A stretch of DNA of 43,985 nucleotides from a virus. Below are positions 1 through 43,985 of the stretch, piece by piece; positions within the stretch are counted from its first letter, which is position 1, and every line of letters starts with the position of its first letter. The translations under genes were made by a program, and so were the position numbers. Location of the stretch: positions 1 to 43,985 of the IMG/VR virus record IMGVR_UViG_3300028840_004226; one strand, 5' to 3'. The notes beneath the pieces are model-generated. The model was not told where the DNA came from. It did not search any database and saw only the letters and a list, made by a program, of their open reading frames with translations.

Positions 1-136
1 TTCAAAACTCTCTCCGCTTGTCATTATGTCGGCGTCAAGAGTAAGTTGTGTATCAGAATCTACGGTAACAACGTGTGCGTATGTATTATCCGTCGTGTTA
101 TAAACAATATTTCCGACAAATACGGTAGAAAGAAAA
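1..136. repeat. Terminal direct repeat, left copy (circular overlap)
   Basis: Bases 1-136 are identical to 43850-43985. The repeat lies inside a protein-coding gene that reads in frame through the joint, so it is most simply the overlap left when a circular or circularly permuted genome was assembled, not a packaged terminal repeat. The non-redundant genome is then 43,849 bp. Confidence 0.95.
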
Positions 137-498
137 TTCTGGCCGCTTTGAATCAGCTTATATGAAGATGTCGATGTGGTTGTGCCGCTGTCAAAAATCG
201 ATTTTAATCCGTCGGGCATTTTTACCCATATTTCAGCCGCGCCGTTGGCCGGGTTGTTGTCGATCGTGAAGTTGACGATTTCCCTTGCAAGTTGAGTTGA
301 TCCGGCCGCGTCTTTTGAGATCCTTATGTCGCCGCCGTCACTTCGCGCCGGGTAGCTTCCATCCGCGTCGAACATCTCCGACGGCAAATTTTCTGCGGTT
401 AAAAGCACTTCCACGCCCCCACTTTGGCCCGTAAAAAATACATCGCCCGTATTACAGAAGCGCATACATTTTCTATTCCATCCAGTAGGAAAAGCCAT
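1..498 (-). CDS. DUF2341/LamG adhesin, N-terminal part (continues at 43849)
   Basis: This is the first 166 codons of a gene cut by the linearisation point. I translated the minus strand from the ATG at 498 and found no stop down to base 1. The frame matches the open frame that continues from 43849 to 42989, giving a joined protein of about 452 residues. The ATG overlaps the stop of the upstream holin-like gene (TAATG), with an AAGGAC ribosome site inside that gene. Residues about 30-100 look like the first half of a DUF2341 domain (ENLPSEMFDADGSY, AEIWVKMP). About 60 residues then interrupt it before the second half (NEIYVWWNN), which is followed by a LamG fold. Likely a virion surface or receptor-binding protein. 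Confidence 0.85.
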   Translation of the reverse strand, partial: MAFPTGWNRKCMRFCNTGDVFFTGQSGGVEVLLTAENLPSEMFDADGSYPARSDGGDIRISKDAAGSTQLAREIVNFTIDNNPANGAAEIWVKMPDGLKSIFDSGTTTSTSSYKLIQSGQNFLSTVFVGNIVYNTTDNTYAHVVTVDSDTQLTLDADIMTSGESFE

Positions 499-776
499 TA
501 TTTGTCCTTAATAAATATCATTGCTATCTGTATAACTGAAAATAATGTAGGTATGCTGACAAGTCCAGCAATTTTCCAGCCGAGCTTGCTGTTGGCCTGG
601 GCCGTGTTCAGTGCTAACTCCTGGATGGCCACTAACGCCTTGGAATGAGAACTGAAAAGAACCTGAACATCCTGAGAATTTCGCTCAGTTTCGGCATTTA
701 CTTGTGCCTGCTTCAGCTCGACCTTATTCACTCTTTCTCCCAGGCCGTTAAATTCATGTCTGGTAACTTCTGCCAA
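498..776 (-). CDS. Holin-like protein (coiled coil plus C-terminal membrane segment)
   Basis: A 92-residue protein. The first 60 residues are charged and heptad-like (GERVNKVELKQAQVNAETER). Residues about 64-88 form one hydrophobic segment (WKIAGLVSIPTLFSVIQIAM), and the protein ends in a short lysine tail. This is the layout of XhlA-type and other single-span phage holin or lysis accessory proteins. It starts at TTG (776-774), because no in-frame ATG precedes the membrane segment and an AAGGA ribosome site lies 6 bases upstream. It sits between a virion protein gene and the adhesin gene in the late operon. The endolysin is elsewhere (36819-37139, plus strand). The role is inferred from topology alone; it could also be a small structural membrane protein. 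Confidence 0.6.
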   Translation of the reverse strand: MAEVTRHEFNGLGERVNKVELKQAQVNAETERNSQDVQVLFSSHSKALVAIQELALNTAQANSKLGWKIAGLVSIPTLFSVIQIAMIFIKDK

Positions 777-777
777 A

Positions 778-3153
778 TCATAATCCTTCCAGGAAATCAG
801 CAGTTTCTTGGTCTACCCCCGTTTTGGTCTTTTCTTGTTTCCTCACTCCTTCGACCTCCATCTGGCGCGTGCTAGCAGGAACAATTCCGACACGGGCGGC
901 CGTCAGTCCTCCTTTTGGAGTTCCCTTGATTAATAGTTTTACGGCTCCGGCTTCCTCCACATTTCGGAGAAATCTTTCAGCCTTTCCGCGTCGCACACCA
1001 GCCCTGATTCCTCTCATTGTATCAATAAGAAAGGTGGGTGCCAAGCTCTTTAGGCTTAACCTGGTAAATCCCCTGGTAGCCATTATCAACCGATAAGCCG
1101 GCTTGACATTTATCAATTCATCCAGGAGGCTTGCTGTCTTTTTTTCTGAATATTTCCGCAGTTCCGCTTTTGTTAAAATTTTTGTGACATCATCCGCTAG
1201 CGCATCAGTCATCAAGTCAGAAATATCCTTCTTCATGGCCGGCGTAAAAACCCGGTCAATAACGGCAGGATTCTGGTCATTAATTATGCTACGGAGATTT
1301 ATGCCGGAAATATTCCCGAGGTCATCAGATGATTTTTTTACAATGTCGTTGAAATACATATTTCTAAGAATCTGGATACCGTCTTCATCAAAGAAATCCA
1401 GGGCGCGGTCAATAATCCTCCCTTTCTTCCTGGTAGGCTGTTGAGAGAAAATCTTGATAATCTGAGAGGGTGTCCGCTGATTGCCTTTTGTATCATATAC
1501 CAGCCTAAGCATAGGCTTCATTGCGTCTACGTTGCCGGAGAAGAACTTATCGGCTTTCAACCATTCCTTAACGAGCTGAGGGCTTCCAAGCGTCTCCTCC
1601 ATCTGGTTTGCTATGGCGATATTCAAGTCATCCCTGGCCGACCGGAGAAGACGGGCTGAATTTCGATGGCCTGCCTTGATTGCCGCTCCCTCGGCGTCAG
1701 CTAGCGCCTTCTTTACGTTTCTGAGAGCCTTGGTGGTTACATTCCCGGATAATGTAGTTTTCGCGTCTTTTAGGGCAGAAAAGGCCCCTTTAGTAATCCC
1801 GAGTTCGGTAGCTGTCGCGGCTGGAATAACTTTCGGGCTCATGTCAACAAGGTCTTTTCCTGTATTTTTGTTTACCGGAATAGGAGGACCGCCCCTTTTG
1901 TTTTCCCTGAATGCAATAGGAATCCCCTTGCGCTGGGCCTCTGCCAGAATTTCATTAAACTTGGCCGTAGTTAATGGAGGGGGCTCAATCACACGACTCC
2001 CGGTGATGCCGATGTCCTCGAATACCTGATTGGCAAATTTCTTGGTATTGGCCGTCAAAATCTGCGGGTCAGCAACCTTATTAATTCCATCATAGAGCTC
2101 ATCTGCCTCGTTTTTGAATCTTCCGTAAGCCTTTTCTGCGTTGCTAGCCAGGTCTTCTGCAATCTTGTCCTTATCAAGACGCATGAATCCATGTTTGGCC
2201 CTAAGTCTCTGAAGCTCTGCGGCCACTTGTGCCGTCCGCCCCTCATTAATTTCGATTGCTACCCTGGAGGCGTCGTCCAGAGCGCCTATCTCCCTCTGAG
2301 CAGTTTTCTTTGCGACTGTTCCGGTTTCGAGAAATTCTCTCTGTGCCGGAGTAAGAGGAAGATCCTCGCTAACCCGTGGTCCAATAGGAATCATGTCCGG
2401 GGCCCTGTCAGGAATAACAGCCCCAGGAGTTATCTTGGCCGGAGCCCTTCTAGCAGCCTGTCTCGTCGCTAGTCTGACAGCAGTTCTTCCGGCACTAATT
2501 ATTCCGGATAGGAACGCAAAAGGGTCCTCCGGGATGCTGACGCCCAGCTCCATGAAAAACTTTACTGCGCTAGGCAAATCCCGCTCCCTTATCCACTTCC
2601 GAACACGCTTCAGCGCTCCTGAGTCCGGGTCAGAGAAAACCTCTGCAAATGTTTTATTTCTCTCCTCTTCTGGTATCCCTATATTGAGAATTGGAATATC
2701 TCTGATTGTAGCGGCGGCGGCTCTCGTAGGAACCCCCATTGCCTCCATGGCCGCAAATGAGTGTACAAAAATTTCCTGCTGGAATCTGGGAAGCTGGGCC
2801 GCCCTTTTCTCAAATCCAGCGGCCGTAATTATTGGCATCCCCTCCCCTTCTTCCACCGTTATTTTGCCAGTAGAGGGGATTCCAAACCTGGTCTCTTCAA
2901 TTTCAGGTTCCTCAATGGTTTCCTTTAATCTGGAATATCCCGGTAGAATAGACTCCAAAATAGGAGCTTCCGTAGGTTTGGTGGCCTGGAGAACAGGAAC
3001 CTCTGCGCCTTTTACGGGCGGCTGAAGCTGAAAAGCTGGAGTCGTTCCCTCTGCCTCTGCACGCAGACGGGCCCTTTCCTCTTCGTCTGTAACGCCGGGG
3101 AATGGGTCAGCAGGAAGAGTGCTCAAAAAATCCAGAGTTTCCTTGTCCGCCAT
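778..3153 (-). CDS. Large virion protein, probably internal or ejected
   Basis: A 791-residue protein of no family I recognise. The N-terminal 100 residues are Pro/Glu-rich and probably disordered. The middle (about 270-560) is charged and helical with coiled-coil character (AQVAAELQRLRAKHG, ALRNVKKALADAEGAAIKAG). The last 20 residues are acidic. It follows the transglycosylase protein with a TAATG overlap at 3153 and precedes the holin-like gene, the position held by the largest internal core protein in T7-like genomes. The role as an ejected or internal virion protein is inferred from position, size and helical composition. Four GCTAGC sites lie in it (871, 1196, 1700, 2143). Confidence 0.75.
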   Translation of the reverse strand: MADKETLDFLSTLPADPFPGVTDEEERARLRAEAEGTTPAFQLQPPVKGAEVPVLQATKPTEAPILESILPGYSRLKETIEEPEIEETRFGIPSTGKITVEEGEGMPIITAAGFEKRAAQLPRFQQEIFVHSFAAMEAMGVPTRAAAATIRDIPILNIGIPEEERNKTFAEVFSDPDSGALKRVRKWIRERDLPSAVKFFMELGVSIPEDPFAFLSGIISAGRTAVRLATRQAARRAPAKITPGAVIPDRAPDMIPIGPRVSEDLPLTPAQREFLETGTVAKKTAQREIGALDDASRVAIEINEGRTAQVAAELQRLRAKHGFMRLDKDKIAEDLASNAEKAYGRFKNEADELYDGINKVADPQILTANTKKFANQVFEDIGITGSRVIEPPPLTTAKFNEILAEAQRKGIPIAFRENKRGGPPIPVNKNTGKDLVDMSPKVIPAATATELGITKGAFSALKDAKTTLSGNVTTKALRNVKKALADAEGAAIKAGHRNSARLLRSARDDLNIAIANQMEETLGSPQLVKEWLKADKFFSGNVDAMKPMLRLVYDTKGNQRTPSQIIKIFSQQPTRKKGRIIDRALDFFDEDGIQILRNMYFNDIVKKSSDDLGNISGINLRSIINDQNPAVIDRVFTPAMKKDISDLMTDALADDVTKILTKAELRKYSEKKTASLLDELINVKPAYRLIMATRGFTRLSLKSLAPTFLIDTMRGIRAGVRRGKAERFLRNVEEAGAVKLLIKGTPKGGLTAARVGIVPASTRQMEVEGVRKQEKTKTGVDQETADFLEGL

Positions 3154-5102
3154 TATTGTTCTCCTATTGGTCCGGCAGGCAATCTGAATCCACCAGGTTC
3201 GGCAGGGGGTGCCTCCGGAGTGAGGGCTTTTATTGGCTTCACTTTCTCAGCCGGGGCCATCTGTTTTTTTGCGCCTATTTTGGCCCTCACAGCAGCCACA
3301 TTTCCTGCTGACGGCTCTTCGCTGTTAGCTACAAGAAAATTCTTAATCATGTCATCCGTGGCGTCTGAAGGAAGGTCTTTGAGCTGGTAGACAATCTTGT
3401 CATCCTTATCTGTTTGATTGGCGATAACTTCCCTCAGAACGTCCCGGAGGGCATCCGCTTTTTCTTCTGCCGTCAGGGTATCATCCCTCAGATTTTCAGC
3501 TAGCTTGGAGAAAATTTTAATTTTCGTTTGCCTTATTTGCTCAGAATCAGTTGCCCCAGGAAGCGCCTTCATCGCCATTTCGCGGTCCTGGTTTGTCAGG
3601 CGGCCGGATTCCCCGCCGATGGCCTTACTGATTTGGGTAGCGAGGAGGCCTTTGAAATCGTTGAATTGTGCGGTTTCAGCGTCAATCCTGAAGTATGCCA
3701 ACAGATTCTTGAACGTGCCTTTGAGGAATCCAGAAGGTTCAACGCCGCCGGCAAGAGACAGGAGAATGTCAAGGGTCTGCCCAATGCTCTCGGCCTGTTT
3801 GGCTTTTTTAGCGGCTCCTTTTCCTTCTTTTTCAGACTTAATAATCCTATCAAGCTGTTTGTTGAGCTGGTTCAGGACCTCTTTGCCTTCGGTGCTGGCG
3901 GCATACTCGGCATTTGCCGCAATCCTCTGAATCTCCCCCTGCAAAGACTCTTTATCGGTGAAATCAACTGTGGCCAGGGGCGCTCTTTTGGTCATCATCG
4001 GCTTACCGAAGGCGGCAATACTGACGTCATCTATCCAGTCGTTGATGTCATTCGTCTCATCCTTCTTAGTCTGGGGATTGATGAATTTGCCTGTTTTAAG
4101 AAAATCATCAACCGCTCCTGGTCCGATACGGTGAGCTAGCAGGGCTTTCATTACATCCCCGTCAAACTTTTTCAAGTTCCTCTTGAACTCCAGACCGCCT
4201 ATGATAAGGTTCATTTCCGGGTCAAGAACCGCCTTTTCTACTTTCGTGCCGGCAGGAATAAGGCCCTGTTCGATAGCATCATCTAGGTTGGCCTGAGCCG
4301 TTGACCGAATGGGCTGAGTAAGGCCAGTGGCCGTGCTGTCCGGGTCCGGATTCTTTGCCCTTGGGTTAAAAGAGCTTTCTCTTGCTGAGATGCCGATAAG
4401 AATTGATTCGGGAATCTCCAGCTTGCTAGCGGCAGACTGAAAGGCCGGCCTTATCTTTTCCGGAATCTTTGTTTTTAGGCCAGCACGCCTTAGATTTGTG
4501 GAGATTTCTTCACCGGCAGGCACAAAGGCATCAATTTTTATATCGGTAGGTGTTATTGTTTCCATGGCCTCCATTTTTGCGCCGCCACCCGGAGTCAGGA
4601 ATTTAAGCCTTTCCTCACGCTCACGCATTTCTTTTACCTGTTTCCCGGCTTCCTCCGGTTTTGCCAGACCAGCTCCTACGAGGGTTCCAAGACCCTTCTC
4701 GACCTGTCCGCCGGCAATCTGGCTAAATCCTTCGATTCCCGCCTTCTCCTTGTCCTGACGCTCCATTTCGGCAATATACTGGTTCCACCAGGCTTCGGTA
4801 TTCTCCCGGCTGTCCACATAGAGCTTAGGGTCCCGAATACGGGTCACATCACGACCCTCTTCTTTCGCTTTTTCAATTGCCGCCTGCATACCAGAAAGCC
4901 CGCTAGCAATGAGTTGAGCAAACTCCATGGCCTGTCTTTTTGCATTTTCCTGCTCAAAAGTAGCCCCAACCATCTGCGCCGTTCCGATTGCTCTTGGAAT
5001 TATATCAGGACCAACCGAGGGGCCTGCGGTTTCGGTCATCAAGGCTTTTGTTTTCAAGCCCTCAGAAAGCGGCGTTATAGGGGTTTCTAGGATAGTTGCC
5101 AT
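3153..5102 (-). CDS. Virion protein with lytic transglycosylase (SLT) domain
   Basis: A 649-residue virion protein. Residues about 218-350 carry an SLT/lysozyme-like domain: ARESSFNPRAKN puts the catalytic glutamate at about residue 242, followed by GLTQPIRSTA (260-269), the family's G-[LM]-x-Q box. The rest is charged helix, with repeated Glu/Lys/Ala-rich stretches at 50-170 and 390-470. In podoviruses such proteins are ejected with the DNA and open peptidoglycan at the entry site (compare T7 gp16), and the position among other internal virion genes fits. The ATG at 5102 overlaps the stop of the upstream gene, and its own stop overlaps the next ATG. Confidence 0.85.
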   Translation of the reverse strand: MATILETPITPLSEGLKTKALMTETAGPSVGPDIIPRAIGTAQMVGATFEQENAKRQAMEFAQLIASGLSGMQAAIEKAKEEGRDVTRIRDPKLYVDSRENTEAWWNQYIAEMERQDKEKAGIEGFSQIAGGQVEKGLGTLVGAGLAKPEEAGKQVKEMREREERLKFLTPGGGAKMEAMETITPTDIKIDAFVPAGEEISTNLRRAGLKTKIPEKIRPAFQSAASKLEIPESILIGISARESSFNPRAKNPDPDSTATGLTQPIRSTAQANLDDAIEQGLIPAGTKVEKAVLDPEMNLIIGGLEFKRNLKKFDGDVMKALLAHRIGPGAVDDFLKTGKFINPQTKKDETNDINDWIDDVSIAAFGKPMMTKRAPLATVDFTDKESLQGEIQRIAANAEYAASTEGKEVLNQLNKQLDRIIKSEKEGKGAAKKAKQAESIGQTLDILLSLAGGVEPSGFLKGTFKNLLAYFRIDAETAQFNDFKGLLATQISKAIGGESGRLTNQDREMAMKALPGATDSEQIRQTKIKIFSKLAENLRDDTLTAEEKADALRDVLREVIANQTDKDDKIVYQLKDLPSDATDDMIKNFLVANSEEPSAGNVAAVRAKIGAKKQMAPAEKVKPIKALTPEAPPAEPGGFRLPAGPIGEQ

Positions 5103-5824
5103 TATGCCCTCACTGGTTGAAGCATATTCAGGAATGCCTGCCGCGACTGAGCGTTATTGTTTATCATATTTGTCATCTGGGCCAGTCTGTTCTGAAAGTT
5201 TACCCAGCCATTCTGGGTAATAGCCTGAGTGCGATTAAATTCCGCTGTTCTGAGGCCATCCAGGCGCGTTCTGTTACGCCATTCAACTTCCCTGGCAATA
5301 GCGACTCTCTGGGCTTCTTCTGCCCTCCTGGCCGCCTCCCTGAGAGCCCTGGCGCGTTTCCTGTTGTTGCTGACACTGAAAAAGGCTTTGCCTGCCCCTA
5401 CAATGAGACCAACGCCTCCGCCTATGATAGCGCCAGGAACGGCCCCGATGCCTCCTACAGACGATCCCATAATGCCTCCAGAGAGCGCTCCGCTAGCGAC
5501 AGCTCCGAGAACGTCAAAAGAAGCCTCTCCTATCCCTGTTCCCTGTGGAGAAACAGAGAGGCCAGCTTGTAGACCGCCGGCCGCGGTAGATATTCCGCTT
5601 TGGGCCGGAGTGGTCAGTGGTTTTGTTCCGGGTACGCTGAATCTCCCAAATTGAGAAAGGGGCACAAATTGATGGGTGCTAAACGCTTGTTCCCTAGCCG
5701 CCAATCCCTGAGACTGCGGCCCGACCGAATAAAGATAAGGGTTTGGCATTTGGTCAGGCATATTCAGTTGCCTTGGATTGGTGAAAATGGTCTCGCCAGT
5801 TGCTAATGGAAATAAATCAGACAT
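5102..5824 (-). CDS. Glycine-zipper internal virion protein
   Basis: A 240-residue protein. Residues about 90-160 are a Gly/Ala-rich hydrophobic stretch (GSSVGGIGAVPGAIIGGGVG) typical of glycine-zipper membrane-inserting segments. A very basic helix follows (NNRKRARALREAARRAEEAQ), then a Gln/Asn-rich C terminus. Small internal virion proteins of T7-like phages (gp14-like) have this mix of a membrane-active glycine region and a charged helix and are encoded just before the large ejected proteins, as here. The assignment is by features and synteny, not by clear sequence recognition. Gene spacing is tight: 15 bp from the upstream stop and a stop/start overlap downstream. Confidence 0.65.
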   Translation of the reverse strand: MSDLFPLATGETIFTNPRQLNMPDQMPNPYLYSVGPQSQGLAAREQAFSTHQFVPLSQFGRFSVPGTKPLTTPAQSGISTAAGGLQAGLSVSPQGTGIGEASFDVLGAVASGALSGGIMGSSVGGIGAVPGAIIGGGVGLIVGAGKAFFSVSNNRKRARALREAARRAEEAQRVAIAREVEWRNRTRLDGLRTAEFNRTQAITQNGWVNFQNRLAQMTNMINNNAQSRQAFLNMLQPVRA

Positions 5825-5838
5825 AATTACCTCATTAG

Positions 5839-8349
5839 TCAGTTGCTGTCAGTTTCTTTCCAGCCGGTAGAAATAACTCTTTTTGAGCCATCCTGTAAAT
5901 TCAGGACAGTATATTCTCCGATTCTTTCATTGTCGCCGGTAGTGTCCAGCTTGGTACGATACTGTACAATCCGATGAGGGGTCCCATTTATATTCACAAC
6001 AGAACCTTGTCCGGAACCAGCAGAGGTTCCTTGCTTTATCGATTTATCATCGGTTTCAGCCAACACCACATCGGCCCTGAGCCCGCTAGCGGCCCAGTCC
6101 CTCATGCGAAGATATTTCGGTTCCGCAGAGAGGTCTTCCATCATCGGGAGAATCTGGCTCATAAGGGCAGGCGTGTTGGCAATCTGTTTCCAGACAGCTA
6201 AATCAGTGATTCCGGACAAATCTCCGGCCGAAACGGCATCAGTCACTTGCTTTTGGGTATCTATCTCGAACTGGCGCTGGAGGTCTACATCCGTAGGAAA
6301 GTCATCTGAGGTAAGTGTCAGTGGCACACTCTCAGTGGGTTTTCCATTGACGTCAGGTTTGGCCGCCGTAAACCATTCCATGCGGTTCTTTTCGCCGCCA
6401 AGACGCTGATAATTTTCCCATGAACTGGAAACATTTTCCTGGTACGCCACATCGGCAGGAGCGGTAAAATTCTTGTCGCTTAGGGGCTGATTCCCGGAAT
6501 AAATCCACTGAGTAGGGTCGTCCGACCATTCGCCTGCGGCATTAAATCCGACAGGCCAGTCGAAAAAGTAATGAGCAATATCAGAATCCGGGTTTGTTGG
6601 GTCCAGTATTTTCCCCCCATCTACTTTAAGGTTTCCGTTTTCGTCTAAACTGGCGACATTTCCAGTAAGCATGGAATGGAGATAAGCCTTCATTTGGTTT
6701 TCGTTTTCCGGGGATGCAAGCACCCACTCCTTGAGCTGAGGATTGTCTGACATCATGCTGTTGAGGGCCAACTGGGTCTGGTTCGTCGATTCGCGAATAC
6801 CTCGCACCAGGTCCCCTCCCAGGGACGCTTTCATCTCGTCATCCGTCAGGGGTTCGGTCAGATTACCGTTTTCGTCCAAAACTGCCGGGTCTATTCCGGA
6901 AAATTCCAGGTTCTTGCGCTTCTGGCTTGGATTCATGGTTTCCCACATCTGGCCCCAGTCATCAGCAAACGTCTCCGGGTCTACCATATTCTGGGCGGCC
7001 CATTCGGAAGCCTGTGTGATGTCGGAAATATTTTCGCCGGCCTGAAAAACCATGCTGGAGAGAGCCGTCATGTTCGTCTGTTTTCGATTGAATGCTCCCA
7101 GGCTGTTGAAGTCATCCGGGTCCCACTGGGCATAATCCCCGCGAACAATGTTAGGATATAGCTCCTGGAGCTCCTGAATACGCCTGCGGGCCGATTCTTT
7201 ATCCGGAGGAGACTTCTGTAGGTCAGACTGAATCTGCGCCAAACGGCCGTATATGTCCGCCACTTGCTCCTGCGGCAGGCCAGCCAGCAGACTCATGTTC
7301 ACATCCAGGCCGGGGACCATTCCGGAAATCATATCATTCATTGAGGAATAGTCTGTCATAAGCGCCCTGGTTGCGGCCCCATTATCGGCCACATTGGCGC
7401 TGGCTACATCTTTGGCAAGCTGGGTATAATCCGTGGTCAAAGGAAGGTTCATGTTTGCTCCCGCCCTTGCGTAATCAGCCGGATTGGTGGATTTGAGCGT
7501 ATTTGCCAGGAAGGAAATTTCATCTACTCCTTGAAGGAAATTATTTCTCTTGATTGTCTGCTGGTGGGTAATTACATCCATTCCGAGCTCTATTCCGTAC
7601 CTGTTGGCCTCCATGATTCGATTGGCAGACTCTACATTAAGACGTCCGACCACATCCGCTACGCTAGCATTTGCCTGCCTTGCAACCTGGGTCATGATTG
7701 CCATGCCCGCCCCTGGCTCATTCGGGTCAATTCCGGCCTGCTTCAGCCTTAGCGCGGTTCCTGCTACATTGGCCTGAAGGGTCGGATTCAGTTTGCTCAT
7801 GGCATAATTGAACTCGGCCGTCTTTATAGGGTCTTCCGTAGTGGGGTCGGCAACGTCCTGAATAAACGTCATTCCGCTGGAAATCAGGTCCTCTGCCTGC
7901 CCCAGCCTTTCCTTTTCGACCTTTATTTCTTCAGCCCGTTTGGCAAAATCCACTCTGGTCTTGCGGAGTTTTTCCATTCCCTCCGGGGTTCCAGTCTCAA
8001 ATGTAACCTTTTCCCCTGTGTCCGGGTCAGTTAGAATCTGGCCTGTCTTAACAGCCCCAGAAGGAGGGGCCTGCGGAGGAGGAGGGGAAGAAACTTCAGT
8101 TGGGACAGGTTCGCCCTTGATTCTGAAGCCGGCATCATCATCTATGTACGTTTTTGCCTGCTCTGAAATTCCTGTAGTAAATTCTTCAGCCGACTTCTGC
8201 GTTTCCTGAAGAGGGGCAGAAATTGACGGAATATTTATTCCGCCGAGCCCTGTTAAACCGCCAAATGGTTTAGGCTCCTCGGTGGGAGGAACGTCCTCGA
8301 CTTCATTCGGGTCATTAAGGGATTTCGTTACGAGTTCGTTTTCTGCCAT
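5839..8349 (-). CDS. Large internal or tail-associated virion protein
   Basis: An 836-residue soluble protein without a domain I can name. The first 100 residues are Pro/Glu-rich and low complexity. Residues 110-330 are Ala/Gln-rich helix. The rest has many Trp, Asp and Asn residues spread through mixed segments (DDWGQMWETMNPSQKRKN), which suggests a folded helical virion protein. It lies between the tail tube region and the glycine-zipper protein, where podoviruses encode components ejected with the DNA. No signal peptide or membrane segment is visible. The ATG at 8349 has normal spacing from the upstream stop. Confidence 0.65.
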   Translation of the reverse strand: MAENELVTKSLNDPNEVEDVPPTEEPKPFGGLTGLGGINIPSISAPLQETQKSAEEFTTGISEQAKTYIDDDAGFRIKGEPVPTEVSSPPPPQAPPSGAVKTGQILTDPDTGEKVTFETGTPEGMEKLRKTRVDFAKRAEEIKVEKERLGQAEDLISSGMTFIQDVADPTTEDPIKTAEFNYAMSKLNPTLQANVAGTALRLKQAGIDPNEPGAGMAIMTQVARQANASVADVVGRLNVESANRIMEANRYGIELGMDVITHQQTIKRNNFLQGVDEISFLANTLKSTNPADYARAGANMNLPLTTDYTQLAKDVASANVADNGAATRALMTDYSSMNDMISGMVPGLDVNMSLLAGLPQEQVADIYGRLAQIQSDLQKSPPDKESARRRIQELQELYPNIVRGDYAQWDPDDFNSLGAFNRKQTNMTALSSMVFQAGENISDITQASEWAAQNMVDPETFADDWGQMWETMNPSQKRKNLEFSGIDPAVLDENGNLTEPLTDDEMKASLGGDLVRGIRESTNQTQLALNSMMSDNPQLKEWVLASPENENQMKAYLHSMLTGNVASLDENGNLKVDGGKILDPTNPDSDIAHYFFDWPVGFNAAGEWSDDPTQWIYSGNQPLSDKNFTAPADVAYQENVSSSWENYQRLGGEKNRMEWFTAAKPDVNGKPTESVPLTLTSDDFPTDVDLQRQFEIDTQKQVTDAVSAGDLSGITDLAVWKQIANTPALMSQILPMMEDLSAEPKYLRMRDWAASGLRADVVLAETDDKSIKQGTSAGSGQGSVVNINGTPHRIVQYRTKLDTTGDNERIGEYTVLNLQDGSKRVISTGWKETDSN

Positions 8350-8361
8350 AATAGCCTCAAA

Positions 8362-8703
8362 CTAAGATTTTTCAGGGAGAACTTCCACACCATAAGCGTG
8401 AAAAATGACATTCCCGGTATCAGATTCTACCCTGATTTCGTTAAATTCCTGCATTGTAATTTTGTCCCATTCAGCCCCAGCCCTTCCCGCTAGCCCGAGA
8501 CTATCTATCAGATAGTTTTCTGCTGAAGTTGCTGAATTATCAGGGGTAATTGCAATTTTTATGATAGCGGCCCCTGACGCGGCATTGAAAGCGTGTATTT
8601 TGCTGATAACAGCTCTGCGGCCGCTAGGTACTTGATATAAGTCCGTTTCGGTCGCCATCCCAGGCTTCACCTGACCGAGAATTTTGATTACTTCCCTTGC
8701 CAT
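8362..8703 (-). CDS. Small beta-rich virion protein, hypothetical
   Basis: A 113-residue protein rich in predicted strands. It begins with an alternating pattern typical of small phage tail-associated beta-sandwich proteins (SGRRAVISKIHAFNAASGAA, then VIFHAYGVEV near the end). Its ATG overlaps the stop of the 69-residue gene upstream, so the two are probably translated together. I do not recognise the family. Location between the tail protein and internal virion genes suggests a minor virion component. Confidence 0.6.
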   Translation of the reverse strand: MAREVIKILGQVKPGMATETDLYQVPSGRRAVISKIHAFNAASGAAIIKIAITPDNSATSAENYLIDSLGLAGRAGAEWDKITMQEFNEIRVESDTGNVIFHAYGVEVLPEKS

Positions 8704-8912
8704 TATCCAAACAGAAACGCAGACCTATAATTAGTTCGCGTCAGCCTCTCGCTAGATTCAAAAGCCGATTTGTTTGTCACATTAATCTGGTCCTGGAGTC
8801 GCTTTGTTTCTTGTGCCACAAGGTCGAAATTTGCCTGTACTTTATAGGTTTTTATGACAGTTTCCTCCGTAAAAGGGTCCTTTTCCGTAATTCTGCCAGG
8901 AACAAAGCTCAT
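8703..8912 (-). CDS. Small hypothetical late protein
   Basis: A 69-residue protein (begins MSFVPGRITEKDPFTEETVI) with a helical, Gln-rich middle (AQETKRLQDQINVTNKSA). It overlaps the stop of the large tail gene by 4 bases at its start and touches the next ATG at its end, as expected for translational coupling in the late operon. No family recognised. Confidence 0.55.
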   Translation of the reverse strand: MSFVPGRITEKDPFTEETVIKTYKVQANFDLVAQETKRLQDQINVTNKSAFESSERLTRTNYRSAFLFG

Positions 8913-11614
8913 ATCGCCTCTCCTAGCTGTATGGAGACGCCCCCGAATGCCGTTCCGCTAATAGGAAGAGTTCCCTTTAGCGTATCATTAAGATACACAT
9001 TAAAGGTGCTAGCGCCAGCCTGTCTTACTATGATAAGCTGACTCCATCCGCTCACATTTCCGGCGGCCGAGCTAATGTCGCCCATAGCTAGCAAGCCGCC
9101 AAATTCAACAGTAGACAGATTATTGGACTGGTCAAGTGTTACAGTCAGAGAATTTGTCCCATTCAGCTTAAAAATAACCACTTTTGCTGTGCTAGTCAGG
9201 GTTGGTGATTTTATCCAGGCATTAAAGGTAAAAGCGTTGTAAATTGTAGTGTCAGCCTTGCTGTACGGAACGCCTATCGTGTAATCTGATGTGAGAATAA
9301 GGCCGTCATTTCGCCCATCCGGACCGACAACTGTAGTCTGGTTATTGGCGCTAAGGCGTGTGTTTGCGGTTCTCTCAATCCATACCAAGGGGCGCGTGAA
9401 AGCCCATAATTTTAGAGAAGTCTGAAATTCATCCTGGAACGTTGCTGCAATATTCTCAGACGCCCCCTTGAGCGGACGAAGAATGTCCTGGACCCGGAAT
9501 CTAGTGTCTGTCCCGCGAATCTGGTGTCCCGAGCGGCTAGCTTCAAATTCTATGGAAATTCGGCTTCCTTCTACCCGATACCAGAACTCGATGTCATCTC
9601 CGGGGTCTACCTGGCCGGCAGTCTCCTCGCTTACCAGAAGACCGTCAACGTAGGCCCTGGCGTCTATCTTCAGTGTTCCATAGGTAATTGGAGGGCCTGG
9701 AGTGTATTTATCTGCATCCACCAGGTCCCTCATGTAAGCATGGGATTGCTGGTGTATCAAATTGAAACTTTCCTGGGAGCCGGTTTGTTCCTTGATTTTG
9801 TGCCGGCAAAGTATGTCGGTTCCATTCGGATTTCCGCTAGCGACCTTATCAGCATAATATTTCCGTAAATTATATCCGCCGATTGTCTTGCCTGCGGGCC
9901 CGTCATAGGTTTCAACCCAGTAGACTTTATCTTCTGCCCGGTCAAAAACCATCATGAAATCAAGGTCCTGTCCGTTTGCGGTCTCGAAATTGTCGGACAC
10001 GAAGGCCCCCCATTGAGTAGGCGGGAACACCCAGCTAGCACCCGTATATTCGGTCCATCCTTTCCCAGACTCACGCTTCAGGGATAATCTCAGACAAGTG
10101 TCAGGATAGCCGGAGTCTTCAAGGTCCAGCCACAGGAAGTACGCTCCGTCATAGTAAACTGAGACGGTCTGACCTTCGATTGCCTGGTCGATAATGCTCT
10201 CGACCCTATCGTGAGCTATGTCCTGACTCCATCCTGACCCGTCCCATATACGGACTGATTTGTCAGAGCAGAGCGCAACGTATGTTCCCCTGGCTACCTC
10301 GGCAAAGGAGCCGACATCCTTGACGCCTATCTGGGTATCAATTTTATCAAAATGGTCCAGTACGATAACGGCCTCGAATATCCCGCCGCGCTCGCTAAAG
10401 GCCGTCAGGGTTGTTACATGGGTACTTCTATTGCAGATAATGGACAAAATATCCGGAGTGCCAGCCAGGATTCTAATTCCGTCACTGAATTTTTTGGTCT
10501 GAAATCCTGGATTATGGAACCCTATTTTTGTATCATCGACGCGCTGGGAGTAGTTTAAATCCTCTCCATTCGCATCGGCTGCGAACACGAATCCTTCTGT
10601 AACCTCACCAATCTCTCCGGAAGCTAGCGGGCTCATGGCGATTGTGGTAAGGGATGTCAGCGGGTCCCGCAAACGGGGTTCAAGTTCATCGTCAGTTAGC
10701 GTATCGTTTAGGGTTGTTCCTCCTGGAAGTGCCGGATTAATCCAGGCATCCCCAATCCATGCAAACTGCTCGTCATTCTCATTATCAAGACCGTTTTGGC
10801 CGAAATCTCTGGTTCTGTACACGCTCATGTGGGAAATATGTCCAACAGGAAGATTCAGGGCATCTGCCGGACCTATCACGACGGCATTAAGATTTATATT
10901 GCTGATGGGATTTAGGGTTCCTCTAACCGAATAATATGAAAGGTCTGCCGGACTTACGCTAGCAAGGACCGGGGCCGACTCCCAGAAAAGCGTCTGGCCG
11001 GCAGTAAGCCTGTCACCAGATGTCGCCGGATTTCCGCTTACATCCTGGATTATGAGGCTAAAAGTGTAGACATACTTGTATTTGTAGGGCAATTCAGTAG
11101 TGGGAGCGGCCACAGCCTCAACATCTACAGGCTGGTCCAGGTTTATCGGAAAAAACTTGCCAAGACCGCCACGGATGACAAGCATAAAAATGCCATCTTC
11201 CGTAAAAATTAGGGCGTTGTCATTGAATGGTCTTATTGTGCTGGTTTTGTCGATTCCGAAAGATTGGGCCGGAGACGGAGAGACTTCATAGCTCTTTATT
11301 TCCAGTGCATCCGGATAATTTCCGTCCCAACGCCATAGCTGGCTTCCACGATGGAAAAGAAGGCATTTTTCAGTAGGATGGTAGACTGGCCGACCATGCA
11401 AGTCACCGCTTCCAGGCATATCGTCCACTTCAACAGAGCCGCTTCGACCCTCCAGGTAGCGCTCAAAAGCGATGTAATTTTCTAGACCGATAACCTCGTT
11501 ATTTTCTATGTCGGTTGCCGGGAGGTCAATATTGAGGCCGCCGCCGTAATTTATCTGGCGTGTCCTTATTGGACGGTCGCCTTGCGGTCTCGTTTTGTCC
11601 CGGATATAGCTCAT
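8909..11614 (-). CDS. Tail tube/nozzle-like protein with C-terminal LamG domain
   Basis: A 901-residue protein. The N terminus (NYGGGLNIDLPATDIENNEV) resembles the start of phage tail-nozzle and stabilisation proteins that begin with a GG-(L/I)-(N/D) segment and list sites in the tail. The central 600 residues are beta-rich with many aromatic/Asp turns. Residues about 760-901 form a concanavalin-like LamG domain (AFTFNAWIKSPTLTSTAKV, SGWSQLIIVRQAGA, FNVYLNDTLKG), a fold used for sugar binding at the tail tip. Order after capsid and adaptor genes supports a tail role. It contains seven GCTAGC sites, five of them between 9008 and 10034. The exact tail position is inferred. Confidence 0.7.
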   Translation of the reverse strand: MSYIRDKTRPQGDRPIRTRQINYGGGLNIDLPATDIENNEVIGLENYIAFERYLEGRSGSVEVDDMPGSGDLHGRPVYHPTEKCLLFHRGSQLWRWDGNYPDALEIKSYEVSPSPAQSFGIDKTSTIRPFNDNALIFTEDGIFMLVIRGGLGKFFPINLDQPVDVEAVAAPTTELPYKYKYVYTFSLIIQDVSGNPATSGDRLTAGQTLFWESAPVLASVSPADLSYYSVRGTLNPISNINLNAVVIGPADALNLPVGHISHMSVYRTRDFGQNGLDNENDEQFAWIGDAWINPALPGGTTLNDTLTDDELEPRLRDPLTSLTTIAMSPLASGEIGEVTEGFVFAADANGEDLNYSQRVDDTKIGFHNPGFQTKKFSDGIRILAGTPDILSIICNRSTHVTTLTAFSERGGIFEAVIVLDHFDKIDTQIGVKDVGSFAEVARGTYVALCSDKSVRIWDGSGWSQDIAHDRVESIIDQAIEGQTVSVYYDGAYFLWLDLEDSGYPDTCLRLSLKRESGKGWTEYTGASWVFPPTQWGAFVSDNFETANGQDLDFMMVFDRAEDKVYWVETYDGPAGKTIGGYNLRKYYADKVASGNPNGTDILCRHKIKEQTGSQESFNLIHQQSHAYMRDLVDADKYTPGPPITYGTLKIDARAYVDGLLVSEETAGQVDPGDDIEFWYRVEGSRISIEFEASRSGHQIRGTDTRFRVQDILRPLKGASENIAATFQDEFQTSLKLWAFTRPLVWIERTANTRLSANNQTTVVGPDGRNDGLILTSDYTIGVPYSKADTTIYNAFTFNAWIKSPTLTSTAKVVIFKLNGTNSLTVTLDQSNNLSTVEFGGLLAMGDISSAAGNVSGWSQLIIVRQAGASTFNVYLNDTLKGTLPISGTAFGGVSIQLGEAI

Positions 11615-11617
11615 TGA

Positions 11618-12562
11618 CTAAGCCTCTCTCGGGATAGTTGCTGTAGGTGTCGTGGTATCGACGCCAGCCATGGCCCATGTCAAGAATTTGGCAAGATACT
11701 TGTCGTAAAGCTCCTCTGGATTATTACTGCGGCCATATTCGGTGTATTCAACATCTCTCAGGATAGCATAGCGAAGCAAATTAGTATGCCATTGGTCCGG
11801 AATTTCAAGCTGAACATCTTCGGTGAGAATCTGTGCCGGCCAGCGCTGCGCGCGGACCATATAGACATCGGTCGTGTTTCCCGGGGCGTTTTCCCGCCAC
11901 ATATCAATCCGACAGTCCCCAGTATTGGCCTCTGCCGAATCGGTTGTATCCGCCTCAACTTCTATCTCAACTGCATTTGGATTGAGCAGGCGGTCGGGAC
12001 GAAATGAGGTATTATTTAAAGAAAAGCGGCCAAAGGCCCCATATCCATACGGCCAGCCGCCAACTTTGGACCTGAAAGCATATACCCTGGAGACCCGACG
12101 CACATCATACTGCTCGATTCTATTATTCTGTTTTGAGCTGAAAATCGCTCCGCTAGCTATGAGCGCAAAGTCATCAACTACTGCCGTGGCGGCTGAAGTA
12201 TAAGTCTTCGATAGAGAGACGCCATCTGCCAGAATGAACTGATTTCCGGATTGATAGGAAGTATATTCATATCGCTCGGTGGTTCCTCCTTCAGTCACCA
12301 GAAGATAGCCTCGGGTTGGGGTAGTGGCTGCAATAGTGGGAAGCACATAAAAATTGAAGGCCCCACTGATGTTTTGGGTGGGGTCTCCATTCATCTCAGC
12401 AGAGCCGGTATGAAGAAAAGGGTCGGGAACAATCCGGGTTATGCGGTTATCATGGCCCAGAATCTCATTCTGAGCACGATTCGCCATATCCCGGATTTTT
12501 TCCCTGGAAAGACTGCCGTTCAGCCTTTCCGACATATAGGTAATGAAGGCGTTTGTGAGCAT
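11618..12562 (-). CDS. Head-tail adaptor or tail-tube protein (gp11-like position)
   Basis: A 314-residue protein. The start MLTNAFITYMSERLNGSLSR followed by IRDMANRAQNEILGHD is an N-terminal helical bundle like those of phage connector/adaptor proteins that dock under the portal. The middle is beta-rich and ends in helices (LLRYAILRDVEYTEYGR). It lies between the 202-residue protein and the large tail protein, the slot of T7 gp11-type tail tubular A or P22 gp4-like adaptors. The assignment rests on the N-terminal helix pattern and order. Confidence 0.6.
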   Translation of the reverse strand: MLTNAFITYMSERLNGSLSREKIRDMANRAQNEILGHDNRITRIVPDPFLHTGSAEMNGDPTQNISGAFNFYVLPTIAATTPTRGYLLVTEGGTTERYEYTSYQSGNQFILADGVSLSKTYTSAATAVVDDFALIASGAIFSSKQNNRIEQYDVRRVSRVYAFRSKVGGWPYGYGAFGRFSLNNTSFRPDRLLNPNAVEIEVEADTTDSAEANTGDCRIDMWRENAPGNTTDVYMVRAQRWPAQILTEDVQLEIPDQWHTNLLRYAILRDVEYTEYGRSNNPEELYDKYLAKFLTWAMAGVDTTTPTATIPREA

Positions 12563-12572
12563 TAAGCTAGCC

Positions 12573-13181
12573 TCATTTCATAGGCACTTTCTTAGCGAAA
12601 CGCGCCTTTTTGAGAGCTTCACCCGTCAGAGGTTTTTCGTCGGGCTCATCCTCCTCGAACAGAAGCTCGGGTTTTTCTTCTGGTTTTCGGGCCTCTTTTT
12701 TTTCTTCTGGAGCGGCCTCTGTCCCTGCTGGAACAATTCCTCTTCCTGCCTCCAGTTCCTTGATTCTGGCTTTGAGCGCCTGGACCTCATCGGAATCCAT
12801 CTTCTGTTCCTGAATGATGTCTTCATCAATAGGAGTTCCGTCCAGAACAGTAAATGAGGGAGGCAACTGCCTGAGTACCCTTTTGGGCTCATAGATGCCT
12901 TTCTGCTCATCATATACCTGAATTTCATCATAGAACTCCTGCGGTCTTGTCAGGACGCGGAGCCTTTCCCGATTATGCTGGGTGTCAACGACTTCACACG
13001 CCCCATTTGGCGGAATGAGAAGACGGAATATGCTTGTGATTTGACCGGGTTTGATAAATTCCCCTCCGTCACGGAGCGGAACGTTACCGAGCGGTTTCTT
13101 TGCAGGACCTTCAAATCCGGACATATCAATGTCCATGGTCCGTTTTCCCCTTGAATTGAATTGGAGTTTTATTGTTCTCAT
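12573..13181 (-). CDS. Hypothetical late protein, acidic C-terminal tail
   Basis: A 202-residue protein. The first 120 residues look folded and beta-rich (QITSIFRLLIPPNGACEVVD). Residues 130-202 are a disordered Lys/Glu/Pro tail with a short coiled coil (EVQALKARIKELEAG). It lies directly after the capsid gene and its possible terminator; an AAAGGG ribosome site precedes the ATG. Genes here in related layouts encode head completion or decoration proteins, but I see no motif that decides. Confidence 0.55.
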   Translation of the reverse strand: MRTIKLQFNSRGKRTMDIDMSGFEGPAKKPLGNVPLRDGGEFIKPGQITSIFRLLIPPNGACEVVDTQHNRERLRVLTRPQEFYDEIQVYDEQKGIYEPKRVLRQLPPSFTVLDGTPIDEDIIQEQKMDSDEVQALKARIKELEAGRGIVPAGTEAAPEEKKEARKPEEKPELLFEEDEPDEKPLTGEALKKARFAKKVPMK

Positions 13182-13206
13182 TTTTTACCCTTTTTTGAGG
13201 TTTAAA

Positions 13207-13233
13207 GGGGGTTCAGCGCTAGCATCCCCCCCC
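13207..13233 (-). terminator. Possible terminator or attenuator after the capsid gene
   Basis: On the minus strand, just past the capsid stop, eight G (13233-13226) can pair with five C (13211-13207) across a 14-base loop that includes a GCTAGC site, followed by TTTAAA. The stem is strong but the T tract is short, so this is more likely an attenuator that keeps capsid mRNA high than a full stop. Confidence 0.4.
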
Positions 13234-13244
13234 GAATTTACGGT

Positions 13245-14420
13245 TTAAGCCGTGATGGTCTGCCTCCGTGCAAAGATAGCGGCGGAGTTCTGGTTGATTT
13301 CGCTGGTGTCCGTCTCGGAACCGATATTGTCGAACACGGTCCTGTTGACGCCATAGCCGGCGAAAGCGCCCACGCCAACCACCTTGCGGTAGTTCTGGAT
13401 TTCCTCCTCGAAGTGTAGCTGTTCGTGCATCGGAACAAAGACAGAGCCTTTGCCGTGGACGAAGCTAACATCGTAGAGGGTCCCGCTAGCAGAGTTGCGG
13501 TCGTCATCGTCTCCTGCGCCCTTGTAGTAGGCGGTCAGGTTGCCGGGACCGACATCTCCCACGACGGGTGCGCGGGGGTCTTCGTACAGATCCATTTCAC
13601 CGAAGGAGCCGAGATACCAGCGATATGCGTTGGTAGCGGCTTCCTTGATGTGCGAATCCTTGAACAGGCCCGCCATGGACGCAGATGCGGAGGCGTCCCG
13701 GAGCCCAATGGACTGGCGAGACGGCACGGTGACTGCATAACGGCCATTGTCCATAGGCTCCAGAGCCTTGATGGCCGTAATCCAGTGGTTGAGCACACTC
13801 AGGAAGTGGGCGTCCCATGCGGCGCTAGCTCCGCCGGCTACGAGAGCCGTGGAGATATTGCTTTCATAGGTCGCGTTTGTTGCTGAGTACGCTGGCTGAG
13901 CGGACAGAGCCACACCTTTTACAAAGATGTTCTCGTTCCACCTTTTGGTCTGAGAGACCGGCGCGACTGTCAGATTGACAGAGTACCGCTCCAGGAGAGC
14001 TTCGCGGATATACTTACCCTTAATTTCCTTGTGCCAGAGGGAAAGCTGGGGCTGTACGCGCTGAAGAATCTTGTACGCGGCCTTGTCGTGCGCGTCGATG
14101 CCGTAGGTCTCTGTGTTGACGGCGTGCGAGACGTCGTTGGAGTAGACCTGAAGCTCTTTCACTTCCTGGTCAACTTCGTTTCCGAGCTGGTCCGTGCGAC
14201 CGGTCACGCCTGCGCCTGACAGGTTCTTGAGGAGGCCAACGGTATGATTGTTGGCTCCCGGTGCAAGCATCATCGTTGCGATAATGCCGTCGGGAAGCAT
14301 TTTCTTGTCATCAGAAAATGTCCCCTGAAAGTCCTGATACGGGTCCCTGGTCAGAGATTCGGACCGGAGGAGATTGTCCCAGGACCTCTGCTGAAGCTGT
14401 GTTCCTGCTATTCTGAGCAT
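13245..14420 (-). CDS. Major capsid protein (N4-gp56-like)
   Basis: A 391-residue protein, the usual size for an HK97-fold major capsid protein. The start MLRIAGTQLQQRSWDNLLRS, then GVTGRTDQLGNEVDQEVKEL and the following VYSNDVSHAV segment match the N4-gp56 (DUF4043) capsid family pattern: a Gly-rich turn, GNE, then a strand leading into the long spine helix (KAAYKILQRVQPQLSLWHKE). The scaffold gene is immediately upstream, with a short gap. GCTAGC sites occur at 13485 and 13824. No obvious N-terminal delta domain is present, consistent with a separate scaffold. Confidence 0.85.
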   Translation of the reverse strand: MLRIAGTQLQQRSWDNLLRSESLTRDPYQDFQGTFSDDKKMLPDGIIATMMLAPGANNHTVGLLKNLSGAGVTGRTDQLGNEVDQEVKELQVYSNDVSHAVNTETYGIDAHDKAAYKILQRVQPQLSLWHKEIKGKYIREALLERYSVNLTVAPVSQTKRWNENIFVKGVALSAQPAYSATNATYESNISTALVAGGASAAWDAHFLSVLNHWITAIKALEPMDNGRYAVTVPSRQSIGLRDASASASMAGLFKDSHIKEAATNAYRWYLGSFGEMDLYEDPRAPVVGDVGPGNLTAYYKGAGDDDDRNSASGTLYDVSFVHGKGSVFVPMHEQLHFEEEIQNYRKVVGVGAFAGYGVNRTVFDNIGSETDTSEINQNSAAIFARRQTITA

Positions 14421-14432
14421 TGTGTTTTCTCC

Positions 14433-15683
14433 TTAAAACACTACTTTCTGCTCCATTTTAGGAATTGGAGCGCCAGGAGTAGCGCTTGCTGGGGAGAATT
14501 TTTTCATGATAGCATTTAGCATGGCTTTTTCCTCCGGCGTGCTAGCCGTAGGATGGTCAATAAGCCATTGTTCTGCCTGTTCTGCCGTCATTCCATCCAC
14601 CCCATCAGATGATTTGCCGTCTCCTGGGGAAAGTAGCTGAGGTTTATTTTGGTTGTCGGCTACCTGGTCCATAGCTCTTTGCTGTGCCTCCAGTGCCGCT
14701 TGACGAACAGGGTCAGGAACATATCCAGTTTTTTTCTTGAACATGAAGTAGGCGGATTCGTAGTCAGGATATTTGTCTCCCGACTTTTCCGAATTGTGGT
14801 TCGGGTCTCCGCCGTTCCGCTTGAAAGCCAGAATGCGCGAAATTGTCTGATAGTTTGCCCAGTCCTTCTCCTCAATAGGGAAAACGATTCCCTGCGCCTC
14901 CTTGGCCTTTCGGGCTTCCGGATTAGTGAAAAAGTCCTGTACCGCTCTTGACTTTTGCTCCGAAGAAGCCGATTGGCCTGCCAGATTATCCCGAAAACGA
15001 CAAAATGCCTTGTCCAGAACCTCGACTGGTTTTGAAGTGGAAAGCTCAGGATTTTCGATTTGGAGTCGCCCAATACTTGAGTACATGGTACTCTCATGGA
15101 GCTGTTCCCTCTCATTCCGGAGCGCAGCAGACTCAGCTTCAACCCATGAATTGACCTTATTGGCCATTTCTCGGTTAAATTTGTCCTGTTTGCTCGCATT
15201 TTCATCCAGTTCATCCTCAATTTTAGGCGGTTCCGGGACCCTCATCTTTTCGAGATTGTCAAGTCTACGGGTTACACTATCATATTTCTGCTGTAAGGTG
15301 TTTGCGCGGTCCTTTGCCTCTTTCAGCTTGCGCTTCAGCTCAGGGTCGCCCTCATCCTTATCTTTTTCGGGCTTGACAGGCCCAGTAGGCGGTATCGGAG
15401 GAGGGTCGCCTTCCTTCGGAGGGTCTGCGGGAAGTTCAGGAGGGTTTTTAGCCGCCTCCTCAGCCGCTTTTTTGGCCGCTTCCGCTTCTTCTTCCTCAGT
15501 AGGGACGCCTTCTTCTTCTCCCTCTACGAACCTGGTATGAAACTCTGTCTTCTGCTCCGGCGTCAGGGCATCAAAGTCGATTTCCTGGCGGTGCAGCTTC
15601 CTCAGAGTATCATTATCAAGCAAAACTCCTTTTTCTTCAGGTTTTTCCGGGTTTTTGGCCGGTTCTGGATTTTCCTTACCCAT
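14433..15683 (-). CDS. Scaffolding protein
   Basis: A 416-residue, highly charged protein directly upstream of the capsid gene. Residues 40-100 are Glu/Ala/Pro-rich (EEEEAEAAKKAAEEAAKNPP). Residues 105-150 are a Lys-rich coiled coil (DPELKRKLKEAKDRANTLQQ), followed by more charged helices and a short C terminus ending KMEQKVVF. Lack of a compact fold, strong coiled coil and position between portal and capsid are the hallmarks of podovirus scaffold proteins, which guide procapsid assembly and leave the head. A GGAGG ribosome site precedes the ATG. Confidence 0.75.
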   Translation of the reverse strand: MGKENPEPAKNPEKPEEKGVLLDNDTLRKLHRQEIDFDALTPEQKTEFHTRFVEGEEEGVPTEEEEAEAAKKAAEEAAKNPPELPADPPKEGDPPPIPPTGPVKPEKDKDEGDPELKRKLKEAKDRANTLQQKYDSVTRRLDNLEKMRVPEPPKIEDELDENASKQDKFNREMANKVNSWVEAESAALRNEREQLHESTMYSSIGRLQIENPELSTSKPVEVLDKAFCRFRDNLAGQSASSEQKSRAVQDFFTNPEARKAKEAQGIVFPIEEKDWANYQTISRILAFKRNGGDPNHNSEKSGDKYPDYESAYFMFKKKTGYVPDPVRQAALEAQQRAMDQVADNQNKPQLLSPGDGKSSDGVDGMTAEQAEQWLIDHPTASTPEEKAMLNAIMKKFSPASATPGAPIPKMEQKVVF

Positions 15684-15698
15684 CTTTTTTTCTCCTCC

Positions 15699-15815
15699 GG
15701 GTCACAGTTCTAGGACTGCCCCTTGTAGTGAACAGATTTTTGGTTTTCGGGTCACAGCGCTTAGTCTGCCCCGCTTGCTATTTAGGCCTCTGGTCACAGG
15801 CTTTTATTACTGCCC
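15699..15815 (-). repeat. Three spaced repeats GGTCACAG-N8/10-CTGCCC between portal and scaffold
   Basis: Copies at 15699-15722, 15749-15772 and 15791-15815, spaced 50 and 42 bp, share GGGTCACAG (third copy TGGTCACAG) and CTGCCC with a variable 8-10 bp centre. On the transcribed minus strand each reads GGG(G)CAG-loop-CTGTGACCC and can fold as a hairpin (CAG/CTG inner, GGG/CCC outer, bulge TGA). They fill the 181-bp gap between portal and scaffold, the longest gap in the left arm. Only the conserved arms recur while the loops vary, which suggests binding or processing sites rather than chance. Confidence 0.75.
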
Positions 15816-15864
15816 TTATGGCCTTTGTTATAAAATAACACTCAACGCTAGCACGAATCAACAT

Positions 15865-17889
15865 TTATTTATTGAGCTGGTTGATTGTGCGGACATCCAC
15901 CGGGATTCCTTGTCCCGGCTTCAAAACTTTTCCTTCTACAGACAAACCGCCACCCTCTCCAGGAAGGGCCGGCGAGGGGGGCCCTGAAGGCGCACCAGGA
16001 GCTCCTGCCGGAGCTAGCTGACCGTCCAACTGCTGAATGCCTGCTATATTCTGAGCAGTTTCCAACTGAACTCTGCTGAATTGCAGGTTCATGAAGGCAT
16101 TTGCCGCCATTTCTCCCTGCTGAATCTCCTCATCCGGGATATTAGGCATGACCGTGAGGGCCGCTTTCTCAATCTGACTCCTGAGAATTGGATTCTGAAA
16201 GAACGGCATTGCTTCAATATAACGGTCCAGGAGTTCTTCGCGTACTGAAACACCTTTTTTGGATTGAGTAATTCTGACCTTATGCCGGCGCATCCTGGCA
16301 ATATTGTTCAGGATCGCTCCATTTGCTAGCGGGACATTCATCTCGAAAATCTCACCAGTATCCGGATTTGTTCTGGTTCGGGTAGCTCCGGCATAATGCT
16401 GTTTAAAAAGCAGAAAATAAGCGTCTCCTATTTCCTGCTCAAGGTCCATGAGACTGCGCTTCATGTGTTCCAGGGAGGTCAATGCCTCTGAACGCTTCTG
16501 GCGTCTCAGGACTCCAGATTCTCCGGACTTTCCTTCTGCCCCGGTAATGGCTGGAGTGATGGGAGATACTTCCGGAACCATGGCGAATGCCCTGTCGGCG
16601 GACACATGGAGGTCATTCGGGATATTATCTCTTGGTCGTGTTCCTATTCCGGCCCGATTCTGAGAGATGGTTCCGTCCCTGACAATAAATGTCTTGCCCG
16701 GAATATTTTTGTTATTGATATAATTTGAAAGCTGGGTGTCATTTGCAAAAAAGTTTTCTTCGACAAATTCTGCCCCGTTGGCGACTGTGGTCTGCCAATA
16801 GGTGAACATTGATTCCCGCTTGTTGTACATCTGCTGAAGGTCTTTCAGGACATCAATTACTCCCTGTGGCTCTCCATTGATATTCAAATATGACCAGGTG
16901 AACAGCGGATAACGCCCAATCTGGACCGGGTGGTTTCCGTCTTCAAGCATAAGGGTCTGTGAAAGTCCGGGGGCCACTGTAGCGACCTTCACAACAGCCG
17001 TTTTGTCACGAAGCACACGAAGCGAGCTTCCTCTGAGTTGCATCATGGCAGTTCGATTCTCGGGAGACATATCCGGCAGAAATTCACCTTTTTCTCTGTC
17101 ATACAATCGCTCTGTCGGGACCTTTTCCAGCCTGCTTACCTGGATTACAAGAAAGCGGCCGCCCAGGATGTCAACAAATTCTGGATTATCGTAATAAGAA
17201 CTGTATCCATTATTCTCGGTGCTGTAGGAGTTTTCCATCCGAGTACTTATGGCCTGACGCCATATTTTAATCTGCTGTTCGATTTCCTCTGATTTCTTAT
17301 TGTAAACCAGCTTGATTTCTTCCGGGTCCATCCAGGCCCACTGGATTATGTGTTTATTGTCATTAATATTGTCAGTGGTCCAATCCGGGTCATACATTAT
17401 CCTGTTGTGGTTTATATATCTGAGACCGATTATGCCACGCGGGTCATCCTGGTAGTCGATATACATTTCAGCGGTTCCGCGCATAACCAGGCCGGCCCTG
17501 ATTAGCTGGCGCTTTGTTTTTCCCCAGTTTGAGGCATTGCGGTCTGCCTCCATAGTTCCGTTAAGGAGAATGGTGTCATCATTAGGCTGTCCCATGGCTG
17601 GGACAAAATCCGTCTGAAGCTCGTTCTGAAGGGCTGTCCCGAGCAATTTATTGACCTGGTTCTGACAGAAATTAATTTGATGCGGGGCTCTTTTTTCCTG
17701 CAAGAGCATCTGTAGAAGTTCCGGGTCCCACTGCTTCCCGTCCACCCCTGAGAATATTCCCCAGTTCTGGCTCTCGCGCCATAGAAGAGGTTTGTTGCGC
17801 CTGAGATATGACCTGTAGAGATTTCCATAAAAATTTACTTTAGGATTCCCGACAGGGACCTCCGCCGATGCTGGAGCCGCGACAGCCAT
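15865..17889 (-). CDS. Portal protein
   Basis: A 674-residue protein of P22-like portal length. The N-terminal half has the alternation of helix and strand seen in portals (LLQEKRAPHQINFCQNQVNK, then INHNRIMYDPDWT and DDPRGIIGLRYI). The segment VLRRQKRSEALTSLEHMKRS and the following long helices fit the crown/tunnel region, and a Pro/Gly-rich C-terminal extension (about 620-674) is likely flexible. It sits between the terminase cluster and the scaffold, the standard place. It forms the dodecameric DNA gate in the head vertex. The gene begins directly after the stop of the 80-residue gene (1-base spacing). Confidence 0.8.
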   Translation of the reverse strand: MAVAAPASAEVPVGNPKVNFYGNLYRSYLRRNKPLLWRESQNWGIFSGVDGKQWDPELLQMLLQEKRAPHQINFCQNQVNKLLGTALQNELQTDFVPAMGQPNDDTILLNGTMEADRNASNWGKTKRQLIRAGLVMRGTAEMYIDYQDDPRGIIGLRYINHNRIMYDPDWTTDNINDNKHIIQWAWMDPEEIKLVYNKKSEEIEQQIKIWRQAISTRMENSYSTENNGYSSYYDNPEFVDILGGRFLVIQVSRLEKVPTERLYDREKGEFLPDMSPENRTAMMQLRGSSLRVLRDKTAVVKVATVAPGLSQTLMLEDGNHPVQIGRYPLFTWSYLNINGEPQGVIDVLKDLQQMYNKRESMFTYWQTTVANGAEFVEENFFANDTQLSNYINNKNIPGKTFIVRDGTISQNRAGIGTRPRDNIPNDLHVSADRAFAMVPEVSPITPAITGAEGKSGESGVLRRQKRSEALTSLEHMKRSLMDLEQEIGDAYFLLFKQHYAGATRTRTNPDTGEIFEMNVPLANGAILNNIARMRRHKVRITQSKKGVSVREELLDRYIEAMPFFQNPILRSQIEKAALTVMPNIPDEEIQQGEMAANAFMNLQFSRVQLETAQNIAGIQQLDGQLAPAGAPGAPSGPPSPALPGEGGGLSVEGKVLKPGQGIPVDVRTINQLNK

Positions 17890-18132
17890 CTATTTGTCCT
17901 TTTTCTTTAAATCGGCTATGAGCTTACTGAGCTCGCGGCCGGCTATATCCTTTGCCTCGTCCAGCGTTTTTGCCACAAAATCCGACCCCATGCACCGCAC
18001 TTTGAATCCGTTCTGAAGAATTTCGATGGTGATGCGCGGGTCAGGCCCGCACATGGGTTCATCTTTAGCGACCTCGACCTGGCGAGCTAGCACGCCAATA
18101 GGCTTTGAGAAAAGCATAGATTGGGAGCCCAT
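17890..18132 (-). CDS. Small hypothetical late protein
   Basis: An 80-residue protein. A strong AGGAGG ribosome site precedes its ATG at 18132. A predicted strand pair (RITIEILQNGFKVRCMGSDF) is followed by a basic helix (LSKLIADLKKKDK). Its stop abuts the portal ATG, so it is likely co-translated with the portal. No family recognised. Confidence 0.6.
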   Translation of the reverse strand: MGSQSMLFSKPIGVLARQVEVAKDEPMCGPDPRITIEILQNGFKVRCMGSDFVAKTLDEAKDIAGRELSKLIADLKKKDK

Positions 18133-18140
18133 TTTTCCTC

Positions 18141-18296
18141 CTATTTATTTTTGCGGTCGCTGACCACTTTTACGGGCTTCGCTCCGCTCATATTGAGACC
18201 CTGAAAATTTTTCTTCTGAATCAGCTTCTCGGAATCGACAGGATAAACTTCCTTGCCGCCGGGGGCCGTGACGATTCTTTTTCCGTCTCCGGGCAT
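18141..18296 (-). CDS. Small hypothetical protein (51 aa)
   Basis: A 51-residue frame starting MPGDGKRIVTAPGGKEVYPV and ending in a basic segment (VKVVSDRKNK). An AGGAGG site lies 4-5 bases before its ATG, and the spacing to both neighbours is tight. It overlaps no other gene. No family recognised. Confidence 0.55.
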   Translation of the reverse strand: MPGDGKRIVTAPGGKEVYPVDSEKLIQKKNFQGLNMSGAKPVKVVSDRKNK

Positions 18297-18304
18297 GACG
18301 CCTC

Positions 18305-18478
18305 CTACGAGTTTATGGCTTTTGAATTGAAGGTCGAATTGCCTTTTGTCGGCCTTCCGTCCTGGTTTATTTGGGAAGTGAGCATTGTGTCTTCCCTGGG
18401 TTTCGGGGGCTCGTTGTTAATTTCGCGGTCAGCAAAATTTCCCCGGTTTTTTGAATTGAAATTGTTCTGGACTCCCAT
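18305..18478 (-). CDS. Small hypothetical protein (57 aa), Asn-rich
   Basis: A 57-residue Asn/Lys-rich frame (starts MGVQNNFNSKNRGNFADREI) filling the space between the 79-residue and 51-residue genes. It is probably disordered. Support comes from continuity of the operon and gene spacing; no family or strong motif seen. Confidence 0.45.
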   Translation of the reverse strand: MGVQNNFNSKNRGNFADREINNEPPKPREDTMLTSQINQDGRPTKGNSTFNSKAINS

Positions 18479-18481
18479 GAT

Positions 18482-18721
18482 TTATCCTTTCACAGTTTTT
18501 TTAAGAATTTCATGTAATTGGGGGGTGATTTTCATATCGTCTGCTAGCGCGGCATTCAGCTCCTCGATTGGCTTTGTAGCCAGGTCAACGGCATTGAACT
18601 CCTCATAGCCGACGAATTTGACTTCTGCGCCGCCATTAGCTTTGCTGATAGCGCTACAGAGCTCATCAATGGTCAGGGGCTTTTCGGCCCCCGCCACTGG
18701 TATTTTTACGTCGCAGGACAT
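18482..18721 (-). CDS. Small hypothetical late protein
   Basis: A 79-residue acidic, helical protein (TIDELCSAISKANGGAEVKF, then KPIEELNAALADDMKI). Its ATG overlaps the stop of the 67-residue gene, so the pair is likely coupled. No family recognised. Confidence 0.55.
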   Translation of the reverse strand: MSCDVKIPVAGAEKPLTIDELCSAISKANGGAEVKFVGYEEFNAVDLATKPIEELNAALADDMKITPQLHEILKKTVKG

Positions 18722-18924
18722 TAGTCCAGACAGGTGATGAGATTCCTGTTGGCTCCGTTAATTGTGATTTTGAGATACCCTGCACCGGCCAGAACCGCCG
18801 TGACCTGGGCCGCCGTAATGGTAGGGGTGGTCAGAGCCCCGGAGTTAATGCTACCGAAGTCAACCCTTGTGGGAGTGGTTGCATTGTCACCGATTTTGGG
18901 ATATACTGCATTAAGTCGTGCCAT
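18721..18924 (-). CDS. Small beta-rich protein, hypothetical
   Basis: A 67-residue protein with Thr/Ala/Gly-rich alternating strands (TTPTITAAQVTAVLAGAGYL, KITINGANRN). The composition resembles small phage decoration or head fibre proteins, but I cannot name a family. It overlaps the zinc-ribbon gene at its start and touches the next ATG at its end. Confidence 0.55.
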   Translation of the reverse strand: MARLNAVYPKIGDNATTPTRVDFGSINSGALTTPTITAAQVTAVLAGAGYLKITINGANRNLITCLD

Positions 18925-19150
18925 TATTGGCCTCCTTATTGGGTTTGAGTCTCAGAGTCGGGGCAGGCGCTAGCTCAGTCATACTCCACCGGCCGTCGTT
19001 ATCCTGCCTCAATCCGAACCTGGTTCCGCATTTCCGGCAGACAAGCAGGATTCTGTCCCAGCTAATCTCGCACAGAAACTTGTTGCACCGGCTCTTATCC
19101 CCGTTTTTCTTTTCTACGGTATGCGGACATCTGTACTCAAGAGTTTTCAC
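18911..19150 (-). CDS. Com-like zinc-ribbon protein
   Basis: A 79-residue protein with a GTG start at 19150 (AAAAGGAAAA precedes it). Cysteines in the order YRCPH...RCNKFLC...VCRKCG form a treble-clef or ribbon zinc site. The segment RCNKFLCEISWDRILLVCRK resembles the Com family of phages such as Mu, where a small zinc protein controls translation of a downstream gene by binding mRNA. The C-terminal 30 residues look disordered. It lies between terL and the small protein cluster. The function by analogy is tentative. Confidence 0.55.
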   Translation of the reverse strand: MKTLEYRCPHTVEKKNGDKSRCNKFLCEISWDRILLVCRKCGTRFGLRQDNDGRWSMTELAPAPTLRLKPNKEANNGTT

Positions 19151-19234
19151 TTTTCCTTTTGACCCTTAAACGAGGCTATAGGCTTAATTAATTGTACCAT
19201 TAATATAATCAATAAGAAAGTTCTTTCGCAAGTT

Positions 19235-20746
19235 TTAATATCCCATCCAGGCCGTCATTGCTTTTTCTCTGCTAGCGGGATTCTGTTTATCGCCTCCGAA
19301 CAGAAACGCCGAAGCCTCATCTTCTGGCGTCTTGTCCTTATTGTAATGCCGCTTCGGGCCTTCTTTTTTCGGCTTCGACTGCTTGCGAAGGTCGGCGCAG
19401 AAATACCGTAGAATATCAGGCCCATCATTATCCTTGTCGGATATTTTTCCGGTCGGCAGATACATTAAATCCCTGGTCTGCCGGATAAGGTCATAGCATC
19501 GTGGGTGAATGGAAATCTGGTTGTTTGTGAAGCGAGTCCTAAGCATATTAGTTGACCCCTCTTCATCATAAGAATGAGACTTAACAAATGTAAGCTGAGT
19601 GTATGTTCTGATTAGGTCGGCTACTGATTTCTGGCCCCTTTCGGCAAAAACAGAGCGGTCAGCTATTCTCCTCCATGCCTTCTGAGGCATCCCACGCTCC
19701 TGCCAGTAGGTAATCTTATCCTTGATGAGCTGGCAGACCTCAAACGTGTCCTTCTGGGAGACGTACATTTCATCAAAAATGTACAGGTGGTCATGGAATT
19801 GGTCATACAGAGCCAGAAGGAAAACCGCAAAATGGTCGAATCCGTGGTCATAGCCATACATGAGACGCATACCCCAGTCTGGGTCAAATTGGTACACATG
19901 ACGCCCGTCTTCCTGGGAGTCGAATGTTGGGTAAGCATAACCCTCTCTTTTCAAGAACATCTGTTCTATGGTTTCCGGGTATTCCACCCAGAAATCCACA
20001 TCGTTATCGAATTGGGTGCGGCGCTCCTCGGCCCATTCCTTCGTCCGCTTCGGGTCCGTCCAGACGTTCATAAAGTGCATATCAATGCCCTTTACCTTGC
20101 TTTCATAGACTTTCCGGAGCATATTGTTAAACCAGGAACCGGCTTTTGAGTTAGAAATAACCACAATCTGGCCCTCTGGATGCTGGTCAATGGCGGGCGA
20201 AGTAGCTTTCCAGATTTCGTCGGCGTGTTGCATCGTGCCGGCCTCATCCATCACAATCAGCCTGGAGGTGTTTCCTCGAGCCGCATCGTCCTCGGTTGGT
20301 ACGCAGTCGATGGTAGAACCGTTGGTGAAGACCGCGCCGCTAGCGCCGTCCTTCCAGTCACCCCAGTTGAATCCCTTGATTCCGTGGATTATCCCCTTTC
20401 CGGGGAGGGATTTCAAGAGGGGCAAAACACGCTTTTTGAAGAAATATTTAGCTTTTTTCTCGTTTTTCGATACAATAACGACTTCTGAATTAGGGCTTTG
20501 GAGGGCAACTTTAACCGCATAGGCGGCCGCTATCTGAGACCCTCCCACCTGGCGGGCTTTCGGCCAGAATATCAGCCGGCCATTATCCAGAAGCTCGCAC
20601 GACGCCACTTGACGAGGCCACAGCTTCCAAGGCTCATAGGTGTTTGTTTCGGCATCCCAGAGATAAAGAAACGTCTCAATGAACGACGCTAGCGTCATCT
20701 CCTTTATCATGTCGCCTACGGTTTTGGCCGTTTTTCGCGGTGGCAT
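19235..20746 (-). CDS. terL: Terminase large subunit
   Basis: A 503-residue packaging ATPase-nuclease. The Walker A-like box is KARQVGGSQIAA (residues 63-74, the K/R-x-R-Q-x-G-x-S form of TerL) and Walker B with the catalytic glutamate is RLIVMDEAG (162-170). The coupling motif region VVISNSKAGSW is at 195-205. The nuclease half has YGYDHGFDHFAVFLL with candidate metal ligands D300 and D304 and a later acidic residue in GPDILRYF. It cuts and pumps DNA at the portal. It is the first gene of the minus-strand late block, with no clear ribosome site before ATG 20746 (upstream is A/T-rich). The small subunit is not obvious; the divergent gene at 20915 is a candidate. Confidence 0.93.
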   Translation of the reverse strand: MPPRKTAKTVGDMIKEMTLASFIETFLYLWDAETNTYEPWKLWPRQVASCELLDNGRLIFWPKARQVGGSQIAAAYAVKVALQSPNSEVVIVSKNEKKAKYFFKKRVLPLLKSLPGKGIIHGIKGFNWGDWKDGASGAVFTNGSTIDCVPTEDDAARGNTSRLIVMDEAGTMQHADEIWKATSPAIDQHPEGQIVVISNSKAGSWFNNMLRKVYESKVKGIDMHFMNVWTDPKRTKEWAEERRTQFDNDVDFWVEYPETIEQMFLKREGYAYPTFDSQEDGRHVYQFDPDWGMRLMYGYDHGFDHFAVFLLALYDQFHDHLYIFDEMYVSQKDTFEVCQLIKDKITYWQERGMPQKAWRRIADRSVFAERGQKSVADLIRTYTQLTFVKSHSYDEEGSTNMLRTRFTNNQISIHPRCYDLIRQTRDLMYLPTGKISDKDNDGPDILRYFCADLRKQSKPKKEGPKRHYNKDKTPEDEASAFLFGGDKQNPASREKAMTAWMGY

Positions 20747-20843
20747 AGAAATAATTTAAACTTTTTCTTGCGTGATGAGTTAGTTTTTTGTTATAATAAT
20801 CATAGGCAAACATCTTCTTTGTTGCCGATAATGGTTAGTTGGA

Positions 20844-20866
20844 GCCCTGGATCCTCCATCCAGGGC
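20844..20866 (+). terminator. Perfect 9-bp hairpin followed by T-rich tract
   Basis: GCCCTGGAT (20844-20852) pairs with ATCCAGGGC (20858-20866) around CCTCC, then TTTAATTTT on the plus strand. It has the form of an intrinsic terminator, but sits upstream of the first right-arm gene. It would stop rightward antisense reading out of the late block, or act on terL leader RNA made from the opposite direction. Confidence 0.6.
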
Positions 20867-20879
20867 TTTAATTTTGCCC

Positions 20880-20908
20880 TTGACAATAACTAACTAATTG
20901 ATTATTTT
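20880..20908 (+). promoter_or_regulatory. Sigma70-type promoter with AACTAAC box in the spacer; leaderless
   Basis: TTGACA (20880-20885), 17-bp spacer containing AACTAAC (20888-20894), then TATTTT (20903-20908). The ATG at 20915 begins only 6 bases after the -10, where transcription would start, and no ribosome site is present, so the mRNA is predicted to be leaderless. Confidence 0.65.
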
Positions 20909-20914
20909 AAAAAA

Positions 20915-21388
20915 ATGGCTAATAGTCTTAAAATTCAGGCGAAGAAGAAACGACAGCTTAATACTATGCTGCTGCGGGGGCTTCTGGGCGACGAAGCCGG
21001 CGGAGGTCGTGACCAGAGGGGCCTTCTCAAAAAGTGCCTGGAAATAATCGACCGGGACCTGGAACATGGCGATGAAGAACGCAAAGATAAAGCCATGGAG
21101 AAGGTAATCAAACTCCTTCCCTTCGTGATTGCGAAGGAGAAAGCCCCTGCAGTCCAGTTAAATATTCAGAATAATGATAATCGCGGCAGAGGCCAACAGG
21201 GAACAATGGTTGCTCTACAGACAGCCCAGGAGTATTTCAGGAAGCGCGAGCAAAGGATGATTGAACGCTCAGGAGGAAACGATGAAGTTGAAGATGCCGA
21301 AATCGTAGAAGCCGCAGACACATTGCCGCCCAAACACTACCGAAAATACGATAATTCAAAGCTGAAAGCAGAATATGAGGAAGACTAG
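20915..21388 (+). CDS. First right-arm gene; possible small terminase subunit
   Basis: A 157-residue charged helical protein (QAKKKRQLNTMLLRGLLGDE, then RKDKAMEKVIKLLPFVIAKE, a Gly/Arg/Gln-rich link and an acidic C terminus). Size, helical make-up and position next to terL fit a small terminase subunit. The opposite strand is unusual, and I see no definite DNA-binding motif, so a regulator is equally possible. It is read from a promoter that places the start of transcription at the ATG; no Shine-Dalgarno sequence is present. It overlaps the next gene by 14 bases. Confidence 0.65.
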   Translation: MANSLKIQAKKKRQLNTMLLRGLLGDEAGGGRDQRGLLKKCLEIIDRDLEHGDEERKDKAMEKVIKLLPFVIAKEKAPAVQLNIQNNDNRGRGQQGTMVALQTAQEYFRKREQRMIERSGGNDEVEDAEIVEAADTLPPKHYRKYDNSKLKAEYEED

Positions 21389-21758
21389 GTTCAGGAATCA
21401 CAACCAGGTAGTGCGTCCAGACGGGTCCGCTATTTCTGGTCTAAGTTTCAAAACTGACCTGGACAAAATGACCCCTGAAAGCAGAATCAAACTCCTTGGA
21501 TTATTCGAGAAGGCTTCACGCCAGTATATCATGGATTTCACGGAAAAGTGGATGGATAAAATCAAACTCGGGGTTCCTAGATTTTCCATCGCCGCGGTAT
21601 GGGGAATTATACGCACCATGCCGCCGGTTCACAATGAATTTTTTATCAGACGCACACATCGGCTGTCGAATATAGCAGAAGGGATGGGATATATTATCAA
21701 ATTCTCAAAATGGAGGTCAACAAAAGAGTATGGATGGATTCTCGAAAAAGCTGATTAG
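21375..21758 (+). CDS. Hypothetical protein
   Basis: A 127-residue basic protein with two helical segments (ESRIKLLGLFEKASRQYIMD and HRLSNIAEGMGYIIKFSKWR). No family recognised. It overlaps both neighbours (14 bases upstream, 29 bases into the glycosyltransferase gene), so it is part of one translationally coupled operon from 20915. Confidence 0.6.
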   Translation: MRKTRFRNHNQVVRPDGSAISGLSFKTDLDKMTPESRIKLLGLFEKASRQYIMDFTEKWMDKIKLGVPRFSIAAVWGIIRTMPPVHNEFFIRRTHRLSNIAEGMGYIIKFSKWRSTKEYGWILEKAD

Positions 21759-23118
21759 CGTGATAATTCCGCACCGGACGGACCGCCAGAGAATCATCTG
21801 CATGGATTCCCTGACGAATCAGACATATAAAAACCTTGAAATTATCGTAAAATTCGACGTCGAGTGCCAGGGAGCCCCTGTTGTACGAAACAACGGCTTC
21901 GAGATGGCTACAGGGGATTATGTCTTTTTTTGCGATGACGATATTATCCTGAAACCAGACGCCCTAGAGAAGATGGCGACTGTCCTCGACTCCAATCCGG
22001 AAGTAGGTTTTGTCTACTGCGACTACCTGAAGAAAGGGACCGTCAAAGGCCGCCAGAACGGGGAGCTGTTCAGTAAAGACCTCCTGAAACATCGCAACTA
22101 TGCGGCCACGATGTCCCTGGTGCGTCGTGAGGCATTTCAGGATGTGGGTAGATTTGATGAGGGGCTGGCCCGCTACCAGGACTGGGACCTCTGGCTCCGG
22201 ATAACCGGGGCCGGCTGGAAAGGCTATTACATCCCGGAAGCCTTGTTTACAGCATTTTTCGGAAAGGAAGGAATCTCCTCCGGAGGTCCGAAAAACAGGT
22301 TCAAAATGACCCATCGCCTCAAGAAGAAGCACAACATCAACGAATATGCTTATTCCGTCATCATTCCGATTCACAACGAGAAGCCGCTAGCGCAGAAATG
22401 CCTGGAGACCGTGCTGGCACATACCGGAGGCGATTATGAAGTTATCCTGGTGGATGACTGCTCCGGGAAAGAAACCGCCGATTGGATACGGGACCAGGAA
22501 AATATAGGCGTCCATGTGGTCCGCTCCGATGTACAGCTAGGTCACACCGGGGCTGTAAACCTTGGAGCAAAGGAAGCCAGGGGACAGTTCCTCTGCTTCC
22601 TCAACAGCGATACGCTTGTTTCTCCCCAGTGGAATTTCCTGCTAGCTCAGGTCCTCATAAACAACATGAACATATCGGCTGTAGGCCCATTGACATCGAG
22701 CTCCGCGAGCCTTCAGCAGTTACACGATATGTATAAGCGGCGCATGGACTATGGTCCCGGCGACATCGTGGCTCTCAATAAAATGGTGGTGGGGAAGCAG
22801 GAGAAAAAGGCTGTCGTCGCCAAGATAACCGGCTTCTGTTTCGTCACCACTTCCCTTATCTGGGAGGCTATCGGGGAATTCGACCCCGAGATTCCTGCCG
22901 GCGGCAACGAGGCTGACTGGCTTATTCGTGGAATGGACCTGGGACTCTATCCTGCCATGTGTACGGCCGTCTATGTTCATCACTACGGAAATCAGACTTA
23001 TGGCAAAATGAAAGATATGCGGCAACAGTGGAATCATGGCAATCAAATGGTCGTGCAGAAGCACGGACAGGAGAAAATGGACCGCCTGGAACTAGAGCTT
23101 TTCATGGAGAAAAAATGA
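21730..23118 (+). CDS. Tandem-domain GT2-family glycosyltransferase
   Basis: A 462-residue protein with two GT-A (GT2) domains. Domain 1 (residues 8-200) begins LISVIIPHRT, has the metal-binding FFCDDDIIL (D69-D71) and a later acidic motif YQDWDLWLRI. Domain 2 (208-400) begins YSVIIPIHNE, has VDDCS (241-245) and LNSDT (292-295) as the DxD equivalent, and ends with EADWLIRGMD. Such enzymes move a sugar from a nucleotide donor to a glycan, protein or modified base. No membrane segment is present. A GGAGG site lies 13 bases upstream. The following gene also carries a glycosyltransferase fold and overlaps by ATGA. Acceptor unknown: host surface glycan, virion protein or DNA. Confidence 0.88.
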   Translation: MDGFSKKLISVIIPHRTDRQRIICMDSLTNQTYKNLEIIVKFDVECQGAPVVRNNGFEMATGDYVFFCDDDIILKPDALEKMATVLDSNPEVGFVYCDYLKKGTVKGRQNGELFSKDLLKHRNYAATMSLVRREAFQDVGRFDEGLARYQDWDLWLRITGAGWKGYYIPEALFTAFFGKEGISSGGPKNRFKMTHRLKKKHNINEYAYSVIIPIHNEKPLAQKCLETVLAHTGGDYEVILVDDCSGKETADWIRDQENIGVHVVRSDVQLGHTGAVNLGAKEARGQFLCFLNSDTLVSPQWNFLLAQVLINNMNISAVGPLTSSSASLQQLHDMYKRRMDYGPGDIVALNKMVVGKQEKKAVVAKITGFCFVTTSLIWEAIGEFDPEIPAGGNEADWLIRGMDLGLYPAMCTAVYVHHYGNQTYGKMKDMRQQWNHGNQMVVQKHGQEKMDRLELELFMEKK

Positions 23119-24392
23119 CAAAAGACCCCGCCTTTGAGGAACTGCAACGACGTCTTAGAGAATCATACGAGGATCCTCTGCGCGTGGTCTGCCGCAGTAC
23201 CAATCCCCACAATGTCCTGGAGTGGGGGCCGGGAAATTCCACCAGCGTAATAGCGGAGGAGGTCCCATACGCCAGCATCCTGTCCATCGAGCATCACCCA
23301 AAGTGGTTCAGACTCTACCAGGAGGCTTTTAAAGATAATCCCCGCATTGACCTTCAGCTCAAGACCATTTCGATGAAGGGTGGCGCGTCGGAAGGATATG
23401 TCGGCTATCCCCTCAAGCACCTGAAGAAAACCGGCCGCCCGTATAATCTCATATTCATCGACGGAAGGCACAGGGCTGACTGTCTGGCGCTAGCGTCCCT
23501 CATGCCATGTGACCCGTATGTCGTAATCCATGACGCCAAACGACAGAATTACCAAAAATATTTCTCCCTTTTCAAACACATCTGGCACAGCACAGAGCTC
23601 AATACCGCAGTCCTGTCAAACCGGCACCTGGATTTCATGGAATCCCACCAGGTCGAATGGCTCAATATCCACTCAGTCGAGGAGACCATCAAGGACCTGG
23701 CAGACAGGCTGACCAGCCTGGACCCGTTTTTCTACGTCCGGTTCGGGGATGCTGAGATTTACATTATGAAGGACCCACTGTTCGCCAACCGTCGGCATCA
23801 GCCAAAGGACGAAAGTCTCAGCAAGGAGATTGTCGAAGCCTTCGGGATACAGAACAAGGCTTTCCTGCGGGCCTTCACTGTCGAGGGCTGGAAGAGAGGC
23901 AAGCTCATAGAGCTCAGGCGCATAGTCGGTGAGTTTATCCCGCATGGTGAGTGTGTCACGGTCCCCCATGTCAGCGCCGTCCATCTCAGCTTCCTCCATC
24001 ATTATCCCCTGTTCGAGAAATTCATCTTCAGGCTTCAGGGCAGGAATGTCGTGCTGGCCGGCGGACCCACTTCCTGCAACTCGCCGGAGGTCCGAAGAGC
24101 TTTCAATGTCAGCGAAACCATAGAACTCACGGATACAAACGCCTATGATGCCCTGACGCCGGAGAAAATGAAGGAAATAGAGAGCCATCTGCGGCCTGGG
24201 ACGGTCCTGCTGTCAGCCCTGGGCCATGCCTCAACCGTGCTAGCGAAAAGATTATTCTACAAGCACCATATCCAGTTCATCGACATCGGCTCAGTGGTAG
24301 ACGCGCTAGCGGGTGTCGGTACAAGAAACTGGATAATCAAGGCCTCCGAGTACGTCCAGGAAAAGCGGAAAAACTTTCAAAATGGATTATAA
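23115..24392 (+). CDS. Methyltransferase-like domain fused to GT-D glycosyltransferase
   Basis: A 425-residue fusion. The start is the ATG at 23115, which overlaps the upstream stop (ATGA). Residues 30-180 look like a class I SAM-dependent methyltransferase fold: VLEWGPGNST (34-43) as the cofactor loop, ILSIEHHPKW (55-64) with the acidic residue of strand 2, and NLIFIDGRHR (111-120). Residues 190-425 resemble the GT-D fold (DUF1792-type): YVRFGDAEIYIM (207-218) matches its FGDGE signature, and near the C terminus LLSALGHASTVLAKRLFY plus FIDIGSVVDALAG match its nucleotide-sugar loop and second conserved DIG. It probably works with the GT2 enzyme upstream on the same glycan. Two GCTAGC sites lie near its 3' end. 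Confidence 0.8.
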   Translation: MTKDPAFEELQRRLRESYEDPLRVVCRSTNPHNVLEWGPGNSTSVIAEEVPYASILSIEHHPKWFRLYQEAFKDNPRIDLQLKTISMKGGASEGYVGYPLKHLKKTGRPYNLIFIDGRHRADCLALASLMPCDPYVVIHDAKRQNYQKYFSLFKHIWHSTELNTAVLSNRHLDFMESHQVEWLNIHSVEETIKDLADRLTSLDPFFYVRFGDAEIYIMKDPLFANRRHQPKDESLSKEIVEAFGIQNKAFLRAFTVEGWKRGKLIELRRIVGEFIPHGECVTVPHVSAVHLSFLHHYPLFEKFIFRLQGRNVVLAGGPTSCNSPEVRRAFNVSETIELTDTNAYDALTPEKMKEIESHLRPGTVLLSALGHASTVLAKRLFYKHHIQFIDIGSVVDALAGVGTRNWIIKASEYVQEKRKNFQNGL

Positions 24393-24753
24393 AACAACCA
24401 AAAAGGACTTTGAGGTCTTCAAGAAAGAGGCTGAATATTGGCTGGAATATTTCCATCTTCACGACTGGGAGGTTCACTTCGAGCACTGTGACGCCAGGGG
24501 AAACCGAGCCCGATGCTGGAGCGACATTTCCGGCAGAATGGGGACCTTAGAGTTTGGAACTGAATGGTCCAAAAAGCCGGATAAATATGAATTACAAATA
24601 GCCGCTTTCCACGAAGTCTGTGAACTACTCCTATCGCGCCTGAGTACACTGCCTCTTAATATGTTCGATAGTGATTATATATCCGAAATTACACATGAAA
24701 TCATCCGAAGATTGGAAAACACAATCTTCAAAGAAAAAAGGAGTAAAAAATGA
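24382..24753 (+). CDS. Putative metallopeptidase-like protein (HEVCE)
   Basis: A 123-residue protein. The segment ELQIAAFHEVCELLLSRLST (about residues 70-90) has an HExxE helix like the first part of zinc peptidase motifs in small phage and SprT/ImmA-like proteins. A further acidic helix with a histidine (SEITHEIIRRLENT) could supply the third ligand. The N-terminal half has a strand-rich region (HDWEVHFEHC). It lies in the glycosyltransferase operon (11-base overlap upstream, ATGA overlap downstream). The catalytic assignment is tentative because the motif lacks the second histidine. Confidence 0.6.
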   Translation: MDYKTTKKDFEVFKKEAEYWLEYFHLHDWEVHFEHCDARGNRARCWSDISGRMGTLEFGTEWSKKPDKYELQIAAFHEVCELLLSRLSTLPLNMFDSDYISEITHEIIRRLENTIFKEKRSKK

Positions 24754-24905
24754 AGAAAATATGGTTTATCGTAGGAATCCTCTGGAGGAACAAGGAACTT
24801 CTTGAGTTCATCTTCGACCTGGTGGATGTCCTCAAGGACGGCCGCATTACCAAGACAGAACTCAATTACATCCTGGACAAAACCAGGGAAATCATCCCGT
24901 CATAG
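24750..24905 (+). CDS. Small hydrophobic-start protein (51 aa), EF-hand-like loop
   Basis: A 51-residue frame whose ATG overlaps the upstream stop (ATGA). It begins with a hydrophobic helix (MKKIWFIVGILW) and contains DLVDVLKDGRITKTELNY, which resembles a degenerate EF-hand loop. It is the last gene before the cargo region. No certain family. Confidence 0.55.
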   Translation: MKKIWFIVGILWRNKELLEFIFDLVDVLKDGRITKTELNYILDKTREIIPS

Positions 24906-24962
24906 GAGTCTAGCCCCAACCCACTGGCAACCCCTCCCACCCCCACCGGAAAGGAAAGAGAC
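24906..24962 (+). other. Short C-rich spacer ending in a cassette-boundary leader
   Basis: Non-coding C-rich stretch that ends in GGAAAGGAAAGAGAC directly before an ATG. The same leader recurs before two more cargo genes (25447-25465 and 26168-26185). Confidence 0.5.
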
Positions 24963-25466
24963 ATGAAAGTCACATTAAGGAAACTAAAGGCCTTGAAGGA
25001 GACTGATATTAAAAAGCTGTGGCAGTTGTACAAAAAAACGGGTGATATAGATTGGGCCAAATGGGTTGTTGCACGGCTTTTAAAAAAGCGTGAAGATAAA
25101 ATCCGATATGCGATTTATGCCGCTGAACAAGTTATAGGCAGTTATGAGGAAGTGTGTCCTGATAACAAGCGTCCCAGGGAAGCTATTGAAGCGGCAAAAA
25201 AAACAATTGCAAACGATACTAAGGAAAGTCGTGCCGCCGCCCGTGCCGCCGCCGATTCCGCAGCCTTTGCCGCCTATGCCGCCTATGCCGCCGATGCCGC
25301 CGATTCCGCAGCCTATGCCGCCTATGACGCCGCCCGTGCCGCCGCCAATGCCGCCTATGTCGCCTATGACGCCGCCTATGACGCCCGTACCTCTGGAAGA
25401 AAAACGAAAATCAAGATAATCAACTATGGGCTTAAACTGTTGACCACGGAAAGTAAAGAGACATGA
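24963..25466 (+). CDS. Imm5-like Ala-rich repeat protein
   Basis: A 167-residue protein. Residues 1-80 are helical and include CPDNKRPREAIEAAKKTI, close to the signature of Imm5-like putative immunity proteins. Residues 85-145 are long Ala-rich repeats (AAYAADAAD, AAYDAARAA) expected to form stacked helices, and the tail is basic. In DNA the repeat is GCC-rich and low in complexity. Immunity proteins of this type usually neutralise a toxin, but no toxin partner is visible here. The gene overlaps the next by ATGA and begins after the cassette leader. I recognise the family from the RPREAIEAA box and the Ala repeat; function is unknown. Confidence 0.65.
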   Translation: MKVTLRKLKALKETDIKKLWQLYKKTGDIDWAKWVVARLLKKREDKIRYAIYAAEQVIGSYEEVCPDNKRPREAIEAAKKTIANDTKESRAAARAAADSAAFAAYAAYAADAADSAAYAAYDAARAAANAAYVAYDAAYDARTSGRKTKIKIINYGLKLLTTESKET

Positions 25467-26170
25467 AAACCAAGATACAGATCAAATCTATATTGGGAAG
25501 AGTGCTGTTTGAGCATGAGTGTGATGATAACAGTGTAAAGAAGACGGTTGAAGAGGGAGCGGGAAAGGGCACAGACCTCACGAACGCAAACCTCACGAAC
25601 GCAAACCTCAGGAGCGCAGACCTCGGGGGCGCATACCTCGGGGGCGCATACCTTGGGGGCGCAGACCTCTGGGGCGCATACCTCACGAACGCAAACCTCA
25701 GTGGCGCAAACCTCACGAACGCAAACCTCAGTGGCGCAAACCTCACGAACGCAAACCTCAGTGGCGCAGACCTCAGGGGCACATACCTTGGGGGCGCAAA
25801 CCTCAGGGGCACATACCTTGGGGGCGCAGACCTCAGTGGCGCAAAAGGCCTATCCCCATTCAAAATAGTTCCAGAGGAAGGACAATTTATAGGCTGGAAA
25901 AAACTGGCAAATGGTAATGTAATACGGCTTCGCATTCCGGCCAAATCCAGACGCATGAATGCCATTAACTCCCGCAAGTGCAGGGCCGAGTTCGTTGTTC
26001 CTCTGGACGATTGCGGGACAGAGGGCAACACAGGAACGCACAAGAAGGGTGTGACCTATATCAAAGGCAAGACCGCCAGGTGCGACAAGTACGACCCGGA
26101 TATCAGAGAGGATTGCTCTGGGGGCATACACTTTTTCCTGACCAGGGAAGAGGCAGAGAACTGGAACTGA
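25463..26170 (+). CDS. Pentapeptide-repeat protein with DUF5758-like C terminus
   Basis: A 235-residue protein. Residues about 35-130 are some 18 pentapeptide repeats of the A(D/N)LxG/N form (for example ANLSGANLTNANLSG), which fold as a right-handed quadrilateral beta-helix. Residues 135-235 match the DUF5758 pattern: IGWKKL, VIRLRIPAKSRRMNA, NSRKCRAE, then GGIHFFLTREEAENW near the end. Some pentapeptide proteins mimic DNA and protect gyrase, but others have no known target, so no function is claimed. It overlaps the upstream stop (ATGA) and starts after the cassette leader. The DNA is built of near-identical 15-bp units. Confidence 0.85.
   Translation: MKTKIQIKSILGRVLFEHECDDNSVKKTVEEGAGKGTDLTNANLTNANLRSADLGGAYLGGAYLGGADLWGAYLTNANLSGANLTNANLSGANLTNANLSGADLRGTYLGGANLRGTYLGGADLSGAKGLSPFKIVPEEGQFIGWKKLANGNVIRLRIPAKSRRMNAINSRKCRAEFVVPLDDCGTEGNTGTHKKGVTYIKGKTARCDKYDPDIREDCSGGIHFFLTREEAENWN
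25576..25846 (+). repeat. 15-bp tandem units encoding the pentapeptide repeats
   Basis: About 18 units of the CTCACGAACGCAAAC / CTCAGTGGCGCAAAC / CTCGGGGGCGCATAC kind lie in frame. Runs of identical units (two or more of each kind) suggest recent slippage or unequal recombination, so copy number could vary between isolates. Confidence 0.85.
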
Positions 26171-26182
26171 AAGGAAAGAGAC

Positions 26183-26224
26183 ATGAACCAGGAACCAGAA
26201 CAAGGAGATCGGGATAATGAATGA
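26183..26224 (+). CDS. 13-codon leader ORF before the zinc protein
   Basis: ATG at 26183 lies in the third copy of the cassette leader and encodes only MNQEPEQGDRDNE before TGA. The stop overlaps the start of the next gene (26217), so the mini-ORF may couple its translation, or it may be the remnant of a displaced cassette gene. Confidence 0.4.
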   Translation: MNQEPEQGDRDNE

Positions 26225-26840
26225 CCTGAGAGAGTTTTGCGTAAAAGAGGCGGCAACCGCCAGAAAAGAGTTGGAAAGACTTGGAGATAAATTCCCGACC
26301 TCCACTAACTACGCCTTTGATAGAGGTCTTAATCTTGGCCTTAGCCACGCCTTTGATAGAGGCCTTAATCTTGGTTTTGCTCAAGCAATGGAGATGGTGA
26401 TAAAGAAACTGGAGGCCGGGGACAAGGCAACAGTGATAATGGAAAAAATAATTAATAATTCTGAAATGGTTATAGATGCAGAAGGAGATTACTATAAGGT
26501 TAAGAAAGCTCTTATTAGAGAAATTTTAGGAGAGGCCAACCAGAAGGAAACGGGGGGGGGGAGACCGGGACACCCCAAGGAGTACAAGGACCCCGTAGTC
26601 ACTTGCTGGCATTGTGGGAGCACCCATACCTGTGACTGCATGGACGCAACCTGTTATAAATGTGGTGCTCCATACGCAAAAGAAAGGTGCAAAGAATTTA
26701 ATTTCACCCCCAAGGAGGACACCTGTCAGGAGTGTGGAGGAAGCGGTTACGACAATGCGAATACTATTGATATTAATGATCGTATACCTTGTAGCTATTG
26801 CAACGGAAAGGGCCGCACCCCCAAGGAGGACAAGAAATGA
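26217..26840 (+). CDS. DnaJ-like double zinc-finger protein
   Basis: A 207-residue protein. The N-terminal 105 residues are helical with a near-perfect 12-residue duplication (AFDRGLNLG twice, residues 33-57), encoded by two 36-bp units at 26311-26382. A G-rich spacer encoding Gly-Gly-Gly follows. The C-terminal half has two zinc sites: CWHCG/CDCMDATCYKCG, and CQECGGSGYDN/CSYCNGKG, the latter a DnaJ-type CxxCxGxG pair. Such fingers bind unfolded protein or nucleic acid. A tract of ten G (26552-26561) lies in the frame and is a likely slippage site. It overlaps the next gene by ATGA. Confidence 0.7.
   Translation: MNDLREFCVKEAATARKELERLGDKFPTSTNYAFDRGLNLGLSHAFDRGLNLGFAQAMEMVIKKLEAGDKATVIMEKIINNSEMVIDAEGDYYKVKKALIREILGEANQKETGGGRPGHPKEYKDPVVTCWHCGSTHTCDCMDATCYKCGAPYAKERCKEFNFTPKEDTCQECGGSGYDNANTIDINDRIPCSYCNGKGRTPKEDKK
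26311..26382 (+). repeat. Two 36-bp coding repeats
   Basis: Units at 26311-26346 and 26347-26382 differ at only a few bases and encode FDRGLNLG twice within the zinc-finger gene. Confidence 0.75.
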
Positions 26841-27004
26841 ACTGCTGTAAGAATTGCCGGCTATGGGCTCCCAGGCCGGAAAAATGGACGGAGAACAACT
26901 GTTATGGTCGTGCAGGGCTTTCTGGGACCGGGAAGAAAAAAAAGACTTGCGTCATGAATCAGGAATGTGATATATTTAAGAACAGGAGTTTTCTATGCCA
27001 CTGA
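26837..27004 (+). CDS. Cys-rich small protein (55 aa)
   Basis: A 55-residue frame (starts MNCCKNCRLWAPRPEKWTEN) with CxxC near the start and further cysteines (NNCYGRAG, KTCVMNQECDIF), a likely zinc-binding knuckle. The ATG at 26837 overlaps the upstream stop (ATGA). Its end overlaps the next gene by 10 bases. No family recognised. Confidence 0.6.
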   Translation: MNCCKNCRLWAPRPEKWTENNCYGRAGLSGTGKKKKTCVMNQECDIFKNRSFLCH

Positions 27005-27141
27005 AAACAGGCTCATCGAGAAAAACCATTTCAGCCAATATTCGTGAACTCAAGGCCAGCGGACGTCCTCAGAAGCAGGCTGTTGCTATTTCTTTGAATA
27101 AAGCGGGAAAATCTCGTAAAAAACCCAAAAAAGGGCGATAA
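26995..27141 (+). CDS. Small basic DUF6496-like protein (48 aa)
   Basis: A 48-residue highly basic protein. The stretch SSRKTISANIRELKASGRPQ followed by KQAVAISLNKAGKSRKK is the pattern of a very common small phage protein (DUF6496-like) that lies near many phage accessory genes. It overlaps the previous gene by 10 bases, with an AGGAG site inside that gene. Function unknown; the charge suggests nucleic-acid binding. Confidence 0.7.
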   Translation: MPLKTGSSRKTISANIRELKASGRPQKQAVAISLNKAGKSRKKPKKGR

Positions 27142-27143
27142 TT

Positions 27144-27275
27144 TTGAAGAATAAAGTCCACTTCATTCATTTCAGAGATAGAACAATAGCTGTGGGCGGA
27201 AAGCTCATCCCTTGCATAGAGAACACTGAACAATCCGGGAAGAAACAGTCCTGGAAAAGACCTGAGTCGGAGTAA
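27144..27275 (+). CDS. Possible small protein (43 aa, TTG start)
   Basis: A 43-codon frame starting TTG at 27144 (MKNKVHFIHFRDRTIAVGGK then IPCIENT) just after the DUF6496-like gene. The amino acid pattern is protein-like, but the start codon is weak and no strong ribosome site is seen. It ends at the boundary of the structured RNA. Confidence 0.35.
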   Translation: MKNKVHFIHFRDRTIAVGGKLIPCIENTEQSGKKQSWKRPESE

Positions 27276-27680
27276 GGAGGTCCGGCTCCGGCCGGGTTCA
27301 CCCCAAAAAGACCAGGCCGGTTGGAGGTCGTTAAAAGCCTCACCGAGAGCGAAGCGCGGGGAGTGTGTAAGCAGTAATGCCCACGGTGGCTCCCTGTGCA
27401 AGCTCTCCCTCTGCCGATAGCCCCGCAACCCCGTGATGAGCGGCCGAAAGGATAACCAAGGGGGCGACCACTCGATGGGACGATGGTCCCTGTATGCCGT
27501 CTGCGTCATGTGTTCTCAGGTATAGCCCACAAGGGAATGTACGCCACATGAGCAGGGGACACTGAGAAATCCTCTTACAGCCAGACCGAGGGAGGGAAGT
27601 ATGTGTTTCCTGTCTTCTTTCATAAAGGCAGGGGATAGGTGCGTCCGTACAGGACAAACCGGCGAAAGAAGACAATATCT
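27276..27680 (+). ncRNA. Putative large structured RNA, family unknown
   Basis: About 400 non-coding bases with many nested complementary segments on the plus strand: CTCCGGCC (27286-27293) with GGCCGG-ttg-GAG (27315-27326); GAGAGC with GCTCTC enclosing GGGAG with CTCCC (27345-27407); CCGAAAGG, a GNRA-type tetraloop (27444-27451); GGGAC-GATG-GTCCC (27477-27490); TCATGTG with CACATGA (about 27507-27550); and TGTCTTCTTTC (27611-27621) with GAAAGAAGACA (27664-27674), a perfect 11-bp stem enclosing GTCC-gtaca-GGAC. The GNRA loop supports the plus orientation. Size and cargo setting recall ornate phage RNAs such as GOLLD, ROOL and HEARO, but I cannot match it to any of them. No signature of group I or II introns, tmRNA, RNase P or tRNA is visible. 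Confidence 0.65.
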
Positions 27681-27704
27681 AATAAATAATCCTGTCTGAT
27701 AACC

Positions 27705-27733
27705 TTGACTGTACAGTCATTACAGCTTATCTT
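27705..27733 (+). promoter_or_regulatory. Promoter with 14-bp palindromic operator
   Basis: TTGACT (27705-27710), 17-bp spacer, TATCTT (27728-27733). A perfect palindrome TGACTGTACAGTCA (27706-27719) covers the -35, and an AACTAAC box (27744-27750) follows the predicted start of transcription. The palindrome is likely a repressor site; the CTGTACAG core is LexA-like in flavour but shorter than the E. coli site. Confidence 0.6.
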
Positions 27734-27764
27734 AATATGACGTAACTAACTTAGAGAGGCTGTT

Positions 27765-28067
27765 ATGGCTGTTAAAGAAGAAAAAAAGAACACGCCAGCT
27801 AGCGCTGGCTCTAATTCGCCCTGTCCGGGCTCATCTGACTCTTGGCCGCCGAAGGGGTTTCGCATTCTGGACCCTCGCGAAGCAAATAAACCGCTACCAG
27901 AACAGAATAGTCCTCAATGCCTAAAGCCGATAAGGTCATTGCGCGAAGGATTGAGGATGTTCCGCAAGGAACAGTCCGAAGCCGGAGCCCGGTTGGCTGA
28001 GAAACAGAGGAGCGACCCGCATACACTCCGGTTCAATATGAACAAAGATTTCGACTACTGGAAATAA
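27765..28067 (+). CDS. Hypothetical protein, Pro/Ser-rich N terminus
   Basis: A 100-residue protein. The first 45 residues are Ser/Pro/Lys-rich and probably disordered. Residues 55-100 contain a basic amphipathic helix (IRSLREGLRMFRKEQSEAGA). It is the only gene in the strip between the structured RNA and the origin region and has its own promoter, so a role in replication control is possible. No family recognised. Confidence 0.55.
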   Translation: MAVKEEKKNTPASAGSNSPCPGSSDSWPPKGFRILDPREANKPLPEQNSPQCLKPIRSLREGLRMFRKEQSEAGARLAEKQRSDPHTLRFNMNKDFDYWK

Positions 28068-28104
28068 ATTCCCCTGAAATTCTGGATTGAATAACTGTTA
28101 AATC

Positions 28105-28137
28105 AATCTATCAACAATCTATCAACAATCTATCAAC
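28105..28137 (+). repeat. Three tandem 11-bp iterons AATCTATCAAC
   Basis: Exact copies at 28105-28115, 28116-28126 and 28127-28137. Confidence 0.9.
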
Positions 28138-28255
28138 ACCCTATGCTAGCATGGCAGGGATGGGTAGGTATAGGCAGGGTAGTGGTGTAAATGGATGAAA
28201 AAATGGGTGAAAGTATATATACACCTAGACCGAGCCGACCGACCCGTCGCCCCCT

Positions 28256-28279
28256 GGGATGGGGGAGGGGTAAACAGGG
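28256..28279 (+). other. Potential G-quadruplex (four G runs)
   Basis: GGG-AT-GGGGG-A-GGGG-TAAACA-GGG on the plus strand. Loops of 1-6 bases satisfy the usual quadruplex rule. It lies between the two iteron arrays. Confidence 0.5.
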
Positions 28280-28495
28280 AACCAGCTAGCACAAGTCATT
28301 GCAATGCTAGCACTTAACCTATCCGATAACATAACCCGTCCTATAGCCTGCTCTCAAACCAGAACAGCTAGCTAGCTATCGAGAAACGATAAAAGGGAAG
28401 TCAATCTCTCCCCCCCAAAATCTATCATTTCAGCCAGCTAGCAAACCCAATCTAATCAAGAATATCCTAATATTCGTATATAATGATACACTAAT

Positions 28496-28535
28496 GTTGA
28501 TAACTTGTTGATAATTTGTGGACATAATGTTGATA
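28496..28535 (-). repeat. Inverted iteron array GTTGATA at 11-bp spacing
   Basis: Exact GTTGATA at 28496, 28507 and 28529, with a degenerate copy GTGGACA at 28518. GTTGATA is the reverse complement of the TATCAAC core of the 28105-28137 array, so the two arrays face each other across about 360 bp. Confidence 0.85.
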
Positions 28536-28764
28536 AAACCATCTCTCTAGCTGATAGAACTAAACTAGAATACTTGCCTGCTAGTCTTAGTTATTACGTT
28601 TAAGTACTCTTTTACTGGTTTAGCATACTAATTTATACCTAGTCTACTAGCTTGTATTAATAGCTTGAAACGCTTGTGCTACGTAGCCATCTACCTAATT
28701 ATGCAGTTTTATTTGGTCTTTTTAGGCTGTTTTGGCAGGAATCTAAGAAAGTTATAAATAGACC

Positions 28765-28825
28765 TTGCATTTTAGGCGGGCATTGGGTATCCTATTATTA
28801 TTATTTTGCCAACTAACCAACTAAC
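28765..28825 (+). promoter_or_regulatory. Possible promoter with tandem AACTAACC boxes
   Basis: TTGCAT (28765-28770), 17 bp, TATCCT (28788-28793), then AACTAACC twice in tandem (28811-28818, 28819-28826) ahead of the AAA+ gene. The hexamers match the consensus only partly. The tandem boxes are exact. Confidence 0.5.
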
Positions 28826-28849
28826 CATTATTAAAAAGGAACATAAACC

Positions 28850-29968
28850 ATGAAAACAAAGCAAGACCTTGAGTCCATGTCATCTGCTGATTTAAGAGCA
28901 GAAGTAAGGAAAGAGCGCGATTTGGGAAATCCTAATTGCGCCCAATTAACCGGCACCCAAATAGTAGGGATGTCAAAAGTCGAATGTATCTCTGCAATCT
29001 TAGGATTAGGCGCTGAACAGCCCGAACAGCATAAACAGGCTGAAAAACCGGAAAAACCAGCTAGCACCAATAATAATAAAGCGCTGGCTGAACAATTAGC
29101 AAATATCCTCAATAATGCTAATAATCCGGTTGATATGACGGAAATTGAGAAGATGATTGACAATAAAATGGATTCAGCGGTCCGTAAAATCAGGGAAGAT
29201 AATATACAGCAAATTGAAATTAAGCGACAGGACGATAGCAAAGAAAAAATTGATACGCCACATATAATGTTTAGGCGTTTATTAGATATTTGTCAATTGC
29301 GTCTTAATGCCTTTTTAAGCGGTCCTGCTGGAAGTGGGAAAACAACCGGCGCGCATCAAGTAGCAAAAGCGCTTGACCTTCCCTATTATCCTATATCGGT
29401 ATGCTCTCAAACAACCATATCTCATTTAATGGGATATACGGATGCAACGGGTAAATACGTTGAGACCGGAGTATATAAGGCATTTGTTAATGGTGGGGTA
29501 CTACTCATTGATGAGGTCGACGGTGGTAACGCCAATGTGACCAATGTACTAAACGCTTTGCTGGCCAATGGTACGGCCTCTTTTCCTTGCGGTACATTCG
29601 AGAAACACCCCGATTTTATATGTATTTCAGCCGGAAATACTTGGGGATACGGTGCAAGCAGGGAATACTGCGGGAGGAATCCCCTTGACGGCGCTTTTTT
29701 GGATAGATGGATTCCCATACCATGGGATTATGACGAAAAACTGGAACGCAAGATAGCAGGTAATCTAGAATGGACCGAATACGTACAGAAAATCCGGAAA
29801 ACAGTTTTTGACCTTAAAATTAAAATTATCGTCTCACCTAGGGCATCAATCGCCGGCGCTAAATTGATTAAAGCCGGTTGGAAAAAAGAAGATGTCGAAA
29901 ATTATACCATTTGGAATAAAGTGGGGGATGAAATCCGGCAAAAAGTCAAGAAAGCAATGGAGGCATAA
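28850..29968 (+). CDS. MoxR/CbbQ-type AAA+ ATPase
   Basis: A 372-residue ATPase. Residues 1-130 are charged and partly disordered with a helical start. The AAA+ core has Walker A GPAGSGKTT (158-166), Walker B VLLIDEVD (217-224), a sensor 1 Asn in ISAGNTWG (about 263) and GAFLDRW (281-287), which can hold the arginine finger. The extra beta-hairpin pattern and Asn-rich sensor are typical of the MoxR/CbbQ clade, whose members use ATP to remodel a client with the help of a VWA-domain partner. The next gene, one base after the stop, encodes such a VWA-like protein. A promoter with two AACTAACC boxes lies upstream. Confidence 0.9.
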   Translation: MKTKQDLESMSSADLRAEVRKERDLGNPNCAQLTGTQIVGMSKVECISAILGLGAEQPEQHKQAEKPEKPASTNNNKALAEQLANILNNANNPVDMTEIEKMIDNKMDSAVRKIREDNIQQIEIKRQDDSKEKIDTPHIMFRRLLDICQLRLNAFLSGPAGSGKTTGAHQVAKALDLPYYPISVCSQTTISHLMGYTDATGKYVETGVYKAFVNGGVLLIDEVDGGNANVTNVLNALLANGTASFPCGTFEKHPDFICISAGNTWGYGASREYCGRNPLDGAFLDRWIPIPWDYDEKLERKIAGNLEWTEYVQKIRKTVFDLKIKIIVSPRASIAGAKLIKAGWKKEDVENYTIWNKVGDEIRQKVKKAMEA

Positions 29969-29969
29969 A

Positions 29970-30818
29970 ATGAGGCATATCACAGAAAAATCAAACCAGC
30001 ACCATTTCACATTTGATTCTTTGGCAGATTACTTGGATTATTCAATGAGGGAATGCGACTTATCTGAAAGTTCCCGGGCAAGCCGAAAAGTAAAAAACTG
30101 GTCTGGCGGGAAAACTTATAACGAATCTGTAAATATGGCTTTTTCAGGCTGGAAAGAAGGGGCCGAAAAAGTATCTGAATTAAGCGCTAAATTCTCAAAA
30201 GCCAGAGCAGAAGAAATTACAGCTAGCGCGCTGGTCTATGATACGGCCGGCGCTATGGTTGATGTTGGTGTATTTATGACCGGCGATCCTGAATGTATGA
30301 TTGACTTTGCCGAACAAATTCAGCATAAACCAGTAATAAAAATCGGATTTGATATTTGCGTTAACGCGGGAATTAAACCGAATGAAATGGTACGAAAAGG
30401 TGCCGTTATGCTGGCATTGGTTGAAGCTCTTGAATTTGCTGGTGTAGCCGTTGAGCTCCATGGTTTTAACTTCAACGAAGGGAATCAAAGTCGGTCATTT
30501 TTCTTCGAGGATATAGTATTCAAGCGTTCAGACGAACCTCTAGATATTGATAGGATGGCTTTTTGCATGGCTTTTCCTGGGTTTCTAAGGCAAATTAGCT
30601 TTTCAGCATGGGAAAATCATTCTGAACAAATCAGGGAAAATCATAATATTCCAAATGGAGGATATGGAAGAACGGGAAGCATAACCGACGATCTGAAAAA
30701 GCGGTATGATTACGATTTATGCCCTACTTATAATCCGTATGATTACGATACTACCGAAAAATGTCTTGAGAATCTAAAGAAACTGGCAAGGGAAGCCGGT
30801 GTAGAACTTGAAAACTAA
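29970..30818 (+). CDS. VWA-like partner of the AAA+ ATPase (DUF7192-like)
   Basis: A 282-residue protein. I choose the ATG at 29970 because GGAGG lies 6-7 bases upstream; a longer frame to 29892 would overlap the ATPase gene. Residues 1-90 are helical (SNQHHFTFDSLADYLDYSMR). Residues about 95-200 match the von Willebrand A strand-helix order: IKIGFDICVNAG corresponds to the metal site DxSxS, but without the serines, followed by GAVMLALVEALEFAGVAVEL. The MIDAS is therefore degenerate. Pairs of MoxR ATPase and VWA protein act as chaperones or loaders (RavA-ViaA, CbbQ-CbbO). The client here is unknown. A UUCG terminator follows. Confidence 0.7.
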   Translation: MRHITEKSNQHHFTFDSLADYLDYSMRECDLSESSRASRKVKNWSGGKTYNESVNMAFSGWKEGAEKVSELSAKFSKARAEEITASALVYDTAGAMVDVGVFMTGDPECMIDFAEQIQHKPVIKIGFDICVNAGIKPNEMVRKGAVMLALVEALEFAGVAVELHGFNFNEGNQSRSFFFEDIVFKRSDEPLDIDRMAFCMAFPGFLRQISFSAWENHSEQIRENHNIPNGGYGRTGSITDDLKKRYDYDLCPTYNPYDYDTTEKCLENLKKLAREAGVELEN

Positions 30819-30825
30819 CCTAAAA

Positions 30826-30844
30826 AGGGGACTTCGGTCCCCCT
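30826..30844 (+). terminator. UUCG-tetraloop terminator after the ATPase/VWA pair
   Basis: AGGGGAC-TTCG-GTCCCCCT with an A-run before and TAATTAA after. A very stable hairpin that would end the ATPase/VWA transcript. Confidence 0.7.
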
Positions 30845-30894
30845 AATTAACAAAAAAACACCAACAACTAACCAACAACAAAAAAGGGGTAAAA

Positions 30895-31212
30895 ATGTAC
30901 GCAATAAAAATCAATAACAAGCCGGTGCAGGCCGTAGCAACCGCGCAAATAGCAGAGGACTTCGGGCCTGCCGGAATTGCTATGTTGTCAATGCTGGCTT
31001 TCCATGCGCTCCAACAAAAGCCGGTCGATATGCTGGTATTCGAGAAAGATGGTGCTGTGCGCTCCGCCGGATATGATTACCGGACTAATGAGCTCGACGA
31101 AGAGACCCTGCTAGCAAAGACCAAAGCGGATTTTCCCGAGAGCTTCTGGTTTAAACTGGATGACTACGGCGATAAATATATAGGCACGTTCCTTTATCCT
31201 CACGAATATTAA
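30895..31212 (+). CDS. Hypothetical protein
   Basis: A 105-residue acidic protein (MYAIKINNKPVQAVATAQIA) with a hydrophobic helix (GIAMLSMLAFHALQQ) and a C-terminal beta segment (FWFKLDDYGDKYIGTFLYPH). An AAAAAAGGGG ribosome site precedes the ATG and an AACTAAC box lies at 30866-30872. No family recognised. Confidence 0.6.
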   Translation: MYAIKINNKPVQAVATAQIAEDFGPAGIAMLSMLAFHALQQKPVDMLVFEKDGAVRSAGYDYRTNELDEETLLAKTKADFPESFWFKLDDYGDKYIGTFLYPHEY

Positions 31213-31221
31213 CCATTAACC

Positions 31222-31238
31222 GGGGGCCCTGTGCCCCC
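31222..31238 (+). terminator. GC hairpin terminator
   Basis: GGGGGC (31222-31227) pairs with GCCCCC (31233-31238), loop CCTGT, followed by TTATTAT. Short but strong; likely ends the 30895 gene transcript. Confidence 0.55.
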
Positions 31239-31260
31239 TTATTATCCAGAGGACCCGATC

Positions 31261-31560
31261 ATGGAATTTACGGCCCCGAAAATCAGAGGAAATAAACCAT
31301 GGCTAGCCAAGCTAACCGGCCTTGATAATAAATTTGGATTTTCAAGAGAATTTATTAGAAAAAGAAAAATTATAGCGAATAATTCACCCTATGAGGAATA
31401 TTCTTTAAAAACAGTAGGACCCGGCTGGTATCAGCTATCGGTCCCTGAGCCCCCGGACGGCAAGCCGGATAAAGCCTTTTTCGAGCTAGCGGTAATGGAT
31501 GAAGGGGAAGAGGTTTTGACTTGGAAGACCGAGCAAGAGACCAAGAAATATTTTTCATAA
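31261..31560 (+). CDS. Hypothetical protein
   Basis: A 99-residue protein (starts MEFTAPKIRG) with KTVGPGWYQLSVPEPPDGKP in a strand-rich middle. I choose the ATG at 31261 with AGAGGA upstream rather than the in-frame GTG at 31231, which lies inside the terminator hairpin. No family recognised. Confidence 0.6.
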   Translation: MEFTAPKIRGNKPWLAKLTGLDNKFGFSREFIRKRKIIANNSPYEEYSLKTVGPGWYQLSVPEPPDGKPDKAFFELAVMDEGEEVLTWKTEQETKKYFS

Positions 31561-31572
31561 ATAATTTTATGC

Positions 31573-31619
31573 TTGACATTTAGACCCGAATACAGTAAAT
31601 TAGATTATAACTAACTAAC
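31573..31619 (+). promoter_or_regulatory. Promoter with AACTAAC boxes over the start site
   Basis: TTGACA (31573-31578), 17 bp, TAAATT (31596-31601), then two overlapping AACTAAC boxes (31609-31615, 31613-31619). A strong -35 and a weak -10. The boxes are where a repressor would block initiation. Confidence 0.55.
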
Positions 31620-31641
31620 CATTAAATAAGGGAGTGAAAAA

Positions 31642-31878
31642 ATGAACGAACAACAAATAATCCGGATAACTACAATGGTGGTGTGGATTGTACGCGCCAA
31701 ACAGTTAGCCGAAAGCGTCTACGGCGTTTCTATCGAAGGCAGGGCGCACGAAATGGGGGAACTGTTTTTAAATGGACTGGACCCCGCTCAGGCTGTCCGC
31801 GCTTTTGGAAAAAAGCATAATTTGGTCGAAATGGTCCCCATGGAGGATGTTCTGGGATGCGGGGCCCCGGCCAATTAA
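31642..31878 (+). CDS. Small hypothetical protein
   Basis: A 78-residue helical protein (WIVRAKQLAESVYGVSIEGR, GLDPAQAVRAFGKKHNLVEM). It is read from its own promoter with AACTAAC boxes and ends just before a 14-bp palindromic hairpin. No family recognised. Confidence 0.55.
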   Translation: MNEQQIIRITTMVVWIVRAKQLAESVYGVSIEGRAHEMGELFLNGLDPAQAVRAFGKKHNLVEMVPMEDVLGCGAPAN

Positions 31879-31895
31879 TAATGCTGGCACATGGT

Positions 31896-31927
31896 CGAAT
31901 ATATATCTCTCCCGAGATATATATTCG
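31896..31927 (+). other. Perfect 14-bp inverted repeat (A/T-rich hairpin)
   Basis: CGAATATATATCTC (31896-31909) and its exact complement at 31914-31927 around TCCC. No T run follows, so it is not a standard terminator. It sits just before the ribosome site of the HNH gene and may be an mRNA stability or processing element or a protein-binding palindrome. Confidence 0.75.
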
Positions 31928-31961
31928 GTCCCCCGCTAGCGATAAATGAGGAGATGACAAG

Positions 31962-32492
31962 ATGCCTGAAAAAAACCCGGAAAAATTTAAAATGAGCCCC
32001 CACGAAATCCCCCTGTCTATCGAGCTAGTCCCTACGACCTGCTGGTGGTCCAATGTCCGGTCAAACATCAGCCGAAAGGACTGGAAAAAGCTCCGAGACG
32101 AACAGCTATCCGCTAGCGGGTATCGTTGCCAGGTTTGTCTCCATAAGCCCAGCAGTTCTTCACGCTGGCTGGAATTACACGAATTATGGGATTACCAGTT
32201 ATCCGATTACAAGTTGTCCGGAGTCCAGAAACTAATTGGCCTCCAGATACTCTGTAAGCGCTGTCACGAAGTCAAGCACGCCGGTCTGTCATTCAGCCGG
32301 GGGAAATATCCGGAAGTGATTCAGCGCCTTCAAAACGTAAATAAATGGGACCTGGAAACGGCCCAGGACTATATCCGGTTCATGTTCGAGCAGTGGGATG
32401 CCCGGAGCGAAATAGAGTGGGAGCTGGATATTTCCCTGCTAGATAGGTACGGCATAAAGTATAAAAAAGAAAGGAAGGAAAAACGTGTCTGA
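31962..32492 (+). CDS. HNH endonuclease-like protein
   Basis: A 176-residue protein. C56-x2-C59 (RCQVCLHK), H73 (LELHELWDY) and C98-x2-C101-H102-x3-H106 (LCKRCHEVKH) give the HNH fold with a zinc knuckle: the ELHELW strand carries the general-base histidine and KRCHEVKH the metal ligands. Residues 110-176 are helical, probably for DNA contact. HNH proteins in phages often nick at packaging or replication sites or act as homing enzymes. No intron or homing context is visible. A GAGGAG ribosome site precedes the ATG. Confidence 0.75.
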   Translation: MPEKNPEKFKMSPHEIPLSIELVPTTCWWSNVRSNISRKDWKKLRDEQLSASGYRCQVCLHKPSSSSRWLELHELWDYQLSDYKLSGVQKLIGLQILCKRCHEVKHAGLSFSRGKYPEVIQRLQNVNKWDLETAQDYIRFMFEQWDARSEIEWELDISLLDRYGIKYKKERKEKRV

Positions 32493-32634
32493 TTTTGATG
32501 ATTTTAATGATGATGATGATAAAACAGAGGAATATCCCTGCCCAATGTGCAATGGTGATTTATCATTATATAATGGATTTTGGACCTGCAATAATTGTGA
32601 TTTTAAGTCACGGCCAAGAGAGGAGGTAGCATGA
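32485..32634 (+). CDS. Zinc-ribbon small protein (49 aa)
   Basis: A 49-residue frame starting GTG at 32485 (8-base overlap with the HNH gene, AGGAAGG upstream). Acidic start (DFDDFNDDDDKTEEYPCPMC) followed by CPMCNGD and CNNCDF, a four-cysteine ribbon. It overlaps the next ATG. Such small ribbons are frequent in phage early operons. Confidence 0.55.
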   Translation: MSDFDDFNDDDDKTEEYPCPMCNGDLSLYNGFWTCNNCDFKSRPREEVA

Positions 32635-32936
32635 CACTTGAAGAAGAAAAACGCCTTGTACTGAAATGGCTTGGATATTCTGTTGGAGTGAACCGTTACT
32701 GGAAAAAGGAAGCTGGACGTGTTGGGGCTATGTCCATAGAGTCTTACCACGGCAACACAGACCCCCGCTGCTGGCCGGAGATATGGGAGAAGATAGATGG
32801 CCAAATGATAAAGAAATATATTCCAATTTTAGCTGAAATGGTGGGTGGAGACTGGAAATGTCCTTGGCGTATCCACACAGCCCCGCCCGAAGTCTGCTGG
32901 AAAGCCTTGATTAAGACCCTAAAGGGGGCTGAATGA
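32631..32936 (+). CDS. Hypothetical protein, Trp-rich
   Basis: A 101-residue protein with eight Trp residues (WKKEAGRVGAMSIESY, PRCWPEIWEKIDGQMIKKYI). The shape of the sequence is that of a widespread phage early protein of unknown function. It is coupled to both neighbours (4-base overlaps at both ends). Confidence 0.6.
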   Translation: MTLEEEKRLVLKWLGYSVGVNRYWKKEAGRVGAMSIESYHGNTDPRCWPEIWEKIDGQMIKKYIPILAEMVGGDWKCPWRIHTAPPEVCWKALIKTLKGAE

Positions 32937-33250
32937 AGCTGGAAATTAAAGAGCTAGCGTATTACCGCACCTGGAACAAAAAGCCGGTCCGGGTAATTCA
33001 CATCTTCAAAAGCACAAAATCCTGCATCGTGGAGGGAAAAGATGAGCTCCAAGCAATGCCATTGTCGGATTTGGTAGATATATTAACGCCGGAAGAAATC
33101 CCGGAATACCTGAAACCCCAAAAAGGAGAAATAAATGGAGAAGAAGACGAATACATTGGAGCTTCACCCGAAGCCCGCCCCCCAGTACAAGATAGCAGTC
33201 CCTACTCATCGGGAAATTGGATGGGGGACAGTCAAGAATCTGGTCGCTGA
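32933..33250 (+). CDS. Hypothetical protein with long overlap into next gene
   Basis: A 105-residue frame. Residues 1-65 look like a folded beta-rich domain (KKPVRVIHIFKSTKSCIVEG). The last 40 residues share DNA with the next gene in a different frame (116-bp overlap, 33135-33250) and look unstructured. ATGA overlap with the upstream stop. No family recognised. Confidence 0.55.
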   Translation: MKLEIKELAYYRTWNKKPVRVIHIFKSTKSCIVEGKDELQAMPLSDLVDILTPEEIPEYLKPQKGEINGEEDEYIGASPEARPPVQDSSPYSSGNWMGDSQESGR

Positions 33251-33848
33251 CCTGCTCAAGCGGGATATGTTCCCGCTAGCTGGAATCTGGCGGCAGTGCG
33301 GCGCGGACGTCTCCAGAAATGAGGCTATCTGCCCGGACCAGCGCTGTTTTCCAGAGCTTCCCCCCGTGGCTGGCGTTCTCTGCCTGGATACCGACATTGT
33401 AGCAACTGTGGACCAAGTGCTAGCGCTGGAAAAGAAATTCAGTGAGAGGAGCCTGGATGTTCTAGCCGGCCTTTACCGGAAACGGGAAGATGATGCTTAT
33501 TGTGTCAGCATATATGGCGATAAATCCGAGACCAAAAAGCTATCAGGGATTATTCCTGTCCGCCAGGTTGGGTTCGGGTGCGCCTTCATTAGAACTTCTT
33601 TGCTAGCAAAAATGCCGAAGCCCTGGTTTCATACCGAATGGACAACTGTAAAAAATTCTAAAAGAGAAGAGGAATGGAGGCTAATCCCCGAAGACACTAT
33701 ATTTTGTCAAAAAGTGATAGCAGTGGGAGGCAAGGTGTGGTGCGACTTTGATGTTGAAGTAGGTCACAAGACTCTGGGAGCAGATGCTTTAAAGGCTTAT
33801 AGTCAAGCACTTTTAGATGAGGTACGCCCTCCTGAAAATAAGACTTGA
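33135..33848 (+). CDS. Glycosyltransferase-like protein (GT-A fold)
   Basis: A 237-residue protein. IAVPTHREIGWGT at the N terminus is the nucleotide-binding start, LCLDTDIVAT (residues 82-91) holds a DxD metal motif, VGFGCAFIRTSLL (144-156) is the acceptor loop, and PEDTIFCQKVIAVGGKVWCD (184-203) is the catalytic-base segment (ED at 185-186). Together these match GT-A glycosyltransferases found in phages. It is the third such protein, about 10 kb away from the pair at 21730-24392. A GGAG site precedes ATG 33135, which lies in the previous gene. Confidence 0.75.
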   Translation: MEKKTNTLELHPKPAPQYKIAVPTHREIGWGTVKNLVADLLKRDMFPLAGIWRQCGADVSRNEAICPDQRCFPELPPVAGVLCLDTDIVATVDQVLALEKKFSERSLDVLAGLYRKREDDAYCVSIYGDKSETKKLSGIIPVRQVGFGCAFIRTSLLAKMPKPWFHTEWTTVKNSKREEEWRLIPEDTIFCQKVIAVGGKVWCDFDVEVGHKTLGADALKAYSQALLDEVRPPENKT

Positions 33849-33891
33849 TTTTTAGGGCGATAGTCTATATATTTAAAAATGAGGCTTAAAG

Positions 33892-34131
33892 ATGAGAGAG
33901 AGTGTAGAAATAGAAAGACTCTACGGGGCGAGTTTAAGGCTGGTGAGTGTCGCGCTCATCGAAAAAGCCGAGCTATTTCCCGCTCTCTCTCATTCCAAAA
34001 TCCTCAATACGGTGACCGAAAACATCCCTTTTCTGGAGGCTTTTCTTGGGGTTCGGCTCACCCTGCCGGGAATACACCGGCTGGCTTACGAAATAAAGGA
34101 GGTTATGAAATCGCATATTTTTATTTCGTAA
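33892..34131 (+). CDS. Small helical hypothetical protein
   Basis: A 79-residue protein (RLYGASLRLVSVALIEKAEL, ENIPFLEAFLGVRLTLPGIH). A longer frame from 33879 in another register gives a low-complexity basic sequence and is less likely. No family recognised. Confidence 0.5.
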   Translation: MRESVEIERLYGASLRLVSVALIEKAELFPALSHSKILNTVTENIPFLEAFLGVRLTLPGIHRLAYEIKEVMKSHIFIS

Positions 34132-34165
34132 TAATAACTAACCATTATTCAACAAAGGAGGAACA

Positions 34166-34366
34166 GTGTCACCCCGAAAAAGATTTCAGGTCGAAATTGA
34201 GGTCGCTTATAACGGCCATGCAGAGGCTTCTCTGACGGTCAAAAAAGACGGCCAAATATTCGGTTCACTAACACCAAAAGACGGCTCTATAAGCTGGAGA
34301 AAGGCCCGGAAACGGCATTCTGTCAAAATGTCATGGGAACGGTTTTCTCAGCTTATGGAAAAGTAG
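34166..34366 (+). CDS. Small beta-rich hypothetical protein (GTG start)
   Basis: A 66-residue protein starting GTG at 34166 with AAAGGAGGA upstream. Strand-rich (RFQVEIEVAYNGHAEASLTV, then SVKMSWERFSQLMEK). An AACTAAC box lies at 34136-34142. No family recognised. Confidence 0.55.
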   Translation: MSPRKRFQVEIEVAYNGHAEASLTVKKDGQIFGSLTPKDGSISWRKARKRHSVKMSWERFSQLMEK

Positions 34367-34374
34367 GAGGAATC

Positions 34375-34713
34375 ATGGCAACAAAACCAAAAAAACCACG
34401 GCTAAAAGTCACCAACGATACAATCAGAATGCGTTATGATGTAGCGCGGAAAGACCCTGAATTTTTCAAGAAACACGGCCGGCCTTTCGGTTTTACCGAT
34501 GCGGCGAAAAAATTTGGAATCACTACGCAGTCATTCTGGTATTATCACAGCAAAAATCCGCGCTATCATACGCTACCTGGGCGCAAAAAATGTGTCCTTT
34601 GCGGTCGGTCCCTGTATGATGCTTTCAGTGATTGGATAAATGACGGCTCCCTGGACCACCTTATCCCAAAAACAAAGGAGGCCGAAAATGGCAACGAATC
34701 CACCAAAAGCTAA
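34375..34713 (+). CDS. HTH-like protein with incomplete HNH motif
   Basis: A 112-residue protein. I choose the ATG at 34375 because AGGAGG is 5 bases upstream. Residues 38-62 (FGFTDAAKKFGITTQSFWYY) read as a helix-turn-helix. Residues 72-104 (CVLCGRSLYDAF, then SLDHLIPKTKEAENG) match the first half of an HNH endonuclease, but the second zinc pair is missing because the protein ends. It may be a DNA-binding regulator that kept a nuclease remnant. It overlaps the next gene by 26 bases. Confidence 0.55.
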   Translation: MATKPKKPRLKVTNDTIRMRYDVARKDPEFFKKHGRPFGFTDAAKKFGITTQSFWYYHSKNPRYHTLPGRKKCVLCGRSLYDAFSDWINDGSLDHLIPKTKEAENGNESTKS

Positions 34714-35218
34714 ACTGACAGCGCTAAATGCCAGGATGCCTTACAAATGGCGCGTTCAGCAATCCAGAGAAAGCGGATGCTTGTGTGTGGCCTATGTGGA
34801 CGCCAGACAGGTCATGGAGCTTCTGGATGAAGTAATGGGACCAGCCAACTGGCAAGACGAGTATTATGAAGTCGCCGGCCAGACATACTGCAAACTCGGC
34901 CTGAAGTTCGGGCCCGAATGGGTGTGGAAATCGGACGCCGGCACGGAGTCGAACATCGAGAAGCAGAAGGGGCTAGCATCAGACTGCTTCAAGAGGGCGG
35001 CCGTAAAATTTGGTGTGGCGAGATTTTTGTACTCTATGGACATGGTATGGCTTCCCACCTGGAAAGGTCCGGACGGCAAATGGAAACCGATGCACGATAT
35101 AAGCAAGGGGCCTGTGCCACCGCAGTACACGCTGAAGACACCTGACGGAAAGCAGTCTCTTATCATCAACGAATTTAAACTGACTGACTATATTCGGGAC
35201 GTCTTAAAAAAGGATTGA
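34688..35218 (+). CDS. Rad52/22-like single-strand annealing protein
   Basis: A 176-residue recombinase. The start is ATG 34688 (GGAGG 7 bases upstream). YVDARQVMELLDEVMGPANW gives the Rad52-like helix and strand start, EYYEVAGQTYCKLGLKFGPE follows, and ESNIEKQKGLASDCFKRAAV then KFGVARFLYSMDMVWLP form the family's DNA-binding helix and loop with conserved basic residues. Such phage annealers form rings that pair single strands. The exonuclease gene lies 208 bp downstream and SSB and RusA follow, so the set is a complete recombination module. Confidence 0.85.
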   Translation: MATNPPKAKLTALNARMPYKWRVQQSRESGCLCVAYVDARQVMELLDEVMGPANWQDEYYEVAGQTYCKLGLKFGPEWVWKSDAGTESNIEKQKGLASDCFKRAAVKFGVARFLYSMDMVWLPTWKGPDGKWKPMHDISKGPVPPQYTLKTPDGKQSLIINEFKLTDYIRDVLKKD

Positions 35219-35220
35219 TT

Positions 35221-35430
35221 ATGGGAATGGAACAGCTAGAATTTTACCAAATGGACGCTAGCGTTTGCAAGAATAAGGACGAATTAATTAAATCCGGCAA
35301 CGCCATGCTTCATGTTTACTGGGACGAGATTCTGAAATTGAGGGAATATCTATACCCCCCGATGGACGAGAAGGACCCGGAAATACCAGAAAATCAACTA
35401 CCATTTAACAACAAAGGAGAACGAACATGA
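35221..35430 (+). CDS. Small acidic hypothetical protein
   Basis: A 69-residue protein (starts MGMEQLEFYQMDASVCKNKD) between the annealer and nuclease genes, with AAGGA upstream of the ATG at 35221 (an in-frame TTG at 35215 is an alternative). The C terminus overlaps the nuclease start by ATGA. No family recognised; position suggests a partner in recombination. Confidence 0.55.
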   Translation: MGMEQLEFYQMDASVCKNKDELIKSGNAMLHVYWDEILKLREYLYPPMDEKDPEIPENQLPFNNKGERT

Positions 35431-36527
35431 AATATACTAATGTCCATAAACTGCCTGAGCCGTATTGCCGAGCAGTCCAGATAGACGATTACGACCCCGG
35501 CGAATCGGATTACACGCCTTCCAGTCTAATCCGGCCTCCATACATGAGCAAACTAACAGCCATGCACGATAACGAAATCACCGTGGATGTGGCTGACCGC
35601 TTCTTTATGCTGTGCGGTACGCTAGCGCATCAACTCCTGGAGCGCCAGGAACGCGGAGACAACTCCAGGGCCGAAATCCGCATCTATACCCAAGTCGATA
35701 GATGGGTAATCGGGATGCAGTTTGACCGACTATTTTTTGAAAAGGGACTCAAGATCCTCCAAGACTGGAAAATGACCACCACCTACAAGTTCCAGAAAGA
35801 TTACAACGGCAATTATCCGCCGGCAGAGGACTGGGAAGCCCAGTTGAATATAGGTGCTTTCATCCTGCGTAATGGAGGCTGGTTCGTTAAGGACGAAAAG
35901 AAGCAAAAATTCGGTCCTGTAAAAATCGACAAGCTCCAGATAGTAGGGCTTCTTCGGGATTGGCACAAGAGCCAGGCCAAAAGGGACCAATTCTACCCAC
36001 AGAAACCAGTTGTAATCCGGGACATAAAGTTCTGGAGCCAGAATGACGTCATCCGGTATGTTCATGAACGCGCTAGCGCACATGACCATGCCAAGAGCAC
36101 GAACCTGGGCAATGTTCCTCCCTGCACTGAGGAGGAAATGTGGTCTTCTCCTACTACGTGGGCAGTGATGAAAACCGGAAGAAAAATCGCAATAAAGGCA
36201 AAACTGGAATCGCATCAATCGGCCCTTGATTATATTGAAAAGAACAAGCTCCCCACTGCCGGCAAGGATGCTCATTATGTGGAAGTCCGTCCGGGTGTCC
36301 GGAGAAGGTGCGAAGACTATTGTGATGTTGCTGACTGGTGTCCCGCATATCAGAAATTTCTGGAGCACAACCAGCCGGAGCGGGTCAAGGAGAAGCGGAC
36401 AGCTAAGGAGAAATACGCTGAAATCCTAGAAAAGAAGCCTGAAAAGAAAGAAGAACCCGAATCACCAAAACCCAAAAAAAAGACAACCAGAACCAGAAAA
36501 TTAACAAAGGAGAAGAAAAATGACTGA
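35427..36527 (+). CDS. PD-(D/E)XK nuclease, RecB/Cas4-like
   Basis: A 366-residue nuclease. GTLAHQLLERQ holds the family's early histidine, IGMQFDRLF the catalytic aspartate, ILQDWKMTT the (D/E)xK pair and AQLNIGAF the QxxxY-like helix. A single Cys near the start (EPYCRAV, residue 14) and three in a C-terminal cluster (CEDYCDVADWC, 295-305) could bind an iron-sulfur cluster as in Cas4 and AddB. The last 50 residues are a Lys/Pro-rich tail. With the Rad52-like annealer it forms an exonuclease-annealase pair for resection and annealing. It is coupled upstream by ATGA. Confidence 0.8.
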   Translation: MKYTNVHKLPEPYCRAVQIDDYDPGESDYTPSSLIRPPYMSKLTAMHDNEITVDVADRFFMLCGTLAHQLLERQERGDNSRAEIRIYTQVDRWVIGMQFDRLFFEKGLKILQDWKMTTTYKFQKDYNGNYPPAEDWEAQLNIGAFILRNGGWFVKDEKKQKFGPVKIDKLQIVGLLRDWHKSQAKRDQFYPQKPVVIRDIKFWSQNDVIRYVHERASAHDHAKSTNLGNVPPCTEEEMWSSPTTWAVMKTGRKIAIKAKLESHQSALDYIEKNKLPTAGKDAHYVEVRPGVRRRCEDYCDVADWCPAYQKFLEHNQPERVKEKRTAKEKYAEILEKKPEKKEEPESPKPKKKTTRTRKLTKEKKND

Positions 36528-36624
36528 CGAAATCATCAAAAAAAGCATCGAGCACATTACAGGCTTCAATCCTCTGCCTCCCGGGGCTCTCTGCTCCACG
36601 GCCTTGGGGACTGATGAAGCCTAA
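36520..36624 (+). CDS. Possible 34-residue protein
   Basis: A short frame starting MTDEIIKKSIEHITGFNPLP with AAAGGAGAAG upstream, overlapping the nuclease stop by 8 bases. It fills part of the space before the next gene. Too short for a reliable call. Confidence 0.3.
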   Translation: MTDEIIKKSIEHITGFNPLPPGALCSTALGTDEA

Positions 36625-36958
36625 AAGGTGGGGAAATCCTCAAACTGTAGCGCTTCTCCGGGAGGTCCCGGAGACGCTATGGTTCGGGAGGTCCAAATAC
36701 AATTCAGTCGGATGCGGAGGATGTCTGAATTTTTCCAAGTGCCGCAAACTCAAAGGGGCCAATGCTGGCGATGAATACTGCCACTGGCCCTTCAACCGTT
36801 TTACAAGGAGGACAACGGATGGCTCAAAAATTGTCAGAAAAACAGGCAAAATTTTCGTCAATGGTAGGAAAACTGCTAGGCTTCGTGGATACTCTCCCTG
36901 GTTATTCAGTGACTCTGGGGGATGCGTACCGCGACCCTCGGGTGACATACGGACATAA
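36614..36958 (+). CDS. Cys-rich hypothetical protein overlapping the endolysin gene
   Basis: A 114-residue frame. Residues 30-60 hold five cysteines (GCGGCLNFSKCRKLKGANAG then EYCHWPF) as in small zinc or disulfide domains. The C-terminal 47 residues overlap the endolysin start (36819) in another frame and may be poorly conserved. The ribosome site is weak (GGGGA). It may instead end earlier in the living phage through reannotation. Confidence 0.45.
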   Translation: MKPKRWGNPQTVALLREVPETLWFGRSKYNSVGCGGCLNFSKCRKLKGANAGDEYCHWPFNRFTRRTTDGSKIVRKTGKIFVNGRKTARLRGYSPWLFSDSGGCVPRPSGDIRT

Positions 36959-37139
36959 AAAGTCACTCCATCGTCAAAGGCTGGCAATAGACCTGAATCT
37001 CTTTATTGATGGGACATACAGGACAGAAGGGGCCGCACATCTGCCGCTTGGCCTATACTGGGAATCAATCGGCGGGAGCTGGGGCGGTCGTTTTGATGAC
37101 GCCAATCATTATTCGCTAGCACACGGAGGAATGAAATGA
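36819..37139 (+). CDS. M15-family peptidoglycan peptidase (endolysin)
   Basis: A 106-residue enzyme of the M15 (D-Ala-D-Ala carboxypeptidase/L-Ala-D-Glu endopeptidase) type. SLHRQRLAIDLN holds zinc ligands H51 and D58 and DDANHYSL holds H97, in the order H-x6-D...H expected for this fold. The length is that of a bare catalytic domain with no signal peptide, so a holin or other release step is needed (the gene at 498-776 is a candidate). An AGGAGG site lies 9 bases upstream. Its stop overlaps the next ATG. Confidence 0.8.
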   Translation: MAQKLSEKQAKFSSMVGKLLGFVDTLPGYSVTLGDAYRDPRVTYGHKKSLHRQRLAIDLNLFIDGTYRTEGAAHLPLGLYWESIGGSWGGRFDDANHYSLAHGGMK

Positions 37140-37303
37140 AAATGCCGTTTGGAAAATACAAGGGATTAGATATGGACGTTGTGCCGTCTGATTATCTTGA
37201 CTGGCTTCGGGGACAGCCATGGCTGGACAAGTTTCCTCTGGTGGAAAAATATCTGGAAGACAATTCTGCCAGCATAAATTCAGAATTAGGAGTAGATGAA
37301 TAA
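37136..37303 (+). CDS. DUF3820-like small protein (55 aa)
   Basis: A 55-residue protein. PFGKYKGLDMDVVPSDYLDW is the signature of DUF3820-type proteins, common in phages and sometimes fused to exonucleases. The ATG overlaps the endolysin stop (ATGA). It is the last gene before the second leaderless promoter. Confidence 0.7.
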   Translation: MKMPFGKYKGLDMDVVPSDYLDWLRGQPWLDKFPLVEKYLEDNSASINSELGVDE

Positions 37304-37310
37304 AAAACTC

Positions 37311-37339
37311 TTGACTATGCTCAGTAACTAACTTATATT
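37311..37339 (+). promoter_or_regulatory. Second leaderless-type promoter with AACTAAC box
   Basis: TTGACT (37311-37316), 17-bp spacer ending in AACTAACT (37326-37333), TATATT (37334-37339), then ATG at 37347, 7 bases later, with no ribosome site. Same architecture as the 20880 promoter. Confidence 0.65.
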
Positions 37340-37346
37340 TATTAGC

Positions 37347-37523
37347 ATGGGAAAGATTCAACGCACTCAGATATTTTTTGATGAGCACACCAAAGAGCGC
37401 AAACTGTCAACAGGGCGCAACTGGTCCGAACTGGTGGAACTCGGGATAAGGACCGCAGAAAAAGAACTCAAGCTAGCTAGCCATTCACAACCAAAGGAGG
37501 AAAAGGATGCCAACAGTCAATAA
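37347..37523 (+). CDS. Possible ribbon-helix-helix regulator (58 aa)
   Basis: A 58-residue frame starting MGKIQRTQIFFDEHTKERKL: one strand with alternating residues (QRTQIFF), then two helices (the second WSELVELGIRTAEKELK) and a charged tail. This order resembles the Arc/CopG ribbon-helix-helix fold, but the first helix is short, so the call is tentative. It is transcribed from a promoter that would give a leaderless mRNA, as for lambda cI. It overlaps the ssb start by 17 bases and contains two GCTAGC sites (37472, 37476). It could bind the AACTAAC boxes. Confidence 0.5.
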   Translation: MGKIQRTQIFFDEHTKERKLSTGRNWSELVELGIRTAEKELKLASHSQPKEEKDANSQ

Positions 37524-38160
37524 ACACATAATCATCGGAAACGTTGGGAAAAAGCCAGTTCTCCGAACCACAACAAGCGGGATGAATGTAGTGAATTTCT
37601 CGATAGCTACCCAGGACGGCCCGAAAGGACAGGACGGAAAGCCTGCTCCAAACTGGCATAAATGCGTAGCTTTCGACAAAAAGGCAGATTTCGTCGCTCA
37701 GTATATCGACCAGGGAACAACCGTATATGTGGAAGGTCCGTGCTCCCTGAAGTCCTACAAGGATAAGAATGGGGTTGACCGATACGACAAGGAGACTACT
37801 GTCTATCAGATTGAGACCCTTAGCCGTACTCAACGGGATTCATCACCGCCACAACAGCCGTATGCGCCGCAATATCCGGCGTATGGTTATGCACAAAACG
37901 CCCATATCTCCAATTCCATGCCTCCGATTCCGCCTCCTCAGCCGGAATATCCAGGAGCTCAGGACGGTTACGGTCAACCAGCACACGCTCAGGCTTATTC
38001 TCAGCCATCTCAGGCCCCTCAAGCGGCTCGGGCTACACAAGGACCACCTCCAGGCCATCCGGCGGCTAAGGCAGTCCCACAGCACGCTCAGTCAGCAAAT
38101 CAGCCAGCTCCAGCACCGCCCCCGGCCACATACGGCGGCGAGGATGACCTTCCTTTCTGA
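37507..38160 (+). CDS. ssb: Single-stranded DNA-binding protein
   Basis: A 217-residue SSB. Residues 1-110 are the OB fold (NKHIIIGNVGKKPVLRTTTS, VNFSIATQDGPKGQDG, WHKCVAFDKKADFVAQYIDQ, TVYVEGPCSLKSYKDKNGVD). Residues 115-205 are a Gln/Pro/Ala-rich linker, and the protein ends in the acidic tip EDDLPF, the docking site for partner proteins. It is longer than E. coli SSB through the linker. AAAGGAGG lies 6-7 bases before the ATG. Its end overlaps rusA on the other strand by 61 bp. It belongs with the annealer and nuclease in the recombination module. Confidence 0.93.
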   Translation: MPTVNKHIIIGNVGKKPVLRTTTSGMNVVNFSIATQDGPKGQDGKPAPNWHKCVAFDKKADFVAQYIDQGTTVYVEGPCSLKSYKDKNGVDRYDKETTVYQIETLSRTQRDSSPPQQPYAPQYPAYGYAQNAHISNSMPPIPPPQPEYPGAQDGYGQPAHAQAYSQPSQAPQAARATQGPPPGHPAAKAVPQHAQSANQPAPAPPPATYGGEDDLPF

Positions 38161-38576
38161 TACGGTAACTCAATAACCACCTTGCACCCCGGTTCTTTCA
38201 ATCTAAGGACCGGGGTTTGTTTTGTCGGCCCGGTAACTTTCCAGTTATCGTCTGCTATCACGCCAGCCCTAACTAAGGCGTCGTGAATGGACTCTACCAC
38301 ATTCGAGTTGTCGCGGCCTACCCGGTCCCAGTAGTAGATGATAGCATGGATACTGAGGCACTGCTGGATAGGGAACTCTACTTCCGGGAAATGCCCCTTC
38401 TGAAGATTCAACTGATAAACAGCCGACTGCTCCCATTTTCCGTATTTATCGTCGGATTTGATAAAATTCTTGCCGCTTTTCCGGCTTTTCATCACCCGAT
38501 GGCGGTTCTTCTTGGACGGGATTTTCCCGTCTATGGCGAAGACTACGCTAGCCGTATGGTAAAGTGACTCGGCCAT
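38100..38576 (-). CDS. rusA: RusA-type Holliday junction resolvase
   Basis: A 158-residue endonuclease. GKIPSKKNRHRVM is the conserved basic start of RusA (lysines that touch DNA). WDRVGRDNSNVVESIHDALV and VIADDNWKV carry the acidic catalytic set of the family (RDN...HDAL...DD). The core ends near VVIELPYQ. The last 15 residues (Gly/Ser/Pro-rich) are encoded antisense to the SSB tail. It resolves branched DNA before packaging. It is on the late strand, after the small protein gene at 38548-38784, with a 29-bp overlap. Confidence 0.9.
   Translation of the reverse strand: MAESLYHTASVVFAIDGKIPSKKNRHRVMKSRKSGKNFIKSDDKYGKWEQSAVYQLNLQKGHFPEVEFPIQQCLSIHAIIYYWDRVGRDNSNVVESIHDALVRAGVIADDNWKVTGPTKQTPVLRLKEPGCKVVIELPYQKGRSSSPPYVAGGGAGAG
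38186..38216 (+). terminator. Terminator of the right-arm transcript, inside rusA
   Basis: ACCCCGGT (38186-38193) pairs with ACCGGGGT (38209-38216), followed by TTGTTTT on the plus strand. It stops the ssb transcript 26 bp after its stop codon, and the same DNA is translated on the other strand as part of rusA. Confidence 0.7.
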
Positions 38577-38784
38577 CGTTGTTAGCCATGTCGTCGTAGG
38601 TGTAGTGGACGGTCCCTAGATTAAAACTGTCCGCGGCCTCTCCGCCGCTTTCGCTGATAGCCGCCGCCATGACCCGGACATCGAACATCGGGAGCAACGA
38701 GGACTCCTGGGACTCCACTGGAGGTTGAGCCCATCCGTTGCTGAACCCGATGTTCCGCGTGAGGGTGTTTAATGGCGTGCTCAT
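38548..38784 (-). CDS. Small hypothetical protein after the tail fibre
   Basis: A 78-residue protein (starts MSTPLNTLTRNIGFSNGWAQ) coupled to the fibre gene (4-base overlap) and to rusA (29-base overlap). The Ser/Gly-rich sequence has no clear domain. Such small genes after fibres may encode fibre assembly or tail-tip proteins. Confidence 0.5.
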   Translation of the reverse strand: MSTPLNTLTRNIGFSNGWAQPPVESQESSLLPMFDVRVMAAAISESGGEAADSFNLGTVHYTYDDMANNDGRVTLPYG

Positions 38785-41700
38785 GTGATTATGAACTCAT
38801 CGTCAACTGCGATATTGGCGAAATTTGCCATGCTGGAAACTGTCAGAGTAATCGGGTCACTAGCGCTAGCGGCCTGGGCATTGATAGCTATGGACTGCCC
38901 CTTGGCAACTCCGCTGGTGAAAGTGATTACCCGGTTTTTCAGAACGTCCGCCACATTCAGGTCTGCGTCCGCGTCGTTGGTCAGTTCTTTGACCAGGAGC
39001 GTAGTGGCCGCCGCCGGAATTGTGTTCACCTTGCCGGCAATCGTCCCTTCCAGGGTTTGCTGAAGCCTCAGCTCCTTAGCCGCTAGCAGTACGATATTGT
39101 CCGTGGCCGCCATAGTGAAGACGCCAGGGTCCCGAAGCAGAGTTACGGTCTTTGTCGAACCCGTGTAATCCGATACGACCCCAATTGCCTTCTGAGTGCC
39201 GGTAGAGGCATCCGTGATAACTGCGATACAGCCATTGTACGCATCGTCATCCGTGGAGCCCGCTGTCAGCGTGAAGCTGGTCTGGCTGGCTAGCGTGGCA
39301 ATAGTGGTGCTCTGCATGACATCGGGACCTGCGCCGCCGGTCCAGAGTCCTGCTCCGTGTCCTCCGGTCCCTACAAGATAGGTGTCCAGTTCGGAATAGA
39401 GGGCTGACCATTGGTTTCCCCCGATGCCTGCTCCGTCGATAGCGTCTCCGCTAGGCGAATTAAGGTCGATAGCTGGAGCGCTTCCAACAGCAGTGACCTT
39501 TATGGGAGCTGTTGAGCCGGCCGCGTCTCCAACAACAAGCAGTCCGCTTCCGTTGGTGGAACCAGCCAGCAGGTGCATACCATTGCCTCCGCCAGAGCCG
39601 CCTTCTATTTTGGCCCCATCTCCACCGGAACCGGCCCTGATATAAAGGGCAGGAGCGCTAGCCCCGCCTTCGGCCCGAATAGCTTCCTGGCCGGCCGCAG
39701 ATGCAACAGCATAAATGCCTTTTCCTACAGTATTCGTGATATGGACGGCCGCAGTGGCATCGCCGGAATCAATCCTGAGCTTATCCAGGGTCAGCGTAGC
39801 CCCGGTCCCATCCAGCATAGACTCCAGGTTGTCTGCCGCAGTGGCATCATCGGAAATCTGCTTGACATTGCCGTCCACAAGGCCGCCCGCGCTTATAACC
39901 ATTGCGGACCAGTTTGTCGGAGCTGAAGCCGCTAGCAAAGCGTTGTCCGTACCTCGCATGGAGTCTCCATTAAGGCCCGCGACGTCCTCTGCTATTTCCG
40001 CCAGGTTGTCAGCCGCTACCCATCCAGACCCCTTGATGTCATCAAGAACACCAGGAAGTATTGTAGCTGTATCATCCAGGATGGAGTCGATTATATTATT
40101 AAGCCTGCCTCCGTTCTCCCAGTCAGTCTGGAGTTCGTTGGTGTCGGCAAGAATATCGTCGAGATGTTCGTCTACGGAGCCGGCCGCAGGAGCGCCCCCG
40201 GTGGGAGCGAGCTTCATTGCATCTCTGACATCCTGAGAAGTCAGAGTGCTGGAACCGCCGGTAATCCATGCCGCATCGCCCCGGTCACGGATAGCTTCCA
40301 GAGAGTCAGTGCTATTATCGAATCCAGACCAATCTCCGTCAGATGCCGCTAGCTTTGCTATGATGGAGTTGTCAACAGGATCATCACCATCAGCGACAGC
40401 TACCAGGTGGTCAAGTTTTATGTCAGAAAGAGCTGTGTCGGCTTCCGCATTGACTTCTGCTTTCATGCCGGTAGACATTCCTCCCAGGTCCGTAAGGCCT
40501 GCGCCAGCAGTGCCGATTTGAGTCTGAAGGTCCTGTGTGTCAGTCTCGATATTATCAGCCGTAGTCTGGAGTTCTGCCCAATCACCGTCTCCTGTGACCG
40601 CATTGCCGTCCCATTGAGTTATGTTGGCATTAACGACAGACGGGTCCTGGTCGGCTACGGTGGTAGTTCTCTCCGGCTCGAACTCTACAGAGCTTTCGGC
40701 GTAGTTGAAGGTCCAGACCCAATTATCAGGAGACTCAGTATCAGGGAGCTTGTAATAAGTCTCAAATATACCTGCTCCGATACGGTTCATTTTCAGAGAG
40801 GGAGAATATGCGGTCGATGCGGTTGCCGGCGTGGAGGCCGCCTCATCATCATAGAATGCGGTTTTATTGGCCGCCCCATTAACGGAACGCCCGATAATAG
40901 CAATCTGGGGCGCGCCATCCTGGACATCGGGGTCTTCTGGATTACCGGAAGTATCATACAATCTGGCGGAAATCTTGAAAATCCGGTCTCCAGAGGCTTT
41001 TATTAGGATGTATGACGGCGCTACACCGACGAATCTGGTGCTATTCTGGATTGCTAGCACAGAGCTCTCTTTCGCCACCCCATTTCCGGAATCATAAGCA
41101 TCCAGGGCATCATCGCACTCGGTCTGAACTTCGGCCTTCATTGCCGTAGACATCCCGCCGAGGTCGGTAAGCCCAGCTCCAGCGGTTCCTATTTGGGTTT
41201 GGATGTCCTGAGTATCTGTTTCAATGTTGTTAGCTGTCGTCTGTACAGAGTCAATCTTCGTTTCGTTGGCGTCGATTTCTGATATGATGTTCGTCTCTGC
41301 AGTGTCGAGTTCAGCCTTGGTCGGAGGATCATAGTCTGCGAGAGCAGTGTCACACTCCGCGTTGACTTGAGCGGCTGAAAGGTCGTTAAAGCCGACGAGT
41401 TCCACGCCTTTTGTCAGGTCGCCAGATACGTCGTCGAGGTCCAGCGTAGCGTTGATATCTTTGCCAGAAACCAGACCAATCGCCTTGAAACCGTCACCGT
41501 CTGTGTCGGCCTGACAAATGAGGCCAATACCGGAAGTGTCACCACCTCTGGCATTAATTCCAGCTCCGGTCGCTCCACCTTTCGCCTTGATGCCAGCGTT
41601 GGACCCGGCCCCTAGTGCTTCGATTCCACGACCGTCAGTAGCTTGTGACTGTGCCATGATTCCGTTACCGGTAGCACCAGCCCCACTAAGAGCATATATA

Positions 41701-42992
41701 CCATTTCCTGTACCATTAGCCGTAGCAACAAAGCCATGACTGTTACCAGCCTGAGCAGAAGCAGAAATTCCAGCTCCAGATGTACCTCCACCTTGACCTA
41801 AAATTCCATTAGCTGTAGCTCCACCATCTGCCTGTATGCCAGCACCAGATCCATCTCCTAAAGAATATATACCAGGATAGTTACTGCCAATACCAGAAGC
41901 AGCATAAAGACCAGCACCATTAGCAGTTCCGCCTTCAAGTGAAATACCGTGGCCTAAGCCGGTATTACTCCCTAAAAATCTTGCGCCTTTACCAGCATTT
42001 CCAGTTCCAGTAGACATTAATCCATGTCCAAAATTAGAACCCCCTTCAAGTTCTATACCATGTCCGTTATAACCGCCTTCACAATAAAGACCGCTTCCAG
42101 CACCACCAGCTTGAGAATTAATAAATGATACTACGTGTTCTCCATTTATATCAGATTCAATAAATAGATTTTTCTTTCGATCTTCAACATTGGTTCCTAT
42201 TGTTCCTAATCCTGTTCCGTCCTGATACCAAATTTCTAAATCATCTCCTGAAACTGGAGCTGTCCAATCATCTGTATAAGCACAAATAAAAGTCCATCCA
42301 GCTCCTCCAGCAGATTCATCACCTGCCCCTGACCATGCTCCACCTTCAGCATTATCAAGGCACTTATCAGATCTTACTCCAAGAGAAGCCGCTATACCCA
42401 TTATATCAGAAACATTATCTGATCCATCCTGATAATAAGCCCCTAAAATTACAATCGGTGTTCCTTCATTTCTGTTAATAGCATCTTTATTTCTAATTAC
42501 AGCTCCGATAATTTCAGGCCCATAAGCTCTGGCTGTTCCGCCAGTATCATCAGCCGTAGCTATGTACGCATATTTATTCTGTGGTGTGCCTCTGGTAATT
42601 GCTCCAGCTGCGGGAGATACAGTATTCCTTACATCTAATTCACCATCCTGATAAACTTCATGTTCCTGCATTCTTTTTTCAATAGAGAATTGAGCTACTA
42701 TATAACCTACCATAGAAACACTATCTACAGTTCCGGCTTGTACAACTATTTGGTAATCTTTTTTTCTAACATAAAAAGCATCTGTAGTAGCTAATCTCAC
42801 ATGATGACATCCAGTTAAAGAATCAAAATTTACTGTAAGAGTTATACCTGTAGTAGTTTGTGTAACACTGTTATCTTTATAAACTCTTAAAGCTGGAGTA
42901 CCAGCAAAAGTTATAGGTGTTCCATCAGCTTTAGTAGTATAAAACTTGAAATCTATTGTTTCTCCAGCTTTCCTATCTCCTAGATCAATCAT
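38781..42992 (-). CDS. Giant beta-helix tail fibre
   Basis: A 1403-residue fibre. Residues 1-110 resemble a BppU-like N-terminal domain (MIDLGDRKAGETIDFKFYTT). Residues 285-530 are some 20 imperfect Gly-rich rungs (GIELEGGSNFGHGLMSTGTG, GAGINARGGDTSG) of a beta-helix stalk. Coiled-coil linkers with NIETDTQDIQTQIG repeats lie at about 560-620 and 800-850. A beta-sandwich domain (SGDRIFKISARLYDTSGNPE) lies between them, then a second rung set near 1100-1210 and a C-terminal domain (VMQSTTIATLASQTSFTLTA). It probably sets host range. The N-terminal third (41.6-43.0 kb) is richer in A/T at third positions than the rest, suggesting mosaic origin. Confidence 0.8.
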   Translation of the reverse strand: MIDLGDRKAGETIDFKFYTTKADGTPITFAGTPALRVYKDNSVTQTTTGITLTVNFDSLTGCHHVRLATTDAFYVRKKDYQIVVQAGTVDSVSMVGYIVAQFSIEKRMQEHEVYQDGELDVRNTVSPAAGAITRGTPQNKYAYIATADDTGGTARAYGPEIIGAVIRNKDAINRNEGTPIVILGAYYQDGSDNVSDIMGIAASLGVRSDKCLDNAEGGAWSGAGDESAGGAGWTFICAYTDDWTAPVSGDDLEIWYQDGTGLGTIGTNVEDRKKNLFIESDINGEHVVSFINSQAGGAGSGLYCEGGYNGHGIELEGGSNFGHGLMSTGTGNAGKGARFLGSNTGLGHGISLEGGTANGAGLYAASGIGSNYPGIYSLGDGSGAGIQADGGATANGILGQGGGTSGAGISASAQAGNSHGFVATANGTGNGIYALSGAGATGNGIMAQSQATDGRGIEALGAGSNAGIKAKGGATGAGINARGGDTSGIGLICQADTDGDGFKAIGLVSGKDINATLDLDDVSGDLTKGVELVGFNDLSAAQVNAECDTALADYDPPTKAELDTAETNIISEIDANETKIDSVQTTANNIETDTQDIQTQIGTAGAGLTDLGGMSTAMKAEVQTECDDALDAYDSGNGVAKESSVLAIQNSTRFVGVAPSYILIKASGDRIFKISARLYDTSGNPEDPDVQDGAPQIAIIGRSVNGAANKTAFYDDEAASTPATASTAYSPSLKMNRIGAGIFETYYKLPDTESPDNWVWTFNYAESSVEFEPERTTTVADQDPSVVNANITQWDGNAVTGDGDWAELQTTADNIETDTQDLQTQIGTAGAGLTDLGGMSTGMKAEVNAEADTALSDIKLDHLVAVADGDDPVDNSIIAKLAASDGDWSGFDNSTDSLEAIRDRGDAAWITGGSSTLTSQDVRDAMKLAPTGGAPAAGSVDEHLDDILADTNELQTDWENGGRLNNIIDSILDDTATILPGVLDDIKGSGWVAADNLAEIAEDVAGLNGDSMRGTDNALLAASAPTNWSAMVISAGGLVDGNVKQISDDATAADNLESMLDGTGATLTLDKLRIDSGDATAAVHITNTVGKGIYAVASAAGQEAIRAEGGASAPALYIRAGSGGDGAKIEGGSGGGNGMHLLAGSTNGSGLLVVGDAAGSTAPIKVTAVGSAPAIDLNSPSGDAIDGAGIGGNQWSALYSELDTYLVGTGGHGAGLWTGGAGPDVMQSTTIATLASQTSFTLTAGSTDDDAYNGCIAVITDASTGTQKAIGVVSDYTGSTKTVTLLRDPGVFTMAATDNIVLLAAKELRLQQTLEGTIAGKVNTIPAAATTLLVKELTNDADADLNVADVLKNRVITFTSGVAKGQSIAINAQAASASDPITLTVSSMANFANIAVDDEFIIT

Positions 42993-43985
42993 TGTATTAA
43001 TCCCCTGTTAATAAGCCCTGTATCTATTAAACCAGCATTTAATAAACCGCCGCCTTCGACTGGCGCACCCTCTTCCGGGTCAGTTCCCCTGATGAAATCA
43101 GCCGGATTATTGAAAGTAAGATAATCAATGCAATGCCGCCAAATTCCCCGGTAGCTGTTTAACCAACGCACTTCATCAATCAGACCGTGGAAGTATTCCG
43201 AAACGCCCAGTGCCCGGGCAATGACTACATCTCCCTGGCCAAAACTTTTCGGCTCATTTACCTGTGTCGTTCCCGATAAATCTTGAGTTCCGCCATCGTT
43301 AAAATACCCGCTGAAAGGACTATTGTTATACTGCCATCTGAAAAGCAAACATTCCCAGCCATATTGTGTAAGCACAGAACCGCTTTGGCTTTGATTCCCG
43401 GCACTCACGTGAAACTGACATGGACTGTTATTATCCGCCCATATTCCGCACCATTCGGCCCCGTCCGCTTGGTCACGGTTTTTAGTCACAATGCCCCGCC
43501 ACGCCCCGCCATAATTTGACGTCCTGGCCCAGCACATTATTGCGGTATTTTGATTGACGTGAAAATCAGCATGGTCAGCGATTTGAAACCATTCGCTAGT
43601 TCCGTCAAATCCCTGGCAGTAGCCTCCGGCAAATTTAGCTGCATATCTTGTTGGAGTACCGTTCCTAGCGGCAGTATGCCCGTTTCCAGTAGAATCGATC
43701 TGGTCTGTGTTATTTTCATTCATGTGCCAAACGGCTACATAACTATCATTCGTCCATACGTTATTACGCCCATAGGTGTCTGATACGGATGGTTCAGTAG
43801 CAGAAGGATTATTCCACCACACATAGATTTCGTTAAAAGAGGAATAGATTTCAAAACTCTCTCCGCTTGTCATTATGTCGGCGTCAAGAGTAAGTTGTGT
43901 ATCAGAATCTACGGTAACAACGTGTGCGTATGTATTATCCGTCGTGTTATAAACAATATTTCCGACAAATACGGTAGAAAGAAAA
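42989..43985 (-). CDS. DUF2341/LamG adhesin, C-terminal part (continues at base 498)
   Basis: The C-terminal part of the gene whose start is at 498-1. The open frame runs off the right end (first full codon at 43984) and matches the left end in frame. Residues after the DUF2341 remnant (FNEIYVWWNNPSATEP, SYVAVWHMNEN) form a LamG/concanavalin-like jelly roll (FAGGYCQGFDGTSEWFQIAD, TAIMCWARTSNYGG), a fold used for glycan contact. The stop at 42989 overlaps the fibre ATG. The two genes together form the host-contact part of the tail. Confidence 0.85.
   Translation of the reverse strand, partial: FLSTVFVGNIVYNTTDNTYAHVVTVDSDTQLTLDADIMTSGESFEIYSSFNEIYVWWNNPSATEPSVSDTYGRNNVWTNDSYVAVWHMNENNTDQIDSTGNGHTAARNGTPTRYAAKFAGGYCQGFDGTSEWFQIADHADFHVNQNTAIMCWARTSNYGGAWRGIVTKNRDQADGAEWCGIWADNNSPCQFHVSAGNQSQSGSVLTQYGWECLLFRWQYNNSPFSGYFNDGGTQDLSGTTQVNEPKSFGQGDVVIARALGVSEYFHGLIDEVRWLNSYRGIWRHCIDYLTFNNPADFIRGTDPEEGAPVEGGGLLNAGLIDTGLINRGLIQ
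43850..43985. repeat. Terminal direct repeat, right copy
   Basis: Identical to 1-136; see the left copy. Confidence 0.95.

Follow-up and report, generated by a model that had tools for sequence, protein, structure and literature searches.

Among the large non-coding RNAs carried by phages, the closest described systems to the locus studied here are GOLLD and ROOL (Rumen-Originating, Ornate, Large). GOLLD RNAs are often longer than 800 nt and have a universally conserved 3' region, ROOL reportedly occurs in many kinds of phages and prophages, and for both RNAs a position close to tRNA islands is described as frequent (PMC12286853), which is a tendency and not a strict requirement. A further feature of both is homo-oligomeric assembly of RNA alone into a nanocage.

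In this work we analyzed a window of 43,985 bp, the whole of a single IMG/VR virus record (IMGVR_UViG_3300028840_004226) from a tailed phage with a portal and a large terminase. A first-pass annotation had proposed that an unassigned structured RNA, which might represent a new family, lies at 27276–27680 and that its size and phage setting match those of the large ornate RNAs. This match turned out to be weak. The candidate, like GOLLD, would be a large non-coding RNA carried by a phage, but it measures about 400–500 nt while GOLLD often exceeds 800 nt (PMC12286853), it gives no GOLLD match even at E 10, and its contig is without tRNA. It resembles ROOL in being phage-borne and non-coding, with a multibranched predicted fold and possible pseudoknots; however, it has no Rfam match, no tRNA island nearby and no relatives found, whereas ROOL is widespread (PMC12286853).

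Structured operon 3'UTRs and intercistronic stabilisers share with the candidate the presence of stable hairpins between co-directional transcription units, but the candidate is much longer than usual for them and has no terminator on the plus strand. CsrB/RsmZ-type sponge RNAs are similar in length to the candidate, which, like these protein sponges, contains several GGA motifs, one of them at a hairpin loop. A CsrA sponge was nevertheless rejected: GGA occurs 15 times against 13.0 expected (P 0.26), which is at chance level, and most GGA are paired.

The segment most likely represents a non-coding intercistronic RNA at the 3' end of a rightward cargo operon, acting in cis; we put the probability of this reading at roughly 0.4. 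That this orphan candidate is a working RNA is plausible but unproven. If functional, it would be one more large orphan phage RNA of a known kind and nothing categorically new; a real RNA here would be a further orphan in the small group of large structured RNAs that phages carry and for which the purpose is debated.

Gene neighbourhood of the candidate RNA

Genes are located on the minus strand at 778–20746 and on the plus strand from 20915 to 38160, so that the neighbours of the segment on both sides are all on the plus strand. The features surrounding it are as follows.

Upstream of the candidate RNA, plus strand: two glycosyltransferase-like genes
25463–26170, plus strand: pentapeptide-repeat/DUF5758 protein, upstream of the candidate RNA
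26217–26840, plus strand: 207-aa protein, upstream of the candidate RNA
26995–27141, plus strand: small protein with a PHROG match (phrog_2423), upstream of the candidate RNA
27144–27275, plus strand: 43-codon ORF with a TTG start, codon score -0.046, overlapping hairpins 1 and 2 (see below)
27185–27680, plus strand: candidate structured RNA in its extended limits (27276–27680 plus an upstream arm), delimited by folding z and by the lack of coding signal in 27276–27680
27705–27733, plus strand: sigma-70-like promoter TTGACT-17-TATCTT, by sequence match
27706–27719: perfect 14-bp palindrome TGACTGTACAGTCA over the -35 of the promoter-like site
27765–28067, plus strand: 100-aa ORF, codon score 0.049, downstream of the promoter-like site

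On the 3' side of the candidate RNA the order is the promoter-like site, the 100-aa orphan ORF, a 782-bp non-coding gap, an AAA ATPase and a DUF7192 protein. The last two genes (28850–30818; the ATPase is assigned to phrog_249, labelled porphyrin biosynthesis) each have relatives in Staphylococcus and Mycobacterium phages. The phage itself is isolated. Relatives of its terminase and portal among 50,697 phage records are all remote (<30% identity, just 24–25% for the portal), an exact-peptide scan of IMG/VR viral contigs revealed no terminase relative, and synteny via the AAA gene led to one remote locus without the candidate RNA. A scan of the 44-kb contig with ARAGORN revealed neither tRNA nor tmRNA.

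Coding status and upstream edge of the segment

When scored with a codon model that was trained on genes of this phage, the six frames of 27276–27680 range from -0.10 to -0.22 nats/codon, compared with -0.147 ± 0.079 for off-frame DNA and -0.07 to +0.19 for the short genes of this phage. The stretch is non-coding. It belongs to a gap of 489 bp (27276–27764), the second longest internal gap of the contig, which would reach at most ~620 bp if the preceding 43-codon ORF is no gene. The first-pass annotation had thus rightly seen no convincing gene here. It had also named a conserved coding frame across the candidate RNA as the finding that would speak against it; such a frame was looked for and not found. 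Two overlapping minus-strand ORFs have no PHROG match, and back-translated peptide patterns revealed no relatives of them in viral or genome contigs. A possible 32-codon ORF (MCFLSSFIKAGDRCVRTGQTGERRQYLINNPV) is located at 27601–27699, with GGAGG (27591–27595) 5 nt ahead of its ATG; the codon score of this open frame, -0.113, is at the off-frame level.

The coding status of the 43-codon ORF is doubtful. It has no PHROG, and the frame 27120–27275 has no tblastn match in phages at E<=1. Its stop is overlapped by a perfect Shine-Dalgarno-type sequence (an AAGGAGG site), TAAGGAGGT, at 27273–27281. This sequence extends over the stem end and loop of hairpin 2, and no start codon occurs in the 20 nt after it. 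The 5' limit at 27276 did not hold, being merely the stop of this doubtful ORF: excess stability rises with sequence back to ~27185, and the boundary is doubtful because strong pairing extends back to 27189–27298.

Folding stability against chance

We computed folding z-scores against dinucleotide shuffles. The plus strand of 27276–27680 has an MFE of -160.9 kcal/mol and a z of -3.14, with 0 of 100 shuffles as good, while the minus strand reaches a z of -1.75. Addition of the upstream flank (27144–27704) lowers z to -4.44 (0/100 shuffles), and 27185–27585 gives -4.07 (0/150 shuffles). The latter ranks third of 874 among 400-nt windows in a composition regression, for which ranking its limits were picked. 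The longest local perfect stem, of 11 bp, has a P of 0.0035. The region contains two contiguous pseudoknots (crossing helices; P 0.0145), of which the best has 18 bp in all (P 0.002). The plus-strand fold of the candidate RNA is therefore moderately beyond chance, and its MFE structure contains more than seven stems of >=5 bp, in agreement with the at least seven originally reported.

The claim that the density of pairing is far above that of any other stretch, on the contrary, failed. Perfect Watson-Crick stems of >=7 bp number 5 versus 3.9 in shuffles (P 0.34); windows 12301, 14101 and 38501 (minus strand), largely coding, fold about as well as 27185–27585; and elsewhere in the genome windows reach z of -4 to -5.8. 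The closing arm described below is not exceptional in energy either: comparable long-range duplexes are common in this genome, and we rejected the arm as proof of structure.

The same figures bear on the view that there is no functional RNA here and that the segment is a GC-rich relic or spacer, left by a decayed gene or an insertion in a foreign cargo block, with a fold excess usual for single-sequence tests. This view is nearly as likely as a trans-acting RNA (see below), that is, rather improbable. The perfect-stem count at chance, the coding windows of similar z and the unexceptional long-range duplex are all consistent with it, as is the GC content, which is 0.57–0.62 in 27200–27600 versus ~0.41–0.46 just before. 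The tetranucleotide CTAG, found once against 9.0 expected in 24311–27797, hints at a separate origin, and insertion or decay might leave a perfect Shine-Dalgarno sequence that lacks a start codon, such as the one at 27273–27281. Moreover, single-sequence structure prediction is no evidence for an RNA whose structure matters (Rivas, PMC8250186), a weakness that also favours a relic; an attractive fold of a single sequence is inseparable from chance without relatives. However, z values down to -4.4 with 0/100 shuffles and the advantage of the plus over the minus strand are poorly explained by a relic, and a recognisable gene or mobile element was not found in the segment.

Local hairpins and long-range pairing

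The predicted elements of the candidate RNA are listed below; p is the folding probability.

27234–27255, plus strand: hairpin 1, 7 bp, UCCGGGA/UCCUGGA, p 0.97–0.98 in every context containing it, -9.2 kcal/mol
27259–27298, plus strand: hairpin 2, 6+8 bp, its 8-bp part with p 0.92–0.99 in all contexts containing the hairpin, -23.3 kcal/mol
27345–27407, plus strand: hairpin 3, 6+11 bp with internal loop GAA/AA, p 0.99 in all contexts
27599–27642, plus strand: hairpin 4, 4+13 bp with several G-U pairs, p 0.97–0.99 in all contexts containing it
27189–27226, plus strand: possible closing arm, pairing piecewise with 27510–27517 and 27552–27581, from folding probabilities
27316–27322/27657–27663, plus strand: alternative closing helix, GCCGGUU/AACCGGC
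27506–27512/27545–27551 with 27513–27519/27562–27568, plus strand: possible H-type pseudoknot, 7+7 Watson-Crick bp
27611–27621/27664–27674, plus strand: 11-bp helix of the first-pass annotation, a perfect complement

Hairpins 1–4 persist under any choice of ends, but the long-range architecture does not. Segments around hairpins 3 (27342–27408) and 4 (27598–27680), both picked after the fact, have z of -4.99 and -3.77, respectively. The closing arm (27189–27226/27510–27581) has a p of ~1.0 when 27144–27704 or 27180–27600 is folded and of 0.01 for 26900–27764. The GCCGGUU/AACCGGC helix has a p of 0.95–0.96 for 27276–27680, 27230–27720 and 26900–27764; in every other folded stretch that includes it, p is 0. 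The two were never found together.

Other long-range elements compete with stronger stems. The 11-bp 3' helix does exist as a perfect complement, but it competes for one strand with the 13-bp hairpin 27604–27616/27625–27637, so that its predicted probability is at most ~0.01; forcing the helix costs ~7 kcal/mol. The H-type pseudoknot would need 27500–27504/27552–27556 to be open, because otherwise few nucleotides, judging by the loop lengths, are left to cross the first stem; as it clashes with this helix, it was rejected as a firm feature. The pseudoknot combining 27316–27322/27657–27663 with 27611–27621/27664–27674 was likewise rejected, as it clashes with hairpin 4. The reported GNRA tetraloop carries little weight: it closes a mere 2-bp stem with p 0.77, or 0.33 with the upstream flank.

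The multibranch fold raises the question whether the phage encodes a large, discrete, trans-acting RNA from a family not yet described, one that would work like GOLLD or ROOL and be compact, multibranched and pseudoknotted. The core at z -4.07, ranking 3/874 among the windows, argues for it, together with the two contiguous pseudoknots (P 0.0145; 18 bp for the best, P 0.002), the 489-bp non-coding gap and the phage cargo setting. Nevertheless, we regard such an RNA as unlikely. Its two closing helices are mutually exclusive, stronger local stems compete with both pseudoknots, and no tRNA lies nearby; the lack of an Rfam match and of any relative in the collections searched also contrasts with the wide distribution of ROOL (PMC12286853).

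Search for family and relatives

Covariance models of Rfam 15 gave no match at gathering score on either strand of the whole window, and nothing relevant was found in 27150–27850 at up to E 10. In particular, GOLLD, ROOL, OLE, HEARO and raiA were absent up to E 10 in 27150–27850 and up to E 1 in 20700–38000, and neither a group I or group II intron nor an RNase P or tmRNA core was revealed by covariance models and ARAGORN. With no Rfam match and no tRNA or tmRNA, the statement that the RNA belongs to no assignable known family was confirmed.

Distant blastn detected no homologs in phages (E 1e-5 and E 10) or in plasmids. Exact DNA patterns gave none in viral and genome contigs, the few matches having no similarity beyond the pattern, and back-translated peptide patterns from both halves of the candidate RNA gave none in viral or genome (bacterial/archaeal) contigs. 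The term orphan therefore means orphan at this sensitivity, because exact-pattern scans miss homologs below an estimated ~80% identity.

A bolder reading is a new family of large phage RNAs of ~400–500 nt (27185–27680) that act in trans during infection. Such an RNA would have contiguous pseudoknots, a long closing arm with a three-way junction, and a hairpin on which a perfect Shine-Dalgarno sequence is exposed but not followed by a start codon. This reading is more doubtful still than a relic. A defence RNA was rejected: PADLOC matches are weak and partial (the AAA gene to IetA models, 31962–32492 to ZorE), and no reverse transcriptase was found among the proteins scanned with PADLOC.

Downstream promoter-like site and iteron gap

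The candidate had been said to end just upstream of a regulated promoter, and it is indeed followed closely by a promoter-like site that carries a perfect 14-bp palindrome. The promoter-like site is weak by itself, because 4 such sites were found versus 4.4 expected. The palindrome TGACTGTACAGTCA occurs once in the window, against 0.07 expected with up to 2 mismatches, and is likely an operator. The 100-aa ORF that follows has no Pfam, PHROG or phage tblastn match.

This arrangement is consistent with the intercistronic RNA acting in cis that we prefer. The segment, for which no promoter of its own was found, would be co-transcribed with the genes before it and fold into strong independent hairpins at ~27234–27298, 27345–27407 and 27599–27642; these may protect the transcript on their 5' side against 3' exonucleases and keep the cargo operon apart from the gene at 27765, which would be transcribed from its own promoter, and no single conserved architecture would be involved. 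Consistent with such a role are the lack of coding signal in any frame of 27276–27680, the plus strand folding better than both the minus strand and the shuffles, the persistence of four local hairpins under choices of ends that exchange the long-range helices, the plus-strand genes on both sides, and the promoter-like site with its operator-like palindrome, which opens a new unit right after the segment. On the other hand, no intrinsic-terminator-like site was found on the plus strand of the segment, in a compact phage a plain spacer or transcript end would be expected to be shorter than 400–500 nt, and no homolog was found, hence there is no sign of selection on any pair.

The non-coding gap at 28068–28849 (782 bp) contains six TATCAACA iterons in two inverted clusters, three at 11-bp spacing (28109–28138) and three inverted (28495–28535), and none elsewhere in the window. 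It also holds six GCTAGC and is a candidate replication origin or partition site. The proximity of this iteron gap and a weak complementarity between 27456–27479 and 28235–28258 could indicate that the segment is a DNA-level element of the adjoining replication region, forming ssDNA hairpins or an origin primer transcript. We consider this highly improbable, given that the promoter and the 100-aa ORF lie between the segment and the iterons, that complementarity of this kind recurs between unrelated stretches, and that the strand asymmetry speaks for RNA. The iteron motif is absent from the segment, and an origin primer was rejected on this ground.

Iterated palindrome, avoided words and other features of the contig

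The palindrome GCTAGC occurs at 72 sites in the whole window versus 8.1 expected from shuffling and 7.5 from a second-order Markov model. The sites are randomly spaced, occupy two reading phases in genes, and 13 of them lie outside the gene model. The two phases and the non-coding sites therefore point to a signature at the level of DNA, similar to the highly iterated palindromes (HIPs) of cyanobacteria. A study of these HIPs names neither GCTAGC nor phages (PMC4390886), and the excess is absent from a remote portal relative, Microcystis phage Mwe-JY25 (2 versus 4.05 expected in 28.5 kb). The enrichment is an oddity separate from the candidate RNA, and a firmer one.

In the cargo block (24311–27797) GCTAGC is missing (0 versus 5.7 expected), a gap that alone is not significant (P 0.17); together with the single CTAG (9.0 expected), it is a hint that the block may have been acquired separately. 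Several words are strongly avoided in the whole window, namely GATC (24 versus 152 expected), GAATTC (1 versus 22.6), CAGCTG (1 versus 21.6) and GCAGC/GCTGC (16 in total), as if its sequence had been shaped by several restriction systems.

Of the local hairpins in the window, scanned on both strands, those at 20826–20895 and 15541–15610 are among the strongest. The first is located between the divergent genes ending or starting at 20746 and 20915, and the second is near the gap at 15684–15864.
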